Assembly (NCBI GenBank): GCA_017744365.1
Contig: JAGIBL010000002.1
Coordinates: 186,001-250,000 of the forward strand
Source of the DNA: Nocardioidaceae bacterium
Lineage (GTDB): Bacteria > Actinomycetota > Actinomycetes > Propionibacteriales > Nocardioidaceae
DNA: 64,000 bases
Direction of reading: 5' to 3'
Shown here in pieces: positions 1 through 64,000 of this stretch (its first letter is position 1; the number at the start of each line of letters is the position of its first letter). The notes under the pieces were generated by a model. It was not told the DNA's origin, made no database searches, and was given only the letters and a program-made list of their open reading frames with translations. The translations under genes were made by a program, and so were the position numbers.

Positions 1-102
1 CTCGCGGACCTCGAAGGAGAGGCCGTCCACGGTGACCGCCTCGCCCTCGTCGGTGGCGTAGACGACGCGCAGGTCCTCGACGACCAGCAGGGGCTCGTTC
101 AC
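1..102 (-). CDS. Oligopeptide ABC transporter ATP-binding protein, N-terminal fragment (runs off the window)
   Basis: Only the first 34 codons lie in the window. They read VNEPLLVVEDLRVVY... followed by VDGLSFEVRE, the usual opening of a DppD/OppD-type ATPase before the Walker A motif, which is not visible here. The start is a GTG that overlaps the TGA of the upstream permease as GTGA, so the two are translationally coupled. By position it is the fourth gene of the importer operon whose binding protein begins at 3611. It should energise that importer, probably together with a second ATPase outside the window. The fragment is too short to say more. Confidence 0.8.
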   Translation of the reverse strand, partial: MNEPLLVVEDLRVVYATDEGEAVTVDGLSFEVRE

Positions 103-923
103 AGCTGCTTCCCCTGCGGGTCGAGGGCGTCACGGAGTCCGTCGCCGATGAAGTTGATGCAGAGCACGGTGAGCAGGATGAACAGGCCCGGGAAGTAGAG
201 CAGGTACACCTGCGGGGTGCCGACCAGCCCCGAGGCCTGGCTGAGCATGTTGCCCCAGCTGGTCCGCGGCGGCTGCACCCCGAAGCCGAGGAAGCTCAGC
301 GTGGACTCGACGATGATCGCGGTGGCGGTGGCCAGCGAGATGTTCACCGCGATCAGGCCGGCCAGGTTGGGCAGCAGGTGCCGGACCAGGATCCGCGGTG
401 TCGAGGCGCCGATCACCTTGGCCGCCTCGACGAACTCCTTCTCGCGCAGGCTGAGCACCTGGGCGCGGACCACCCGGGCGATGTAGGTCCACGACAGCGC
501 GGAGAGGACCAGCACGATCGTCAGCGGGGAGGAGCCGAGACCCTCCAGCGCGAGCGCCAGGATGGCCACCGCCGGCACGATCAGGAACAGGTCGGTGACG
601 CGCATGACGACCTCGCCGACGGCACCGCCGAGGTAGCCGGCGACGGCACCGACCGCGGTGCCGACCAGGGTGGCCACCAGCGAGACGAAGAAGCCGATCG
701 CCAGCGAGATCTGGCCGGCGTAGAGCAGCTCGGAGAGGTAGTCGCGGCCGAGCTCGTCGGTGCCGAGCCAGTGGTGCCAGGACGGCAGCGTCGGGCCGAG
801 GGTCAGGTCCTGCGCGCCGCGCGCGGCCGGGGCGACGAGGTTCGCGCCGAAGCACGCGACCACGAGGACCACCAGCACCACGGTGCCGACGACGGCCGGC
901 CGGTGCCGGCGGAAGCGCCTCAT
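99..923 (-). CDS. Oligopeptide/dipeptide ABC transporter permease (DppC/OppC type)
   Basis: A 274-residue inner-membrane permease. It opens with MRRFRRHRPAV and one hydrophobic helix, then has the short extracytoplasmic segment with the 'LGTDELGRD' sequence typical of OppC/DppC. Several more membrane segments follow. The cytoplasmic EAA loop is clear (EAAKVIGASTPRILVRHLLPN region), and the family ending DGLRDALDP is present. I chose the ATG at 923 because it overlaps the stop of the preceding permease (ATGA) and matches family length. A much longer open frame continues upstream but is an out-of-register shadow of the other permease. It forms a heterodimeric channel with the product of 920-1888. 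Confidence 0.93.
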   Translation of the reverse strand: MRRFRRHRPAVVGTVVLVVLVVACFGANLVAPAARGAQDLTLGPTLPSWHHWLGTDELGRDYLSELLYAGQISLAIGFFVSLVATLVGTAVGAVAGYLGGAVGEVVMRVTDLFLIVPAVAILALALEGLGSSPLTIVLVLSALSWTYIARVVRAQVLSLREKEFVEAAKVIGASTPRILVRHLLPNLAGLIAVNISLATATAIIVESTLSFLGFGVQPPRTSWGNMLSQASGLVGTPQVYLLYFPGLFILLTVLCINFIGDGLRDALDPQGKQL

Positions 924-1888
924 CGCAGCCTCACCCGCGGGTCGAGCAGCGCGTAGCTGAGGTCCGCGATGAGGTTGCAGACCACCACCGCGACGGCGAC
1001 CACGAGCATCCAGGGCAGCAGCACGAACACGTCGCCGGCCAGCAGCGAGTCCAGGAACAGCCGGCCCATGCCCGGGATCGAGTAGATCTGCTCGGTGACC
1101 ACCAGGCCGCCGAAGAGCAGCGCCGCGTCCAGGGCGACCACGGTCAGGAACGGCGCCAGCGAGTTGCGGGCGGCGTGCCGCAGGATCACCTGGCGGCGCG
1201 GCACTCCCTTGGCACGCGCGGTGCGGACGTAGTCGCTGGAGAGCGCGTCCAGCATCGAGGCCCGGCCGAACCGGCTCCACGAGGCCACCAGCGTGATGGT
1301 CAGGGTGAGCACCGGCAGCACCAGGTGCCGCAGGTAGTCCAGGTCGAACCCGGAGCTCCCCGGCGAGTGCAGCCCGACGAAGTAGAGCGGCGGGTCGGAG
1401 AGCCCGAGCTTCTGCCGGGGCAGCACCGCGAGCAGCTGGATCAGCACCAGGCCGAACCAGAACGCGGGCAGCGCGATGCCGACGTACGAGAGAGCGGTGA
1501 GGACGTGGTCGCCTGCCGAGTACTGCCGCACCGCGGAGTAGACGGAGACGAACGCGGCGATCAGCATCGCGAACAGCACGCCCCAGAAGACCAGCTGCAG
1601 CGTGGGCCACAAGGCCGAGCCGATCAGCGACCGGACATCGCCACCGGTCCGGGTGCTCACGCCCCAGTTGCCGGTGACGATGCCCTTGAGCCACAGCAGG
1701 TACTGCTCGGGCACCGACTTGTTCAGTCCGAGACGCTCCGTCTCGCGCTGCAGCACCTCGGGGTCCCGGGACTGGCGCAGCTTGCCGAGCGGGTCGAAGG
1801 TCGCCCGGACGGCCACGAAGAGCACGAAGGACGCGACCAGCACGATCGGCAGCGAGAACAGGATGCGGCGGACGGCGTACGTCAGCAC
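920..1888 (-). CDS. Oligopeptide/dipeptide ABC transporter permease (DppB/OppB type)
   Basis: A 322-residue permease starting MLTYAVRRILFSLPIVL, the standard DppB N-terminus with its first helix directly after a short basic head. It carries the 'PEQYLLWLKGIVTGNWGVS' region typical of OppB, an EAA loop around RTARAKGVPRRQVILRHAARN, and the C-terminal 'YALLDPRVRLR' ending. It is the second gene of the importer operon, 25 bp after the binding-protein gene, and overlaps the next permease by 4 nt. The substrate is not readable from the permease. Neighbouring peptidases suggest peptides or peptide-like amides, which is inference. Confidence 0.93.
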   Translation of the reverse strand: MLTYAVRRILFSLPIVLVASFVLFVAVRATFDPLGKLRQSRDPEVLQRETERLGLNKSVPEQYLLWLKGIVTGNWGVSTRTGGDVRSLIGSALWPTLQLVFWGVLFAMLIAAFVSVYSAVRQYSAGDHVLTALSYVGIALPAFWFGLVLIQLLAVLPRQKLGLSDPPLYFVGLHSPGSSGFDLDYLRHLVLPVLTLTITLVASWSRFGRASMLDALSSDYVRTARAKGVPRRQVILRHAARNSLAPFLTVVALDAALLFGGLVVTEQIYSIPGMGRLFLDSLLAGDVFVLLPWMLVVAVAVVVCNLIADLSYALLDPRVRLR

Positions 1889-1913
1889 AGAGCCATGCTC
1901 CTCGTCGGCCTGC

Positions 1914-3611
1914 TCACTTGGCCAGCCCCCACTCGTTCAGGTTCCAGAACGGGCCCTCGGACGGGTTGATCGCGATCGGGCCGCCCAGCTTGGTGCTCCA
2001 CAGCAGCACGTTCGGCAGCGCGTCCATCGGCACCGCCGGCACGGCGTCGGCGAGCAGCTGGTCGGCCTTCTTGCTGGCCTCGATCCGCTTGGCCGGGTCG
2101 AGCTCGCGGTCCATCTCGGCGAGCACCGGGTCGAGCCCGGCGATGTTCACCCGGCCGAAGTTGATGCCGGAGAAGCCGTTCGCCTCCGAGGGGATCGAGC
2201 TGCTGGCGAAGCTGGCCGAGAGCGTCGGGTCCGGGAAGGTGTCGATGAGCGTGTACAGCCCGGCCTGGAAGTCGCCGTTGGGCGCGGTCTTGCCGAACAG
2301 GTCCGCCGGCGTGGTGTTGTGCACGGTCATGGTGAACCCGGCCTTGGCCAGCTGGGCCTGCAGGATCTGCAGGGTCAGGTCGCGGCGCTTGTTGCCGGCC
2401 AGGGTCTCGACCGCGAAGGCCGCCGGCTTGCCGCCCTTCGCCCAGATGCCCGAGCCGTTCTTGGTCCAGCCGTCGCCGGTCATCAGGCTCTCGACCTTGT
2501 CGAGGTCGAGCTCGTACTCGCCGAACGCGGCGTCGCCGTACGTGTCCAGGATCGGGGTGAAGAACGACTGCGCCGGCTGCTTGACGCCGATCGACCCGAA
2601 CAGCCGGTTGACCACGGCCTTGCGGTCGATCGAGTAGGCCAGTGCCTGGCGGACCGCCTGGGAGTCGAAGGGGAACCTGGCGTTGTTGAGCCAGATCGCC
2701 TCGAGGTTGCCGGTCTGCGCGTCGACCTCGGACTTCGTGTTCGGGATGCCGGCGGCGATCTGGCTCAGCGCGTCGAGCTGCGGAGTCGGGTAGAGCGCGT
2801 CGACCTGGCCGCTCTTCAGCGCCTGGAAGGCGGCCGCGGTGTCGGCGATGAACTGGAAGGTGACCTTGTCCAGCTTGGGCTTGGCGCCCCAGTACTTCGG
2901 GTTGGGCACCAAGGTGACCGACGTGCCGCGCTTCCAGCTCTCGATGAGCCAGGGGCCGCCGCTCCAGGTGTAGCCGTCCTTGAGGAGGGCGCCGCGATTC
3001 TTGCCGGCCAGCAGGTGCGCCGGCAGCACGCCGTAGCCGCTGCTGAACAGCTGCTGCCAGCCGGCGTACGGCTCCTTCAGGGAGAGCACCACGGTCTTCG
3101 GGTCCGGGGTGGCGATCGAGGCGATCTTGTCGTAGCCGGTCTTGTCGAAGATGTCCTTGCCGTCGCGGACCTGCAGCGCGGTGTACTTGAAGTCCTCCGC
3201 GGAGATCGGGGTGCCGTCGGACCAGACCGCGGCCGGGTTGATCTTGTACGTGATCGTCTGGGTGCCGCCGGTCGCCTGGGTGGTCGGCTCGCCGGCGAGC
3301 AGGTCGGAGGCCTTCGGGACCCAGTGGTCGCCGTCCTTGCGCACCACGAACGCGACCGGGACGGTCGCCTCCTTCATCGTGTAGCTGCCCCAGATCGAGC
3401 CGGCGCAGGTGCCGAGCCAGTCCGCGCAGTCCGGCTCGGCCTCCGCGCCGATCACGATGGCGCCGCCCTGGCGGACCGCGACCGGGTCGCCGCCACCGTT
3501 GCCACCGCCGGTCCCGGCGGAGCTGTTGGAGCACGCGGTGACGAGAGCGAGCAGGGCGGCCGAGGCGACCAGGGCCAGGGTCCGCCGGACCCTGCGTGGA
3601 TGACGCGACAT
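1914..3611 (-). CDS. Extracellular solute-binding lipoprotein, family 5 (oligopeptide/dipeptide type)
   Basis: A 565-residue lipoprotein. It has a basic head (MSRHPRRVRR), a hydrophobic stretch and the lipobox LVTAC with Cys27 as the lipidation site, followed by a Ser/Gly-rich linker. The mature part has the family 5 core: 'YKINPAAVWSDGTPISAEDFKYT', 'GPWLIESWKRGTSVTLVPNPKYW' and 'RQALAYSIDRKAVV'. It should capture the substrate outside the membrane and pass it to the downstream permeases. It is the first gene of the importer operon. A 17-bp inverted repeat lies 97 bp upstream (3709-3725) and is shared with two other promoters, so the adjacent TetR protein is a likely regulator. Confidence 0.93.
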   Translation of the reverse strand: MSRHPRRVRRTLALVASAALLALVTACSNSSAGTGGGNGGGDPVAVRQGGAIVIGAEAEPDCADWLGTCAGSIWGSYTMKEATVPVAFVVRKDGDHWVPKASDLLAGEPTTQATGGTQTITYKINPAAVWSDGTPISAEDFKYTALQVRDGKDIFDKTGYDKIASIATPDPKTVVLSLKEPYAGWQQLFSSGYGVLPAHLLAGKNRGALLKDGYTWSGGPWLIESWKRGTSVTLVPNPKYWGAKPKLDKVTFQFIADTAAAFQALKSGQVDALYPTPQLDALSQIAAGIPNTKSEVDAQTGNLEAIWLNNARFPFDSQAVRQALAYSIDRKAVVNRLFGSIGVKQPAQSFFTPILDTYGDAAFGEYELDLDKVESLMTGDGWTKNGSGIWAKGGKPAAFAVETLAGNKRRDLTLQILQAQLAKAGFTMTVHNTTPADLFGKTAPNGDFQAGLYTLIDTFPDPTLSASFASSSIPSEANGFSGINFGRVNIAGLDPVLAEMDRELDPAKRIEASKKADQLLADAVPAVPMDALPNVLLWSTKLGGPIAINPSEGPFWNLNEWGLAK

Positions 3612-3708
3612 GCGAGCACTCCTAGGAGATGAACGGGAGGCGGCCCCGGGACGAATCCGCCTGGACGTAGCGAGCCTAGGACGTCGTCAGCGTCATAGCA
3701 ATACCTAT

Positions 3709-3725
3709 AGTCAATGTCGTTGACT
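3709..3725. promoter_or_regulatory. Operator candidate: AGTCAA-TGTCG-TTGACT inverted repeat (site 1 of 3)
   Basis: A perfect 6-5-6 inverted repeat lies in the 154-bp divergent space between the binding-protein gene (ends its 5' side at 3611) and the TetR gene (starts 3766). On the minus strand the repeat continues as TTGACTAT. The same core recurs at 8387-8403 and 10055-10071. Its position before the TetR gene fits autoregulation plus control of the importer operon. Confidence 0.6.
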
Positions 3726-3765
3726 TCATGGATGCCGTACGCTCTGGCGACAACGAGATCCGGAG

Positions 3766-4500
3766 GTGGAACCCATGGCAGCGGCCAAGAGCGCCCAGAG
3801 CGAGGCCGGCCCGCGCAAGCGACGTCCGCGCGACAGCCTCAGCCGCGCGGTGATCCTCGCCGCCGCCGAGCAGATCGCGCTGCGCGACGGGCTCGAGGGC
3901 CTGACCTTCGGGGCGCTGGGCACCGAGCTGCAGGCGCACTCGACCTCGATCTACCGCCACTTCCGGGACAAGGACGAGCTGGTCCTGGAGCTGATCGACG
4001 CGCTCCGCGCCAAGTCGTACGGCGACCAGCTGGTCTCCACCGGGGACTGGCGCGAGGACCTGCGCTTGATCGCGACGGCGATCCACGAGCACTACCTGCG
4101 CTACCCCGGCTTCGCCCAGCAGATGGCGGCCCGGACCACGCGGCGGCCGACCGAGTTCCACAACGTCGAGTTCGCGCTGGACGCGATGCGCCGGGCCGGG
4201 CTCGAGGACGAGGACGCCACGCTCTGCGTGCGGGTGTTCGGCAATCACGTGCGCGCGGTCTCCGCGATGGAGGCCTCGCTGCGCATGCTCGACGACGAGG
4301 CCCGGACGATGGACGAGCTGGCCTGGACGGTGGAGTACCGGCAGCTGTCCGCGGAAGAGTTCCCGAACATCTCCCGGACCTCCGACAAGCTGCTCACCGT
4401 CGGCGACCCGCGGCTGTTCAGCGAGGGCGTGGAGATGTTCCTGGACTCCATCGAGCTCCGCGCGAAGCGGGCCAAGGCCGCGCGCCGCAAGCGATCCTGA
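3766..4500 (+). CDS. TetR/AcrR family transcriptional regulator
   Basis: A 244-residue regulator. The N-terminal helix-turn-helix is plain: 'SRAVILAAAEQIALRDGLEGLTFGALGTELQAHSTSIYRHFRDKDELVLELIDAL', roughly residues 25-80. This is followed by a helical ligand-binding region with no motif I can tie to a ligand. A strong GGAGGTG ribosome binding site lies 6 nt before the ATG. It is divergent from the binding-protein gene. The inverted repeat at 3709-3725, repeated before the S9 peptidase operon and the amidohydrolase, makes it the best candidate for the local regulator. That link is inference from position and symmetry. Confidence 0.9.
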   Translation: MEPMAAAKSAQSEAGPRKRRPRDSLSRAVILAAAEQIALRDGLEGLTFGALGTELQAHSTSIYRHFRDKDELVLELIDALRAKSYGDQLVSTGDWREDLRLIATAIHEHYLRYPGFAQQMAARTTRRPTEFHNVEFALDAMRRAGLEDEDATLCVRVFGNHVRAVSAMEASLRMLDDEARTMDELAWTVEYRQLSAEEFPNISRTSDKLLTVGDPRLFSEGVEMFLDSIELRAKRAKAARRKRS

Positions 4501-4522
4501 CCCCTCGCTAGCGCGGGGTCAG
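4497..4522. terminator. Possible bidirectional terminator stem between convergent genes
   Basis: An inverted repeat CTGACCCC...GGGGTCAG with inner CGCTAGCG spans the stop codons of the TetR gene (+) and the M20 peptidase gene (-). Only 7 bp separate the two stops. No T-run follows on either side, so it could be a factor-dependent or actinobacterial-type stem. Confidence 0.4.
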
Positions 4523-5617
4523 CGCCTCCACCATCGCGGCCACCAGGAGCGCCCGCTCCCCGATCGCCGGGATGCTCACCCACTCGTGCTCGGCGTGCGC
4601 GCCGTCTCCGGCGGGGCCGAGCCCGTCCACGGTCGGAATCCCGAGCGCCGAGGTGAAGTTGCCGTCCGAGCCTCCGCCGACGGTGGCGGTGCCGGGCTCG
4701 GGCTGACCCAGGCGACGGGCCTGCGCCCGGCACAGCGCCACCAGCTCGACGGAGTCGGCGGCCTCCAGCGGAGGCCGGTTGATGCCGCCCGCGATCTCGA
4801 CCGCGACCCCATCGGCGGCGCCGTGGACCAAGCCGCGCAGAGCCGCGTCGACCCGCTCCATCTCGGCGATGGTCAGCGCGCGCACATCGACGGTGAGGGT
4901 GCCCAGGTCGGGCACCACGTTCAGTGCGGTGCCGGCACTGGCCCGGGTCGGGGTGACCGTCGTGCCACGGACCGGGTCGGCGAACCGCGGCACCTCGACG
5001 GCCCACCGGGCCAGCTCGAGCAGCGCGTTGCGCCCCAGCTCGGGCTCCAGGCCGGCGTGCGCGGCCAGGCCGCGGAAGGTGATGTCGTAGAACGCGCCGC
5101 CCTTGCGGCCGACCTTGAGCGCGCCGCCCAGGCTCGGCTCCATCACCAGCACCGCGTCCGCCTCGGCGGCCACCGACTCGATCAGCCCACGCGAGGTGCG
5201 CGAGCCGGTCTCCTCGTCGCCGGTGACCAGCAGCGCCACCTCGTCGGTGACCCCGACCAGCTCGAGGGCGTCCAGGCCGGCGACGATCCCCGCCTTCATG
5301 TCGAAGACGCCCGGCCCGGTGGCGCGGTCGCCGTCGACGCGGAACGGCCGCCGCCCGACGGTGCCGGCCGGGAACACCGTGTCCGCGTGGCAGAGCAGCA
5401 GCACCCTCGGCCGCGCCGCACCCCAGAGCAGGTGCGGCACGCCGTCCTCGACGACCGTCTCGGGAGCGCGACCGAGCGCCTTGGTCCCCCACTCGGCGAT
5501 GAGCTCGTACGCCGCCAGCAGCCGGGCCGCGTCGCCCGACGGGGTCTCGGTGGTGACCAGCTCGCCGAGCCGGCGAACAGCGCGGTCGCGGTCCCAGGCT
5601 TCCAGAGGCCCGCTCAT
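4508..5617 (-). CDS. M20 family zinc metallopeptidase (glutamate carboxypeptidase-like)
   Basis: A 369-residue cytoplasmic protein, starting MSGPLEAWDRDRAV. The di-zinc M20 motifs are in order: 'LLLCHADTVFPAGT' (zinc His with the following Asp), 'GPGVFDMKAG' (bridging Asp), 'TGDEETGS' (catalytic Glu pair), 'VMEPS', and the lid-domain 'AAHAGLEPELGRNA'. Near the C-terminus is the 'TVGGGSDGNFTSALGIPTVDGLGP' segment with 'GAHAEHEWVS', giving the last zinc His. The family removes C-terminal residues or deacylates amino acids. The ATG overlaps the stop of the upstream hydrolase (ATGA). It is the last gene of a three-gene operon (S9 peptidase, alpha/beta hydrolase, M20), which implies stepwise breakdown of an imported peptide or amide. 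Confidence 0.92.
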   Translation of the reverse strand: MSGPLEAWDRDRAVRRLGELVTTETPSGDAARLLAAYELIAEWGTKALGRAPETVVEDGVPHLLWGAARPRVLLLCHADTVFPAGTVGRRPFRVDGDRATGPGVFDMKAGIVAGLDALELVGVTDEVALLVTGDEETGSRTSRGLIESVAAEADAVLVMEPSLGGALKVGRKGGAFYDITFRGLAAHAGLEPELGRNALLELARWAVEVPRFADPVRGTTVTPTRASAGTALNVVPDLGTLTVDVRALTIAEMERVDAALRGLVHGAADGVAVEIAGGINRPPLEAADSVELVALCRAQARRLGQPEPGTATVGGGSDGNFTSALGIPTVDGLGPAGDGAHAEHEWVSIPAIGERALLVAAMVEALTPR

Positions 5618-6495
5618 CGGGAGGCCTCCCAGAAGTCGCGCAGCGCGGCCAGGGTGGCGACCGGGTTCTCCTCGGCCACGTAGTGGTCGGCCTCGATCGG
5701 CGCGGCGGTGACCTGCTCGGCGTACTCGGTCCAGACCTTGGCCACGTCGAAGGCGGTGCCCACGTAGCCCTCGGTGCCCCAGCCGACCAGCAGCGGTCGC
5801 TCGATGCCACGGCCCGCCTCGCGGTCGGCGAGGTCGTCGGCCAGGTCCACCGAGGCGGCCGCGCGGTAGTCCGCACAGGTCGCCTCGATGACCCCGGGAC
5901 GCACGAACGCGCCGGCGTAGGCGCGGAGCACGTCCTCGTCGAAGGCGAAGCCGGCACGGTGCCGCCCCACCATCCGGCTGCGCACCCAGCCGGCGGTGTC
6001 GGCGTGCAGCAGCGCCTCGGGCAGCCCGCCCGGCCGGCTCAGGAAGAACCAGTGGAAGTAGGCCTCGGCCATCGCCCGGTCGACGTTCTCGTACATGTGC
6101 AGCGTCGGCACGATGTCGAGCACCGCGGCCGTCGCGACCAGCTCGGGGTAGTCCAGGCAGAACCGGTGCACCACCCGGCCGCCGCGGTCGTGGCCGACCA
6201 GGTCGGCCCGGTCGATGCCGAGCGAGTCGAGCAGCGCGGCCACGTCGGCGGCCATCGCCCGCTTGCCGTACGTCGCGTCGTCGACGGGAGCAGGCGCGTC
6301 GGAGGCGCCGTACCCGCGCAGGTCGAGCACCACCACCTGCCGGTCGGCGAGCAAGGAGGGCACCAGGTGCCGCCACATCAGCGAGGACTGCGGGTAGCCG
6401 TGCAGCAGCACCACGGGTGGGCCGTCGCCGCCGGTCGCGTAGGCGATCCCGACGCCGTCGTGGTCGAAGCGGGACAGGGTGAGTCCGTCGATCAT
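5614..6495 (-). CDS. Alpha/beta hydrolase of the haloacetate (fluoroacetate) dehalogenase type
   Basis: A 293-residue alpha/beta hydrolase. The oxyanion motif is HGYPQSS (residue 32 on), then DLRGYG, and the nucleophile motif is GHDRGGR with an aspartate nucleophile (Asp103), not a serine. The other residues known from fluoroacetate dehalogenases also appear at matching spacing: Arg104 and Arg107 for the carboxylate, Asp127 in VLDIVPT as acid, His148-Trp149 and Tyr210 for the halide pocket, and His271 as base. The order agrees with the D110/R111/R114/D134/H155/W156/Y219/H280 set of the characterised enzyme as I recall it. An epoxide hydrolase role is the main alternative. It is coupled by ATGA to the peptidase upstream and overlaps the M20 gene downstream. 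Confidence 0.8.
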   Translation of the reverse strand: MIDGLTLSRFDHDGVGIAYATGGDGPPVVLLHGYPQSSLMWRHLVPSLLADRQVVVLDLRGYGASDAPAPVDDATYGKRAMAADVAALLDSLGIDRADLVGHDRGGRVVHRFCLDYPELVATAAVLDIVPTLHMYENVDRAMAEAYFHWFFLSRPGGLPEALLHADTAGWVRSRMVGRHRAGFAFDEDVLRAYAGAFVRPGVIEATCADYRAAASVDLADDLADREAGRGIERPLLVGWGTEGYVGTAFDVAKVWTEYAEQVTAAPIEADHYVAEENPVATLAALRDFWEASR

Positions 6496-8333
6496 GACCA
6501 GCGCCCACCCGCCAGGGTGAGCTCGGCCAGCTCGAGCTGACGGCGGAACTCGGCCTCGGCACCGGCGATGCCGGTCGGCTCGTGGCCGGCGTCGAACCAC
6601 TCGATGACCACGTCGCCCCCGGCCTGACGCAGCGCCTCGGCGTAGCGGCGGGCCTGCTCGGGCGGGGTGCGGGTGTCGCGGGCGCCCTGGAACAGCCAGA
6701 CCGAGGCGCGCACGTCGTCGACGTAGTTGATCGCGGAGAAGCGCACCAGCGCCGGCTCGACCCGGGCCGGGTCGAACGCGCCGGAGGGGTCCATGGACAG
6801 GAAGCTGCTCCAGGACTTGCGGATCGCCGCATTCATCTCCGGCCAGGCCGCCGCCCAGTCGGCCATCGCGACCACCGCGAAGGCGCCGGCGAAGAGGTCG
6901 GGCAGCCGGCCGACGGAGAGCAGGCTCAGGTGCCCGCCGTACGACGGGCCGGTGATGAACGTCGACGCCGGGTCGGCGAGCCCGCGCCCGCGCAGCCACC
7001 CGACCGCCGCGGCGACATCCTCGATCTCGCGGTCGCCGGCGCCGCCCCAGAAGCCCTCCCGGATCGCCCGGCCGAAGCTGACCGAGCCGCGGTAGTTGAG
7101 GCTGGCCACCGCGAAGCCGCGCTCGAGCCACGCCTGCAGCTCGGGCCGGTACTGGTCGACGGTGACCAGGTTGGGTCCGCCGTGGATGTCGAGCACGGTG
7201 CCGCGGGCCTCGCCGGCCGGTGCTGCCCACCACAGCTGGACGCCAGTGCCGTCGGCGCTGGTGACCGTGGCCGACTCCAGCCGCCGGCCGGCGGGCACCG
7301 GGACCGGCGGGACCACGACGTGCTCGCCGGCCGCGTCGACGCGGAGCACGTGCAGCGGGGTGGTCCAGCCGGAGGCGAGCACGACCACGGCGCCGTCGGC
7401 GGCGAAGAACGACTTCCAGTAGTAGGGGAACTCGGCGGCCACGTCGGGCTCGGCGTACGCGCCCGGGCGGTCGCGGACCACCTCGAGCTCGCGGGTGGAC
7501 TCGTCGAGGACCAGCAGCCGGTGCTTGCCGTGGTCGACGTGCACCAGCAGGATCCGCCCGGAGGCGGGGTGCCAGTCGAGCACCAGGGTCTCGCCGTCGA
7601 GCTCGGGCAGGTCGAAGTCGACGCGCTCGCCGGTGCGCGGGTCCCAGATCGCGGGCCGGGCGAAGCCGGTCCGCTCGGTGGCCAGCAGCAGCCTGTCGTC
7701 GCCGGGCTCGGTCGAGAAGCGGACCGCGCGGACCGGGCCGTCGGGCAGGTCGTTCGCGACCGCGACCACCGCGCGGGTGGCCACGTCGACAACGGTCACC
7801 GCGGCCCGTCGTACGCCGGGGTTGTGCTCGATCGTGTCGACCGAGACCAGGGTGCCGTCGGCGGACACGTGGGCGAACCAGGCCTCCTCGGGCGAGCTGA
7901 ACACCTCGGTCGGCTCACCCTCACCGTCGAGCGGGACCAGCACGACATGGTGGGCCTCGTCGTCGACCAGGGTGCCGACCACGGTGCGGCCGTCGGGGCT
8001 GATCTCGAGCCCGCGCAGCACGTACGGCGACCACCCCGGCGTCAGCGCCCGCCGCTCGCCGCCGTCGACCCGGGTGGCCACCAGGGTGCCGACCTCGGAG
8101 CCACCGTCGTCGTCGAGGGCGACCACCCACTGCCCGTCCGGGGTGAGCAGCGAGCCGAACCCCACCGGGAACGGCAGCACCGGCCCGACCGTGCCTGCCG
8201 CCGGGTCCCAGACCCGGCCCTCGGCGTGCTCCTTGCCGTCCTCGACCAGCAGCACCCGGCCACCGGGTCCGCCCGCCGGCCGCGCGGTCAGCAGCATCCC
8301 GGGCGGGAACCAGGCACTGGTCTGGTCGGTCAT
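6492..8333 (-). CDS. S9 family (prolyl oligopeptidase/acylaminoacyl-peptidase type) serine peptidase
   Basis: A 613-residue enzyme. Residues about 1-375 form a WD/beta-propeller-like region that would gate access to the active site. Residues about 380-613 form the alpha/beta hydrolase domain. The catalytic triad is visible: Ser464 in GPSYGG, Asp553 in GARDTRTP and His584 in DAGHEP. 'DIHGGPN' supplies the oxyanion region. There is no signal peptide, so it should act in the cytoplasm on short imported peptides. It is the first gene of the operon. A GGAG ribosome site precedes the ATG, and the shared inverted repeat at 8387-8403 lies 53 bp upstream. Confidence 0.92.
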   Translation of the reverse strand: MTDQTSAWFPPGMLLTARPAGGPGGRVLLVEDGKEHAEGRVWDPAAGTVGPVLPFPVGFGSLLTPDGQWVVALDDDGGSEVGTLVATRVDGGERRALTPGWSPYVLRGLEISPDGRTVVGTLVDDEAHHVVLVPLDGEGEPTEVFSSPEEAWFAHVSADGTLVSVDTIEHNPGVRRAAVTVVDVATRAVVAVANDLPDGPVRAVRFSTEPGDDRLLLATERTGFARPAIWDPRTGERVDFDLPELDGETLVLDWHPASGRILLVHVDHGKHRLLVLDESTRELEVVRDRPGAYAEPDVAAEFPYYWKSFFAADGAVVVLASGWTTPLHVLRVDAAGEHVVVPPVPVPAGRRLESATVTSADGTGVQLWWAAPAGEARGTVLDIHGGPNLVTVDQYRPELQAWLERGFAVASLNYRGSVSFGRAIREGFWGGAGDREIEDVAAAVGWLRGRGLADPASTFITGPSYGGHLSLLSVGRLPDLFAGAFAVVAMADWAAAWPEMNAAIRKSWSSFLSMDPSGAFDPARVEPALVRFSAINYVDDVRASVWLFQGARDTRTPPEQARRYAEALRQAGGDVVIEWFDAGHEPTGIAGAEAEFRRQLELAELTLAGGRWS

Positions 8334-8386
8334 CAGGCGATCTCCTTCGTCGTCGGCCTCGTCGCAAGAACCTTAGACTGAAAGAT

Positions 8387-8403
8387 AGTCAGTGTCGATG
8401 ATT
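8387..8403. promoter_or_regulatory. Operator candidate, degenerate copy (site 2 of 3)
   Basis: AGTCAG-TGTCG-ATGATT. The left half and the 5-bp centre match site 1 apart from one base, while the right half matches 4 of 6 positions. On the minus strand it reads CTGACTATC, keeping the extended YTGACTAT half-site. It lies upstream of the S9 peptidase operon and overlaps the TAA stop of the amidohydrolase gene. Confidence 0.5.
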
Positions 8404-10006
8404 ATTGGTGCACGGGCTCCCCGTCGACCCAGGTCGAGACCACCCCGACCGCGCCGATCTCGGCCTCCCCGGCGAACGGGTCCGCGTCCAGGACGACGAG
8501 GTCCGCGATCGCGCCCGGGCCGATCCAGCCGGCCTCGTCGCGGTGGTTCACCCAGGAGGACCCGCTGGTGTAGGCCGCGAACGCGGTGGCCAGGTCCAGC
8601 GCCTGCCCGGGCAGGAACGGCTCGGTCCCGGAGCGGTCGGCCGCGCCGTACGAGGTCCGGTGCACGGCGGTGTGGATCGCGGCCAGCGGGTCCGGCGTGC
8701 TCACCGGCCAGTCGCTCCCGGCGACCAGGTGCGCGCCCGCCCGGTGCAGGTCGCCGAAGGGGTACTGACGGCCGGACCGCTCCTCGCCGAGGAACGGCAG
8801 CGTGAGCTCGACCATCTGTTCGTCGAGGCAGGCCCACAGAGCCTGCAGGTTCGCACTCACGCCCAGGTGGCCGAACCGCGCGACGTCGTCGGGGTGGACC
8901 AGCTGCAGGTGCGCGACGTGGTGCCGGCGCGCCGGATCGGTGCCCTCGAACGCGTCCAGCGCCTCGCGCACGCCGCGGTCGCCGAGCCCGTGCACGTGCA
9001 CCTGGAAGCCCAGCCCGTCCAGGGCCGCGACGTAGGCGGGAAGTCGGTGCGGGTCCACGAACGAGGTGCCCGCGTTCGCGGTCGCGTGCCCGCAGCGGTC
9101 CAGGTAGGGCTCGAGCAGGGCGGCGGTGCCGTTCTCGGCGACCCCGTCCTGCATGATCTTGACCGCCGTCGCGGCGAACCGGCCGCCGCTGAGCTGCTCA
9201 CGGCGCTCGACCAGGTCGGGGATCTGCTCCTCGCCGCGGCCCCGCGACCACCAGAGCGCGCCGACCACCGAGGCGGTCAGGTCACCGGACGCCGCGGCGC
9301 GCGCGTACGCCGGGCCGTTGTCGTCCATCCCGGCATAGGCGCCGACGATCGCGTCCTGCCAGCCGGTGACGCCGAGGGAGTGCAGGTAGCGCTGCCCCTC
9401 CAGCAGGCCGCGGTAGAGCTCGTCCGGGTCGGTCGGCGGCACCAGCCGGGCGACCAGTCGCATCGCGCCCTCGTGCAGGGTGCCGGTCGGCTCGCCGTCC
9501 GGGTCCCGCTCGATCCGCCCGTCCACCGGATCGGGCGTGTGCCGGTCGATGCCGGCCAGGGCGAGCGCACGACTGTTGACCCAGGCACCGTGGTGGTCCC
9601 GGTTCGGCAGGAACACCGGCCGGTCCGCGACCGCCTCGTCCAGCGCCGTCGCCGCCGGCGTCCCGCCCGGGAACGCGGACATCGCCCAGCCACCGCCGAG
9701 GATCCACGGCACCTCCTGGTGCTCGGCGGCGTAGCGCCGGATCGCGTCGAGGTACACCGGCTGCTCCGCGTCCAGGCCACTGAGGTCACAGCGGATCCGC
9801 TCCAGGCCGCCCTGGACCGCGTGCACGTGCGCGTCCACGAAGCCGGGCGCGAGCAGGCCGCCGCCGACGTCGACCACCGTGGCACCCGCAGGCACGTCCA
9901 CCTCGCCGACCGCGCGCACCCGCCCGTCGCCGACCACCACCCGCCCGACCAGGCCGCGGTAGCGGTGCCCGTCGAAGACCCGGGCGTTCTCGAAGACCGT
10001 CGTCAT
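8402..10006 (-). CDS. Amidohydrolase family protein (YtcJ-like metal-dependent hydrolase)
   Basis: A 534-residue amidohydrolase. The N-terminal beta-sandwich is followed by 'APGFVDAHVHAVQGG' (metal HxH) and, late in the protein, 'LVAGSDWPVSTPDPLAAIH' with the catalytic/metal Asp. It ends with 'IGPGAIADLVVLDADPF', as in YtcJ proteins and N-substituted formamide deformylase relatives. These hydrolyse amides or formamides, but the substrate here is unknown. I placed the start at 10006, where GGAGGA precedes the ATG, rather than at the longer in-frame ATG at 10027. It is transcribed alone. The inverted repeat at 10055-10071 lies 48 bp upstream, between it and divergent glycerate kinase. Confidence 0.9.
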   Translation of the reverse strand: MTTVFENARVFDGHRYRGLVGRVVVGDGRVRAVGEVDVPAGATVVDVGGGLLAPGFVDAHVHAVQGGLERIRCDLSGLDAEQPVYLDAIRRYAAEHQEVPWILGGGWAMSAFPGGTPAATALDEAVADRPVFLPNRDHHGAWVNSRALALAGIDRHTPDPVDGRIERDPDGEPTGTLHEGAMRLVARLVPPTDPDELYRGLLEGQRYLHSLGVTGWQDAIVGAYAGMDDNGPAYARAAASGDLTASVVGALWWSRGRGEEQIPDLVERREQLSGGRFAATAVKIMQDGVAENGTAALLEPYLDRCGHATANAGTSFVDPHRLPAYVAALDGLGFQVHVHGLGDRGVREALDAFEGTDPARRHHVAHLQLVHPDDVARFGHLGVSANLQALWACLDEQMVELTLPFLGEERSGRQYPFGDLHRAGAHLVAGSDWPVSTPDPLAAIHTAVHRTSYGAADRSGTEPFLPGQALDLATAFAAYTSGSSWVNHRDEAGWIGPGAIADLVVLDADPFAGEAEIGAVGVVSTWVDGEPVHQ

Positions 10007-10054
10007 CGCTCCTCCTTCTCGGCTCATCGTGCTGCATCACCCTGGTCGCCGGAT

Positions 10055-10071
10055 AGTCAACATGATTGACT
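10055..10071. promoter_or_regulatory. Operator candidate: AGTCAA-CATGA-TTGACT inverted repeat (site 3 of 3)
   Basis: A perfect 6-5-6 inverted repeat between the divergent amidohydrolase (5' end 10006) and glycerate kinase (5' end 10079). It ends 7 bp before the glycerate kinase ATG. On the minus strand the flank continues as TTGACTAT, as at site 1. A repressor bound here could block both promoters. Confidence 0.6.
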
Positions 10072-10078
10072 ACGCGCC

Positions 10079-11125
10079 ATGCCGCCAGCCCGCAGCCGCC
10101 GCGTCGTGATCGCCCCGGACTCATTCAAAGGCTCGATCTCGGCTGCCGAGGCCGCCCGGGCGATCGCCACCGGCTGGCTCCCGGTCCGCCCGCACGACGA
10201 CCTGTCCCACCTCCCCATGGCCGACGGCGGCGAAGGCACGCTCGACGCCCTCGCTCTCCCCAACACGTCGACCTGGCACATCCTCGGCGTCACCGGGCCC
10301 GACGGACGACCGGTGGAGGCGGCCTGGCTGCTGCTCGGCGACGGCACCGCCGTGGTCGAGGTCGCGCAGACCTCCGGGCTCCCGCTGATGGCGACCCCAG
10401 ACGCCCTCGGTGCCACCAGCCGCGGCCTCGGTGATCTCCTCGCGGCGGTCGCGCGGGAGCCGGAGGTGCGGCGGATCGTGGTCGGTCTCGGCGGCTCGGC
10501 CAGCACCGACGGCGGCCGCGGTGCCCTCGAGGCGCTGGGCACGGTGCCGCCACCGCGCGGCGGGGTGGTCTGCCTGACCGACGTGACCGCACCGCTGCTC
10601 GGCCCGCGCGGCGCCGCGCGCCAGTTCGGGCCACAGAAGGGCGCCTCCCCCGCCGACGTGGAGGTGCTCGAGGACCGGCTGCGTGCCTGGGCGGCGCTGC
10701 TCGGCGGTGACCCCGACCAGCCGGGCGCGGGCGCCGCGGGCGGGATCGCCTTCGGCCTGGCCACCCGGTGGGGTGCGGTGCTGCGTCCCGGAGCCCCGTA
10801 CGTCGCGAGCGCGATCGGCCTGGACGCAGCCGTCGCCGACGCGGACCTGGTGGTCACCGGCGAGGGCAGCTTCGACGGCCAGTCCCTGCAGGGCAAGGCC
10901 ACCGGGCACGTGCTCGAGATCGCGGCCCGGTACGACCGCCCCGCGCTGGTCGCCTGCGGCCGGGCCGGCCTGCGCGCGCACGAGGGCGTCCTCGCCGTCG
11001 TCGAGACGTCGCGTCTCGCGGGGTCGGCGGCGGCGTCGATGGCCGAGGCCGCGCGCTGGCTCACCGAAGCGGGCGGCAGAATGGCCGCGCTGGCCACCGA
11101 CCCTCCGAGGAGCCCCGATGTCTGA
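10079..11125 (+). CDS. Glycerate kinase (GlxK/GarK family)
   Basis: A 348-residue kinase opening with 'VVIAPDSFKGSISAAEAARAI', the signature start of type I glycerate kinases. It also has 'MADGGEGTLDAL', 'VGLGGSASTDGGRGAL', 'GAAGGIAFGLATRWG' and 'LVVTGEGSFDGQSLQGKATGHVL'. It phosphorylates glycerate, usually to 2-phosphoglycerate, linking glyoxylate or glycolate use to glycolysis. No ribosome binding site precedes the ATG, and the operator-like repeat ends 7 bp before it, so a leaderless transcript is plausible. The 3' end overlaps the cupin gene by 8 nt. Confidence 0.92.
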   Translation: MPPARSRRVVIAPDSFKGSISAAEAARAIATGWLPVRPHDDLSHLPMADGGEGTLDALALPNTSTWHILGVTGPDGRPVEAAWLLLGDGTAVVEVAQTSGLPLMATPDALGATSRGLGDLLAAVAREPEVRRIVVGLGGSASTDGGRGALEALGTVPPPRGGVVCLTDVTAPLLGPRGAARQFGPQKGASPADVEVLEDRLRAWAALLGGDPDQPGAGAAGGIAFGLATRWGAVLRPGAPYVASAIGLDAAVADADLVVTGEGSFDGQSLQGKATGHVLEIAARYDRPALVACGRAGLRAHEGVLAVVETSRLAGSAAASMAEAARWLTEAGGRMAALATDPPRSPDV

Positions 11126-11438
11126 CCCCGAGCGCGTCGTCTGCGCCGACGCCCTGACCGCCGACCTGGGCGAGACGGACACCGACGCCCTGGCCTCGGT
11201 CGCGCTCGACCTGGGCAGTCACGGCGGCGTCACCTTCGGGCTCTGGGAGGCCGGACCCGGCACCGACACCGACGTCGAGACCGACGAGCACTTCCTGGTC
11301 CTCTCCGGCGCCGGCACGGTCAGCTTCGAGGACGGCAGCACCGTCGAGCTCAAGCCCGGGGTGCTGGTCCGGCTGCGCGAGGGCGAGCACACCCGCTGGG
11401 AGATCACCGAGCGGCTGCGCAAGCTGTACCTGTCCTGA
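11118..11438 (+). CDS. Small cupin protein (DUF861/Cupin_3 type)
   Basis: A 106-residue single-domain cupin. The core reads 'FGLWEAGPGTDTDV', 'TDEHFLVLSGAGTVSFEDGS' and 'KPGVLVRLREGEHTRWEITERLRKLYL', the pattern of the DUF861 group that includes ureidoglycine aminohydrolase-like domains. The ATG lies inside the end of the glycerate kinase gene in another frame (8-nt overlap), so translation is probably coupled. The function is unknown. Pairing with glycerate kinase would fit glyoxylate or ureide metabolism, which is a guess from context. Confidence 0.8.
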   Translation: MSDPERVVCADALTADLGETDTDALASVALDLGSHGGVTFGLWEAGPGTDTDVETDEHFLVLSGAGTVSFEDGSTVELKPGVLVRLREGEHTRWEITERLRKLYLS

Positions 11439-11456
11439 GCCCCGCTCCGGACCGGC

Positions 11457-12716
11457 TCAGAGTCCCGCGATCGCCGCCGCCGGGTTCTCGATCGCGTCCG
11501 CGACGGCACGCAGGAAGCCGGCCGCGGTGCCGCCGTCGCAGACCCGGTGGTCGAAGACGAACGAGAGCTGGGTGAGCTTGCGGACCACGATCTCGCCGTC
11601 CACCACCCAGGGCCGGTCGATGATCCGGCCGATGCCGAGGATCGCCACCTGCGGGTGGTTGATGATCGCGGCACTGCCGTCCACCCGGAACCCGCCGTAG
11701 TTGTTGAGCGTGAAGGTCCCGGCGGCCAGCTCCTCGGCGGTCGCCCTGCCCGCCCGGGCACGCTCGGTCAGCGACCGGATCGCCGCGTCCAGCTCGGTGG
11801 TCGTCATCCGGTCCGCGCCGAGCACCGCGGGGACGACCAGGCCGCGCTCGCCCTGCACGGCCAGGCCGAGGTTCACCCGGTCGTGCTCGACGATCTCGTC
11901 GCGCTCGACGTCGAGGCTCGCGTTGAGCACCGGGTAGGCGCGCAGGGCGGCCACGGTGAACCGGGCCAGGTAGGCCAGCAGGCCCGGTCCTGTGGGGTTG
12001 CCGGCCCGCAGCTCCCAGAGCGGGGTCGCGTCCACGTCGACCCAGACGGTCGCCTCGGGGATCTCGGCCCGGCTGCGAGTGAGCGCGGCCGAGACCGCTT
12101 TGCGGAAGCCGGTGAGCGGCGTGCGTTGCTCGCCGCCGCCCGGCGCCGGGGGCGGGTCGGCGGGCCGGGCGATCGCGGCCTGCACGTCGGCGCGGACGAC
12201 GACACCGCCCGCGCCGGTGCCGGTCAGGGACGACGCGTCGATGCCGTGGTCGCGGGCGAGCTTGCGCACCAGCGGCGAGACCACCGGCGAGCGGCGCCGG
12301 CTCCGGGACGGCTGCGCGGACGTGCCGTAGCCGATGAGCACGTTGCCCGAGCCGGCGCGTTCCTCCTCGCGATAGGCCTCGGCCGCGGGGCTGGGCTTCG
12401 GGCTGGGCTCCGGGCTGGGCTCCGGGCTGGGCTCCGGGCTGGGCTCTGCTTCCGGGGTTCCGTCGCTGACGGTCACCAGGGGCTTGCCGACCTCGACGGT
12501 CTCACCCTCGGCGGCGTGCAGCACGGCCACCGTGCCGGCGTACGGCGAGGGCACCTCGACCAGCGACTTGGCGGTCTCCACCTCGACCAGCGGCTGGTCC
12601 AGCTCGACGACGTCGCCGACCGCGACGACCCAGCGGACCACCTCGGCCTCGGTCAGTCCCTCGCCCAGGTCGGGCAGCAGGAAGGTCCGGTTTCCGGTCG
12701 GTGCGGTGACGGTCAT
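11457..12716 (-). CDS. bkdC: Branched-chain 2-oxoacid dehydrogenase E2 (dihydrolipoamide acyltransferase)
   Basis: A 419-residue E2. A single lipoyl domain occupies about residues 10-85, with the lipoylated Lys in 'VETAKSLVEVPSPY'. A Pro/Ser/Glu-rich linker follows, made of near-perfect PSPE repeats. Next come a peripheral subunit-binding domain ('SPLVRKLARDHGIDASSLTGTGAGGVVVRADV') and a catalytic domain ending with 'LSFVFDHRVCDGGTAAGFL', which carries the active-site His-Arg and Asp of E2 transferases. The ATG at 12716 overlaps the E1-beta stop (ATGA). It forms the core of the multienzyme complex. No E3 gene is in the window, so the dihydrolipoamide dehydrogenase must be shared from elsewhere. 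Confidence 0.93.
   Translation of the reverse strand: MTVTAPTGNRTFLLPDLGEGLTEAEVVRWVVAVGDVVELDQPLVEVETAKSLVEVPSPYAGTVAVLHAAEGETVEVGKPLVTVSDGTPEAEPSPEPSPEPSPEPSPKPSPAAEAYREEERAGSGNVLIGYGTSAQPSRSRRRSPVVSPLVRKLARDHGIDASSLTGTGAGGVVVRADVQAAIARPADPPPAPGGGEQRTPLTGFRKAVSAALTRSRAEIPEATVWVDVDATPLWELRAGNPTGPGLLAYLARFTVAALRAYPVLNASLDVERDEIVEHDRVNLGLAVQGERGLVVPAVLGADRMTTTELDAAIRSLTERARAGRATAEELAAGTFTLNNYGGFRVDGSAAIINHPQVAILGIGRIIDRPWVVDGEIVVRKLTQLSFVFDHRVCDGGTAAGFLRAVADAIENPAAAIAGL
12388..12447. repeat. Five tandem copies of a 12-bp unit within bkdC
   Basis: The unit GGGCTGGGCTCC is present in five consecutive copies. The three central copies are identical, and the first and last each differ by one base. 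On the coding strand each unit encodes four residues of the Pro-Ser-Pro-Glu linker (with one Lys variant) between the lipoyl and subunit-binding domains. Unit length is a multiple of three, so copy-number change keeps the frame. Confidence 0.9.
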
Positions 12717-13696
12717 GCGTCCTCCCACTGCAGGTCGTCGACGGCGTCGAGGATGCGGTCGACGCTGGGCAGGTGCAGGTGCTCGAGCTTGGGCGGCGGG
12801 TACGGGATGTCGAACCCGGTCACCCGTCGTACGGGGGCGTGCAGGTGATGGAAGCAGCGCTCGGAGACCCGCGCGGCGATCTCGGCGGCGACGCTGGCGA
12901 AGCCGGCGGCCTCGGCGACCACGACCGCCCGTCCGGTCGACCGGACCGCCGCGCAGACGGTCTCGTCGTCGAACGGGACGATCGAGCGCACGTCCACGAC
13001 CTGGAGGCTGCGGCCCTCCTGGGCGGCGACCTCGGCGGCCTCGAGCGCGGTCGGCACACTCGGCCCGTAGGCGACCAGGGTGGCGTCGGTGCCCGGCCGG
13101 CGGACCACGGCCCGGCCGATGCCTGGGACGGCCGCGGTCAGGTCCACCTCCTCCTTGGACCAGTAGAGCTTCTTGGGCTCGAGCAGGACCACCGGGTCGT
13201 CGGAGGCGATGGCCGCACGCAGCAGCCCGTAGGCGTCCTCGGCGTTCGAGGGCGCCAGCACGTGCAGGCCCGGGGTGTGCGCGTAGTAGGCCTCGGAGGA
13301 GTCGCAGTGGTGCTCGACGCCGCCGATGCCGCCGGCGTACGGAACCCGGATCACCAGCGGCAGCGAGACCGCCCCGCGGGTCCGATTGCGCAGCTTGGCG
13401 ACATGGCTGACCACCTGCTCGAAAGCGGGGTAGGCGAACGCGTCGAACTGCATCTCCACCACCGGGCGGAACCCGTTCATCGCCAGGCCGACCGCCATGC
13501 CGACGATGCCGGACTCGGCCAGCGGGGTGTCGAAGCAGCGGTCCTCGCCGAACTCGGCGGTGAGCCCGTCGGTGATCCGGAAGACGCCGCCGAGCGGGCC
13601 GACGTCCTCGCCGAAGACGAGCACGGTCGGGTCCGCGTGCAGCGCGTCGCGCAGCGCCTGGTTGAGCGCCTGGGCCATGGTGATCTTCTGGTTCAT
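12713..13696 (-). CDS. bkdB: Branched-chain 2-oxoacid dehydrogenase E1 component, beta subunit
   Basis: A 327-residue transketolase-like subunit. It starts 'MNQKITMAQALNQALRDAL', then 'VLVFGEDVGPLGGVFRITDGL' and 'CFDTPLAESGIVGMAVGLAMNGFRPV', followed by the E1-beta C-terminal domain with 'DVRSIVPFDDETV' and 'RRVTGFDIPYPPPKLEHLHLP'. This last segment is typical of the 2-oxoisovalerate dehydrogenase beta subunit and less so of pyruvate dehydrogenase. With E1-alpha it decarboxylates branched-chain 2-oxoacids on ThDP and loads the acyl group onto E2. It lies one base after the E1-alpha stop and overlaps bkdC by 4 nt. Confidence 0.93.
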   Translation of the reverse strand: MNQKITMAQALNQALRDALHADPTVLVFGEDVGPLGGVFRITDGLTAEFGEDRCFDTPLAESGIVGMAVGLAMNGFRPVVEMQFDAFAYPAFEQVVSHVAKLRNRTRGAVSLPLVIRVPYAGGIGGVEHHCDSSEAYYAHTPGLHVLAPSNAEDAYGLLRAAIASDDPVVLLEPKKLYWSKEEVDLTAAVPGIGRAVVRRPGTDATLVAYGPSVPTALEAAEVAAQEGRSLQVVDVRSIVPFDDETVCAAVRSTGRAVVVAEAAGFASVAAEIAARVSERCFHHLHAPVRRVTGFDIPYPPPKLEHLHLPSVDRILDAVDDLQWEDA

Positions 13697-13697
13697 C

Positions 13698-14789
13698 TCA
13701 CTCCCCCGCCTGCTCGGCAGCCAGCTCGTCGGCCAGCAGCGCCGCTTGCTCGTCGAGCTGGGGGGTCCGCCGGGCGTAGACGTGGTCGAAGAGGTCGTCG
13801 GGCCGCGGGGTGACGTCGGTGTTGAGGCCGTCGCGGACCTGGGCAGCGACCTGCTCGGCCTCCGCCGCGAAGGCGGCCGCGGTCGCGTCGTCGAGCAGGC
13901 CCGCACCCCGCAGGTAGGTCTCGATGCGTCGTACGGGGTCGCGCCGCTCCCAGGCCGCGACCTCGTCGTCGGCGCGGTAGCGGGTGGCGTCGTCGGCGTT
14001 GGTGTGCGCCTGCATCCGGTAGGTGTGCGCCTCGACCAGCTGGGGCCCCTCGCCGTCGCGCGCCCGCTGGACCGCGGCACCGAGGACGGAGAGCAGCGCG
14101 GCCACGTCGTTGCCGTCGACCCGGCGACCGGGGATGCCGTAGCCGATGCCCTTGTGGGCCAGCGAGGGCGCCACCGACTGACGGGCCAGCGGCACCGAGA
14201 TCGCGTACTGGTTGTTCTGCACGAAGAAGACGACCGGGGCGCCGAAGACGGCGGCGAAGTTGAGCGCCTCGTGGAAGTCGCCCTCGCTGGTGGCGCCGTC
14301 GCCGCACAGCGCCATCACCACCGCGGGCTCGCCGCGCAGCTGGGCCGCGTGCGCGACGCCGACCGCGTGCAGCAGCTGGGTCGCGAGCGGCGTCGCCTGC
14401 GGCGCGACCTTGTGCTCGTACGGGTCGTAGCCGGAGTGCCAGTCGCCCTTGAGCAGCACCAGCACCCCGACCGGGTCGACGCCGCGGAGGACCGCGGCGA
14501 CGGTGTCCCGGTACGTCGGGAACAGCCAGTCGTCCTCGCCGAGCACCTGCGCGGCCGCGACCTGGCAGGCCTCCTGGCCGTGCGAGGACGGGTACACCGC
14601 GAGCCGGCCCTGGCGCACCAGCGCGTAGGCCTGGTCGTTGATCCGGCGCGCGGTCACCAGGGACCGGTACGCCTGCACCAGCGAGTCGGCGGCGGGCAGC
14701 TCGTGCGCGTCGTCCGGGGTCCGGGCACCGTCGGCGTCGATCAGGACGACGGGCTCTCCGGGGAGCAGGGCGTCGATGGCGGCTGTCAT
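13698..14789 (-). CDS. bkdA: Branched-chain 2-oxoacid dehydrogenase E1 component, alpha subunit
   Basis: A 363-residue subunit. The ThDP/Mg motif is intact: 'GDGATSEGDFHEALNFAAVFGAPVVFFVQNN'. The phosphorylation-loop equivalent 'RVDGNDVAALL' and the 'RTHTYRMQAHTNADD'-like region ('VEAHTYRMQAHTNADDATRYR') identify it as E1-alpha. The ATG at 14789 fits the family N-terminus. The in-frame extension upstream to 14894 is not homologous in character and crosses the regulatory region, so I left it out. It is the first gene of the bkd operon and is divergent from the Lrp-type regulator at 14921. Confidence 0.93.
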   Translation of the reverse strand: MTAAIDALLPGEPVVLIDADGARTPDDAHELPAADSLVQAYRSLVTARRINDQAYALVRQGRLAVYPSSHGQEACQVAAAQVLGEDDWLFPTYRDTVAAVLRGVDPVGVLVLLKGDWHSGYDPYEHKVAPQATPLATQLLHAVGVAHAAQLRGEPAVVMALCGDGATSEGDFHEALNFAAVFGAPVVFFVQNNQYAISVPLARQSVAPSLAHKGIGYGIPGRRVDGNDVAALLSVLGAAVQRARDGEGPQLVEAHTYRMQAHTNADDATRYRADDEVAAWERRDPVRRIETYLRGAGLLDDATAAAFAAEAEQVAAQVRDGLNTDVTPRPDDLFDHVYARRTPQLDEQAALLADELAAEQAGE

Positions 14790-14837
14790 GCCTGCATGCT
14801 TTCGGCCGAGCCGTTTGAAATCCACTGACGGCAAGAA

Positions 14838-14859
14838 GTTGAGAATCTGTATGCTCAAC
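14838..14859. promoter_or_regulatory. Inverted repeat GTTGAG-N10-CTCAAC, candidate Lrp-type (BkdR) operator
   Basis: A perfect 6-bp inverted repeat with a 10-bp A/T-richer centre (AATCTGTATG) sits in the 131-bp divergent space between bkdA (5' end 14789) and the Lrp/AsnC gene (start 14921). Spacing and position suit an Lrp-family dimer site controlling both directions. Confidence 0.45.
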
Positions 14860-14920
14860 CGGGCCCATTCGTGACCAAACGTCCAACAGGACATCGATCT
14901 GACGCTGGCGAGGTGGACAG

Positions 14921-15376
14921 GTGGCAGAGCAGCTCGACGAGACCGACCGGCGGATCCTCGACATCCTCGGCGACGACGGCCGGCTGTCGATGCGGGCCCT
15001 CGCCGAGCAGCTGCACGTCTCCCGCGCGAACGCCTACGCGCGGGTCGAGCGGCTGGAGCGTGCGGGGGTGATCCGCGGCTACCGCGCCGACGTGGACCCG
15101 GTCGCCGCCGGGCTCGGGACGACGGCGTACGTCACCTTGAGCACCGAGCAGCACGAGTGGCGCCAGGTGAGAGCGCAGCTGACCCGGATCCCCGGGGTGA
15201 CGCACGTGGCGCTGACCGGCGGCCAGTTCGACGTGGTGCTGCTGGTCCGGGCCCGCGACAACGCCGACCTGCGCCGGATCGTGCTCGACCAGATCCAGAG
15301 CATCGAGGGCGTGCGCTCGACCCAGACGCTGCTGGTCTTCGAGGAGACCGAGCCGCGGATCACGCACCTCACCTGA
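14921..15376 (+). CDS. bkdR: Lrp/AsnC family transcriptional regulator, likely regulator of bkd
   Basis: A 151-residue regulator with a GTG start. The N-terminal winged helix-turn-helix reads 'LDETDRRILDILGDDGRLSMRALAEQLHVSRANAYARVERLERAGVIRGY'. The C-terminal RAM ligand domain (about residues 65-150) contains 'VALTGGQFDVVLLVRARDNADL' and 'IQSIEGVRSTQTLLVFEE'. Family members sense amino acids and often sit next to bkd operons. The gene is divergent from bkdA with an inverted repeat between them. The name bkdR is by context. Confidence 0.88.
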   Translation: MAEQLDETDRRILDILGDDGRLSMRALAEQLHVSRANAYARVERLERAGVIRGYRADVDPVAAGLGTTAYVTLSTEQHEWRQVRAQLTRIPGVTHVALTGGQFDVVLLVRARDNADLRRIVLDQIQSIEGVRSTQTLLVFEETEPRITHLT

Positions 15377-15407
15377 GCACGGCCTCGTCTGTGCCACGCT
15401 GTGCGCC

Positions 15408-16031
15408 ATGACCGAGGAGCCGGAGGGTGCGCCCGAGTCCAACGGCCGGCGGCGAGGACGGCCCGGGTACGACCAGGCCACGGTGCTGACCCGGGCGATC
15501 GAGCTGTTCAACCGGCAGGGGTACGACGGCACCAGCATGGCCGACCTGGCGGCCGAGCTCGGGCTGTCCAAGTCCGCGCTCTACCACCACGTGCCGGGCA
15601 AGGAGGCCCTGCTCGCCGAGGCCCTCGACGAGGCTCTCGACGAGCTGACCGCCGCGGTCCGAGCCGCCGGGACCGGGGGCTCCGCGAGCGCCTACGAACG
15701 CCTGCGCGACGTGGTCCGGCGCAGTGTCTTCGTGCTGGTCGCGCACCAACCCGCCGTGACCCTGCTGCTCCGCGTGCGCGGGAACAGCGAGCTCGAGCAG
15801 GACGCCCTGCGCCGCCGACGCCGCCTCGACGCCCAGCTCGCCAAGCTGGTCAAGGCCGCCGCCGACGAGGGCGCCCTCCGCGACGACATCGATCCCGCCC
15901 TGGTGAGCCGGCTGCTCTTCGGCATGGTGAACTCCCTGGTCGAGTGGTACCGGGCCGAGGGAGAGGTGCGCGCCGAGGAGGTCGCCGACGCGATCACGGC
16001 GCTGGCGTTCGAGGGGCTGGCGCGGAGGTGA
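15408..16031 (+). CDS. TetR family regulator, candidate PaaR of the phenylacetate genes
   Basis: A 207-residue TetR protein. It has a basic head ('NGRRRGRPGYDQATVLTRAIELFNRQGYDGTSMADLAAELGLSKSALYHHVPGKEALLAEAL') with a clear helix-turn-helix, then a helical regulatory domain typical of the TetR_C group linked to CoA-thioester catabolism ('LVSRLLFGMVNSLVEWYRAEGEVRAEEVADAI'). It ends 103 bp from the convergent paaI gene. Together with palindromes upstream of paaA/paaZ and paaK this suggests a phenylacetyl-CoA-responsive repressor. The assignment is from context. Confidence 0.85.
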   Translation: MTEEPEGAPESNGRRRGRPGYDQATVLTRAIELFNRQGYDGTSMADLAAELGLSKSALYHHVPGKEALLAEALDEALDELTAAVRAAGTGGSASAYERLRDVVRRSVFVLVAHQPAVTLLLRVRGNSELEQDALRRRRRLDAQLAKLVKAAADEGALRDDIDPALVSRLLFGMVNSLVEWYRAEGEVRAEEVADAITALAFEGLARR

Positions 16032-16133
16032 CCCGCAAATCCCCTCGACTCGAAAGGCCGATCACCTGGACTCCGCGTTCCCGAGCCAATGTGTACTTGA
16101 TGCGGAGGGTGTCCCCCGGCAACTTTCTCGGCG

Positions 16134-16562
16134 TCAGGCCTGAGCCCCGGGCTCGATCGGCGTCCCCAGGGAGCGGCTGCGGCCGCGGAACTCGGCGACC
16201 ACCTCGTCGCTCCCCTCGCGGGTCACCGTCACGTCGTACACACCGGTGCGGCCGGCGCCGCTGCGCCGCGTCGCGGTGGCGACCAGGCGGTCGCCCTCCT
16301 TGGCGGCGAGCAGGAACTCGATCTCGAAGTTCTGCGCGACGGTGACCACGCCGAAGGAGTTGCAGGCGACCGCAAAGGCGGTGTCGGCGACCGCCGCGAC
16401 CAGGGCGCCGTGGCAGCTCCCCCAGCCGTTGACCATGTCCGCGCGCACCGTCATCGCGGTGACCGCGCGGCCCGGGCCGACGTCGACCAGGGTGATGCCG
16501 AGCATCGTGGAGGCGGCGTCCTGCCCGAGCATGATCCGGGCGTGCTCCTCTTCCGGACTCAC
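16134..16562 (-). CDS. paaI: Hotdog-fold thioesterase PaaI
   Basis: A 142-residue hotdog protein. The core 'MVNGWGSCHGALVAAVADTAFAVACNSFG' carries the PaaI motif with the conserved HGA-x-x-x-x-x-AD arrangement, followed by 'ARNFEIEFLLAAKEGDRLVATA'-like strands ('AQNFEIEFLLAAKEGDRL'). PaaI hydrolyses aberrant ring-hydroxylated phenylacetyl-CoA thioesters and frees CoA. The GTG at 16562 overlaps the stop of the upstream dehydrogenase as GTGA. A later ATG at residue 11 would cut the first helix. It is the last gene of the paa operon. Confidence 0.9.
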   Translation of the reverse strand: MSPEEEHARIMLGQDAASTMLGITLVDVGPGRAVTAMTVRADMVNGWGSCHGALVAAVADTAFAVACNSFGVVTVAQNFEIEFLLAAKEGDRLVATATRRSGAGRTGVYDVTVTREGSDEVVAEFRGRSRSLGTPIEPGAQA

Positions 16563-17407
16563 CACGAGTAGAAGCCCTCCCCGCTCTTCCGGCCGAGCTT
16601 GCCGGCGGCCACCATCTCGCGCAGCAGCGCCGGCGGCTCGAAGCGCGGACCCAGGGTCGCGGCCAGGTGCTCCGCGATCGCCAGCCGTACGTCGAGCCCG
16701 ACGATGTCCGTGGTCCGCAGCGGGCCGGTCGGGTGCCGGTAGCCGAGCGTCATCGCGGTGTCGATGTCGGCCGCGGACGCGACTCCCTCCTCGACCATCC
16801 GGATCGCCTCCATCGCCAGCGCGACGCCGAGCCGGCTGGAGGCGAAGCCGGGTGCGTCCTTCACCGTGATCGCGGTCTTGCCGAGGCCGGCCACCAGGTC
16901 CTGCGCGCGACCGACGACGTCCGGCGCCGTCGCGGAGCCCACGACGATCTCGACCAGGTCGCTGGCCGGGACCGGGTTGAAGAAGTGCAGGCCGACGAAC
17001 GCCTCCGGGCGGGTCAGCAGCGCGGCCAGCTCGCTGATCGACAACGAGCTGGTGTTGCTCGCCAGCAGCGCATCCGGCGCGGCCTTCTCGACCCGGGTCA
17101 GCACGCTCGCCTTCAGCGCCACGTCCTCGGGCACGGCCTCGACGACCAGCGTGCACGCGGCCAGCGCGTCCGCGTCGGCGGTGGTGGTCAGCCGCCCGGC
17201 GGCGTCGTCGAGGTCGAGAAGCCCCTTGCTCGCGGCCTTCTCCAGACTCCGTACGACGCGCTCCCGAGCCGCACCGGCCGCGGCGTCGTCGTACTCGACC
17301 ACGGTCACGGCCGTCCCGGCGGCCAGGAAGGCGTGCGCGATCCCGGCACCCATCCGGCCGCCGCCGTACACGCCGACATGCCCAGGAAGCGAGTGGGGAA
17401 GGCTCAT
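16559..17407 (-). CDS. paaH: 3-hydroxyacyl-CoA dehydrogenase (PaaH/FadB2-like)
   Basis: A 282-residue NAD-dependent dehydrogenase. The Rossmann motif is 'VGVYGGGRMGAGIAHAFLAAG'. It has 'LLASNTSSLSISELAAL', 'EAFVGLHFFNPVPASDLVEIV' with the catalytic His, and a C-terminal helical domain with 'LGYRHPTGPLRTTDIVGLDVRL', ending 'GRKSGEGFYSW'. In phenylacetate degradation it oxidises 3-hydroxyadipyl-CoA to 3-oxoadipyl-CoA. It overlaps its neighbours on both sides by 4 nt and sits between hydratase and thioesterase genes. A fatty-acid role cannot be excluded from sequence alone. Confidence 0.88.
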   Translation of the reverse strand: MSLPHSLPGHVGVYGGGRMGAGIAHAFLAAGTAVTVVEYDDAAAGAARERVVRSLEKAASKGLLDLDDAAGRLTTTADADALAACTLVVEAVPEDVALKASVLTRVEKAAPDALLASNTSSLSISELAALLTRPEAFVGLHFFNPVPASDLVEIVVGSATAPDVVGRAQDLVAGLGKTAITVKDAPGFASSRLGVALAMEAIRMVEEGVASAADIDTAMTLGYRHPTGPLRTTDIVGLDVRLAIAEHLAATLGPRFEPPALLREMVAAGKLGRKSGEGFYSW

Positions 17408-18131
17408 CGCTTCCGCTCCAGGAACGCGGTCATCCGTCTCTCTTTCTCCTCGGTCTCGAACAGCACCGCCTGGGCCAGGTCGTCGACGAACGGGTGCGCC
17501 GATCGCGGTGCGTGGAAGACGCTCTTGGCCAGCCTGATCGCGAGCGGCGCCTGCTCCGTGATCTTCGCGGCCAGCGCCAGGCCGGCGTCCTCGAGGGCGT
17601 CCGGGGCGACGACGTCGTTGAGCAGCCGGACCGCGCGCGCCTCCTCGGCGTCGAGGATCCGGCCGGTCAGCAGGATCTCCTTGGCGAGCGGCTCGCCGAC
17701 CAGCTCGGCCAGCCGCCAGGCAGCGCCAGCGGCGGCGAGAATCCCCAGCCCTGCCTCGGGATTCCCGATCTTCACCCGCGGCGTACCGATCCGGAAGTCG
17801 CAGGCGTAGGCGAGCTCGGCACCGCCGCCGAGGGCGTAGCCGTCGACCAGCGCGATCACCGGCATCGGCAGCCGCCGGATCCGGTCGAAGAGGCCGGAGT
17901 TGATCCCGCGCAAGGCATCCTCACGTCGACGCGCACGCAGCTGGGCGATGTCCGCGCCGGCCGCGAACACCCCGCCGGCTCCGGCGATCACGGCCACCCG
18001 CGGGTCGTCCTCGAGCCGAGCACAGGCGGCGTGCAGCTCGTCGACCATCTGCTGGTCGATCGCGTTGCGCACCTCCGGCCGGTTCAGCCGGAGCAGGACC
18101 ACCTCCTCGCGGTCCTCCACCAGGACGGCCG

Positions 18132-18135
<4 letters not shown>
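17404..18135 (-). CDS. Enoyl-CoA hydratase/isomerase family protein (PaaF/PaaG type)
   Basis: A 243-residue crotonase-fold enzyme. 'AGGVFAAGADIAQLRAR' gives the first oxyanion-hole segment and 'PVIALVDGYALGGGAELAYACDFRIGT' the second. The catalytic Glu region is 'IGNPEAGLGILAAAGAAWRLAELVG', where the Glu-Ala-Gly-Leu-Gly form is typical of hydratases. It is slightly shorter than the usual 255-265 residues. The ATG overlaps the thiolase stop (ATGA). Only one crotonase is present in this paa block, so it may serve the hydration step while the PaaG isomerase is elsewhere, or do both. Confidence 0.87.
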
Positions 18136-19298
<1,163 letters not shown>

Positions 19299-19310
19299 GG
19301 GACTCCCCTC

Positions 19311-20369
19311 TCAGGCGTCGAAGTCGACGCTGACCCGGTCGCTGACCGGATGGGTCTGGCAGGTCAGGACGAACCCGGCGGCGACCTCGTCCTCGTCGAG
19401 CGCGTAATTGCGGCGCATGTCCACCTCGCCCTCGACGACCTTGGCGCGGCAGGTGCCGCAGACGCCGCCCTTGCAGGCGAACGGCAGGTCGTTGCGGGCC
19501 GCCGCGGCGGTGTCCAGGATCGTGCCGCTGCGCTCGACCGTCGCGGTGGTGGTGCGGCCGTCCAGCGCGATGGTGACCTCGCTGACCTCGCCCTCGAGCG
19601 CGGCCTCGACGCGGTGCAGCTCGGGCGGCGGCTCGTCGACGTAGAAGAGCTCGACGTGCACCTTCTCGGCCGGGACGCCGAGCTCGGCGAGCACCTCGCG
19701 AGCATCGGCGATCATCCCGAACGGACCGCACAGCCAGACGTGGTCGACCCCGGCGACCGGGGCCAGCGTGGTCAGCAGCCGGCGCAGCCGGTCGGCGTCC
19801 AGCCGGCCCGAGAACAGCTCCACGTCGCGGGGCTCGCGGGAGAGCACGTGCACCAGGTGCAGCCGGTCGACGTAGGAGTTCTTCAGGTCGGCGAGCTCCT
19901 CGGAGAACATCACCGTGGCGGTGTTCCGGTTGCCGTAGAGCAGCGTCACCTGCGCGTCGGGGTGCCGCAGCACGGTGCTGGCGATCGAGAGCATCGGCGT
20001 GATCCCGGAGCCGGCGGCGATGCACAGGTGCCGGCCGCCCAGGTCGGGGTCGGCCTGGAAGGTGCCGGACGGCTCCTGCACCTCGACCACGTCGCCGGGC
20101 CGGACCTCGCGGACCAGCCAGGAGGAGAACAGGCCGTCGGGGATCTGCCGGACCCCGACGCGGGGAGCCGCTCCGGCGGGCGCGCAGATCGAGTACGTGC
20201 GACGCTCCTCGCGCCCGTCGAGCATCCGCCGGATCGTCAGCGACTGGCCGGCCTTGAAGTCGAACTCGTCGCGCAGGTCGTCGGGGACCGCGAAGGTGAC
20301 CGCGGCCGCGTCGTCGGTGAGCGGCTCGACCGACGTCACCGTCAGCGGGTGGAAGGCACCCCGGCCCAT
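19311..20369 (-). CDS. paaE: Phenylacetyl-CoA 1,2-epoxidase reductase subunit PaaE
   Basis: A 352-residue flavin/iron-sulfur reductase. The FAD domain has 'RRTYSICAPAG' and the NAD domain 'LCIAAGSGITPMLSI' and 'HVWLCGPFGMI'. A C-terminal plant-type 2Fe-2S ferredoxin domain (about residue 260 on) carries 'LPFACKGGVCGTCRAKV' and a final 'FVLTCQTHP'. It passes electrons from NADPH to the di-iron PaaA. The ATG at 20369 shares one base with the paaD stop codon. Confidence 0.94.
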   Translation of the reverse strand: MGRGAFHPLTVTSVEPLTDDAAAVTFAVPDDLRDEFDFKAGQSLTIRRMLDGREERRTYSICAPAGAAPRVGVRQIPDGLFSSWLVREVRPGDVVEVQEPSGTFQADPDLGGRHLCIAAGSGITPMLSIASTVLRHPDAQVTLLYGNRNTATVMFSEELADLKNSYVDRLHLVHVLSREPRDVELFSGRLDADRLRRLLTTLAPVAGVDHVWLCGPFGMIADAREVLAELGVPAEKVHVELFYVDEPPPELHRVEAALEGEVSEVTIALDGRTTTATVERSGTILDTAAAARNDLPFACKGGVCGTCRAKVVEGEVDMRRNYALDEDEVAAGFVLTCQTHPVSDRVSVDFDA

Positions 20370-20869
20370 CAGATCTCCTTCACGTGCTCGAACGGCTCCC
20401 GGCAGGACCGGCAGGAGTACAGCGCCTTGCACGAGGTCGCCCCGAACTCCGAGGTCAGGTCGACCTCGGACGACCCGCACCGCGGACAGGTCAGCGCCCG
20501 TCGTACGGGAAGCAGGGTCAGCGGGACCGGGCCGTCACGGCGCGGAGCCGGACCCGGCGGCGAGATGCCGGCCTCGGCCAGCGCCGCCCGGCCGCGCGCG
20601 GAGATCCAGTCGCTGCTCCACGCCGGGTCCAGGCTCACCTTGACCTCGACGTCGGCGAAGCCGCTCCGCCGCAGCACCCGGACCAGGTCGTCGCGCATGC
20701 TGGCCATCGCCGGACAGCCGCTGTACGTCGGGGTGATCGTGGCGACCACCCGCTCGTCCTCCAGCGCCACGTCGCGGAGCACGCCGAGGTCGGCCAGGGT
20801 CAGCATCGGCAGCTCGGGGTCGGTCACGGTCGCAGCCACCGAGCGCGCGTGGGCGAGGGCAGCCGTCAT
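20369..20869 (-). CDS. paaD: Phenylacetyl-CoA epoxidase maturation protein PaaD (SufT/MIP18-like)
   Basis: A 166-residue protein. The N-terminal MIP18/DUF59 domain has 'VTDPELPMLTLADLGVLRDVALED', 'TITPTYSGCPAMASMRDDLV' and 'VSLDPAWSSDWISARGRAAL'. A C-terminal zinc-ribbon-like domain has 'LTCPRCGSSEVDLTSEFGATSCKALYSCRSC'. PaaD is required for iron-centre assembly in the epoxidase. It is sandwiched between paaC and paaE with single- to few-base overlaps. Confidence 0.93.
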   Translation of the reverse strand: MTAALAHARSVAATVTDPELPMLTLADLGVLRDVALEDERVVATITPTYSGCPAMASMRDDLVRVLRRSGFADVEVKVSLDPAWSSDWISARGRAALAEAGISPPGPAPRRDGPVPLTLLPVRRALTCPRCGSSEVDLTSEFGATSCKALYSCRSCREPFEHVKEI

Positions 20870-21750
20870 CACCACACCCCCAGCGGATGCGCCCGGGCGA
20901 CCACCTGCATCTCGGCGAGCATCCGGCTCAGCGCCTCGGTGTGCCGGGCACCGCCGATCGGCTTGACGTCCGGGCGCTCGACCCCGGCGACCGCGAGCAC
21001 CTGGTCCACGACGACCTCGACCTCGTCGCGCACGTCGGCGACACCCGTGGCCAGCAGCTCGTCGTACAGGGGGAAGACGGTCTCGAGTGCGGCCAGCAGC
21101 CGGCGCCGCGACTCGTCGGTCCCCTGCGCCAGCGTCACGAACCAGCGGCCGCCGTAGTCGCGGTGGTAGGCGACCTCCTTGACGCCCTTGGCGGCGATCG
21201 CGGCGAGCACCGCGTCCGGGTGCGCGCGCAGGCGCTCGAGCACGGCGAGCCGGTGCGTGGCGAAGAGCAGCAGCCGGGTGATCGTCACCGCGAAGTCGCC
21301 GTTCTCCGGCTCGACGAAGCGGACGTTGCGGAAGTCGTGGTCGTCGCGGAAGAAGGCCAGCCGGTCCTCGACGGGCACCGGCGATCCCTCGGGCAGGACC
21401 GGCACCAGGCCGGGCGAGGCAGCGGCCGCGCGGGCGAGCAGCAGCCGTGCCTGGCCGAGGAGGTCGAGCGCGATGTTCGCCAGCGCGATGTCCTCCTCCA
21501 GGTCCGGGGCGTTGCTGCACCACTCCGCGAGCCGGTGGGAGTAGACGAGCGCGTCGTCGCCGAGTCGCAGGCACAGGTCCGCGAGCTCGGCCGCGTCGAG
21601 GCCCGCGGGCACCGAGGTGTCCATGCCAGCAAGAGGGTCTTCGAAGTCGGTCCCGAAGGCCCACTGCGAGGCGTCCCCGCCGAGCAGGCCGTCGTACACG
21701 GACTCGTGGTCGGCGTCGTAGTCGTTCACGTGGTGGTTCATGGCGCTCAC
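20869..21750 (-). CDS. paaC: Phenylacetyl-CoA 1,2-epoxidase subunit PaaC
   Basis: A 293-residue ferritin-like helical protein. The conserved stretches 'LCLRLGDDALVYSHRLAEWCSNAPDLEEDIALANIALDLLGQARLLL' and 'VKEVAYHRDYGGRWFVTLAQGTDES' are those of PaaC, the structural partner of the catalytic PaaA. I used the GTG at 21750 because it forms a GTGA overlap with the paaB stop. An ATG three codons later (21741) is an equal alternative. The N-terminal 40 residues (rich in Asp and His) precede the usual family start and look like a lineage-specific extension. Confidence 0.92.
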   Translation of the reverse strand: MSAMNHHVNDYDADHESVYDGLLGGDASQWAFGTDFEDPLAGMDTSVPAGLDAAELADLCLRLGDDALVYSHRLAEWCSNAPDLEEDIALANIALDLLGQARLLLARAAAASPGLVPVLPEGSPVPVEDRLAFFRDDHDFRNVRFVEPENGDFAVTITRLLLFATHRLAVLERLRAHPDAVLAAIAAKGVKEVAYHRDYGGRWFVTLAQGTDESRRRLLAALETVFPLYDELLATGVADVRDEVEVVVDQVLAVAGVERPDVKPIGGARHTEALSRMLAEMQVVARAHPLGVW

Positions 21751-22034
21751 ATGTGCGGGACGTCGTCGGGAATGGAGTAGAAGGTCGGGTGCCGGTAGAC
21801 CTTGTCGCCGGCGGGCGCGAACAGCGGGTCCTTCTCGTCCGGGCTCGACGCGGTGATCGCGTCCGCGCGGACGACCCAGATGCTGACGCCCTCGTTGCGC
21901 CGGGTGTAGACGTCGCGTGCGTGCCGGACGGCCATCTCGTCGTCGGCCGCGTGCAGCGATCCGACGTGCACGTGGTTGAGGCCGCGCTTGCCGCGCACGA
22001 ACACCTCGTAGAGCGGCCACTCGATCTCGGTCAT
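21747..22034 (-). CDS. paaB: Phenylacetyl-CoA 1,2-epoxidase subunit PaaB
   Basis: A 95-residue protein with the compact PaaB pattern: 'WPLYEVFVRGKRGLNHVHVGSLHAADDEMAVRHARDVYTRRNEGVSIWVVRADAI'. PaaB holds the epoxidase complex together. It starts 2 bp after the paaA stop and overlaps paaC. Confidence 0.94.
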   Translation of the reverse strand: MTEIEWPLYEVFVRGKRGLNHVHVGSLHAADDEMAVRHARDVYTRRNEGVSIWVVRADAITASSPDEKDPLFAPAGDKVYRHPTFYSIPDDVPHM

Positions 22035-22036
22035 CG

Positions 22037-22969
22037 TCAGATCTCCCTTGCTGCAAAGGCGGTCGCGGCCTCGCGGACCCAGGCGCCGTCGTCGTGCGCA
22101 CGCTTGCGGTGGGCGATCCGCTGGGTGTTGCACGGACCGGCGCCGCGCACGACCTGCGCGAACTCCTCCCAGTCCGGCTGGCCGAAGTCGTAGTGGCCGC
22201 GCTCGTCGTTCCAGCGCAGCTCGGGGTCCGGCAGCGTGACGCCGAGGACCTCGGCCTGCGGCACCGACATGTCCACGAACTTCTGCCGCAGCTCGTCGTT
22301 GGTGTCCCGCTTGATCCCCCACGCCATCGACTGCGCGGTGTTCGGGGAGTCCGCGTCCGGCGGGCCGAACATCATCAGCGCCGGCCACCAGAACCGGTCG
22401 ACCGACTCCTGCACCATCGCGCGCTGCTCGTCGGTGCCGCGCATCATCGTCATCAGCAGCTCGAAACCCTGCCGCTGGTGGAAGGACTCCTCCTTGCAGA
22501 TCCGGATCATCGCCCGGCCGTAGGGCCCGTACGACGTGCGGCACAGCGGCACCTGGTTGCAGATCGCGGCACCGTCGACCAGCCAGCCGATGGTGCCGAC
22601 GTCGGCGTACGACAGCGTCGGGTAGTTGAAGATCGAGGAGTACTTCTGCTTGCCGCTGATGAGCATGTCGGTCAGCTCGCGCCGGGAGGCCCCGAGCGTC
22701 TCGGTCGCGGAGTAGAGGTAGAGCCCGTGGCCCGCCTCGTCCTGCACCTTGGCGAGCAGGATCGCCTTGCGGCGCAGCGAGGGAGCACGGGTGATCCAGT
22801 TGCCCTCGGGCTGCATCCCGATGATCTCGGAGTGCGCGTGCTGGGCGATCTGCCGGACCAGCGTCTTGCGGTAGCCCTCCGGCATCCAGTCCCGGGGCTC
22901 GATCCGGTCGTGGCGCGCGATGGTGGCGTCGAACTGCTCCTGCAGCTCGTCCTCGTGGGTCACCGTCAT
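22037..22969 (-). CDS. paaA: Phenylacetyl-CoA 1,2-epoxidase catalytic subunit PaaA
   Basis: A 310-residue di-iron oxygenase. The iron-ligand helices are visible: '[23 protein letters not shown]' (Glu and ExxH-type) and '[20 protein letters not shown]' (EExxH). The substrate region '[33 protein letters not shown]' is highly typical. It epoxidises the ring of phenylacetyl-CoA. It is the first gene of the minus-strand paa operon. A palindrome at 22989-23004 lies 20 bp upstream and is shared with divergent paaZ. Confidence 0.95.
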
Positions 22970-22988
22970 CGGAGAACCTCCCTATTTA

Positions 22989-23004
22989 CTGACCGAACGG
23001 TCTG
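22989..23004. promoter_or_regulatory. Candidate PaaR operator between paaA and paaZ
   Basis: CTGACCGAACGGTCTG contains the perfect inverted repeat GACCG-AA-CGGTC. It lies in an unusually A/T-rich part of the 113-bp divergent promoter region. It shares ACCGANCGNTC with the palindrome upstream of paaK at 30014-30034, the only other paa gene transcribed separately. Confidence 0.55.
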
Positions 23005-23082
23005 GAATAGTGTTACACGACGGAACCTGACGTGCAATCCTTGCGTAAGACTTCGCGAGGCTCGTGAGAGAGGACCAGAGAC

Positions 23083-25101
23083 GTGAGCGCACTGCTCGAG
23101 AGCTACGTAGCCGGACGGTGGCAGACCGGCGAGGGCGACGGGACGCCGCTGCTCGACGCCGGCACCGGGGAGGAGGTCGCCCGGATCACCGCGTCCGGCA
23201 TCGACCTGGCCGCGATGGTCGACCATGCCAAGCAGGTCGGCGGGCCGGCGCTGCGGGCGCTCACCTTCCACGAGCGCGCCGGGCTGCTCAAGGCGCTGGC
23301 CAAGCACCTGAGCGCGGACAAGGACGAGCTGTACGCGCTCTCCTTCCGCACCGGAGCGACCCAGCGCGACTCGATGATCGACGTCGACGGCGGCTTCGGG
23401 ACGCTGTTCTCCTACGCCAGCAAGGGCGCCCGCGAGCTGCCCAACGACACCATCGTGCTCGACGGCGGCACCGAGCGGCTCGGCAAGACCGGCGTCTTCG
23501 CCGGCCAGCACGTCTACGTCAGCCGGCCCGGCGTCGCGGTGCAGATCAACGCGTTCAACTTCCCGGTCTGGGGCATGCTCGAGAAGCTCGCACCCGCGTT
23601 CCTCGCCGGGCTGCCGAGCATCGTGAAGCCGGCCAGCCAGACCGCGTACCTGACCGAGCTCGCCGTCCGGAAGATCATCGAGTCCGGCATCCTCCCCGAG
23701 GGCACCCTGCAGCTGCTCTGCGGCTCGGCCTCGGGCCTGCTCGACGAGCTCGACGAGAGGGACTCGGTCGCGTTCACCGGCTCCGCGCACACCGCCGGGA
23801 TCCTGCGCACCCACCCGCACGTGCTGCACGGCGGCGTCCGGCTCGGCGTCGAGGCGGACTCGCTGAACTGCTCGATCCTCGGCCCGGACGTGAGCGCCGA
23901 CGACCCCGAGCTCGACCTGTTCGTCAAGGGCGTCGTGGCCGAGATGACCGCGAAGGCCGGCCAGAAGTGCACCGCGATCCGGCGCGTGCTGGTGCCGGCG
24001 TCGATGCAGGACACGGTCATCGAGGCGATCGGCGCCCGGCTGGCCAAGGTCACCGTCGGCGACCCGCGCGACGAGGCCACCCGGATGGGACCGCTGGCCT
24101 CCACCGGCCAGCGCGACGAGGTCGGCAAGGCCGTCGAGGCGCTGCGCGCCTCGGGCGAGGTCGTCTTCGCGGGCGAGGCTCCCGACGGCCCCGGCGCCTT
24201 CCTGGCCCCGATGCTGCTGCGTGCCTCGCGCGACGCGGTCGAGCCGCACGAGGTCGAGCCGTTCGGCCCGGTCAGCACCGTCATCGCGTACGACGACGTC
24301 GCCGACGCCGTGGCGCTGGCGGCCCGCGGCAAGGGCAGCCTGGCCGGCTCGCTGGTCACCCACGACCCGGCCGTCGCGCGCGAGGTGACCCTGGGGGTCG
24401 CCCCCTGGCACGGCCGGATCCTGGTGCTCGACCGCGAGGCCGCGCCGGAGTCGACCGGGCACGGCTCGCCGCTGCCGGTGCTGGTGCACGGCGGCCCCGG
24501 TCGCGCGGGCGGGGGCGAGGAGCTCGGCGGCATCCGCGGCGTGCTCCACCAGATGCAGCGCACCGCGGTCCAGGCCTCCCCGGACATGCTCACCGCGATC
24601 ACCGGCCGCTGGACCACCGGGTCGGCACGCACCGAGGACGGCGTGCACCCGTTCCGCAAGAGCCTGGAGACGCTGCGGGTCGGCGACACCATCCGGACCG
24701 CGTCGCGGCGGATCACCCGCGAGGACATCGACCACTTCGCCGAGTTCACCGGGGACACCTTCTACGCCCACACCGACGAGGAGGCGGCCGCCGCCAACCC
24801 GCTGTTCGGCGGCATCGTCGCGCACGGCTACCTGGTGGTCTCGCTGGCCGCCGGGCTGTTCGTCGACCCGGACCCGGGCCCGGTGCTGGCCAACTTCGGC
24901 GTCGACAACCTGCGCTTCCTGACGCCGGTCAAGGTCGACGACGAGATCGCGGTGACGCTGACCGTCAAGCAGATCACCCCGCGCACCAGCGCCGACTACG
25001 GCGAGGTCCGCTGGGACGCGGTGGTCACCAACGCCGAGGGCGCTCCGGTGGCGACGTACGACGTGCTGACGCTGGTCGCGAAGACCTGGCAAGAAAGCTG
25101 A
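23083..25101 (+). CDS. paaZ: Bifunctional oxepin-CoA hydrolase / 3-oxo-5,6-dehydrosuberyl-CoA semialdehyde dehydrogenase PaaZ
   Basis: A 672-residue fusion. Residues about 1-515 are an aldehyde dehydrogenase with 'INAFNFPVWGMLEKLAPAFLAGLPSIVKPASQTA', the nucleophilic Cys in 'AGQKCTAIRRVLVP' and the late 'EPHEVEPFGPVS'. Residues about 530-672 are a MaoC-type hotdog hydratase with 'EDIDHFAEFTGDTFYAHTDEEAAAANPLFGGIVAHGYLVVSLAAGLF'. The hydratase opens the oxepin ring and the dehydrogenase oxidises the resulting aldehyde. The start is GTG with GAGAGG upstream. It is divergent from paaA, so both halves of the pathway share one regulatory region. Confidence 0.95.
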   Translation: MSALLESYVAGRWQTGEGDGTPLLDAGTGEEVARITASGIDLAAMVDHAKQVGGPALRALTFHERAGLLKALAKHLSADKDELYALSFRTGATQRDSMIDVDGGFGTLFSYASKGARELPNDTIVLDGGTERLGKTGVFAGQHVYVSRPGVAVQINAFNFPVWGMLEKLAPAFLAGLPSIVKPASQTAYLTELAVRKIIESGILPEGTLQLLCGSASGLLDELDERDSVAFTGSAHTAGILRTHPHVLHGGVRLGVEADSLNCSILGPDVSADDPELDLFVKGVVAEMTAKAGQKCTAIRRVLVPASMQDTVIEAIGARLAKVTVGDPRDEATRMGPLASTGQRDEVGKAVEALRASGEVVFAGEAPDGPGAFLAPMLLRASRDAVEPHEVEPFGPVSTVIAYDDVADAVALAARGKGSLAGSLVTHDPAVAREVTLGVAPWHGRILVLDREAAPESTGHGSPLPVLVHGGPGRAGGGEELGGIRGVLHQMQRTAVQASPDMLTAITGRWTTGSARTEDGVHPFRKSLETLRVGDTIRTASRRITREDIDHFAEFTGDTFYAHTDEEAAAANPLFGGIVAHGYLVVSLAAGLFVDPDPGPVLANFGVDNLRFLTPVKVDDEIAVTLTVKQITPRTSADYGEVRWDAVVTNAEGAPVATYDVLTLVAKTWQES

Positions 25102-25120
25102 GCAGGTAGCGATGGATCCG

Positions 25121-25134
25121 CCCGCCCGGGCGGG
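25121..25134. terminator. GC-rich palindrome after paaZ, possible terminator
   Basis: CCCGCCCGGGCGGG is a perfect 14-bp palindrome 20 bp after the paaZ stop and 12 bp before the MFS start. It could form a short stem, but no T-run follows, and a perfect palindrome without a loop is a weak hairpin. Confidence 0.3.
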
Positions 25135-25145
25135 TCTATCCCTGC

Positions 25146-26582
25146 ATGCACACCACACACCCGCACCCGCCTTCGAAGACAGCGCTCCGCTGGGTCGTCG
25201 TCCTCACCGCCATCGGCTCGCTGATGGCGGCGCTGGACACCCTGGTGGTCGCGAACGCCCTGAGCACCATCCGGCTCGACTTCGGCGCCTCCGTCGAGCA
25301 GCTCGAGTGGACCGTGAACTCCTACAACCTGAGCTTCGCGGTGCTGCTCATCACCGCGGCCGCGCTCGGTGACCGGTTCGGCCGGCGCCGCCTCTACGCC
25401 GCCGGGCTCGGCCTGTTCGCGCTCGCCTCGGCCGGGAGCGCCCTGGCGCCGGACATCGGCTGGCTGATCGCCGGCCGGGCCGTCCAGGGCGCCGGCGCGG
25501 CGCTGATCCTGCCGCTCGGGCTGACCCTGCTCAGCGCCGCGTTCCCGCCGGAGAAGCGGGGCGCCGCGATCGGCCTGTTCAGCGCGGTCACCGGCCTCGC
25601 GGTGGCCAGTGGCCCCCTGGTCGGCGGCGCGGTCGTCGAGGGCATCAGCTGGGAGTGGATCTTCTGGGTGAACGTGCCGATCGGCCTGCTGGCGATCCCG
25701 CTGGTGCTGACCCGGATCACCGAGAGCCGCGGCCCGGACTCGGCACTGGACCTGCCCGGCCTCGGGCTCGTCTCCGCGGCCGCCTTCGGGCTGGTCTGGG
25801 GTCTGGTGCGCGGCAACCAGGCGGGCTGGGGCTCCACCGAGATCGTCGTCGCGCTGACCGCCGGCGTGCTCCTCGGCGCCGCGTTCGTCGCCTGGGAGCT
25901 GCGCGCCCGCGAGCCGATGCTGCCGATGGGGCTGTTCCGGTCACGGGCGTTCTCGGCCGGCAACGCGGCCATCTTCCTGACCCTGGGATCGCTGTTCACG
26001 CTGGTCTTCTTCTACGCCCAGTTCCTCCAGGTCGCCCAGGGCGAGGGCCCGCTCGGCGCCGGGCTGCGGCTGATCCCGTGGACCGCCACCTTCATCACGA
26101 TCGCGCCGATCGCCGGCACCCTCGCCGACCGCATCGGTGAGCGACCGCTGATGGTCTCCGGCCTGGCGCTGCAGGCCGCGGCCACCGGATGGCTGGCGGT
26201 GATCGCCGAGCCGGGGATGTCGTACGGCGCGCTGCTCGGCCCGTTCGTGCTCGGCGGCGTCGGCGTCTCGATGGCGATCCCGGCCGCGCAGAACTCCGTC
26301 GTCGGCGCGGTCCCGCCCGAGGACATCGGCAAGGCCGCCGGCGTGAACAGCATGATGCGCGAGCTCGGCGGCGTCTTCGGCATCGCGGTCGCGGTGGCCG
26401 TCTTCGCCGGGGCCGGCGGGTACGCCACCCCGCAGGCGTTCGTGGACGGCTTCCGCCCGGCCATCGCGATGGCCGCCGGGCTGGCGCTGCTCGGCTCCGT
26501 CGTCGCGCTCGGGCTGCCCTCTCGCCGTACGGCGGCGGTGGTGGCCGACAGCGCCGCGCTGGAGCCCGAGGTGGCGGCGTGA
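25146..26582 (+). CDS. MFS drug:proton antiporter, DHA2 (EmrB/QacA) family
   Basis: A 478-residue membrane transporter with about 14 predicted helices. DHA2 signatures include 'LDTLVVANALSTIRLDFGASVEQLEWTVNSYNLSFAVLLITAAALGDRFGRRRLYAAGLG' (motif A) and 'GAGAALILPLGLTLLSAAFP'. The 'AVTGLAVASGPLVGGAVVEGISWEWIFWVNVPIG' segment is motif C. Substrates are usually toxic hydrophobic compounds or dyes. It is the first gene of a three-gene coupled unit with a VOC protein and an ECF sigma factor, which suggests a stress or resistance locus. Confidence 0.93.
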   Translation: MHTTHPHPPSKTALRWVVVLTAIGSLMAALDTLVVANALSTIRLDFGASVEQLEWTVNSYNLSFAVLLITAAALGDRFGRRRLYAAGLGLFALASAGSALAPDIGWLIAGRAVQGAGAALILPLGLTLLSAAFPPEKRGAAIGLFSAVTGLAVASGPLVGGAVVEGISWEWIFWVNVPIGLLAIPLVLTRITESRGPDSALDLPGLGLVSAAAFGLVWGLVRGNQAGWGSTEIVVALTAGVLLGAAFVAWELRAREPMLPMGLFRSRAFSAGNAAIFLTLGSLFTLVFFYAQFLQVAQGEGPLGAGLRLIPWTATFITIAPIAGTLADRIGERPLMVSGLALQAAATGWLAVIAEPGMSYGALLGPFVLGGVGVSMAIPAAQNSVVGAVPPEDIGKAAGVNSMMRELGGVFGIAVAVAVFAGAGGYATPQAFVDGFRPAIAMAAGLALLGSVVALGLPSRRTAAVVADSAALEPEVAA

Positions 26583-26959
26583 TGCAGCCCGTGGTGCACC
26601 TCGAGCTGCACACCCGGGACACGGCCTCCGCGCGCGACATGTTCGCCGAGCTGTGCGGCTGGCGGGTCGAGGAGATCCGGCTCGGAGCGGCGTCGTACCT
26701 GGCCGTCGAGCTCGGCGGCCGGCACGGCGGGCTCGGTGGCGGGCTGGTCGCGTGCGCCGCCGACCGCCCCACCTGGGTCCCGTACGTCGGGGTGCGCTGC
26801 GTCGAGGAGACGACCGACCGCGCCCGCGACCTCGGGGCGACCGTGCTGCTCGAGCCGCGCGAGGGAAGAAACGGCTGGCGCAGCGTGGTCAGCACGGTCC
26901 AAGGTGGCGAGATCGCGTTCTGGCAGCCGCGACCCGCGACCGGGAGGCGCGGGCGATGA
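26582..26959 (+). CDS. VOC (glyoxalase/bleomycin-resistance fold) protein
   Basis: A 125-residue VOC-fold protein. Two beta-alpha-beta-beta-beta modules are visible: 'VVHLELHTRDTASARDMFAELCGWRVEEIRLGAASYLAVEL' and 'VPYVGVRCVEETTDRARDLGATVLLEPREGRNGWRSVVSTVQGGEIAFWQP'. Candidate metal or ligand positions are His7 and Glu9 of the first strand, but the substrate is not known. The ATG overlaps the MFS stop (TGATG), and the sigma factor follows with an ATGA overlap, so all three are translated together. Confidence 0.85.
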   Translation: MQPVVHLELHTRDTASARDMFAELCGWRVEEIRLGAASYLAVELGGRHGGLGGGLVACAADRPTWVPYVGVRCVEETTDRARDLGATVLLEPREGRNGWRSVVSTVQGGEIAFWQPRPATGRRGR

Positions 26960-27990
26960 GAGGGGACCTGGTGGCCGAGACCGACCTGCTCGCCGCCGCC
27001 CGCGACGGCGACAGCGACGCGTACGCCGCGCTGGTGGCGCCGCACCGGGCCGGGCTGCACGCGCACTGCTACCGCATGCTCGGCTCGACGCCGGATGCCG
27101 AGGACGCGCTGCAGGAGGCGCTGCTGCGGGCCTGGCGCGGGCTGGACCGGTTCGCCGAGCGCAGCTCGCTGCGGACCTGGCTGTACCGGATCGCGACCAA
27201 CGCCTGCCTGACCCTGATCGAGCGCCGCCCGGCCCGGGTGCTGCCGGTCGACTTCGGCCCGGCCGGCGACCCGCACGGCGAGCTGGACGTGCCGCTGGTC
27301 GAGGCCGGCTGGCTCGGCCCGTACCCGGACGGCACGCTGGCCGGCCACGAGCCCGGTGCCCGTTTCGAGCAGCGCGAAGCCGTCGAGCTCGCCTTCGTCG
27401 CCGCGCTGCAGCACCTTCCGGCACGGCAGCGGGCAGTGCTCATCATGCGCGAGGTGCTCGGCTTCTCCGGCGCCGAGGTGGCCGAAGCCCTGGAGATGTC
27501 ACCCGAGGCGGTGTACAGCGCCCTGCAGCGCGCGCACCGGACGGTGGACGAGCGGCTGCCCGAGCAGAGCCAGCAGGCGGCGCTGCGGGCGGTCGACGAC
27601 GAGCGGCTGCGCACGCTGGTGAACCGGTACGTCGAGGCCTGGGAGCGGGCCGACGTCGGCGCGCTGGTCGACCTGCTCACCGAGGACGCGGTCATCACCA
27701 TGCCGCCGTACCGGACCTGGTACGCCGGCCGGGACGACGTGCTCGCGTTCCTGGCGAAGACACCGCTGCGCGGGAAGCGCTGGAAGGTGCTGCCCTGCAC
27801 GGCGAACGGGCACCTCGCCTTCGCGCACTACCTCGTCGACGACGACACCGGCGCGTACGTGTGGCACTCGGTCGAGCTGGTCACGCTCCGGGACGACCGG
27901 GTCTGCGAGATCGTCGCGTTCATCGACCCGGAGTCCTACCGGCTCTTCGGGCTGCCAGCGGTGCTGACCGAGGACCGATCAGCTGGCTAG
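26956..27990 (+). CDS. ECF sigma factor with C-terminal SnoaL-like domain (SigG/SigJ-like group)
   Basis: A 344-residue sigma-70 family protein. Region 2 is at about residues 15-85 ('HCYRMLGSTPDAEDALQEALLRAWRGLDRF', 'LRTWLYRIATNACLTLIERR') and region 4 at about 155-205 ('LPARQRAVLIMREVLGFSGAEVAEALEMSPEAVYSALQRAHRTV'). A C-terminal NTF2/SnoaL-like domain occupies about 210-335, with 'LVNRYVEAWERADVGALVDLLTEDAVITMPPYRTWYAGRDDV'. Such sigma factors lack a separate anti-sigma factor and use the appended domain for control. Coupling to a VOC protein and an MFS exporter suggests those are its targets or partners. Confidence 0.92.
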   Translation: MRGDLVAETDLLAAARDGDSDAYAALVAPHRAGLHAHCYRMLGSTPDAEDALQEALLRAWRGLDRFAERSSLRTWLYRIATNACLTLIERRPARVLPVDFGPAGDPHGELDVPLVEAGWLGPYPDGTLAGHEPGARFEQREAVELAFVAALQHLPARQRAVLIMREVLGFSGAEVAEALEMSPEAVYSALQRAHRTVDERLPEQSQQAALRAVDDERLRTLVNRYVEAWERADVGALVDLLTEDAVITMPPYRTWYAGRDDVLAFLAKTPLRGKRWKVLPCTANGHLAFAHYLVDDDTGAYVWHSVELVTLRDDRVCEIVAFIDPESYRLFGLPAVLTEDRSAG

Positions 27991-28583
27991 GGGCCGATCG
28001 GGTGCTGGAAGTCCATCGAGCTCGCGATCCCGATCAGGCGTCCCAGCGGCGTGCTCCGGCCGGACGAGGAGCGTGGGCCGGACACGTCGATCATCGTGTG
28101 CGGGCCGAAGAACGTGACGCCGCTGGAGGTCCCGGCGCCGGCACCGGGCACGGCCGCCGCGAGGCGTCCGTGCACCCGGATCAGGCGGCCGTGGTCCTGC
28201 TGCGCGAAGCCGCGAAGGTAGGCCTCGTTCGCCTGCTCGGTGGAGTCGTCCGGCGTGGAGGAGACCGTGATGCCGTCGGGGTACTGGATCACGACCTGGC
28301 TCGGCTGGTCGCAGTCCCAGACAGTCGTGATCTTGTGCTGACGCGCATGCGGAACGTACACGACCACACCCGGATGAGGATGCGCTCGGAGCTCGTCGAT
28401 GCTCGTCTGGTGTCCCTGGCACGGCGCGCCGGCCGGATATTCGGGGCTCGCCACGACGAACTCGTCCGGGGGTGCAGCGGCGGGATGATGCTCGTCCGTG
28501 GCGGTGGTCGCCATTACCACGCCCGTGCCGGCCACCGCCAGCGCAAGGGCAGCGCCCGCGAAGGCAGCCCGGTTGTCGTGCAT
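27987..28583 (-). CDS. Predicted secreted or membrane-anchored protein of unknown function
   Basis: A 198-residue protein I do not recognise. Residues about 7-27 form a hydrophobic segment (AAFAGAALALAVAGTGVVMA), a signal peptide or anchor. The mature part has two Cys (in 'GAPCQGHQ' and 'WDCDQPSQ') that could pair, a predicted beta-rich middle ('GVVVYVPHARQHKITTVWDC', 'VVIQYPDGITV') and a Gly/Ser-rich tail. Its TAG stop overlaps the sigma factor's TAG on the other strand (CTAG). No promoter could be assigned. It may be a target of the neighbouring sigma factor, which is speculation. Confidence 0.7.
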   Translation of the reverse strand: MHDNRAAFAGAALALAVAGTGVVMATTATDEHHPAAAPPDEFVVASPEYPAGAPCQGHQTSIDELRAHPHPGVVVYVPHARQHKITTVWDCDQPSQVVIQYPDGITVSSTPDDSTEQANEAYLRGFAQQDHGRLIRVHGRLAAAVPGAGAGTSSGVTFFGPHTMIDVSGPRSSSGRSTPLGRLIGIASSMDFQHPIGP

Positions 28584-28641
28584 GACGTGCTCCCTCGCTC
28601 GACGGCCTGCGAGGTAGACGGGTGAGGACTGCTTTCTCTTA

Positions 28642-28673
28642 CGCGACCCGTCCCACGTCTGTGCCTGGTCGCG
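28642..28673. terminator. Hairpin downstream of paaK
   Basis: CGCGACC and GGTCGCG form a perfect 7-bp inverted repeat separated by 18 nt, lying 16 bp beyond the paaK stop codon in the 105-bp gap before the unknown secreted protein gene. No T-run follows, so function as a terminator is tentative. Confidence 0.35.
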
Positions 28674-28688
28674 GGTTGGGGGGAGCGG

Positions 28689-29996
28689 TCAGCGCTTCGG
28701 GCGGTTGTCGACGATCCGGCGCATCTTGCCCATCGAGCGCTCGACGGTGTCCGGGGGGACCACCTCGACGCCGACGCTGACGCCGATCTTGTTCTTCACC
28801 AGCCGCTTGAGCTGAGCGCCGGCCTCGGCAGCGGTGTCGGCGGCGGTGCCCTCGCGGTGCTCGACCAGCACGGTCAGCTCGTCGAGGTTGCCGCTGCGCG
28901 AGAGCACGCACTGGAAGTGCGGGGAGAGCGCCGGCAGCTGCAGCACCAGCTCCTCGATCTGGGTCGGGAACAGGTTCACCCCGCGCAGGATCATCATGTC
29001 GTCGGTGCGGCCGGTGATCTTCTCGATCCGGCGCATCGTCCGCGCGGTGCCGGGCAGCAGCCGGGTCAGGTCGCGGGTGCGGTACCGGATCACCGGCATC
29101 GCCTGCTTGGTCAGCGAGGTGAAGACCAGCTCGCCCTCCTCGCCGTCGGGCACCGGCTGCATGGTGATCGGGTCGACCACCTCGGGGTAGAAGTGGTCCT
29201 CCCAGACGGTCAGCCCGTCCTTGGTCTCCACGCACTCGCTGGCCACGCCGGGCCCGATCACCTCGGAGAGCCCGTAGATGTCGACCGCGTGCATGTCCAG
29301 GCGCCGCTCCATCTCCCGGCGCATGTCGTTGGTCCACGGCTCGGCGCCGAAGATGCCGACCTTGAGCGAGGTCGAGCGCGGGTCGATCCCCTGCCGCTCC
29401 ATCTCGTCGACGATCGAGAGCATGTACGACGGCGTCACCGTGATGATGTCGGGGCGGAAGTCTGCGATCAGCTGGACCTGCCGCTCGGTCATCCCGCCGG
29501 AGACCGGCACCACCGTGCAGCCGAGCCGCTCGGCCCCGGCGTGCGCGCCCAGGCCCCCGGTGAACAGCCCGTAGCCGTAGGCGTTGTGCAGCACGTGACC
29601 CGCACGCCCACCGGCCGCCCGGATGCTGCGCGCGACCACGCCGGCCCACATGTCGAGGTCGTCGCGGGTGTAGCCGACCACGGTCGGGCGGCCCGTCGTA
29701 CCGGAGGAGGCGTGCACCCGGACCACCTGCTCGCGCGGGACCGCGAACATCTCGAACGGATAGTTCTCGCGCAGGTCCGCCTTGGTGGTGAACGGCAGCC
29801 GGGCCAGGTCCTCCAGCGTCTTCACGTCGTCGGGGTGCACCCCCGCGGCGTCGAACGACGCGCGGTAGTGCGGGACGTTCTCGTAGGCGTGCCGGACCGA
29901 CCAGCGCAGCCGCTCCAGCTGCAGTCCGCGGAGCTCGTCGACGGACGCGGTCTCGATGGGTTCCAGGTCTCCCGGTCGCGGGCTGAGATCCTCCAT
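28689..29996 (-). CDS. paaK: Phenylacetate-CoA ligase PaaK
   Basis: A 435-residue AMP-forming ligase. The P-loop is 'VHASSGTTGRPTVVGYTRDDLDMW', and 'LHNAYGYGLFTGGLGAHAGAERLG', 'KVGIFGAEPWTNDMR' and 'DIYGLSEVIGPGVASEC' follow as in PaaK. The C-terminal domain has 'GRTDDMMILRGVNLFPTQIEE' and the catalytic Lys in 'SMGKMRRIVD'. It makes phenylacetyl-CoA, the entry step. I chose the ATG at 29996. A longer in-frame start at 30062 would place the palindrome at 30014-30034 inside the gene and adds non-homologous residues. It is a single-gene unit 5.7 kb away from paaZ. Confidence 0.94.
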   Translation of the reverse strand: MEDLSPRPGDLEPIETASVDELRGLQLERLRWSVRHAYENVPHYRASFDAAGVHPDDVKTLEDLARLPFTTKADLRENYPFEMFAVPREQVVRVHASSGTTGRPTVVGYTRDDLDMWAGVVARSIRAAGGRAGHVLHNAYGYGLFTGGLGAHAGAERLGCTVVPVSGGMTERQVQLIADFRPDIITVTPSYMLSIVDEMERQGIDPRSTSLKVGIFGAEPWTNDMRREMERRLDMHAVDIYGLSEVIGPGVASECVETKDGLTVWEDHFYPEVVDPITMQPVPDGEEGELVFTSLTKQAMPVIRYRTRDLTRLLPGTARTMRRIEKITGRTDDMMILRGVNLFPTQIEELVLQLPALSPHFQCVLSRSGNLDELTVLVEHREGTAADTAAEAGAQLKRLVKNKIGVSVGVEVVPPDTVERSMGKMRRIVDNRPKR

Positions 29997-30013
29997 GGCC
30001 TGGGACGTTACTT

Positions 30014-30034
30014 TACCGACCGATCGTTCGGGTA
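30014..30034. promoter_or_regulatory. Candidate PaaR operator upstream of paaK
   Basis: TACCGACCGATCGTTCGGGTA is a 21-bp near-perfect palindrome (CCGAnCGATCGnTCGG core) 18 bp before the paaK start. It shares ACCGANCGNTC with the site at 22989-23004. It probably overlaps the paaK promoter. Confidence 0.6.
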
Positions 30035-30141
30035 GAGCCATTGCCGAGTCCGATGGCGGCATTGCCCAATGGTCTTGGACGCCGCTCCGGCACGCTTCCT
30101 ACGCTCGCTGGAACGACTGGTGAACGACCCGAGGAGAGCAC

Positions 30142-31305
30142 GTGACCAAGCAGTGGATCGACCTTCCGCCCGACTTCGGCGACCTGCCCGTCCAGGTGCC
30201 GTTCAAGAGCGCGGTCCGCTGCGGCGACCTGGTCTACCTGACCGGCCAGGTCGGCGAGCCGCTCAGCGGCGGCAAGCACACCGACAACGGCGACGACGTC
30301 CCGGCGCTGACCCGGCAGGCGATGGACAAGCTCGCCGGGTTCATGGGCGAGCTCGGGGTCAGCTTCCGCGACGTGGTCCGGCTGAACTCCTACAACGTCG
30401 GCACCGGCGACTGGGCGGTCTCGGTCGACGCCCAGGCCGGCTACTTCGACCAGCTGCCTCCGCTGACCACCACGATCGTGGAGGGTCTGATGGAGCCGCA
30501 GCTGGAGGTCGAGATCGACGTCGTCGCCGTCGACGGGCGCACCCGCACCTCGTCGTACGACGACCACGGCCGTGCCGTGGGCACCCGCGCGGGCGACACC
30601 ATCTACGTCGCCGCGCTGGTCGACGCCGAGGCCGACACGGAGAACGGGGGCACCCTCGCCCACACCGACGTCGAGGGCCAGACCCGCGGCGTGCTGGCCC
30701 GGCTGCAGACGGTCTTGCGCGAGCTCGGCGGCGAGCTGACCGACGTGGTCAAGACCAACGTGCTGCACGCGGACGCCGCCGACATCGCGGTGACCCGCAA
30801 GCTGCGCGCCGAGGCGTTCCCGCAGGGGGTCGCGTCCACCGACGTGGCCGTCCCCGGGTTCTCCACCGAGGGTGCGCTGGTGCAGGTCGAGGCGCTCGCC
30901 GTCGTCGGCGCCGAGCGCAGCTTCGCCGACCTGCCCGGCCACCCCGACCCGGCCGAGACCGGCATCCACGGCGCCGTCCGGGTCGGCAACGTCGTCTACA
31001 CCTCGGGCCTGGTCGCCCAGGACCCGACGGGCGCGGCCCGGCACCCGGGTGCCATGGGCGAGCAGTCGCGCGCCGTGCTCGACGACATGAGCGCGCTCCT
31101 CGAGCAGCTCGGTGCCTCCATGGACGACGTGCTCCGCAAGAACACCTACTACCTCGACCTGGACCTGGAGTCCTGGACCGAGGCGGCCCGGGTGCGGGCG
31201 ACGTACTTCCGCCAGGGCCCTTGCGCCACCGGCGTCGGCGTCACCGCCCTGCCCGCCGAGGGTCAGGTGATCGCCATGGAGGCGGTCGCCGCCCTCGACG
31301 CCTGA
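30142..31305 (+). CDS. Protein with three tandem RidA/YjgF domains, catalytic Arg absent
   Basis: A 387-residue protein, about three times the length of a RidA monomer. Domain 1 spans about 15-130 ('AVRCGDLVYLTGQVG', 'GVSFRDVVRLNSYNV'), domain 2 about 137-262 ('GTRAGDTIYVAALVDAEADTE', 'GGELTDVVKTNVLHA') and domain 3 about 270-387 ('AVRVGNVVYTSGLVAQDPTG', 'GASMDDVLRKNTYYLDLDL'). In canonical RidA an Arg (R105) binds the imine substrate. The matching positions here are Thr, Ser and Thr (in LPPLTTT, GVASTDV and PCATGVG), so imine deamination is unlikely. The start is GTG with GGAG upstream. It heads the second peptide-type ABC operon, 38 bp before the binding protein. Confidence 0.85.
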   Translation: MTKQWIDLPPDFGDLPVQVPFKSAVRCGDLVYLTGQVGEPLSGGKHTDNGDDVPALTRQAMDKLAGFMGELGVSFRDVVRLNSYNVGTGDWAVSVDAQAGYFDQLPPLTTTIVEGLMEPQLEVEIDVVAVDGRTRTSSYDDHGRAVGTRAGDTIYVAALVDAEADTENGGTLAHTDVEGQTRGVLARLQTVLRELGGELTDVVKTNVLHADAADIAVTRKLRAEAFPQGVASTDVAVPGFSTEGALVQVEALAVVGAERSFADLPGHPDPAETGIHGAVRVGNVVYTSGLVAQDPTGAARHPGAMGEQSRAVLDDMSALLEQLGASMDDVLRKNTYYLDLDLESWTEAARVRATYFRQGPCATGVGVTALPAEGQVIAMEAVAALDA

Positions 31306-31343
31306 GCCACCTTCCGCACCACCGACCTCCGAGAGGCAGCACC

Positions 31344-32870
31344 ATGAAGCGACACCTGATCCGCCTGTGCCTGGCCCTGGCCGTGCTCCTGCTGCTGCCC
31401 GCCTGCGGGTCCGGCGGCGGGGGCGGCGGCACCGGCGGTGGCAGCGAGGAGCTGACCATCGCGGCCGCCGAGCAGTTCGACGGCTTCGACTCCACCAGCC
31501 TGGCCGGCACCAACATCCAGGCCGCGGTGATGCGCCAGCTCTACGACACCCTGGTCGCGCTCGACGCCGACCGGAAGCCGCAGCCACGGCTGGCGGAGTC
31601 CTGGGAGCAGTCCCCGGACCACCGCACCATGACGCTGCACCTGCGTCCCGGGCTGAAGTTCAGCGACGGCTCACCGCTGACCGCCCAGGACGTGGTCTGG
31701 AACGTCACCCACGGCCAGGACGAGAAGACCGCGGCCACCGCGCGCCCGCTCTTCATGGCCATCTCCAAGGCCACTGCGGTCGACCCGGCCACGGTGCAGC
31801 TGACCTTCCCGAAGCCGCTGGCGGCGCCGTTCGACATGCTCGACTACCTGTTCATCGCCAAGCCCCAGGACGACCCGCAGAAGCTGAAGAACTCCCCCGT
31901 CGGGTCCGGGCCGTTCAAGCTGGAGAAGTGGGACGCGGGCACCAGCGCCACGCTGACGCCGAACCCGAGCTTCTGGGACGCGAAGTCGGTCAAGCTCAAG
32001 CGGGTCACCTTCAAGTTCGCCGGTGACCTGCAGGCCGCGCAGCTGCTGTTCCGGTCCAAGCAGGCCGACTTCCTCTTCGACAGCACCTGGAAGGACTTCG
32101 CCTCCTTCGCGAAGCAGAGCGGCGTGCAGACGCTGATGGCCGGCGACGGCGGCCGGGTGGAGATGTTCCTGCTCAACGCCGCCAAGCCGCCGTTCGACAA
32201 CGCCGACGCCCGCCGGGCCTTCGCCGCCGCGCTCGACCGCGGCGCGATCACCAAGACCGTCTACCGCGGCCAGACCGAGGCCTGGTGCCTGCCCTGGCCG
32301 GAGGGCTCGGTCGGCTACGAGGCCTCCCCCGACCTGGCCCGGAGCTGCTCGGCCGACCCGGCGCGCAGCCGCGAGCTGCTCACCAAGGCCGGGCACGCCG
32401 ACGGCCTGCGGTTCTCGATCCTGACCGTGGCCGGCATCGACGCCGAGGTCTCCCAGGTCGCGCAGCAGCAGCTGGCCAAGGCCGGGCTGAACGCCAAGAT
32501 CGACAGCGTCGAGGACACCGTCTTCTTCGACCGCGCCTTCGCCGGCGACTGGCAGGTGCTCACCTCGACGGTGCAGCGCGTGGCGCACGACTCGGCGACC
32601 TCGATCCAGCTCGGGGTCCCGCTCCAGAATGGTGGGGTGAGCAACTTCAAGTCCGACGAGTACCAGCGCCTCATCGACAGCGTGCTCTACGAGAACCCGG
32701 GTAGCGACCGGGTCGCGGACATGCGCAAGCTCAACGAGTTCCTGCTGGACCAGGCGTTCTTCGTCCCGGTCACCTCGCAGAACCCGCACTACGTGTTCGC
32801 CAAGGACGTGAAGGGCCTGCAGGTCACGCTGGACGGGTACCTGATCCTGCAGAACGTCTCGGTCGGCTGA
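31344..32870 (+). CDS. Extracellular solute-binding lipoprotein, family 5 (second importer)
   Basis: A 508-residue lipoprotein. The signal peptide MKRHLIRLCLALAVLLLLPAC ends in a lipobox with Cys21, followed by a Gly-rich linker. Family 5 core sequences include 'LHLRPGLKFSDGSPLTAQDVVWNVT', 'GSGPFKLEKWDAGTSATLTPNPSFWDAKS' and 'DARRAFAAALDRGAITKTVYRG'. It binds the import substrate outside the membrane. It shares the architecture, but not close sequence, with the protein at 1914-3611. It is followed in tight order by two permeases and two ATPases. Confidence 0.93.
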   Translation: MKRHLIRLCLALAVLLLLPACGSGGGGGGTGGGSEELTIAAAEQFDGFDSTSLAGTNIQAAVMRQLYDTLVALDADRKPQPRLAESWEQSPDHRTMTLHLRPGLKFSDGSPLTAQDVVWNVTHGQDEKTAATARPLFMAISKATAVDPATVQLTFPKPLAAPFDMLDYLFIAKPQDDPQKLKNSPVGSGPFKLEKWDAGTSATLTPNPSFWDAKSVKLKRVTFKFAGDLQAAQLLFRSKQADFLFDSTWKDFASFAKQSGVQTLMAGDGGRVEMFLLNAAKPPFDNADARRAFAAALDRGAITKTVYRGQTEAWCLPWPEGSVGYEASPDLARSCSADPARSRELLTKAGHADGLRFSILTVAGIDAEVSQVAQQQLAKAGLNAKIDSVEDTVFFDRAFAGDWQVLTSTVQRVAHDSATSIQLGVPLQNGGVSNFKSDEYQRLIDSVLYENPGSDRVADMRKLNEFLLDQAFFVPVTSQNPHYVFAKDVKGLQVTLDGYLILQNVSVG

Positions 32871-32882
32871 CGGGAAGAGGGC

Positions 32883-33851
32883 ATGACTCGCTTCGTGCTG
32901 GGCAGGGTGGCGCAGATGGCCGTCACCCTGCTGGGGGCCTCGGTGGTGGTCTTCACCGTGCTCCGGCTGATGCCCGGTGACCCGGCGCTCGTCTACGCCG
33001 GTCCGTTCGCCGGCTCGGACGTGGTCGAGGCGGTCCGCGACCGGATGGGGCTGCACGACCCGCTGCCGGTGCAGTACCTGCTCTGGCTCAAGGCGTTCGT
33101 GACCGGGGACCTCGGGGTCTCCAGCATCAGCGGCCTCCCGGTCAGCCAGCTGGTCGGCTCAGCCCTGGCCCAGACCGCGCTGCTGACGCTGACCACCAGC
33201 CTGCTCGCGATCGGGGTCGGGGTGCCGCTCGGGCTGCTCGCCGCACTGCGCAAGGGCACCTGGGCGGACCGGCTGGTGGCCGGGTTCAACACCGTCGCCC
33301 TCGGGGTGCCGAACTTCTGGCTCGGCCTGATCCTGGTGATCGTCTTCGCGATCAACTTCTCGATCCTGCCCGCCGGTGGCTCCGCGAAGCTGACCGAGGA
33401 CCCCCTTGGCGCGCTGACCAGCCTGGTGCTGCCGACGATCGCGCTCGGGCTCGCGCCCGCGGCGATGCTGGCCCGGCTCACCCGGGGCGCGGTCATCGAG
33501 GTGATGCACGAGGACTTCATGACGATGGCGGCCGCCAAGGGGATGAGCATCGGGTTCGTGATCCGGCGCAGCCTGCTGCGGCACGTGTTCCTCAACCTGC
33601 TCCCGGTGCTGGCGATCCTGGTCGGCTCCCTGCTCACCGGCGCCGCCATCATCGAGTCGGTCTTCACGCTGCCCGGCGCCGGCCGGCTCATCATCGAGAG
33701 CACCCGGCAGCGGGACTACGCCGTGCTGCAGACGCTGCTGGTGATCTTCGTGGCGGTGTTCCTGCTGGTCACCTTCGTGGCCGACATCCTCTACAGCGTG
33801 CTCGACCCCCGGGTGCGCGGCCACCTGATGCGGGAAGGAGGCGTCCGGTGA
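32883..33851 (+). CDS. Oligopeptide/dipeptide ABC transporter permease (DppB type, second importer)
   Basis: A 322-residue permease starting MTRFVLGRVAQMAVTLLGASVVVFTVLRLMPGDPA, the usual DppB head. It has 'PVQYLLWLKAFVTGDLGVS' and an EAA-loop region 'MTMAAAKGMSIGFVIRRSLLRHVFLN', and ends 'YSVLDPRVRGHLMREGG'. It sits 12 bp after the binding protein gene and overlaps the next permease (GTGA). Confidence 0.93.
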   Translation: MTRFVLGRVAQMAVTLLGASVVVFTVLRLMPGDPALVYAGPFAGSDVVEAVRDRMGLHDPLPVQYLLWLKAFVTGDLGVSSISGLPVSQLVGSALAQTALLTLTTSLLAIGVGVPLGLLAALRKGTWADRLVAGFNTVALGVPNFWLGLILVIVFAINFSILPAGGSAKLTEDPLGALTSLVLPTIALGLAPAAMLARLTRGAVIEVMHEDFMTMAAAKGMSIGFVIRRSLLRHVFLNLLPVLAILVGSLLTGAAIIESVFTLPGAGRLIIESTRQRDYAVLQTLLVIFVAVFLLVTFVADILYSVLDPRVRGHLMREGGVR

Positions 33852-34710
33852 GCGTCATCACCGCGCCTCGGCTGCTCTCCCGGATGCGCCGGCGCGAGCA
33901 CCGCCGGGTCGCCCTGGTCACCGGGCTGGTGCTGGTGCTCGGCCTGTGCGCGGCCGGGCTGCTGGCCCCGCTGCTCGCGCCGCACTCTCCGGTCGCGCAG
34001 TACCCGGGCGAGGAGCTGCGCGGGTACGGCGGCAGGTTCCTGCTCGGCACCGACGACCTCGGCCGCGACACCTTGTCCCGCACCCTCTACGCCTGCCGAG
34101 CGGCGCTGCTGGTCGGGCTGCTCGGCGTCGGCATCGGCGCGACGGTCGGATCGCTGATCGGCCTGGTGATCGGGTACGTCGGCGGCCGGCTCGACTCGTT
34201 CGTGATGCGGCTGACCGACATCGGCATCGGCTTCCCGGTCGTGATCGTCGGCATCGTGGTGGTGGCCATCGGCGGACCCGGTCCGCAGGCGGTCATCATC
34301 GCGATCGCGCTCTACTACCTGCCCGCGTTCGTGCGCATCCTGCGCGGCTCCGCGCTGCAGCTGCGGGCCCGGCCGTTCGTCGAGGCTGCCGCGTCGATGG
34401 GCGTGAAGGACCGCGTCATCGTGCTGCGGCACGTGCTCCCGAACGCGCTGCCGCTCTTCGTCCTCCAGGTCGGGCTGGCGCTGCCGGACGCGGTGCTGCT
34501 CGACGCCGGCCTCTCCTTCATCGGCCTGGGCGCCCCGCCGCCGTCGCCGACGCTGGGCGACATGCTCAGCCAGGCCCGCTCCTACCTGGACGTCCCGCGG
34601 CTGGCGATCGTCCCCGGCCTGGCGCTGTGCCTGCTGGTGATCGGCCTCAACCTGCTCGCCGACGGCGTCCGCGACGTCCTCGACCCGCGCGAGTCCTCCG
34701 AAAGGGCGCG

Positions 34711-34714
<4 letters not shown>
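33848..34714 (+). CDS. Oligopeptide/dipeptide ABC transporter permease (DppC type, second importer)
   Basis: A 288-residue permease with a GTG start overlapping the previous stop. The DppC hallmarks are 'FLLGTDDLGRDTLSRTLYACRAALLVG', the EAA loop 'FVEAAASMGVKDRVIVLRHVLPNALPLFVLQVG' and 'DAGLSFIGLGAPPPSPTLGDMLSQARSYL', followed by 'LLADGVRDVLDPRESSER'. It pairs with the 32883-33851 product. It is coupled to the first ATPase by ATGA. Confidence 0.93.
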
Positions 34715-36711
<1,997 letters not shown>

Positions 36712-36725
<14 letters not shown>

Positions 36726-37905
36726 GCTGCCGTTCACGCGCGCCGAGTACGCCGCCCGGCTGGACCGGGTCCGCGCCGAGATGGCCGCCCGCGGGGTGGA
36801 CACGCTGCTGGTCAGCGCGCCCGAGGGGATGTGCTACCTGCACGGCTACACGGCCCGCTGGTACCGCGCGCACTCCTCGACGCACTACCCGCCGCTCGCG
36901 GTCACGGTGGTGCGCGCCGGCGAGCCGGGACTGCTCCACCTGGACTTCGCGCGCGAGCGGGAGCTGCTCGCGGCCACCTCGCTCGTCGACGACGCGGCCT
37001 GCTACGAGCTGGCGCTCTACGACGGCGACGGCGCCGGCGCGATCGACCAGGTCGCCGCCACCCTGGCCGCGCGCGGCTGGCTCGCCGGGACCGTCGGGCT
37101 GGAGCTGGGGTCCTCGGTGCCGAACCGCGCGGTCAGCGAGCAGGTGCAGGCCGCCTTGGTCGCGCACGGCGCCACCTCGTTCGTCGACGCGACGGCCGTG
37201 CTGCGTGTCGTACGACGGGTGAAGTCGGCCGCCGAGATCGCCCTGCTGGAACGCGCCGCCACCGCGGCCGACGCCGGGCTGACCCGGCTCTGGAGCACCC
37301 TCGAGCCAGGCCGTACCGAGCTCGAGCTGTGGGCCGAGCTGGTCGGCGCGATGGTGGCCGCGGGCGGCGAGCCGGCGGCCAGCCACGAGCTGGTCACCCG
37401 CGGCGGGCTCGGCCTCGGGCACGCGCTGTCCGGACGGGCGCGGATCCGGCCCGGCGACACCGTGATCGCGGACCCGTGCGGGGTGGTGCACCGCTACCAC
37501 GCGAACACCTGCCGCACCTTCAGCGTCGGGCCGGGCGACGCGGGCGACGTACGGGAGCAGCGGATCGCGGGTGGGGCGGTCGCGGTGCTCTGCGAGGTCG
37601 CCACTGCCGGCACGCCGTACGGCGTCGTCAACCGCGCGCTCCAGGAGTACTACCGCGAGCACGGCGTGTGGCAGGACTGCCTGTGGGCCGGCGGCTACGA
37701 GCTCGGCCTGAGCCTGCCCCCGGACTGGGTCGGCGAGGACGGCTTCGACGTGGCCGCGCTCGACGACGAACGGCTGGTCGAGGCCGGCACCGTGACCAGC
37801 TTCCACAGCAACTTCCGGCTCCCGTACGTCGACACGGTGGTGTTCGGCGCGGACGGCACCCGGGCGCTCTCGACGCTGCCCCGCGAGCTGCTGGTGGCCG
37901 CATGA
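36712..37905 (+). CDS. M24 (pita-bread fold) protein without the usual metal ligands
   Basis: A 397-residue protein. The N-terminal creatinase-type domain (about 10-150) precedes a pita-bread domain (about 165-397). Metal aminopeptidases of M24 have Asp, Asp, His, Glu, Glu. Here the first Asp survives (Asp254 in VIADPCG), the second is Asn265 (HANTCRT), the His loop reads 'WAGGYELGLSLPPDW' and the Glu regions read 'TVTSFHSNFRLPYVDTVVFG'. A classical aminopeptidase is therefore unlikely. Creatinase and ectoine hydrolase show that this fold can hydrolyse C-N bonds without metal, but their catalytic residues are not obviously present either. It overlaps the ATPase gene and the DUF202 gene, so it probably acts on the imported compound. 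Confidence 0.8.
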
Positions 37906-38252
37906 GCGGGCGCACCGCTCCCGTCGGTGACGGTCCGGACTACCGGGCCTCGCTGGCCAACGAGCGCACCTACCTGGCCTGGATCCGCACCTCGCTGGCG
38001 ATGCTGGCGGGCGGGGTCGCGGTCGTCGAGCTGGTGCCACCGTTCGCGTTCACCGGCGCCCGCGAGCTGCTCGGCGGGGTGATGGCCTCGCTCTCGCTGA
38101 CCCTGGCCGCGTCCGCGCACCGGCGCTGGTCGGCGGTCGAGCGGGCGATGCGTCAGGGCGACGTGCTGCCGCACTCGCGGCTGCTGCCGCTGGTGGGTGT
38201 GGTGCTGTCCACGACAGCGGCCGTGGTGCTCGCCTTCATCCTCGTGGGCTGA
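37902..38252 (+). CDS. DUF202 (YidH family) small membrane protein
   Basis: A 116-residue protein with three hydrophobic segments. The N-terminal 'YRASLANERTYLAWIRTSLAMLAGGVAVVEL' is the clear DUF202 signature. The function is unknown. It overlaps the M24 gene by 4 nt (ATGA), and its 3' end overlaps the convergent CocE-type gene by 17 nt. Confidence 0.88.
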   Translation: MSGRTAPVGDGPDYRASLANERTYLAWIRTSLAMLAGGVAVVELVPPFAFTGARELLGGVMASLSLTLAASAHRRWSAVERAMRQGDVLPHSRLLPLVGVVLSTTAAVVLAFILVG

Positions 38253-39903
38253 CGCGCCTCACCGGCAGCAGCACCGCCGAGGGGTGCTCGGCGTCGTGGT
38301 GGATCGCCTGGTGCGCGGGCCGCAGCTCGGCGTCGTGGGCGAAGGCACGGCCGGTGTTGTGGTTGCGGTCGAAGTTCGGGAAGTCCGAGCTGGTGACGTC
38401 GACACGGATCCGCTCGCCCGGGCGGAACAGCACGCTGACCGGGCTGAGCTCGACCAGGTACCGCTGCGGGCTGTCGTCGGTGAGCGGCACCTCGGCGCCG
38501 TACCCGTGCCGGTAGCGCGCCCGCAGGATGCCCTCGGCCAGGTTCACCGCGACCCCGTGCTCGTCCACCCGGACCAGCCGGGCGACCCAGTCCGTGTCCG
38601 GCGCGTCGGTGCCGGCCCAGAGCACCACCCGGACCAGGCCGGCCACCTCGACGGGCTGGAGCAACGGGCCGGTCTGGTACACGAGCTTGTCGGGTCGGTG
38701 GTCGTTGCCGCGCTGGTCGAGCGGGGCGAGCTGCGCGTCCGCCCCCATCAGGCTCATCACCGGGTCCCGCGGGTCGAAGGTGTAGCGGTCGGGCTGCTCC
38801 TCGCCGGGTGCCTCCCAGGTCAGCCCGCCCTCGGCGCGCAGGTGCAGCCGCTCGGTGCTGGTGTCCGCCGGCGGCCAGGTCGCGAAGGACTGCCAGCGCT
38901 CCAGGCCGAGCGTGTAGACGCTCGCCGGTGGTGCGTCGGACGCGGGCGCGCCGCGCAGCAGCGGGTCGAAGAAGCCGGTGACGATGTCGACGAAGGAGCG
39001 GGCGGTGTCCGGTCCGGAGCCGAGCACGTCGTACCGCTCGCCGAAGCCGTCGGGGTCGTGGCTCCACGGGCCGACCACCAGCCGGTGCTGGTCGCGGGTC
39101 TCCTCCGGGCCGTGCTCGCGCATCAGCGTGAAGTGGTCGACGCCGCGCACGAACCGGTCCCACCAGCCGGTGACCACGCAGGTCGGCACCTGCACCCGCG
39201 GGTGGATCTCGTCGAAGGCCCACAGCTCGCGGTCGATCTCGTCGTAGTAGTCGGCGAGCATCCGGGTGATCCCGGCGAAGACCTGCTCGGGCACGTCGGC
39301 CAGCGGGTGGAACCAGAGCCACTTGCCGCGCTCCATGCCCACCCAGTCGGTGTGCGCGTCCTCGGCGGTCAGCGGCCCGTCGGTGCGGCCGGCCCGGCGG
39401 CGCGCGTCGGCGGCCTCCAGGTAGCACCACTCCAGCCGGCGGCCGAGGTCGAGGATGCCGCGGGTCACGTCGAGCAGGCCGACGGTGATGCCGGCCGCGA
39501 CGATGCCGCGCAGGCTCGGCGGCTGCTCCCCCGCGAGCCGCCACGCGGCCCAGGCGTCGTACGAGTGCCCCCAGACGCCGACGGTGCCGTTCGCGTCCGG
39601 CAGCGCGGCCGCCCACTCCACGCTGTCGTAGCCGTCCTCGGCCTCGATCCGCTGCGCCGCCGCGGCGAAGGCCCACACCCACTGGCCGTCCGAGGCGTGC
39701 CGGCCGCGGATGTCCTGGACCACGACGAGGTAGCCGCGATCGGCCAGCGCCTCGGCCAGGTGCGCCCAGGACTCCTTCGCGTACGGCGTCCGCCGCAGCA
39801 GCACCGGGAACGGCCCCTCCCCCTCGGGTCGGTAGACGTCCGCGCGCAGCAGGGTGCCGTCGCGCATCGCGCCGGCGACGTCGTAGGAGACCTTGATGCT
39901 CAC
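38236..39903 (-). CDS. CocE/NonD family hydrolase (X-Pro dipeptidyl-peptidase S15 type)
   Basis: A 555-residue serine hydrolase. 'MRDGTLLRADVYRPEGEGPFPVLLRRTPYAK' is the family opening, followed by 'VVVQDIRGRHASDG'. The nucleophile is Ser in 'GVWGHSYDAWAAW', the Asp is in 'VTGWWDRFVRG' and the His in 'LVVGPWSHDPDGF'. A C-terminal jelly-roll domain ('LVYQTGPLLQPVEVAGLVRVVLWAGTDAPDTDWVARLVRV') follows. It cleaves esters, amides or X-Pro peptides. The GTG start overlaps the stop of the ComA-like gene (GTGA), so the two form an operon. Confidence 0.92.
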   Translation of the reverse strand: MSIKVSYDVAGAMRDGTLLRADVYRPEGEGPFPVLLRRTPYAKESWAHLAEALADRGYLVVVQDIRGRHASDGQWVWAFAAAAQRIEAEDGYDSVEWAAALPDANGTVGVWGHSYDAWAAWRLAGEQPPSLRGIVAAGITVGLLDVTRGILDLGRRLEWCYLEAADARRRAGRTDGPLTAEDAHTDWVGMERGKWLWFHPLADVPEQVFAGITRMLADYYDEIDRELWAFDEIHPRVQVPTCVVTGWWDRFVRGVDHFTLMREHGPEETRDQHRLVVGPWSHDPDGFGERYDVLGSGPDTARSFVDIVTGFFDPLLRGAPASDAPPASVYTLGLERWQSFATWPPADTSTERLHLRAEGGLTWEAPGEEQPDRYTFDPRDPVMSLMGADAQLAPLDQRGNDHRPDKLVYQTGPLLQPVEVAGLVRVVLWAGTDAPDTDWVARLVRVDEHGVAVNLAEGILRARYRHGYGAEVPLTDDSPQRYLVELSPVSVLFRPGERIRVDVTSSDFPNFDRNHNTGRAFAHDAELRPAHQAIHHDAEHPSAVLLPVRRVSPRG

Positions 39904-40700
39904 GCGTCCACCTCCGCGGGCGTCGCCAGCGCCGGGCCGACGCCGCGCCGTCGCGCCTCCAGGAACAGCACGTCCTCGGGCACCACGTTGGCCAGGCTGA
40001 CCTCGGGCCCGAACTCGGCGAGCAGGAAGGCGGTCATCGCGTGCACGTGGTGCAGGCTCACCCCGGGGATCCACGGGCCGGGCAGCTCGAAGACCACGTC
40101 CTCGAGGTCCAGGCCGGCGGCGATCGCGTCCACCACGTCGGTGCGCACGACGCCGTCCTCGAGCAGCTCGGCGCCCTCGACGAGCACCTTCCAGCAGCCC
40201 AGGTCGCGCAGGCTGCGGGCGTCGTCGAGCAGCCCCGCCGCGGTCGAGTGCACGCTCTTGCTGCCCACCTCGCCGAGCACGACCAGGTCGCGGGACAGCG
40301 CGTCGCGGACCAGCCGCTCGCGGACGCCCTCGCCGAGGCGCTCGGCGTTCTCGGAGACCTCGACGACGCGGAAGCCCGCGGCCACGGTCGCGTCCAGGTA
40401 GGCCTCCTCGCGACCGTGCAGGTGCGCGTACTCCAGGTACATGCCGCCCGGGAAGCACTCGACCCCGGCGTCCCGGTAGGCCGTGACCTTCTCCTCCAGC
40501 ACGCCGTCCGGGAGCAGGCCGGCGATCCCGACCGCGACCTTGGCCAGGTCGAGGGCGTGCCCGTGCACGCGCAGCTGGTCGCGCTGCAGGTCGAGCGGGG
40601 TGCCGAACTCGACGGTGACGGTCAGCCCGGAGGTGCGGGGCTTCGCGGCACGCGGGCGCAGCGGCAGGGCGGCGTAGCCAGGACGGTCGGCAGGGGTCAT
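39900..40700 (-). CDS. Phosphosulfolactate synthase (ComA)-like TIM-barrel protein
   Basis: A 266-residue protein. The run 'LPDGVLEEKVTAYRDAGVECFPGGMYLEYAHLHG' then 'FRVVEVSENAERLG', 'VVLGEVGSKSV', 'CWKVLVEGAELLEDGVVR' and 'EFGPEVSLANVVPEDVLFLEARRRGVG' follows the ComA family segment by segment. ComA adds sulfite to phosphoenolpyruvate. The usual KFGWGT start is KVAVGIA here and SDGT is SENA, so the substrate may differ. The ATG at 40700 is preferred; 40736 is possible. It is the first gene of the operon with the CocE-type hydrolase, and divergent genes are absent. Confidence 0.75.
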   Translation of the reverse strand: MTPADRPGYAALPLRPRAAKPRTSGLTVTVEFGTPLDLQRDQLRVHGHALDLAKVAVGIAGLLPDGVLEEKVTAYRDAGVECFPGGMYLEYAHLHGREEAYLDATVAAGFRVVEVSENAERLGEGVRERLVRDALSRDLVVLGEVGSKSVHSTAAGLLDDARSLRDLGCWKVLVEGAELLEDGVVRTDVVDAIAAGLDLEDVVFELPGPWIPGVSLHHVHAMTAFLLAEFGPEVSLANVVPEDVLFLEARRRGVGPALATPAEVDA

Positions 40701-40746
40701 GGCTCGATTCAAGGCGGTGCGCCGGACGGGGTCCAAGACCGGATCG

Positions 40747-40760
40747 CTATACGCCTATAG
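40747..40760. promoter_or_regulatory. Palindrome CTATA-CGCC-TATAG upstream of the ComA-like operon
   Basis: A perfect 5-4-5 inverted repeat overlapping the TAG stop of the LysR gene and lying 46 bp before the ComA-like ATG. The half-site CCTAT/ATAGG also occurs in CCATAGGC near 41694, upstream of the LysR gene. It may be a promoter element or a regulator site, and evidence is thin. Confidence 0.3.
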
Positions 40761-41648
40761 GGCGGTGCCGGTCTCGGGCTCGCCCGTGTGCGACTGGACC
40801 ACGAGGCTGGTGAAGGCCGCGGCGGCCGGCGCCGGGTCGGTCTCGGCGAGGGCCACGCCGACCCGGTGCACCAGCGGCGGCTCCAGGGGCACCAGGTGCG
40901 CGCCGCCCTTCGCCGCGTTCTGCGCGTGCGGCTCGATGAGCAGAGCGGCCCCGACACCGCTGAGCACCAGCTCGACCAGCGCGTGCGCGGACCGGGCCTC
41001 GACCCGGATCCCCTCGCCGGCACCGGCCTCGTCGATGATCCGCCGGGTGACGGTGCCGCTGGGCAGCGCGACCAGCGCGAGGCCCTTGAGCTCCTCGCGC
41101 GCCAGCGTGCCCGATCGCGGCCGGGTCGCCTTCGGCGGGAACGCGACGTAGAGCTGGTAGTCGAGCAGCGGCCAGGTGCGCAGCCCGGTGGTCGAGCCGG
41201 AGAGCTCCAGCAGCCCGACCTCGGAGGCACCGCTGCGGATCCGCTCGGCGGCCTCGCCGGAGTCGACCGCCTCGGTGATCTCCACGCTGACGCCGGGGAA
41301 CCGGCGGCTGAACGCGGCCACCAGCGCGACCGTCGGGTAGACCACCAGCGAGCGCGGCGCGGTCAGCTCCAGCCGGCCGGTCTCCAGCTGGGCCACGCCG
41401 TGCACCGCCTGCTCGGCGTCCTTCATCGCGCGCAGCGCCCGCCGCGCCGGGGTGATGAGCGCCTCGCCCGCGGGGGTGAGCTCGATGGAGCGGCTCAGCC
41501 GGCGGAACAGCGGGCTGCCCAGCTCCTGCTCGAGCGCCCGGATCGACTGCGAGAGCGACGGCTGCGCGATGTGCAGCGCCTCGCCCGCCTTGGTGAAGCT
41601 GCGGTGCTCTGCCACCGCCAGGAAGTACGACAGTCTCCGGGCGTCCAC
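40755..41648 (-). CDS. LysR family transcriptional regulator
   Basis: A 297-residue regulator with a GTG start. The N-terminal helix-turn-helix is typical: 'RRLSYFLAVAEHRSFTKAGEALHIAQPSLSQSIRALEQELGSPLFRRLSRSIELTPAGEAL'. The effector-binding domain spans about residues 90-290. It lies upstream of and in the same direction as the ComA-like/CocE genes (55 bp gap) and divergent from the TrxB-like cassette start at 41767. LysR proteins usually control a divergent neighbour, so the redox cassette is a likely target. Confidence 0.92.
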   Translation of the reverse strand: MDARRLSYFLAVAEHRSFTKAGEALHIAQPSLSQSIRALEQELGSPLFRRLSRSIELTPAGEALITPARRALRAMKDAEQAVHGVAQLETGRLELTAPRSLVVYPTVALVAAFSRRFPGVSVEITEAVDSGEAAERIRSGASEVGLLELSGSTTGLRTWPLLDYQLYVAFPPKATRPRSGTLAREELKGLALVALPSGTVTRRIIDEAGAGEGIRVEARSAHALVELVLSGVGAALLIEPHAQNAAKGGAHLVPLEPPLVHRVGVALAETDPAPAAAAFTSLVVQSHTGEPETGTAL

Positions 41649-41766
41649 GTCGCGAGTCTAGGTCCGGGCGCGGTCCCCGGGGTCACCTCGATCCATAGGC
41701 ATCGGCTACCCCGCCAGCGGGATCAGGTCTTGGACACGGCGAGGCCGCGAACCGTGGAATGAGGGG

Positions 41767-42711
41767 GTGCACGGAACTCACCTGACTCGGTACGACGCCG
41801 TGGTCGTCGGCAGCGGACCGGCGGGCTACACCGCCGCGGTCTACCTGGGCCGCGCCGGCCGCTCGGTCGTCCTCCTCGAAGGCGGCACCGCCCCCGGCGG
41901 CGCGCTGATGACCACCCCCGAGATCGAGAACTACCCGGGCTTCCCGGACGGCGCCGGCGGACCGGAGCTGATGGACTCGATCCGCCGCCAGGCACTGCGC
42001 TGCGGCGCCACGCTGGTGCCGGTGGACGCGGCATCGGTGGAGCTCACCGGGGCCGGCCACCGCGTCGTCGCCGCCGACGGCACCGCGTACGACGCCCGCG
42101 CACTCGTGCTCGCCACCGGGGCCGAGCACCGCCGTCTCGGCATCGACGGCGAGGACCGGCTCGCGGGGCGCGGCGTCAGCTGGTGCGGCACCTGCGACGG
42201 CCCGTTCTTCGCCGGCCGGGACGTGGTCGTGGTCGGCGGCGGCGACACCGCCGTCGAGGAGGCGTGCTTCCTGTCCCGGATCGCCGGGCAGGTGCACCTG
42301 GTGCACCGCTCCGCGCGGCTGCGGGCGAGCCGGGTGCTGCAGGACCGGCTGGCCACCCGCGCCAACGTGACCGTGCACCTGGACACCCGGGTGCGCGCGA
42401 TCGAAGGCACCGACCGGGTCACCGGGGTGCGGCTGGACCAGCGCTCGCTGCCCGTCGCCGGTGTCTTCGTCGCCATCGGGCACGACCCGCGCAGCGCGCT
42501 GGTCGCCGGTGCCGTCGAGACGACCGCCTCCGGTCACGTCGTGGTCGAGCACCCGTCCTCGCGCACGAACGTGCCCGGCGTCTTCGCCTGTGGTGACCTG
42601 GTCGACCCGACCTACCGGCAGGCGATCACGGCGGCCGGCAGCGGCTGCGTGGCCGCGCTCGACGCCGACGCCTACCTGGCCGCGCGCGACACCACCCGGG
42701 ACGCGGCATGA
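41767..42711 (+). CDS. trxB: Thioredoxin reductase-like FAD/NAD(P)H flavoprotein
   Basis: A 314-residue flavoprotein. The FAD motif is 'AVVVGSGPAGYTAAVYLGRAG', followed by 'PEIENYPGFP'. The redox-active pair is Cys140/Cys143 in WCGTCDGPFF (the usual form is CATCDG). The NADPH motif is 'VVVVGGGDTAVEEACFLSRIAG', and the C-terminal FAD segment is 'VPGVFACGDLVDPTYRQAITAAGSGCVAALDA'. It reduces a thioredoxin, very likely the one encoded next (ATGA overlap). The start is GTG. As a specialised cassette copy it may be separate from the housekeeping TrxB. Confidence 0.92.
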   Translation: MHGTHLTRYDAVVVGSGPAGYTAAVYLGRAGRSVVLLEGGTAPGGALMTTPEIENYPGFPDGAGGPELMDSIRRQALRCGATLVPVDAASVELTGAGHRVVAADGTAYDARALVLATGAEHRRLGIDGEDRLAGRGVSWCGTCDGPFFAGRDVVVVGGGDTAVEEACFLSRIAGQVHLVHRSARLRASRVLQDRLATRANVTVHLDTRVRAIEGTDRVTGVRLDQRSLPVAGVFVAIGHDPRSALVAGAVETTASGHVVVEHPSSRTNVPGVFACGDLVDPTYRQAITAAGSGCVAALDADAYLAARDTTRDAA

Positions 42712-43034
42712 ACCCGGTGACCAGCGACTCGTTCGACGACCAGGTCCGCCGGTCCGCACTCCCGGTGCTGGTCGACTTCTGGGCTCCGTGGTGCACCCGC
42801 TGCGCGGGGATGGAGCCGGCCGTGCGCGAGGTCGCGACGACCTTCGCCGGGCGCGGCAGCGTGGTGACCGTCGACGTCGAGGCCCATCCCGAGCTGGCCG
42901 CCGAGCACCTGGTGCTCTCGCTGCCCGCGGTCGCGTTCTACCGCGACGGTGCGGTGGTCCGCACCCTCGCCGGACCGCGGTCGGCCGAGGAGCTGGCCGC
43001 GGCGTTCGAGGAGGTGCTCGATGGCCAGCACTGA
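42708..43034 (+). CDS. Thioredoxin with unusual WCTRC active site
   Basis: A 108-residue thioredoxin. The fold signatures are 'PVLVDFWAPWCTRCAGMEP' (active-site Cys29 and Cys32) and the cis-Pro loop 'LSLPAVAFYRDG'. Housekeeping thioredoxins have WCGPC, and the Thr-Arg between the Cys here should shift redox potential or partner choice. It is coupled to the reductase upstream by ATGA and overlaps the next gene by 14 nt. It is probably the dedicated electron carrier of the cassette. Confidence 0.9.
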   Translation: MNPVTSDSFDDQVRRSALPVLVDFWAPWCTRCAGMEPAVREVATTFAGRGSVVTVDVEAHPELAAEHLVLSLPAVAFYRDGAVVRTLAGPRSAEELAAAFEEVLDGQH

Positions 43035-44088
43035 GATCGCCGGACCCGGGCCAGGAACCGAGCACGAGGTCGCCGACCTCTGGAGCGCGATCGAGTACTG
43101 CCACGAGCAGGGCTGGACCGACGGGCTGCCGGTGGTGCCGCCCGCGGAGGAGCTGGTCGCCGCCTTCACCGAGGAGGCCGGGTGGCAGCCCGACGACGTG
43201 CTCGCGGTCGAGCCGGTCCGCGGCCGGGAGATCACCGCCGAGAAGGTGGTTGCGTGCGCGGTGATGGCCGGCTGCCTGCCGTCGTACCTGCCGGTGGTGG
43301 GGGCCGCGCTGCGGGCGATGAGCACCCCGCAGTACCAGCTGCACGGCACCGTCACCAGCACCGGCGGCGCGGCGCCGCTCATCGTGGTCAACGGGCCGGT
43401 CCGGGACCGGATCGGGCTCAACTACCAGGGCAACCTGTTCGGGCCGGGCTGCCGCCCCAACGCCGCCATCGGGCGCGCGGTGCGGCTGGTCCTGCTCAAC
43501 TGCCTCGAGGCGGTGCCCTCGGTGCTGGACCGGTCGACGCAGGGGAACTTCGGCAAGTACAGCGGCTGCTTCGCCGAGTACGAGGAGGCCAGCCCCTGGG
43601 AGCCGTTCTCGGTGGCGCGCGGCTTCGAGCCCGGCACCAGCACGGTCACCGTCTTCGCCGGCGAGTCCGGCCACAACCTGCTCAGCCACGGCAGCCGCCG
43701 GCCCGAGCAGCTGCTGCTGCTGATCGCCGACGCGATGTCCGCGCTGGGCAGCCTCAGCGCCGGCGAGTCGCTGGTGGTGCTCGCCCCCGAGCACGCCGAG
43801 ATCCTGCGCGAGCAGCGCTGGTCGCGGGCGAAGGTGCAGGAGTTCCTCTACGACCACGCCCGCCGCGACCTGGCGACCGTGAAGCGGGCCGGCAAGCTCG
43901 AGGGCCAGTACGACATCGGCCCCGAGGACGAGCACACCTGGCTGCACCGCGGCGAGGGCCCGCAGGACATCCACCTGCTCGTCGGCGGCAGCGAGGCCGG
44001 CGGGCACTCGGCGTTCTTCCCGTCGTGGAGCCGCGTGCGCGGCAGCCTCGCGGTCACCGTCGCCGTCGAGGAAGGAGAAGGAGCATGA
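43021..44088 (+). CDS. Conserved protein of unknown function with 'DGLPVVPP' motif, partner of the UGSC family protein
   Basis: A 355-residue soluble protein. It begins with 'YCHEQGWTDGLPVVPPAEELVAAF', then 'ACAVMAGCLPSYLPVVGAALRAM', 'APLIVVNGPVRDRIGLNYQGNLFGPGCRPNAAIGRAVRL' and 'STQGNFGKYSGCFAEYEEASPWEPFSVARGF'. I recognise the pattern as a family often next to UGSC proteins, but I know no assigned reaction. Three Cys (in MAGC, GPGC and YSGC) look conserved in character. The position between thioredoxin and the UGSC protein suggests one subunit of a thiol-dependent redox enzyme. That function is inference. Confidence 0.75.
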   Translation: MASTEIAGPGPGTEHEVADLWSAIEYCHEQGWTDGLPVVPPAEELVAAFTEEAGWQPDDVLAVEPVRGREITAEKVVACAVMAGCLPSYLPVVGAALRAMSTPQYQLHGTVTSTGGAAPLIVVNGPVRDRIGLNYQGNLFGPGCRPNAAIGRAVRLVLLNCLEAVPSVLDRSTQGNFGKYSGCFAEYEEASPWEPFSVARGFEPGTSTVTVFAGESGHNLLSHGSRRPEQLLLLIADAMSALGSLSAGESLVVLAPEHAEILREQRWSRAKVQEFLYDHARRDLATVKRAGKLEGQYDIGPEDEHTWLHRGEGPQDIHLLVGGSEAGGHSAFFPSWSRVRGSLAVTVAVEEGEGA

Positions 44089-44915
44089 GCGCACCCGTGC
44101 GCCTGGTCAGCCCGCGGCTGCGAGCGACCGAGGAGGCGTTCACCGAGGCACCCCGGCCGGGCTCGCTGGACGGGATGAACGTGGTGCTGCTGGCCAACGG
44201 CAAGACCCACGGCGAGCTGCTGCTCGACGAGGTGGTCGCGGTGCTGGCCGAGAAGCACGCCCTCGGCGACGTACGACGCTGGACCAAGCCTCACCCGAGC
44301 GCCCCGCCGACGCCGGAACAGCTCGACGAGATCCGCGCCACCGGGGGCGTGGTGCTCTCCGCGATCGGCGACTGCGGCTCGTGCAGCTCGTGCTCGGTGG
44401 TCGACGGCATCCGCTTCGAGCGGCTCGGGATGCCGGCCGCCGTGCTCATCACCCAGCCGTTCGTGCCGACCGCCGCCGCGATCGCCGCGATGAACGGCGC
44501 CCCGTCCTTCGAGGTCGCGGTGATGCCGCACCCGGTGACCAGCAGGGCACCGGAGTCGCTGCGCGCCGAGGCCCGCCGCGCAGCCGCCAGGATGGAATCG
44601 ATCCTGCTGCACGGCCACCACGCCGCCACGGCGCCGGAGGCCGCGGTCGCCCTGGACGCCGGACTGGTCGACCGGGCGCTCGCCGACGTCCGCGCCGCCC
44701 TCGCCTCCGACGGGGTCGACCTGGTGCTGCGCTCGCTCGCCGAGGGCCGCCTCACCTTCGAGCTGGTCACCACCGACGCCTCCTGCGCGGACTGCGTGAT
44801 GCCGGCCGCGACCATCTCCGCGATGGTCACCTCGGTGCTCACCCGGGCCTCGGGCAGCCCCGTCCAGGTGCACGTCGAGGACGTCCGGCTCTCCCACGGG
44901 CACGTCACCGCATGA
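44085..44915 (+). CDS. UGSC family protein, cysteine form (CGSC)
   Basis: A 276-residue protein. The family is named for a Sec-Gly-Ser-Cys motif in selenoprotein members. Here the site reads GDCGSCSSC with Cys97, Cys100 and Cys103, and codon 97 (44373-44375) is TGC, not TGA. A second Cys pair occurs at 234/237 (ASCADC). The protein is soluble and also has 'VLLANGKTHGELLLDEV' near its start and 'AVLITQPFVPTAAAIAAMNG' mid-chain. The dedicated TrxB and thioredoxin upstream fit a thiol redox enzyme that is re-reduced by them. The reaction is unknown. It is coupled to both neighbours by ATGA overlaps. Confidence 0.8.
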   Translation: MSAPVRLVSPRLRATEEAFTEAPRPGSLDGMNVVLLANGKTHGELLLDEVVAVLAEKHALGDVRRWTKPHPSAPPTPEQLDEIRATGGVVLSAIGDCGSCSSCSVVDGIRFERLGMPAAVLITQPFVPTAAAIAAMNGAPSFEVAVMPHPVTSRAPESLRAEARRAAARMESILLHGHHAATAPEAAVALDAGLVDRALADVRAALASDGVDLVLRSLAEGRLTFELVTTDASCADCVMPAATISAMVTSVLTRASGSPVQVHVEDVRLSHGHVTA

Positions 44916-46202
44916 GCCTCGACGCGACCTGGCTGCCCGCCCGGCAGGTGCCGTTCTGGCTGGACACCCCGGACCGGCCGGCCCCGCGGCCCGCGCTGGC
45001 CGGCGATGTCCGCACCGACCTGGCCGTCGTCGGCGGCGGCTTCACCGGGTTGTGGACCGCCGTGCTGGCCAAGGAGCGCGACCCCGGGCGCGAGGTGGTG
45101 CTCGTCGAGGGCGAACGGGCGGTCCCGCTTCCCGGCCGAGTACGACGTCCTGCACCGGCTCGGGCTGGAGAACCTCGACGAGATCGAGAAGTCGGTGGCC
45201 GCCTACGGCATCGACTGCGCCTTCGAGCGCACCGGCGCCCTCGACGTCGCGGTCAACCCGCACCAGCTGGCCGACCTGCGCGACGAGCCGGGCTTCCTCG
45301 ACGCCGCCGCCGTGCGCGCGGAGGTGGACTCGCCGACGTACCTGGGCGGGCTCTGGGACCGGCGCGGCAACGCGATGCTCGACCCGGCCCGGCTGGCCTG
45401 GGGGCTGGCCGACGTCGCCGAGGCGCACGGCGTCCGCGTCGTCGAGAACACCGGCGTCCGCGCGCTGCGCCGGGACGGCAACCAGGTCGCGCTGCACACC
45501 GGCACCGGAACCGTCCGTGCCGACCGGGTCGCGCTCGGCACCAACGTGTTCCGCTCGCTGCTGCGCCGGACCCGGCTGCACGTGGTCCCGGTCTACGACC
45601 ACGTCCTGGTCACCGAGCCGCTCAGCGCCGACCAGCTCGCCGCGATCGGCTGGCGCAGCCGGCAGGGCATCAGCGACGCCGGCAACCAGTTCCACTACTA
45701 CCGGCTGACCCCGGACAACCGGATCCTGTGGGGCGGGTACGACGCCGTCTACCACTACGGCCGGCGGATGCACGCCGAGCACGACCAGCGACCGGCCACC
45801 TTCCGGGTCCTCGCCGAGCACTTCTTCGAGACCTTCCCGCAGCTGGCCGGCCTGCGGTTCAGCCACCGCTGGGGCGGCGCCATCGACACCTGCACCCGGT
45901 TCTTCGCCTTCTACGGCACCGCGCTCGGCGGCCGGGTCTCCTACGCCGTCGGGCACACCGGCCTGGGCGTGGGGGCCTCCCGGTTCAGCGGCAACGTGAT
46001 GCTCGACCTGCTCGCCGGCGAGGCCACCGAGCGCACCGAGCTGGCGATGGTGCGCAGCAGGCCGCTGCCGTTCCCTCCCGAGCCGTTCGCCTACGCCGGC
46101 ATCCAGGCGACCCGCTGGTCGCTCGCCCGGGCGGACGAGGTGGGCCGCCGGAACCTCTGGCTGCGCACCCTGGACCGGCTCGGTCTCGGGTTCGACTCCT
46201 GA
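44912..46202 (+). pseudogene. FAD-dependent amine/amino-acid oxidoreductase (DadA/PuuB type), frameshifted by an internal deletion
   Basis: The start at 44912 reads MSLDATWLPARQVPFWL and then the FAD motif 'DLAVVGGGFTGLWTAVLAKERDPGREVVLVEGE'. From about 45114 homology continues in the +1 frame: 'NGRSRFPAEYDVLHRLGLENLDEIE' through to 'GRVSYAVGHTGLGVGASRFSGNVMLDLLAGE' and a stop at 46202. At the junction (GGCGAAC, 45110-45116) the family segment of roughly two dozen residues that normally carries the 'SGRNGG' FAD-contact motif is missing. The loss must be 3n+2 nt. The rest of the gene is intact, so the event looks recent. It overlaps the UGSC gene by 4 nt and ends the cassette. An assembly fault is possible. 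Confidence 0.82.
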
Positions 46203-46226
46203 GCCGGGCCGCTCGGGACGCGACGC

Positions 46227-46682
46227 TCAGCCGCGCTGCCAGACGGTGACGTCCAGGCCCTCGTCCAGGCAGTCCAGCCCGACCTGGGTGACGACGACCG
46301 CGCCCGGCACCGCGAACGCGTGCGCCTCGCCGTAGCTGACCGCGGGCAGGGAGAGCTGGCACGGCTCGGGCAGCAGGCTCTTCACCTGGCCGCCGACCAT
46401 GTTGGCCAGCTCGCCGAAGGCGTCGCGGACCTCGGCCTCGTCGAGCTCCTCGGGCGCGGCCTGGAACATCGCCCCGGCCGCCCGCCGGACCAGCGTGCGC
46501 GAGCAGGACAGCGCGACCGATCCGTTCCAGGTGCCGCTGATGTGCACCGCGGCATGCGCCTCGTGGGCTCCCCCGGTGCCGGCCGCGGTCGTGCTGCTCA
46601 GCGGCAGCTGGAGCACGGTGTCCCAGACGGCACCGGTGATCTCCAGGACGTGCTCGGGAGCGATCATCGCTTCGCTCGTCAT
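46227..46682 (-). CDS. cheX: Chemotaxis phosphatase CheX-like protein
   Basis: A 151-residue CheC/CheX-fold protein. The phosphatase motif E-x2-N is visible in 'AFGELANMVGGQVKSLL' (Glu and Asn in GELANMVGG). The C-terminal strand ends 'LDVTVWQRG'. It dephosphorylates CheY-P in systems that lack CheZ. The ATG overlaps the cheR stop (ATGA). It is the last gene of the chemotaxis operon. Confidence 0.85.
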   Translation of the reverse strand: MTSEAMIAPEHVLEITGAVWDTVLQLPLSSTTAAGTGGAHEAHAAVHISGTWNGSVALSCSRTLVRRAAGAMFQAAPEELDEAEVRDAFGELANMVGGQVKSLLPEPCQLSLPAVSYGEAHAFAVPGAVVVTQVGLDCLDEGLDVTVWQRG

Positions 46683-47515
46683 GCGGATGCCTTTCCGTCG
46701 CGCAGCCGGTACGCGGTCGCCCGGCCGATCTGGAGCCGCTCGAAGGAGTCGTCCAGGTTGAGGGTGGTCTCGGCACCGCCGAGGAACAGGAATCCGTCCG
46801 GGCGCAGCACCCGCCGCACCCGCGCCAGGATCTGCCGCTTCACCTCGGTGTCGAAGTAGATGAGCACGTTGCGCAGGAAGACCACGTCCATCGACGGCAG
46901 CACCGGCCACTCCTCGGCGAGGTTGAGCGACCGGGTGTCGATCATCTGCCGCAGGTCGTCGCTGATCCGCCAGGAGAGCCCGTCGCGGCGGAAGTGCCGC
47001 ACCAGCGCCGCGGCCGGCAGGCCCCGGTTCACCTCCAGCTGGCTGTAGCAGCCCTCGCGGGTGCGGGTCAGCATCTGCTGGGACAGGTCGGTGGCCAGCA
47101 GTCGCACCCGCCAGTGCGGGTCGGCGGCGAGGACGTCCCGGACCGTCATCGCGATGCTGTAGACCTCCTGCCCGCTCGAGCAGGCCGCGCTCCAGATGTT
47201 CAGCGAGCGCTCGGCCGCACGGGCGCGGATCAGCTCGGGCAGCACCCGCTCGGTCAGCGCCTGGAAGGGAGCGCCGTCGCGGAAGAAGGAGGTCTCGTTG
47301 GTGGTCATCGCCTCGACCACCTCGTCGCGCAGCGCGGCGTGCGGCGCGCGCTGCAGGTCGGCGACCAGGTCGGTGATCGAGTCGTGCCCGCGCTCGCGCA
47401 CCAGCGGGAGCAGCCGGGACTCGATGAGGTACTCCTTGCCCGGCTCGAGCACGATCGCCGCCCGGTCCCGGACCAGCTTGCTGATGTAGTGGAAGTCGCC
47501 CACGGTCATGGTCAT
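46679..47515 (-). CDS. cheR: Chemotaxis protein methyltransferase CheR
   Basis: A 278-residue S-adenosylmethionine-dependent methyltransferase that methylates glutamates on MCPs. The N-terminal helical domain ('LVRDRAAIVLEPGKEYLIESRL') precedes the catalytic domain with 'TTNETSFFRDGAPFQAL', 'NIWSAACSSGQEVYSIAM' (SAM binding), 'LLATDLSQQML' and 'MDVVFLRNVLIYFD'. The start MTMTVG overlaps the cheB stop (ATGA). Confidence 0.94.
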   Translation of the reverse strand: MTMTVGDFHYISKLVRDRAAIVLEPGKEYLIESRLLPLVRERGHDSITDLVADLQRAPHAALRDEVVEAMTTNETSFFRDGAPFQALTERVLPELIRARAAERSLNIWSAACSSGQEVYSIAMTVRDVLAADPHWRVRLLATDLSQQMLTRTREGCYSQLEVNRGLPAAALVRHFRRDGLSWRISDDLRQMIDTRSLNLAEEWPVLPSMDVVFLRNVLIYFDTEVKRQILARVRRVLRPDGFLFLGGAETTLNLDDSFERLQIGRATAYRLRDGKASA

Positions 47516-48597
47516 CGCAGCACCGCCCGCCGCTGCTCGGTCCCCGCTCGCTGGAGCCGGGACAGGATCGCCGCGCCCACGTCCGCGAGCGGCAGCACCT
47601 CGGCGGGCACGCCGGCCGCGACCACCGCGCCGGGCATCCCCCACACGACCGAGGTGGCCTGGTCCTGGACGATCGCGGACCCGCCGGCCTCGACGATCGT
47701 CGCGGCACCCCGGGCGCCGTCGGAGCCCATCCCGGTGAGCACGACGGCGAGCACGCGCGGTCCGTAGATCTCGGTGGCCGAGCGGAACAGCACGTCCACG
47801 GCCGGCCGGCAGTAGTTCTCCTGGGGCCCCTGGTCGAGCCGCCCGACGACGCCGGCGGGCGTCGACCGCAGCCGGAGGTGGTGGTCGCCCGGGGCGATCA
47901 GCACGGTCCCGGGCCGGAGCACGTCGCCGTCCTGCGCCTCGCGGACGGTGAGGCCGGACCGGGCGTCGAGCCGCTGGGCGAACAGGCCGGTGAAGACCGG
48001 CGGCATGTGCTGCACGATCGCCACCGGCACCGGGAGGTCCGCGGGCAGCGCGCCGATGACCGTGGCCAGCGCGTCGGGACCGCCGGTCGAGGAGCCGATG
48101 ACCACGACGTCCGGAGGCGCGCCGGTGCGCGCGGGGACGGCCGGGGCGACCCGGCGCGCCGGTGCCGGCGCGGGGACGTGCGGGGTGCGCACCCCGGTGA
48201 GTGCCTTGATCCTGGGAATCAGCTGGGCCCGGACGGCGTCCATCGCCGCGGTCACGCTGCCGACGTTGGCGGGCTTGGTGACGTAGTCGTTCGCGCCCCG
48301 CTCCAGCGCGTCCAGGGTGGCCGAGGCGCCGAGCTCGGTCAGCGTGGAGAACATGATCACCGGCAGCCGCGGGTGGGCGGCGCGCAGCGCGACCAGCGTC
48401 TCCAGGCCGTCCATCACCGGCATCTCGATGTCGAGGGTGACCAGGTCGGGTCCGAGCTGGGCGATCTTCTCCAGGGCGATCTTGCCGTTGACGGCGGTGC
48501 CGACGACCTCGATCGCGGGGTCCTCGGCCAGGACGTCGGAGACGAGGCGCCGTACGACGACGGAGTCGTCGACGACCAGGACGGAGACAGGCGGCAT
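47512..48597 (-). CDS. cheB: Chemotaxis response regulator / methylesterase CheB
   Basis: A 361-residue protein. The receiver domain (about 1-125) has the acidic pair VVDDS and the phosphorylated Asp in 'LVTLDIEMPVMDG'. A Pro/Ala linker follows. The methylesterase domain (about 165-350) has the catalytic Ser in 'VVIGSSTGGPDAL', the His in 'AIVQHMPPVFTGLFAQRL' and the Asp in 'VVLTGMGSDGARG'. It removes methyl groups from MCPs for adaptation. It lies 8 bp after cheY and overlaps cheR. Confidence 0.94.
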   Translation of the reverse strand: MPPVSVLVVDDSVVVRRLVSDVLAEDPAIEVVGTAVNGKIALEKIAQLGPDLVTLDIEMPVMDGLETLVALRAAHPRLPVIMFSTLTELGASATLDALERGANDYVTKPANVGSVTAAMDAVRAQLIPRIKALTGVRTPHVPAPAPARRVAPAVPARTGAPPDVVVIGSSTGGPDALATVIGALPADLPVPVAIVQHMPPVFTGLFAQRLDARSGLTVREAQDGDVLRPGTVLIAPGDHHLRLRSTPAGVVGRLDQGPQENYCRPAVDVLFRSATEIYGPRVLAVVLTGMGSDGARGAATIVEAGGSAIVQDQATSVVWGMPGAVVAAGVPAEVLPLADVGAAILSRLQRAGTEQRRAVLR

Positions 48598-48605
48598 CGG
48601 GCGCC

Positions 48606-48971
48606 TCACGCCAGCCCGAGCAGGCGGAGCTTGTCGGCGATGTCGTCGGGCGAGAACGGCTTGATGACGTACTCGTGCGCGCCGGCGGCGAGCGCACGGA
48701 CGATCTGGCCGTGCTCGCTCTCGGTGGTCACCATCATCAGCGTGATGTCGCGCCACTCGGGCACCTTGCGGACCCGGGTGACGAACTCCAGCCCGTCCAT
48801 CACGGGCATGTTCCAGTCGACCAGCGCGACGTCCGGCCGGGGCCCGCGTCGTACGGCGTCGAGGGCCTCGGCCCCGTCGCCGACCGCCTCGACGTCGTAC
48901 CCGAGACCCTGCATCAGCCGGCTCAGGATGGTCCGCATGGCGCGGGAGTCGTCGATCACGAGAGCGCGCAT
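48606..48971 (-). CDS. cheY: Chemotaxis response regulator CheY
   Basis: A 121-residue single receiver domain. It has acidic Asp7/Asp8, phospho-acceptor Asp52 in 'VALVDWNMPVMDG', the Thr switch in 'LMMVTTESEH' and the conserved Lys in 'YVIKPFSPDD'. It carries the signal from CheA to the motility apparatus. No flagellar genes lie in the window. It is 29 bp after the MCP gene. Confidence 0.92.
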   Translation of the reverse strand: MRALVIDDSRAMRTILSRLMQGLGYDVEAVGDGAEALDAVRRGPRPDVALVDWNMPVMDGLEFVTRVRKVPEWRDITLMMVTTESEHGQIVRALAAGAHEYVIKPFSPDDIADKLRLLGLA

Positions 48972-49000
48972 CGCTCGTCCTTCCGTCGTCTCGCGAGGAG

Positions 49001-50581
49001 TCAGTACCGGAACTGGCCGACCAGCTGCTGCAGGTCCGAGGCCATCCGGGCCAGCTCGTCGGCCGCCTGCGCGGTGTTGCCCGCCCCGGTGGTCGTGTCC
49101 GTCGCCGCGCGCGCCACCACGGTGATGTTCGTCGCGATCTCGCTCGACCCGGTCGCCGCCTCGGTCACGTTCCGGCTCATCTCGTTGGTCGTCGCGGTCT
49201 GCTCCTCGACCGCCGAGGCGATCGTGTTCTGGGTGTCGGAGATCTGCGCGACGATCTGCGAGATCTGCCCGATCGCCGTCACCGCCGCGGTCGTGTCCGC
49301 CTGGATCGCCTCGATCCGCGCCGCGATGTCCTCGGTCGCCTTGCCGGTCTCCTGCGCCAGCTCCTTGACCTCGCCGGCCACCACCGCGAAGCCCTTGCCG
49401 GCCTCGCCGGCACGAGCCGCCTCGATCGTCGCGTTGAGCGCGAGCAGGTTCGTCTGCTCCGCGATCGAGTTGATCACCTTGATGACGTTCCCGATCTCCG
49501 CCGAGGACTCGCCCAGCTTCGCCACCGTCGCGTTCGTCGCCTCCGCCACCGAGACCGCCTGCGCGGCCACCCCGGCCGCATCCGCGGCGTTCTTCGCGAT
49601 CTCCCGGATCGACGCGGACATCTCCTCGGTCCCCGCCGCCACCGTCTGCACGTTCTGCGAGACCTGCTCCGAGGCCGCCGCCACCACACCGGCCTGCGAC
49701 GCCGACTCCTCCGCCGACCCGCTCATCTGCATCGAGACGCTGCTCAGCTCCTCCGACGCCGAAGCCAGCGACTCCGCGTTGGCCCCGATCGAGGCCATCG
49801 AGGCCCTCATCCGCTCGAGGGTCTGGTTGAGCGCGGCGGCCATCTGGCCGGTCTCGTCGGCCCGGTCGGACTCCAGCGTCGAGCGCAGGTCGCCCTCGGC
49901 CACCTGGCGCAGCACGGTCACGGTCTCGGCCAGCGGCCGGGTGACCGAGCGGGCCACCACGATGCCGATGCCGAGCAGGATCGCGACGGCGAGCAGCCCG
50001 AACAGGGTGATCGTGCGCTTCGCGGTCGCGATGCGGGAGTCCAGGATCCGCTGGTCCTCGCGGTCGGCCCGCTGGATCGCCGCATCCACGCTCGGCAGCG
50101 TCTTCTCGAGCTTCTCGAAGGTGACCAGGAACGCCGGGTACTGGGCCCGCGCCTGGGCCGGGTTGCTCGCGACCAGCTTGATGATCCGGTCGGCGGCGGC
50201 CAGGTAGTCGGTCACGTCGGCGCCGACCGCCGAGACGGCCTGGCCCACCGCGGCCGGCAGGTCGGCCTTCGCCACGGCGGCCAGCTTGCCCTTCAGGGTC
50301 GCCCCGTGATCGGCGAGCGCGGTCGCCGCGCCGTCGTACGAGGAGCCGGTGGGGAACAGCAGCGCCTGCATGACGTCGCCCCGGACGGCGTCGTGCATCA
50401 TGTCGGCCTCCATCGCCAGGCCGACCGCGTCGTTCGCCTTCCGCAGGTCCTCGCTCGCGTTGCGGGCGGTGCTCATCCCGCGCACGCCGGTCACGCTCGG
50501 CACCACGATGCCGACGACGGCCACCACGACCATCGCGGCGAGCTTGGTCCGCACCCTGCGGTCGTTCCAGTACCTACGCAT
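49001..50581 (-). CDS. Methyl-accepting chemotaxis protein
   Basis: A 526-residue transducer. The first membrane helix is at about 12-34, and a four-helix-bundle type ligand domain spans about 36-186 ('[20 protein letters not shown]'). The second helix is at about 189-210 ([18 protein letters not shown]), and HAMP is at about 211-265 ('[21 protein letters not shown]'). The cytoplasmic hairpin carries the MCP tip '[38 protein letters not shown]'. The ligand is unknown. Its place in an operon beside an aromatic degradation cluster makes an aromatic attractant possible but unproven. Confidence 0.94.
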
Positions 50582-50611
50582 CGTGGATCTCCTCGTTCAT
50601 CGGGTCGTGGG

Positions 50612-51037
50612 TCATGCCGCGTCCTCCACGTCGACCGCGAGCTCGGTGTCGAGCACGAGCATCAGGCCGTCGGCCAGCTTGCAGACGCGCTTCACCAGCT
50701 CGCGCAGGTGGCGGGGCACCGTGTCCGGCGCCGGCTCGAAGGTGGACTCGGCGGGCTCCAGGACGTCGCCGATCCGGTCGACGAGCAGGCTCACCGGCCC
50801 GTCCGGCGTCCGGACGATCACGTTGACCGCGCTCTCCTCGGTCGCCGGCAGCCCGAGCCGGGTGCGCAGGTCGATGGTGGTGACGATCTGCCCGCGCAGG
50901 TTGAGCAGCCCGCGGATCTCCGGGACCGCGAGCGGCACCGGGCGGATCTCCTGGTGGCGGAGCACCTCCTGGACGTCCTGGACGGGAATCCCGAACAGGT
51001 GGCCGTCGAGCAGGAAGGTGCAGAACTGGTCAGCCAT
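50612..51037 (-). CDS. cheW: Chemotaxis coupling protein CheW
   Basis: A 141-residue SH3-like CheW protein: 'FCTFLLDGHLFGIPVQDVQEVLRHQEIRPVPLAVPEIRGLLNLRGQIVTTIDLRTRLGLP' and 'VNVIVRTPDGPVSLLVDRIGDVLE' contain the NLRG-type motif. It links the MCP to CheA. It begins 1 bp after the cheA stop. Confidence 0.94.
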   Translation of the reverse strand: MADQFCTFLLDGHLFGIPVQDVQEVLRHQEIRPVPLAVPEIRGLLNLRGQIVTTIDLRTRLGLPATEESAVNVIVRTPDGPVSLLVDRIGDVLEPAESTFEPAPDTVPRHLRELVKRVCKLADGLMLVLDTELAVDVEDAA

Positions 51038-51038
51038 C

Positions 51039-53222
51039 TCAGACCTCCACCAGGTCGGGGGCGCGCAGCTCGTCGGGCTCGGCGAACAGGACCGGGTCCA
51101 GGCCGCTGACCGCACGGGCGACGTCGACCAGCTCGGTCACCCGGCCCGCGACCACGGCCGAGCCGAGGTGGCCGCCGGTGTCGACCGGGCTGCGGACGTC
51201 GAGGTGGGCGTCGACGATGTCGAGGATCTGGTGCACGACGAAGCCGACCAGCACGCCCTGGTGCTCGCAGACGACGACCTGGACCGGCCCGGCACTCTCC
51301 TCCACCGTCCCGAAGGCCCCGAAGACCGCGTCGATCCGGACCGTTGGCAGCAGCCGGTCGCGGTACTGCACGACCTCGTGCACGCCGACCCGCTCGAACC
51401 GCTCCCGCTCGAACTCCTCGAGCCGGTCGACCACCGCGAGCGGCAGGCCGACCCGGCGACCGTCGGAGAGCCCGACGAGCAGCAGCTGGACCCCGTCGCG
51501 GCCGCTCGCGTCGACCAGCTCGGCCTCGTGCCGGGTGCCACCGTCGGCGACCATCCCGGCCCGGGCGGCCAGCACGATCGTGTCCAGGATGAGCGCGATC
51601 TGGCCGTCGCCCATGATCGTCGCGCCGGCGTACAGCGGCAGCTGCCGCAGCTGCCTGCCCAGCGGCTTGACGACGATCTCCTCGGTGTCGTTGATGGTGT
51701 CGACGACCAGCCCGTACTGACGCCCGTCGGCCTGCAGCACGGCGATGTACGTCGTCTCGCTCTCGGCCGCGGGCAGGCCCAGCTGCTCGCGCAGCGAGAC
51801 CAGCGGGAGCAGCCGCCCGCGCAGCCGGTAGACCGGAGTGCCCTGGACGTTCTCGATCCGCGGGCCCGAGCCGCCGGCGTCGAGGCGGACGAGCTCGAGC
51901 AGGTTCACCTGCGGGATCGCGAACCTTCCCTCGTCCGCGGTGACGATGAGGGCCGGGATGATCGCCAGCGTCAGCGGGATCTTGACCCGGATGGTGGTGC
52001 CACGGCCGGGCTCGCTGAGCACGTCGACCAGGCCGCCGATCTTCTCGATGTTCGTCTTGACGACGTCCATGCCGACACCGCGACCGGACACGTTGGTGAC
52101 CGTCTCGGCGGTGGAGAAGCCGGGCGCGAAGATCAACCCGTACGACTCCCGCTCGGAGAGCCGCGCGGCCGCGTCCGCGGTGAGGATGCCGCGCTCGACG
52201 GCCCGGGCGCGCAGGCGCGCGGGGTCGATGCCGGCGCCGTCGTCGCTGATCTCGATGTTGACCTGGCCGCCCTCGTGGAAGGCGCGCAGGGTCAGGGTCC
52301 CCTCGGCCGGCTTGCCCGCGGCGAGCCGGCGCTCCGGGCTCTCGATGCCGTGGTCGACGGCGTTGCGGACCAGGTGGGTGAGCGGGTCCTTGACCGACTC
52401 CAGGATGGTCTTGTCGAGCTCGGTGTCGCGGCCGACGAGGTCGAGGCGGACCTGCTTGCCGAGCTGCACGGAGAGATCCCGGACGACGCGCGGCAGCTTG
52501 CTCCAGACCGTGTCGATCGGCTGCATCCGGGTCTTCATGACCCCCTCCTGCAGCTCGCCTGCGATCAGGTTCAGCCGGTGCGTGCTGCGCTGGAGCTCGG
52601 TGTCGTGGCGCGCCGCGGCGCGCTGCACGAGCTGGTTGCGGGCGAGCACGAGCTCGCCGACCAGGTTCATCAGCGAGTCGAGCAGGTCCACGTCGACGCG
52701 GATGCTGCCGTCGGCCGCCGTACGACGGGAGGCGGGCAGCTCGGCGTCGGGCTCGGCGTCGGGCTCCGCGCCGGGCTCCGGGTCGGCCTCCACGAAGGCC
52801 TCGGGCGTCGGCGAGGGCGACGGCTCGCCGCCCTCCAGCGCCGCCTCCAGCCGTACGACGATGGCCGCGTAGTCGCGCTCCCCCTCGGCGCCGGTGCTCT
52901 CGATGTCGGCGAGCAGCGCACGCACCGCGTCCACCGCCTCCAGCAGCACCGAGGTGATCGCCGGGGTCAGGGTGAGCACGCCGTCGCGGAGCCGGGCGAG
53001 CAGGCTCTCCGCGACGTGGGTCAGCGACTCCAGGCGGTGGAAGGCGAGGAACCCGCTGGTCCCCTTGATCGTGTGCAGCGTCCGGAAGACGCTGGAGAGC
53101 AGCTCGCGCGACCCCGGGTCACGCTCGAGCTCGACCAGGTCGCGGTCGAGCTGGTCCAGGTTCTCGTAGCTCTCGACGAGGAACTCCTGGACGATCTCGT
53201 CCATCCCGTCCATGCCGTCCAC
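51039..53222 (-). CDS. cheA: Chemotaxis sensor histidine kinase CheA with two CheW-like domains
   Basis: A 727-residue kinase. The Hpt domain is at about 1-110, with the phospho-acceptor His in 'VFRTLHTIKGTSGFLAFHRLE'. A Pro/Glu/Asp-rich linker stands where the CheY-binding P2 domain would be. The dimerisation helices start 'DLLDSLMNLVGELVLARNQLVQ'. The ATPase domain has 'LTHLVRNAVDHGIESPERR', 'ISDDGAGID' and 'GRGVGMDVVKTNIEKIGG'. A first CheW-like domain follows ('ALIVTADEGRFAIPQVNLLELV'), then a second at the C-terminus ('VQLLLVGLSDGRRVGLPLAVVDRLEEF'). I used the GTG at 53222, with a G-rich site 8 nt upstream. ATGs at 53213 and 53204 are alternatives. Confidence 0.93.
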   Translation of the reverse strand: MDGMDGMDEIVQEFLVESYENLDQLDRDLVELERDPGSRELLSSVFRTLHTIKGTSGFLAFHRLESLTHVAESLLARLRDGVLTLTPAITSVLLEAVDAVRALLADIESTGAEGERDYAAIVVRLEAALEGGEPSPSPTPEAFVEADPEPGAEPDAEPDAELPASRRTAADGSIRVDVDLLDSLMNLVGELVLARNQLVQRAAARHDTELQRSTHRLNLIAGELQEGVMKTRMQPIDTVWSKLPRVVRDLSVQLGKQVRLDLVGRDTELDKTILESVKDPLTHLVRNAVDHGIESPERRLAAGKPAEGTLTLRAFHEGGQVNIEISDDGAGIDPARLRARAVERGILTADAAARLSERESYGLIFAPGFSTAETVTNVSGRGVGMDVVKTNIEKIGGLVDVLSEPGRGTTIRVKIPLTLAIIPALIVTADEGRFAIPQVNLLELVRLDAGGSGPRIENVQGTPVYRLRGRLLPLVSLREQLGLPAAESETTYIAVLQADGRQYGLVVDTINDTEEIVVKPLGRQLRQLPLYAGATIMGDGQIALILDTIVLAARAGMVADGGTRHEAELVDASGRDGVQLLLVGLSDGRRVGLPLAVVDRLEEFERERFERVGVHEVVQYRDRLLPTVRIDAVFGAFGTVEESAGPVQVVVCEHQGVLVGFVVHQILDIVDAHLDVRSPVDTGGHLGSAVVAGRVTELVDVARAVSGLDPVLFAEPDELRAPDLVEV

Positions 53223-53305
53223 CGACCACACCCCCCGCTCCGACCGAAGATTCCGTGCTCGTCCATCGGTCTTCGTGATCGGGACCTGAGCCGGATGCGG
53301 GCCGG

Positions 53306-53336
53306 GCGCCCCGGGTCGTGCCAAAGGTCCCGGCGC
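53306..53336. terminator. GC-rich hairpin between the aromatic cluster and the chemotaxis operon
   Basis: GCGCC-CC-GGG pairs with CCCGGCGC across a 13-nt loop, with a two-base bulge, 18 bp beyond the stop of the FAD hydroxylase gene. It lies in the 131-bp gap that must also hold the cheA promoter. No T-run is seen. Confidence 0.3.
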
Positions 53337-53353
53337 GGTCGGTGCCACGTGGC

Positions 53354-54475
53354 TCAGGACAGCGGGGTCGCCCAGGCGTCGTAGGCGTAGACCCAGTCGG
53401 CGTCCGCGGAGGTCTTCAGCCAGGTGTTGTCCCGCGAGCCCAGCTGCACCTTGCTGGCCCGCGGCAGCCGGGCCGCCTCGTAGGCCTTGAGCGCCTGGGT
53501 CACGTCCTGGTGCTCGGCCAGCGCGCGGGCCAGCACCACCGCGTCCTCGATGGACATCGCGGCTCCCTGCGCCATGAACGGCATCATCGGGTGCGCCGCG
53601 TCGCCGAGCAGGGTGGCGCTGCCGACCGACCAGTGCGGCAGCGGGTCGCGCACGTAGAGCGCCGACTTGAGCACGCTGTCGCAGGCGTCGAGCAGGGCCC
53701 GTGCCTCCGGGTGGAAGTGCGCGTACATCGCGCGCAGCTCCTCGACGTCGCCGGGCGTGGTCCAGGACTCCTCGGTCCAGCTGTCCTGCGGCGTGGTGGC
53801 GAAGATGAACGTGTCCCGCCCGCGGTTGAGCGGGAACGTGACGATCTGGGTCTCCGGGTCCGGGCCCCACCACTTGGTGAACGCCTCCAGGTTGGGCACG
53901 TCCACGCGCTCGGTCGGCACCACCGCGCGGTAGGCGACGACGCCGGTGAAGACCGGGTGCTCCTGGCCGAAGAGCGCGGTCCGCACCCCGGAGTGGATGC
54001 CGTCCGCGCCGATGGCGACGTCGACCTCGATGTCGGCGCCGTTCGCGAACCGCAGCTGCACCCCGGCGCCCGGCCGCTGGCGCAGGCCGACCAGCCGGTG
54101 GTCGAGGCGGACCGCCGTCGCGGGCAGCGCCGCCTCCAGCGCGGAGAGCAGGTCCGCGCGGTGGATGGTCAGCTGCGGTGCGCCGTACCGGTTCTCCGCG
54201 GCGTCGCTCATCTCCAGCCGCGAAGTCTCCTCGCCGGTGTCCCACGTCCTGCTGATCCGGTACGTCGGACGCGCGGCCGACTCGCGGATCACCGCGCCGA
54301 CGCCGAGCTCGTCCAGCGCGTGCACCGAGTTGGGGGTCAGGTTGATGTCCGCACCGACCCGGCCGAACTCCGGTGCCTTCTCGTAGACGGTGACCTCGCG
54401 ACCGAGGTGCCGCAGCGCGATCGCGGCGGTGAGCCCGCCGATGCCGCCGCCGACGATGCCGATCTGGTTGCCCAT
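53354..54475 (-). CDS. FAD-dependent aromatic hydroxylase (NicC / 3-hydroxybenzoate 6-hydroxylase-like), copy 1
   Basis: A 373-residue flavoprotein monooxygenase. The FAD motif is 'IGIVGGGIGGLTAAIALRHLG', the 'DG' motif is 'VAIGADGIHSGVRTALFG' and the second FAD motif is 'ATLLGDAAHPMMPFMAQGAAMSIEDAVVLARAL'. The region 'FTKWWGPDPETQIVTFPLNRGRDTF' and the tail 'WVYAYDAW' recall 6-hydroxynicotinate 3-monooxygenase and related ring hydroxylases. It adds one OH to an aromatic or pyridine ring with NAD(P)H and O2. It is 21 bp after the aldehyde dehydrogenase gene, last in the operon, and a paralogue lies at 62129-63271. Confidence 0.88.
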   Translation of the reverse strand: MGNQIGIVGGGIGGLTAAIALRHLGREVTVYEKAPEFGRVGADINLTPNSVHALDELGVGAVIRESAARPTYRISRTWDTGEETSRLEMSDAAENRYGAPQLTIHRADLLSALEAALPATAVRLDHRLVGLRQRPGAGVQLRFANGADIEVDVAIGADGIHSGVRTALFGQEHPVFTGVVAYRAVVPTERVDVPNLEAFTKWWGPDPETQIVTFPLNRGRDTFIFATTPQDSWTEESWTTPGDVEELRAMYAHFHPEARALLDACDSVLKSALYVRDPLPHWSVGSATLLGDAAHPMMPFMAQGAAMSIEDAVVLARALAEHQDVTQALKAYEAARLPRASKVQLGSRDNTWLKTSADADWVYAYDAWATPLS

Positions 54476-54496
54476 TTGCTCCTCCGTCTTCCCTGC

Positions 54497-56008
54497 TCAG
54501 TCTGCCCAGGCGATCGGGCCGCCGGTGCCGAGGTAGATGCTCTTCTGCCGCTGGTAGGCGCGCACCGCGCGCAGGCCCTTCTCGCGCGAGGCCCCGCTGT
54601 CCTTCATGCCGCCGAACGGCGTCGCGATGGAGAGTTGCTTGTAGGTGTTGATCCAGACGGTGCCGGCCTCGATCGCCCGCGCCAGCCGCCACGCCCGTGG
54701 GAAGTCCCGGGTCCAGATGCCGCAGGCCAGGCCGTAGACGGTGTCGTTCGCGGCGGCGACGAGCTCGTCGTCGTCGCGGAAGCGCAGCGCCACCAGCACC
54801 GGGCCGAAGATCTCCTCGCGCAGCACCCGGGCGTTCGCGGGCACACCGTCCAGCACCGTCGGGCGCAGGTAGCTGCCGGCCGCGAGCGCCGGGTCGTCGG
54901 GCCTGCCGCCGCCGGCACGCAGGGTGCCGCCGGCCTCGAGCCCGTTGACGATGTAGTCCTCGACCGACGCGCGGTGCCCGGCGGTGATGAGCGGACCCAG
55001 CTGGGTGCCCTCGGCGAGCGGGTGACCCACGCGCAGCCGCTCGGTGCGCTCGGCGAGACGGGCGAGGAACTCGTCGTACACCGCGTCGTGCACGAACAGC
55101 CGCGAGCCGGCGATGCAGGACTGCCCCTGGGAGCTGAAGATGCCGAAGAGGACGCCGTTGACGGCGACGTCGAGGTCGGCGTCGGGCAGCACGATCGTCG
55201 GCGACTTGCCGCCGAGCTCGAGCGAGGTGGTCTTGAGCAGCCTGGCCGCGGTCGCGGCCAGCGTCCGGCCGGTGTCGGTGCCGCCGGTGAAGGACAGGTG
55301 CCCGACACCGGGGTGCTCGACGATCGCCTGGCCGACGGTGCTACCCGGTCCGGGGAGCACGCTGACCAGGCCTGCCGGGAAGCCGGCCTCGAGCAGGATC
55401 GCGCCGAGCTCGAGGGCGAGCATCGGCGTCCAGGCGGCGGGCTTGAGCACCACCGCGTTGCCGGCCGCCAGGGCCGGGGCCACCTTCTGCGCGTCCGAGG
55501 CGATCGGGCTGTTCCACGGGGTGATCGCGCCGACCACCCCGATGGGCTCGTGCACCGAGAAGGTCAGGTACTCACCGCGCGAGGGCGGCATCGCGTCCTC
55601 CTGGCTCTCCAGCACCGCGGCGACGTACCGGAAGGTGCCGGCCGCGCTGGCCACCAGGGCGCGCGTCTCGGCCAGCGGCTTGCCGTTGTCCTGGCTCTGC
55701 AGCAGCGCCAGCCGCTCGGCCTGGCTCTCGATCAGCTCGGCGGTCCGGTGCAGCAGCCGGGCCCGGACGTGCGGCAGCATCGAGCGCCAGGCCCGGTCGG
55801 CGGCGGCCTCGGTCCCGCGTCGTACGGCGGTCTCCACGTCGGCCACCCCGGCGGCGGCCAGCGTCGCGACCACCGAGCCGTCGGCCGGGTTCGTCGAGGT
55901 GAGCACGGTGCCGGAGCCCTCGACCCAGCGGCCACCGGCGAGGATCTTGCCGGCCGGCGCCAGCCGGGGCAGGTCGGGCGCGACCGGGGTGGGGGCGAGG
56001 TCGGTCAT
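54497..56008 (-). CDS. Aldehyde dehydrogenase (NAD(P)-dependent)
   Basis: A 503-residue ALDH. 'PWNSPIASDAQKVAPALAAGNAVVLKPAAWTP' is the cofactor region, the general-base Glu is in 'TTSLELGGKSPTIV' and the nucleophilic Cys is in 'SSQGQSCIAGSRLFV'. The C-terminus has 'TVWINTYKQLSIATPFGGMKDSGASREKG'. It should oxidise an aldehyde made by the decarboxylase encoded upstream (ATGA overlap), as in mandelate-type pathways. The natural aldehyde is unknown. Confidence 0.93.
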   Translation of the reverse strand: MTDLAPTPVAPDLPRLAPAGKILAGGRWVEGSGTVLTSTNPADGSVVATLAAAGVADVETAVRRGTEAAADRAWRSMLPHVRARLLHRTAELIESQAERLALLQSQDNGKPLAETRALVASAAGTFRYVAAVLESQEDAMPPSRGEYLTFSVHEPIGVVGAITPWNSPIASDAQKVAPALAAGNAVVLKPAAWTPMLALELGAILLEAGFPAGLVSVLPGPGSTVGQAIVEHPGVGHLSFTGGTDTGRTLAATAARLLKTTSLELGGKSPTIVLPDADLDVAVNGVLFGIFSSQGQSCIAGSRLFVHDAVYDEFLARLAERTERLRVGHPLAEGTQLGPLITAGHRASVEDYIVNGLEAGGTLRAGGGRPDDPALAAGSYLRPTVLDGVPANARVLREEIFGPVLVALRFRDDDELVAAANDTVYGLACGIWTRDFPRAWRLARAIEAGTVWINTYKQLSIATPFGGMKDSGASREKGLRAVRAYQRQKSIYLGTGGPIAWAD

Positions 56009-57642
56009 CGGGACGCTCCTGGGACGTGGACGGGTGGGGTGAACGGCTGCGGCATCGGCGGGTACGACGCCAGGTCGACCTCGACGAAGACCGGGCCACG
56101 GTGCTCGACAGCCTTGGCCAGGGCGACCGCGACCGAGCCGGGATCGCTGATCGACAGGTACGGCAGCCCGAGCGAGCGGCAGACCAGCGCGTAGTCCGGC
56201 GTGGTCAGGTCGACCCCGGATCGCCTGTGCCCGTGGGCCTCCTGCATGTTGCGGAGCACCCCGTAGCCGCCGTCGTTGAAGCAGAGCACCACCAGCCAGG
56301 GAGCCTCCTGTGCCAGCGTCATCAGCTCGCCGAGGTGCACCGCGAGACCGCCGTCGCCGACCAGGCACAGGGTCGGTGCGTCCGGGCGGGCAAGTGCGGC
56401 ACCGAGTGCCATGCCGAGCCCCTGGCCGATGCCACCGCCGCGCGGGAAGACGTTGTCGCGCGGGTCGTAGACCTCCAGCAGCCGGTTGCCCCACGAGCTG
56501 GACGCGATGGTCACGTCCCGGGCGATCACCGCGTCCGCGGGGAGCACCTTACGCAGCGCGTCGGCGAAGGCGGCGTGCTCGCCGAGGGCGGCGCGCTGGC
56601 CCTCCCGGACCTGGACGCGGGTGCCGCGAACGCGCTCGGCCCAGCCGGGATCGACAGCGACATCGCCATCGCCGAGCTCGTCGAGCAGTGCCTCCAGGAA
56701 CGCCGCGCAGTCCGCGACCACGCCGGTGCTCGCCGGGTACACCCGCCCGAGCGCGGCCGGGGCCAGGTCCACCTGGACGTGCGTGGCGGGAACGGCGAGC
56801 GCGTAGTCGCCGGTCTCGTTGGAGCGGAAGTGGGTGCCGAGGGAGAGCAGCAGGTCCGCCTCGGCGAGCAGCGCGCGGCCGGCCGGCGCGGTGGCGTAGT
56901 TGCCGATGCACAGCGGGTGGTCCTCGCGGACCGCACCCCGCCCCGAGTTGCTGGTGAACAGCGCCGCGCCGAGCAGGTCGACCAGGCGGGTCAGCGCCGG
57001 ACCCGACCGGGCCGCGCCACCACCGGCCCAGATCGCCGGTCGCCGCGCGGCGGTCAGCAGCCGGGCGACCTCGGCGACGTCCGGGACTGCCACCGGAGCG
57101 GGGTCGGGAGGTTGAGGCAGGCCCGGCACGTGCTCGGCGTACTGCAAGTCGATCGGCCACTCCACCGAGACCGGCCCGCCGGGTGCGGTCAGCGCGGTCC
57201 GGGCGGCGGCGTCCAGCAGCGCGCCGGTGCCCTCGGTGCCCTCGACGGTGACGGCCGCCTTCGAGACCGCGGTCAGCATGCCGAGCTGGTCCTTGGTCTC
57301 GTGGATGAAGCCGCGGCCGCTGCCCAGGTAGGGGGTGTCGACCTGACCGGTCACGTGCAGCACCGCGGTCCCGGAGCTCAGCGACTCGACCAGCGAGCCG
57401 GCCGCGTTGCCGGCGCCGGTGCCGGTGCTGGTCAGCGCGCAGCCGAGCCCGCCGCGGGCCCGTCCGTAGCCGTCGGCGGCGTTGACCGCGGTGGCCTCGT
57501 GCCGCACCGGGACGAAGCGCAGGTCGCGGTCGACCGCGTCGACCAGCGGCAGGTTGTGCACGCTGACCACGCCGAAGACGGTGTCGACGCCGTGCCGCCG
57601 GAGCACCTCGACGAGGACGTCACCGCCGTTGCGAGCAGACAT
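56005..57642 (-). CDS. ThDP-dependent 2-oxoacid decarboxylase/ligase (benzoylformate decarboxylase or acetolactate synthase-like)
   Basis: A 545-residue three-domain ThDP enzyme. The N-terminal PYR domain has the activating Glu in 'VPVRHEATAVNAADGYGRA', the middle domain is at about 185-320, and the C-terminal PP domain has the cofactor motif 'GDGGLAVHLGELMTLAQEAPWLVVLCFNDGGYG'. Family members decarboxylate 2-oxoacids or join two carbonyls. Coupling to an aldehyde dehydrogenase favours decarboxylation to an aldehyde. The catalytic His pair of classical benzoylformate decarboxylase is not obvious here, so the exact reaction is open. Confidence 0.88.
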   Translation of the reverse strand: MSARNGGDVLVEVLRRHGVDTVFGVVSVHNLPLVDAVDRDLRFVPVRHEATAVNAADGYGRARGGLGCALTSTGTGAGNAAGSLVESLSSGTAVLHVTGQVDTPYLGSGRGFIHETKDQLGMLTAVSKAAVTVEGTEGTGALLDAAARTALTAPGGPVSVEWPIDLQYAEHVPGLPQPPDPAPVAVPDVAEVARLLTAARRPAIWAGGGAARSGPALTRLVDLLGAALFTSNSGRGAVREDHPLCIGNYATAPAGRALLAEADLLLSLGTHFRSNETGDYALAVPATHVQVDLAPAALGRVYPASTGVVADCAAFLEALLDELGDGDVAVDPGWAERVRGTRVQVREGQRAALGEHAAFADALRKVLPADAVIARDVTIASSSWGNRLLEVYDPRDNVFPRGGGIGQGLGMALGAALARPDAPTLCLVGDGGLAVHLGELMTLAQEAPWLVVLCFNDGGYGVLRNMQEAHGHRRSGVDLTTPDYALVCRSLGLPYLSISDPGSVAVALAKAVEHRGPVFVEVDLASYPPMPQPFTPPVHVPGASR

Positions 57643-57653
57643 GGGCCTCCCCC

Positions 57654-58442
57654 TCAGAAGATGCCGCGGGCCACGCCGCCGCAGACGTCGAGCGCCGCGC
57701 CGGTCACGTACGACGACCGCGGCGAGAGCAGGAACGCGATGGCGTGCGCGACCTCGTCGGCATGGCCGAAGCGGCCCAGCGCGATCCCCCGGTCCGCGGC
57801 GATCTGCCGCTCCCAGGTGGCGAAGTCCTCCTCGGTCCCCGACGACTCGTAGCGCCGCCGCCACTGGCCGGTGTCGACCAGGCCGAGGCAGACCGAGTTC
57901 ACCCGCACGCCGCGGCCGGCGTACTCCACCGACATCGACTTGGTCAGGTTGAGCAGCCCGGCACGGGCCGCCGAGGTGGTCACGAGTCGCGTCTCCGGCT
58001 GCTTGGCGAGCACCGCGTTGACGGTGACGACCGAGGCCACCGGGGAATGCTCCAGCAGCCGCAGCGCCGGCTGGACCACGTTGAGGACGCTGCTGAACTT
58101 CAGGTCGAGCTCGTCGCGGAAGTCCTCCAGGCCGACCTTGTCGAGACCGGCCATCCGGGACTGCCCGGCGTTGTTGACCACCCCGTCCAGGCCGCCGAAG
58201 GCGCGCTCGGCGTCGGCGACCAGGGCGGCCATCGCGTCGGGGTCGCGGACGTCGGCCGGTACCGCGACGACCCGCCCGGACGGGGCGCTCCAGCGGGCCA
58301 CCGCGGCGGCGAGCACGTCGGGCCGGCGCGCGCAGGTGACCACGTTGGCGCCCTCGGCGAGCAGCAGCGCGATGGTCGCGTCGCCGATCCCCGAGCTGCC
58401 GCCGGTGACGAGGTAGGTGCGGTCGTGAAGCAGCAGGTCCAC
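57654..58442 (-). CDS. SDR family oxidoreductase lacking the usual Tyr-x3-Lys
   Basis: A 262-residue Rossmann protein. The cofactor motif is 'YLVTGGSSGIGDATIALLLAEGANVV', with 'VPADVRDPDAM' and 'GVVNNAGQSRMAGL'. In place of the catalytic YxxxK the sequence is 'RLVTTSAARAGLLNLTKSMSVEYAGRGVRVNSVCLGLV', where Thr and Arg stand at the Tyr and Lys positions. The C-terminus is 'GAALDVCGGVARGIF'. I recognise this as a subgroup common in actinobacterial aromatic clusters. Activity as a normal dehydrogenase is doubtful. The GTG at 58442 follows the cupin gene by 4 bp; an ATG at 58466 would overlap it. Confidence 0.82.
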   Translation of the reverse strand: MDLLLHDRTYLVTGGSSGIGDATIALLLAEGANVVTCARRPDVLAAAVARWSAPSGRVVAVPADVRDPDAMAALVADAERAFGGLDGVVNNAGQSRMAGLDKVGLEDFRDELDLKFSSVLNVVQPALRLLEHSPVASVVTVNAVLAKQPETRLVTTSAARAGLLNLTKSMSVEYAGRGVRVNSVCLGLVDTGQWRRRYESSGTEEDFATWERQIAADRGIALGRFGHADEVAHAIAFLLSPRSSYVTGAALDVCGGVARGIF

Positions 58443-58446
58443 GGGC

Positions 58447-58953
58447 TCAGTCCCGGGTGACGCCATGCATGGCCGACGTCTCGGGGTACGTCGGGACCTG
58501 CGGCTTCTGGGCGCCGATGATCACGCAGAAGAGTGCGTCGGTGTCGCCGTTGTTCTTCAGGCTGCGCGGGACCCCGGCCGGCACGACGATCATGTCGCGG
58601 TAGCCCAGGGTGCGCTTCTCGACGTGGCCGTCGCGGTGGATGCCGACCTCGACCTCGCCCTCGAGGACGAAGAAGGCCTCCTCGGCGTCGTGGTGGGTGT
58701 GCTCGGGACCCTCGGCACCGGCGGGCAGCAGCATGTTGGAGAAGGTGAAGCCGCGCGAGGCGATGGTGCGGGTGTCGTTCTCGTGGTTGCCGGTCGCGCC
58801 GGAGCCGACGTACCGGATCTGCGCGCGCCGGAACTGGTCGCCAGCCTTGGCCTGGAAGCCGAGGGTGTCCCAGTCCTCGAGGCGGGTGGCCTTGGTGAGG
58901 ATGAGGGAGTCGGCGAACGCGGCCAGGTCGGCGTCCTCGTACTGCAGGGTCAT
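58447..58953 (-). CDS. Cupin-domain protein (possible ring-cleaving dioxygenase or isomerase)
   Basis: A 168-residue single cupin. Motif 1 is 'GPEHTHHDAEEAFFVLEGEVEVG' with two or three His and a Glu as metal ligands. Motif 2 is 'IVVPAGVPRSLKNNGDTDALF', where the usual second His is replaced by Arg or Ser. Small cupins in such clusters include dioxygenases and isomerases, and I cannot choose between them. It overlaps the hydrolase gene by 4 nt. Confidence 0.8.
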   Translation of the reverse strand: MTLQYEDADLAAFADSLILTKATRLEDWDTLGFQAKAGDQFRRAQIRYVGSGATGNHENDTRTIASRGFTFSNMLLPAGAEGPEHTHHDAEEAFFVLEGEVEVGIHRDGHVEKRTLGYRDMIVVPAGVPRSLKNNGDTDALFCVIIGAQKPQVPTYPETSAMHGVTRD

Positions 58954-59735
58954 CTGTGGTTCCTTTCCTTGGGTTCGGTCATGGCGGTGATCCGGCGCAG
59001 CCAGCGGTTGACCAGCTCGGGCCGCTCCTGGTTGGCCAGGTGGCCGGCGCCGGGCACGGTGACCAGCGCGGCGTCGTCGATCCCGGCCGCGATCTCGCGG
59101 GCCCGCTCGGGTCCGGTGACGGTGTCCTCGGCGCCGGCGAGCACGAAGGTCGGCGCGGTGATCCGGCTCAGGTCCTTGGTGAGGTCGGTGGTGGCCATCG
59201 CCTCGGCGGCGTAGCGGTAGCCGCGCAGCCGGAGCGAGCCGGCCATCGTCGCGACCGCGGTGCGGACCAGGTCCTCGGAGGCCGCGGGCGAGAGCAGCCG
59301 CGGCGCTCGCTCCTCGGCGAAGGCGGCGGTGCCGAGGCGTTCCAGGTCGGCCACCCGCGCCCGCATCCGCGCGGCCGAGGCGGCGTCCACCCCGGAGCCG
59401 AGGCTGGCGCCGATCACCGTGAGGCTGCGCACCAGGTCGGGCCGGGTCGCGGCCAGCCGGAGTGCGATCACCCCGCCCCAGGAGACGCCGACCACGTGGG
59501 TCGGGCCGTCGAGCACCGAGGTGAGCAGCCAGGTCGCCTCGGCGACGTACCCGTCCAGGCCGGGCTCGGCCTCGGGGTCGGGCGAGCCGGCGTACCCGGG
59601 CGCGTTCCAGGCGACCAGGCGCAGCTCGCCGGCGAGGGCGTCCAGCTGCGGCAGGAACGAGGCCGAGGAGGAGCCGATCCCGTGCAGCAGCAGCATCCCC
59701 GGGCCGGTGCCGGCGGTGCGGAAGGAGACGGGCAC
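58950..59735 (-). CDS. Alpha/beta hydrolase (meta-cleavage-product or enol-lactone hydrolase-like)
   Basis: A 261-residue serine hydrolase with a GTG start directly after the preceding stop codon. The oxyanion segment is 'LLLHGIGSSSASF', the nucleophile is Ser in 'VVGVSWGGVIALRLA', the Asp is in 'FVLAGAEDTVTGPERA' and the His in 'VPGAGHLANQERPELVNRWL'. This layout is usual for ring-fission product hydrolases (BphD/PcaD types). With the extradiol-type dioxygenase in the same operon it probably hydrolyses the opened ring. Confidence 0.88.
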   Translation of the reverse strand: MPVSFRTAGTGPGMLLLHGIGSSSASFLPQLDALAGELRLVAWNAPGYAGSPDPEAEPGLDGYVAEATWLLTSVLDGPTHVVGVSWGGVIALRLAATRPDLVRSLTVIGASLGSGVDAASAARMRARVADLERLGTAAFAEERAPRLLSPAASEDLVRTAVATMAGSLRLRGYRYAAEAMATTDLTKDLSRITAPTFVLAGAEDTVTGPERAREIAAGIDDAALVTVPGAGHLANQERPELVNRWLRRITAMTEPKERNHR

Positions 59736-60533
59736 TCAGACCACTCCGGCCGGTCGTCCGGCGAGGACGGCGAGCGTCCGGAGCACGGCGTGCGGGACGA
59801 CCCCGCTCGTGCGCGGGTTCTCCGCCGAGGGCAGGTTCTCGATGTCGAAGCGGTAGGAGCCGCAGGGCCCGTCGGCCTCGATGTGGTGACGGGTGCGGGT
59901 CGCGGCCGGGTCACCGAGCAGCCGTACGGCGACCAGGTCGATGTCCCCGACCGCCCAGCCGAGGGTGACCACCAGGTTGAGGGAGCGCGGGAACAGCCGG
60001 GTGGCCTCGCGACCGCCCCCGGCGAAGACCTGCACGCATTGGTCGCCGGCGGCCAGCCGGGCACTGGTCTCCGCGTCCATCCACGGCTGCACCAGCGTCG
60101 TGGGCAGCTTGGTGGTGGTCAGCTCGACGCGGGTGAACGGGGCCTGCGCGGCGGCGGCGGAGAGGATGTCGAGCCCGCCGGCGGCACCGGAGGTGAGCAG
60201 GAACCGGCCGGGCCCGGCGGCCGCCAGGGCCGCCTCGGTCCCGGCGTCGGCGAGGGCACCCACCGAGGTGATGACCAGGTCGATGCCGCGCGCGAGGATG
60301 CCGGCCGCGTGCTTCGCGACCACGTCCTGGCTGGCGCACTCGACGACAAGGTCGGCCAGGTCGAGGGCCTCGGTGAGCGGGAGCTGCGGGACGCCCAGGT
60401 CCGGCAGCGGCTGGTCGTCGACGATCGCCACCGGGCGCACGCCGGGGATCCGGCCGGCCCGCAGCGCCTCGACCACGGTCCGCCCGATCGCGCCGCCGCC
60501 GATCACGACGGCCCGGACCTCGGCCGGGATCAC
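59736..60533 (-). CDS. L-aspartate dehydrogenase (NadX)-like NAD(P)-dependent protein
   Basis: A 265-residue protein of the aspartate dehydrogenase family. The Rossmann motif is 'AVVIGGGAIGRTVVEALRAG', followed by 'LVVECASQDVVAKHAAGILARGIDLVITSVGALAD', 'LLTSGAAGGLDILSAAA' and the C-terminal 'ENPRTSGVVPHAVLRTLAVLAG'. NadX makes iminoaspartate for NAD synthesis, but no nadA/nadC is near. In this operon an imine or amino-acid redox step in ring degradation is more likely. The GTG overlaps the dioxygenase stop (GTGA). Confidence 0.83.
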   Translation of the reverse strand: MIPAEVRAVVIGGGAIGRTVVEALRAGRIPGVRPVAIVDDQPLPDLGVPQLPLTEALDLADLVVECASQDVVAKHAAGILARGIDLVITSVGALADAGTEAALAAAGPGRFLLTSGAAGGLDILSAAAAQAPFTRVELTTTKLPTTLVQPWMDAETSARLAAGDQCVQVFAGGGREATRLFPRSLNLVVTLGWAVGDIDLVAVRLLGDPAATRTRHHIEADGPCGSYRFDIENLPSAENPRTSGVVPHAVLRTLAVLAGRPAGVV

Positions 60534-61483
60534 GAGATCACCCCGAGGCGGTCGCCGTGCTCGAGGGCGCCGTGCTCGAGCGCGCCGCGGTCCTCGACGC
60601 CGGCCATGTGCTCGCGCACCTGGCGCGACGGCGGCCCCGCGGTCCCCCACAGGTCGGAGAGCTCGGGCACCCGGCGCCAGACCCGGCACAGCCACTGGTC
60701 CTCGACGACCTGCGCGACGTCGGAGGTGTACTCGCAGACGAGCCCTGCCGGGTCGGCGAAGTAGCCGAAGGTGTTGTTGCCCGGGCCGTGCCGGCCGGGT
60801 CCCCACAGCGGCAGCACGCCGTGGCGCTGGAGCGAGCCGATGCCGCGCATGAAGTGATCGATCGAGGTCATCTCGTAGGCGACGTGGTTGACCGAGGTCC
60901 AGGCGGCCTGGTTGAAGGCGATGCTGTGGTGGTCGGTGTTGCAGCGCAGGAAGGCCATCTGGTGCTCGGACCAGTCCGAGACGCGCATGCCGAGGACCTC
61001 GGTGTAGAAGGCGACGGCGCGGTCGATGTCGACGGTGTTGAGGACCACGTGGGTGACCCCGACGGGCCGTGGCAGGTCCCGGCTCATCGGGGTCACCGCG
61101 TGGGTGTCGCTGGACAGCTCGATGCGCCGGCCCTCGGGGTCGACGAGCTCGAGACCGTAACCGGCGGCAGGGTCCTCCAGCGGGCCGGGCTCCCGCAGCA
61201 GCGGCACGCCGCGGGCGACCAGCCGGCGGGCGGCCTCGTCGACCTCGGCCGGCGTGCGGACCGCGAAGCTGATCCGGCCCAGCGCGTTGCGCTCGGACTG
61301 GGAGAGCTGGAGCACGTGGTGGTTCGGCCCGGTACCGCGCAGCCAGGCCTCGCCGCGGTCGCGCTCGACCACGGACAGCCCCCAGACCTCGCCGTAGAAG
61401 TCGGTGCAGGTGGCCACGTCCGGCACCCGCAGCTGCACCGACCTCAGCGAGTGCAGGCGGACCACCGGCGGCTGCTGCTCCAT
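60530..61483 (-). CDS. Extradiol-type VOC dioxygenase (catechol 2,3-dioxygenase-like)
   Basis: A 317-residue two-module VOC protein. The first module is at about 10-125 and the catalytic second module at about 140-265. The 2-His-1-carboxylate iron ligands are visible as His in 'GVTHVVLNTVDIDRAVAFYTEVLG', His in 'SVNHVAYEMTSID' and Glu in 'GLVCEYTSDV'. It opens a dihydroxylated ring next to the hydroxyls. It is the first gene of the operon, with GGAGG 8 nt before the ATG and a clear promoter at 61516-61544. The C-terminal 40 residues carry a short repeat ('EHGALEHG'). Confidence 0.9.
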   Translation of the reverse strand: MEQQPPVVRLHSLRSVQLRVPDVATCTDFYGEVWGLSVVERDRGEAWLRGTGPNHHVLQLSQSERNALGRISFAVRTPAEVDEAARRLVARGVPLLREPGPLEDPAAGYGLELVDPEGRRIELSSDTHAVTPMSRDLPRPVGVTHVVLNTVDIDRAVAFYTEVLGMRVSDWSEHQMAFLRCNTDHHSIAFNQAAWTSVNHVAYEMTSIDHFMRGIGSLQRHGVLPLWGPGRHGPGNNTFGYFADPAGLVCEYTSDVAQVVEDQWLCRVWRRVPELSDLWGTAGPPSRQVREHMAGVEDRGALEHGALEHGDRLGVIS

Positions 61484-61510
61484 CACACTCCTCCTCAAGT
61501 TCTTCAGTAC

Positions 61511-61546
61511 TTAATCTTTAAGGGCTTATCTACTTAGTGTCAAGTC
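61511..61546. promoter_or_regulatory. Candidate MarR operators in an A/T-rich divergent region
   Basis: Two inverted repeats lie side by side: CTTAA-TCT-TTAAG (61511-61523) and ACTT-AGTGTC-AAGT (61533-61546). They coincide with the -10 and -35 elements of the dioxygenase operon promoter and lie 45-80 bp before the MarR start. The stretch is strikingly A/T-rich against the very GC-rich background. Confidence 0.55.
61516..61544 (-). promoter_or_regulatory. Promoter of the aromatic degradation operon
   Basis: On the minus strand a perfect TTGACA (-35, 61539-61544) is followed after 17 bp by TAAAGA (-10, 61516-61521). Transcription would start near 61508, about 25 bp before the VOC dioxygenase ATG. 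Both hexamers are covered by the inverted repeats noted for MarR. Confidence 0.55.
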
Positions 61547-61590
61547 TGTTTGGTGGAAGAGAAGCCCCGGGCACCGCTACCATCGCGGCG

Positions 61591-62103
61591 ATGGACGACG
61601 TCGACCGATTCCTGCAGCAGTGGCGCGAGCAGCGCCCCGACCTGGACCCCTCCCCGATCGCCCTGTTCGGGCGGGTGCACCGCGTCTACCTGCGCTACCA
61701 GGGCGAGATCGGCAAGGTCTTCGAGAGCTACGGCCTCAACCCCGCCTCGTTCGACGTCCTCGCCGCGCTGCGCCGCTCCGGGGAGCCCTACCGGATGTCC
61801 GGCACCGAGCTGGCCACCGAGTCGCTGCTCTCCTCGGCCGGCATCACCTTCCGGCTCGACCGGCTCGAGCAGGCCGGCCTGATCGAGCGCGTCCGGGACA
61901 CCGCGGACCGCCGGGTCGTCTACTCCCAGCTGACCGACCAGGGCCTCGAGGTCATCGACAAGGCCATCGCCAGCCACCTCGACAACGAGCACCGGCTGCT
62001 CGAGGGCATCAGCGAGCGGGAGGCCAACCAGCTGGCCGCGCTGCTGCAGAAGCTCGAGGACTCCGTGGTCGCCGCGCAGCTGCGCGACCAGGAGACCGCC
62101 TGA
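61591..62103 (+). CDS. MarR family transcriptional regulator
   Basis: A 170-residue regulator. The winged helix region is 'FDVLAALRRSGEPYRMSGTELATESLLSSAGITFRLDRLEQAGLIERVRDTADRRVVYSQLTDQGLEVID', flanked by dimerisation helices. I chose the ATG at 61591; a GTG at 61537 would place operator sequence inside the gene. It is divergent from the dioxygenase operon and converges on the second FAD hydroxylase gene (25 bp gap). It probably represses the degradation genes until a phenolic ligand binds. Confidence 0.92.
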   Translation: MDDVDRFLQQWREQRPDLDPSPIALFGRVHRVYLRYQGEIGKVFESYGLNPASFDVLAALRRSGEPYRMSGTELATESLLSSAGITFRLDRLEQAGLIERVRDTADRRVVYSQLTDQGLEVIDKAIASHLDNEHRLLEGISEREANQLAALLQKLEDSVVAAQLRDQETA

Positions 62104-62128
62104 TCGCTCCGCCGGCCGAGACATGGGC

Positions 62129-63271
62129 CTAGCCCGCCAGCTGCTCGGCCCAGATGTCGTGGCCGTAGACCCAGTTCGCGTCCGAGGGCTCGCGCAGCCA
62201 CTGGTTGGAGTGCGAGGTGAGCTGCACCCGGCTCGCCCGCGGCATCCGGGTGCGGGCGTAGACCTCCAGGCCCGCGGCCAGGGTGTCCGGGCCACGGCCG
62301 GCCAGCGACCGCCCCAGCACCACCGCGTCCTCGATCGCCATCGCCGCGCCCTGCGCCATGAACGGCGTCATCGGGTGGCAGGCATCGCCCAGCAGCGCCA
62401 CCCGGCCGCTCGTCCAGGAGTCCAGCGGGTGCCGGTCGTAGAGCGCGGTGATGAGGGTCGAGTCGCACTGCGCGATCAGCTCCCGGGCGTCGTCGTGGTA
62501 GTCGGCGAAGGCCGCGCGCAGCTCGTCCACGTCGCCCTCGCGGGTCCACGACTCCTCGTCCCAGCTGGAGGTCAGCGCGCTGGCGAAGACGAACAGCTCG
62601 CGGCTGCGGTGGATCGGGAAGGTGACGATCTCGCTCTCCGGCACCGGCCCCCACCACTTGGTGAACGCGTCCACGTCGTACGACGGAACCCGGTCGACCG
62701 GGATGGTCGCCCGGAACGCCACCGAGCCGGTGAAGACCGCCGGCGCCTCGTCGGCCCGCAGCCGCTGCCGGACCGTCGAGCGCACCCCGTCGGCGCCGAC
62801 GACCGCGTCGACCCGGTGCTCGGTGCCGTCGTCGAAGCGGAGCAGCACGCCGTCGTCGTCCTGGTCGAGCCCGGCCAGCCGGGACCCGAACCGGACCGAG
62901 CCCGGCGGGATCGACTCCTCCAGCGCGCCGAGCAGCTCGGAGCGGTGCATGGTGATGAGCGGCGCCCCGAAGTCGCGCTCGGCCTGCGCGGCCAGCGCCA
63001 GCTCGGAGAAGACCTCGCCGGTGTCGTAGGCACGGTTGACCCGCTTGGGCGGCCGGCAGCCCCACTCCCGGACCAGGGCGCCGACGCCGAGACCGTCCAG
63101 CGCCCGCAGCGCGTTGGGGCTGACCGTGATCGCCGCGCCGACGCGGCCGAAGGCGGGCGCCTGCTCGAAGATCTCCACGCGGTGTCCCTCGCGGGACAGC
63201 GCGATCGCCGCGGCCAGGCCGCCGATGCCGGCGCCGACGATCCCGATGCTGCTTCCGGTGCCGCCGCTCAT
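62129..63271 (-). CDS. FAD-dependent aromatic hydroxylase (NicC-like), copy 2
   Basis: A 380-residue flavoprotein monooxygenase. The FAD motif is 'IGIVGAGIGGLAAAIALSREG', the DG motif is 'AVVGADGVRSTVRQRL' and the second FAD motif is 'VALLGDACHPMTPFMAQGAAMAIEDAVVLGRSL'. It shares 'FTKWWGP' followed by 'IVTFP', and the tail 'WVYGHDIW', with the 53354-54475 protein. The similarity runs along the whole chain, so the two are paralogues. It overlaps the TIM-barrel gene by 4 nt and is transcribed with genes upstream of the window edge, separately from copy 1. Confidence 0.88.
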   Translation of the reverse strand: MSGGTGSSIGIVGAGIGGLAAAIALSREGHRVEIFEQAPAFGRVGAAITVSPNALRALDGLGVGALVREWGCRPPKRVNRAYDTGEVFSELALAAQAERDFGAPLITMHRSELLGALEESIPPGSVRFGSRLAGLDQDDDGVLLRFDDGTEHRVDAVVGADGVRSTVRQRLRADEAPAVFTGSVAFRATIPVDRVPSYDVDAFTKWWGPVPESEIVTFPIHRSRELFVFASALTSSWDEESWTREGDVDELRAAFADYHDDARELIAQCDSTLITALYDRHPLDSWTSGRVALLGDACHPMTPFMAQGAAMAIEDAVVLGRSLAGRGPDTLAAGLEVYARTRMPRASRVQLTSHSNQWLREPSDANWVYGHDIWAEQLAG

Positions 63272-64000
63272 GCCGCCACCCCGGACAGCTCGGCGAGCGT
63301 CGTACGGAGGAAGGCGACGCTCTCGGTGACGAACGCGGTGCGCTCCGCCAGGGTCGGCTTGGCCCGGTAGTGCTCCGGGCCCGGCCGCTCCCCGCGCGCC
63401 ACCCGCTGGCCGTGCTCGCGCACCAGCGCGGCGAACCGCTCCAGCTCGGACTCGTCGAGGTCGGGGTGGCCCGGCCCCCAGTCCGGGTCGAGGTACGGGA
63501 CCGGCATCTGCCAGCGGCCCCACATGATCCCCTCGATGGACAGCGTCAGCCGCTCCGAGCCGCCCTCGAGCAGCGCGCGCAGCAGCCCGGGCCAGTCGAT
63601 GACCCCCTCGCCGCAGGGCGCCAGGAACCGGTAGGCCCCGGTCTCGTCGGCGAACAGCGCGCCGTCGCGGACGTGGCTCTGCCGCGCGTACGGCGCCACA
63701 CGCCGTGCCGCCGCGACCGGGTCCTCGCCGCGGTTGAGCACGTTCGCGGTGTCGAAGGTGATCCCGAACGCGTGCGGCCCGGCGTCCTCGACCAGGCGCA
63801 CCAGCTCGAAGGAGGTGATCTCCTCGTGGGTCTCGATGTTGAGGTGGCAGCCGTTCGCGGCCAGGACCGGCTCCAGCTTGCACAGCAGCTTGGCGGTCGC
63901 GGCGAGCTGCTCGTCCCAGGAGACGTCGGTGCGGAACCGGTCGTAGCCGAGCAGGCCCGGGGTGCCGAACTTGTAGTTGGCGGTGGCCGCCCAGAGCTCG
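63268..64000 (-). CDS. Sugar phosphate isomerase/epimerase-like TIM-barrel protein, 5' end beyond the window
   Basis: The in-window part is about 243 C-terminal residues. It reads in frame to the edge (ELWAATANYKFGTPG...). Metal-site segments of the AP-endonuclease-2/xylose-isomerase-like fold are 'LNIETHEEITSFELVRLVED', 'FGITFDTANVLNRGEDP', 'QSHVRDGALF' and 'LTLSIEGIMWG'. These place Glu, Asp, His and Glu as metal ligands. Members include 2-keto-myo-inositol dehydratase and hydroxypyruvate isomerase. The specific role here is unknown. The ATG of the hydroxylase copy 2 gene overlaps its stop region, so they are one transcription unit. Confidence 0.85.
   Translation of the reverse strand, partial: ELWAATANYKFGTPGLLGYDRFRTDVSWDEQLAATAKLLCKLEPVLAANGCHLNIETHEEITSFELVRLVEDAGPHAFGITFDTANVLNRGEDPVAAARRVAPYARQSHVRDGALFADETGAYRFLAPCGEGVIDWPGLLRALLEGGSERLTLSIEGIMWGRWQMPVPYLDPDWGPGHPDLDESELERFAALVREHGQRVARGERPGPEHYRAKPTLAERTAFVTESVAFLRTTLAELSGVAA

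Follow-up and report, generated by a model that had tools for sequence, protein, structure and literature searches.

Anaerobic fermenters are the known carriers of glycine reductase. How thioredoxin, GrdA and GrdB divide the work in this enzyme is described in the accessible part of a 2026 review (PMC13188914), which also places UGSC among the selenoproteins with largely uncharacterised functions. In the accessible text of an analysis of the Global Ocean Sampling data (PMC2398784), UGSC is one of the most abundant selenoprotein families, and its fusion to 'Unknown_1', which may correspond to the DGLP protein considered here, is mentioned. The accessible portions of both papers name no partner gene for UGSC, and no description of a two-gene DGLP/UGSC system or of a partner protein was found in the literature outside subscription papers and preprints.

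The window, i.e. the whole stretch of 64,000 nucleotides of a Nocardioidaceae bacterium that was analysed, includes both genes in a run of five located on the forward strand. Four intact open reading frames with successive overlaps code for a TrxB-type thioredoxin reductase with a CGTC motif (41767..42711; Pfam Pyr_redox_2 8e-52, full-length), a thioredoxin with a WCTRC motif (42708..43034; Pfam Thioredoxin 1e-22), the DGLP protein (43021..44088), a putative UGSC partner subunit of no named family considered on the basis of a 53-row alignment and a structure model, and the UGSC protein (whole gene 44085..44915). The fifth gene (44912..46202) encodes an amine-oxidase-like (DAO) flavoprotein and is broken. 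The overlaps at the gene ends down the run are 4, 14, 4 and 4 bases; the five tightly overlapping genes proposed in the first-pass annotation are therefore correct with respect to the overlaps and to the integrity of the first four genes, but not of the fifth. Three genes are located upstream on the reverse strand, divergent from the cassette, and code for a LysR-type regulator (40755..41648; Pfam), a ComA-like (phosphosulfolactate synthase-like) protein (39900..40736; PF02679 1e-44) and a CocE/NonD-type hydrolase (38236..39840, start approximate), the latter matching by tblastn (46.5% over 535 columns) a gene of the Arthrobacter locus L158 annotated there as CocE/NonD hydrolase.

The closest cassette found is that of the Arthrobacter sp. 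ERGS1:01 plasmid (NZ_CP012477.1), with a run of LysR, CocE hydrolase, ComA-like, trxB, trxA, DGLP and UGSC-NifU genes, so that the ComA-like and CocE/NonD-type genes adjoin this cassette too. Its DGLP protein is 65.5% identical to that of the window, and the same TrxB-Trx-DGLP-UGSC(+CxxC domain) order indicates that the arrangement is not due to chance. By contrast, an NMT1-type ABC transporter is present inside the Arthrobacter run, and no amine oxidase gene stands beside UGSC. In the window, the amine-oxidase-like gene consists of two frames, beginning at 44912 and continuing in another frame to 46202, and a profile search matched the halves to TIGR03329 at positions 1-58 and from 104 on. 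This gap reveals that a stretch (about 45.12-45.18 kb) has been lost as well as the frame. The second part gave no tblastn match over 50 bits in the 112 related loci, and the suggestion that an amine oxidase is the (former) partner was abandoned: this gene is not part of the DGLP/UGSC system.

DGLP and UGSC occupy identical sets of genomes in the class sample: 17 of 296, representing 10 of 114 genera, with 24 listed matches for either protein. In the phylum sample (396 genomes), UGSC was over the cut-off in 27 genomes and DGLP in 29, all 27 having both; the DGLP-only genomes correspond to a 9.2-kb contig with several DGLP copies and UGSC absent there (G475) and to a match of 108 bases (G627). 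The possibility that the two families rarely co-occur, raised in the first-pass annotation, was thus contradicted in both samples. UGSC was also found in 78 of the 80 named DGLP loci, a sample that leans to close relatives because it comprises the best 80 of 546; in the other two (L099 and L102) DGLP is placed at or near a contig end. These best 80 loci belong to Acidimicrobiia, Dehalococcoidia, other Chloroflexi, Gamma-, Alpha- and Betaproteobacteria, Binatia, Rokubacteria, Acidobacteria, actinomycetes and others. In addition, UGSC was detected in the 19 class regions examined, about 6 kb from DGLP in one of them (L036), and in 12 of the 13 plasmid regions examined (of 24 matches; absent in L165), two of these 12 being fusions without cysteines. 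According to the plasmid records, haloarchaea also carry the pair. Where DGLP and UGSC lie on the same strand no more than 2 kb apart (82 pairs), the median gap is 76 bases (150 or less in 62), and the distance matrices of the two proteins were correlated with an r of 0.886 (0/2000 permutations) that is inflated by common ancestry.

In two loci (L104 and L080) UGSC and DGLP form one chain, in the Sec form, and such natural fusions suggest that both proteins are in physical contact. The UGSC-DGLP fusions of Sporomusa, Vibrio and genome G433 are devoid of both motif cysteines (GDMGTSS/ADMGTSV), and two of these three are near aconitase X genes. The pair can therefore exist without the motif nucleophile: either the redox step has been lost in those copies or the family's core reaction is independent of it, and part of the family may be non-redox. 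On the basis of the shared genomes in both samples and of the fusions, the proposal that the unknown protein and UGSC constitute one system was upheld; by comparative genomics, DGLP and UGSC are a pair.

The UGSC domain of the window (44085..44624) matched PF24696 with an E-value of 1e-48 (166 bits, cut-off 25), and the protein matched NF041046 with 125.5 bits (cut-off 125), making it a member of the family over both cut-offs. It is unlike the family in having Cys rather than Sec, as most matches of the class, and in carrying a NifU-like CxxC domain beside its own TrxB/Trx. The modelled fold is flavodoxin-like with the CGSC at a helix N-terminus, and the Cys followed by xxC fits the motif G-D-[UC]-G-S-C. 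The CGSCSSC and second CxxC of the first-pass annotation are both present, as C97-G-S-C100-S-S-C103 and C234-A-D-C237. In an alignment of 51 relatives that leaves out the Cys-less fusions, C97 and C100 were kept in all the sequences (TGA read as Cys), but the third Cys was poorly conserved (22/51).

The second CxxC is located in a separate C-terminal domain with CADC (CxDC; 44625..44915), which matches PF01106 (NifU) with 30.1 bits (cut-off 27), the Arthrobacter domain being barely over this cut-off (27.2). The window, Arthrobacter and apparently L045 (Sec form) have this domain as a fused part of the UGSC protein. In L109, L119, L122, L031 and L036 a small gene of its own, immediately adjacent to UGSC or DGLP, codes for it, and in L034 such a gene is located nearby. 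Overall, the NifU-like profile, whose five source sequences were among those later found again by it, matched 10 of the 112 loci, five of these rows by construction or weakly.

Among the best 80 of 546 DGLP loci, an in-frame TGA was found in the UGSC gene of 77 of the 78 loci that have it, and this codon occupies the first position of the motif in 80 of 82 UGSC matches. In the phylum sample TGA was present in 34 of 45 UGSC matches, with only 1 of 24 in the window's own class, so the Cys form found in the window, and also in Nonomuraea (L119), is the rule near it. A comparison of 22 chosen genomes yielded selA over the cut-off in 12/12 Sec-form genomes vs 4/10 Cys-form genomes; in the genome of the window itself, no selA reached the cut-off. 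The RNA after the UGSC TGA folds better than codon shuffles (mean z -1.29, n=80), with a mean z of -0.15 in control stretches of the same genes (n=237). TrxB-like genes were detected in 9/28 Cys-form vs 4/79 Sec-form loci (Fisher p 0.0006, kinship ignored) and the NifU-like CxxC domain in 7/28 vs 3/79 (p 0.003, kinship ignored). Both features favour the Cys form of UGSC, and this TrxB link balances the low Sec share in the window's class, leaving the odds of the explanations discussed below unchanged.

The TrxB and thioredoxin motifs annotated from the sequence were located at C140-G-T-C143 and W-C29-T-R-C32, although both proteins are below the cut-offs of their families (335.0 bits vs 343.45 for TIGR01292 and 73.4 vs 96.8 for TIGR01068). 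Searches of the same genome gave five matches each for TrxB and thioredoxin, including another trxB (52% identical) and trx (33%) that stand together elsewhere; the cassette pair is thus additional, in agreement with the dedicated TrxB/Trx that had been proposed. With tblastn, a TrxB-like gene was found in 13 of the 112 related loci, some matches being weak, and no match was obtained in the other 99. These 13 include Arthrobacter, Nonomuraea, Roseovarius, Variovorax, two haloarchaea and, with other gene orders, three loci of one actinobacterial genus (L033, L034 and L036). Most of the 112 loci have neither TrxB nor the CxxC domain nearby.

The DGLP protein (355 amino acids) did not match any Pfam or NCBIfam family, and among 20 aligned relatives no Pfam E-value fell below 0.056. 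Six cysteines are present, at positions 27, 79, 85, 144, 161 and 183, instead of the three previously described. Among 53 aligned sequences C85 was kept in 48 and C183 in 45, and the invariant residues are D34, G35, P37, A83, G84, P91, V123, G125, R152, L156 and E186. Since no Cys is invariant, a role of DGLP in substrate binding or acid/base catalysis is more likely than one as a thiol relay. The structure model (pLDDT 93, pTM 0.91) retrieved no convincing fold match in the PDB. GrdE was considered as a counterpart of DGLP and rejected, because PF09338 (GrdE/PrdA-type partner) did not match any of 20 DGLP members and the profile comparison with 9 PF09338 sequences gave an hhalign value of 0.14%. 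As a whole, the observations of the first-pass annotation were mostly right, the differences being this Cys count, the third Cys of CGSCSSC and the fifth gene.

The parallel with glycine reductase drawn in that annotation has gained homology evidence with respect to UGSC. A first, smaller hhalign comparison with 6 sequences had given 7.1% (reversed control, 0.09%). When 25 PF07355 sequences were used, a value of 92.9% was obtained, with a pairwise E of 3.6e-7 and Sec aligned on Sec. Column-shuffled decoys reached 1.5% at most (19 of 20 scored; one returned no score), and five resamples of 45 of the 99 UGSC rows gave 90.1-93.5%. Canonical GrdB cut before Sec yielded 0.3%, the 17 short PF07355 relatives 84.1% and both together 65.4%; the 8 canonical GrdB with the Sec part gave 63.7%, rising to the above 92.9% with all 25 sequences. 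One of 9 canonical sequences (L138) and 6 of 23 short loci were dropped because the motif search gave no usable frame. According to these profiles, the UGSC domain is probably a distant homologue of the GrdB/PrdB Sec domain. Glycine reductase protein B and PrdB, which serve the reductive cleavage of an amino acid C-N bond, would resemble UGSC in their Sec domain, in the Trx/TrxB feed and, by analogy, in a separate CxxC carrier that corresponds to GrdA. Several differences were also found: GrdE (PF09338), the partner subunit, is unrelated to DGLP; none of 18 UGSC members matched PF07355 directly at E <= 1; no GrdC- or GrdD-like genes are included among the five cassette genes; and DGLP/UGSC is found in actinomycetes and haloarchaea, unlike the glycine reductase of anaerobic fermenters.

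The recurrent neighbours in the best 80 of 546 loci (raw counts) were short-chain dehydrogenases (29), luciferase-like monooxygenases (17), tripartite-transporter receptors (12) and NHL-repeat proteins (11), with LysR regulators, CoA transferases and TRAP transporters as further neighbours in the annotated plasmid regions. This genomic context is consistent with a catabolic enzyme serving several substrates.

The core idea of a thioredoxin-fed system of DGLP with UGSC has strong support from these comparisons. It is best read as a chain NADPH–TrxB–Trx–CxxC domain–UGSC–DGLP, corresponding to a reductive enzyme of the glycine reductase kind with a novel partner subunit. A probability of about 0.5 is given to DGLP and UGSC together making up a single enzyme, as its two subunits, with a mode of action like that of the glycine/proline reductase B component. 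From the evidence described above we infer contact of the window's subunits, the electron path and reductive C-X cleavage. The conserved UGSC Cys, which is Sec in many relatives, would be the nucleophile on a GrdB/PrdB-like domain, attacking a substrate that DGLP binds or activates and cleaving a C-X bond, which would leave a bound or disulfide/selenenyl-sulfide intermediate. The fused NifU-like CxxC domain, a putative electron relay by analogy with GrdA, would hand electrons to UGSC, and the cassette TrxB and thioredoxin would recharge this domain from NADPH.

An alternative would be a non-redox catalyst, in which DGLP would be the principal enzyme (lyase, hydratase, isomerase or epimerase), UGSC would give the nucleophile or acid/base group and TrxB/Trx would only keep the CxxC reduced. 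This is considered rather unlikely. Many thioredoxin-linked selenoproteins are thiol peroxidases or other detoxifying reductases. A role of this kind, with UGSC reducing peroxides or disulfides and DGLP as scaffold, would agree with the grouping of UGSC with Trx-fold redox proteins in the accessible parts of PMC2398784 (2008) and PMC13188914 (2026 review). However, the UGSC model is flavodoxin-like, no Trx-fold chain was included among the 50 rows listed by each structure-search program, and the frequent transporters, CoA transferases, LysR regulators and luciferase-like monooxygenases indicate a catabolic context; a peroxidase or other detoxifying role is regarded as improbable.

The NifU-like domain could alternatively deliver an iron-sulfur cluster to UGSC or DGLP, a proposal in line with the PF01106 matches of the window and, barely, of Arthrobacter, and with the CxxC present in both domains of the UGSC protein. 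Nevertheless, this domain was matched in so few of the 112 loci, half of them by construction or weakly, and Sec would be unusual as a cluster ligand, that a cluster-based system is regarded as the least probable of these explanations.

Taking up again the reductive two-subunit enzyme, DGLP/UGSC would tentatively represent, with somewhat less confidence than the shared mechanism itself, an undescribed and widespread class of reductases, in which a GrdB-type Sec/Cys domain has been freed from the fermentative glycine reductase complex and combined with a new catalytic subunit for C-X cleavage. If this is true, catabolic operons of actinomycetes, haloarchaea and many uncultured bacteria would employ the enzyme against C-X bonds of organic acids or amines, and a small NifU-like CxxC protein would play the role of GrdA. 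UGSC is a long-known selenoprotein family without an assigned function, and DGLP provides it with a constant partner. Given this partner, the likely catalytic ancestry and a Cys version served by a dedicated thioredoxin system, the function can be tested with ordinary recombinant proteins, and the occurrence of the Cys version in an actinobacterium means that selenocysteine insertion is not needed for its study.

In three haloarchaeal loci (L164, L167 and L170) the gene encoding DGLP, the protein without a named family that is 355 aa long in the window's cassette, is present in two copies that flank the gene for the UGSC-family protein in the order DGLP-UGSC-DGLP, an arrangement that hints at a heteromeric partner. 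UGSC-DGLP fusions lacking both motif cysteines are encoded at three other loci (L162:6314-8038, L166:6368-8053 and L192:3406-5046), with GDMGTSS/ADMGTSV replacing the cysteine motif. Aconitase X and DUF126 genes are located near two of these three fusions.

Short PF07355 (PrdB-like) selenoproteins (L125-L137), most of them with the motif UPxC, were found in 6 of 12 genomes also holding the DGLP/UGSC pair; in a single genome, G300, PF07355 matched seven times. All eight readable full-length GrdB proteins of the phylum (L139-L146) carry UGTGTRC and differ by the absence of the middle cysteine from UxxCxxC, the GrdB motif given in a 2026 review (PMC13188914).

To the left of the cassette, a catabolic-looking run of genes (window 28689-37905) includes a phenylacetate-CoA-ligase-like gene (minus strand), a two-domain Rid-like protein and an ABC transporter of the peptide type, all recognised by eye from their translations, together with an M24 hydrolase near ectoine hydrolase, whose gene was tested by profile. 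To the right, a chemotaxis cluster with CheR-, CheB-, CheY-, CheA-, CheW- and receptor-like genes (window 46227-54700, read by eye) adjoins the cassette on the opposite strand.

A ComA-like (phosphosulfolactate synthase-like) gene close to the pair is common to the window, the Arthrobacter plasmid cluster (L158:9686-10474) and Natrinema (L159:3853-4320), and this recurring neighbour is a possible hint of sulfur chemistry.
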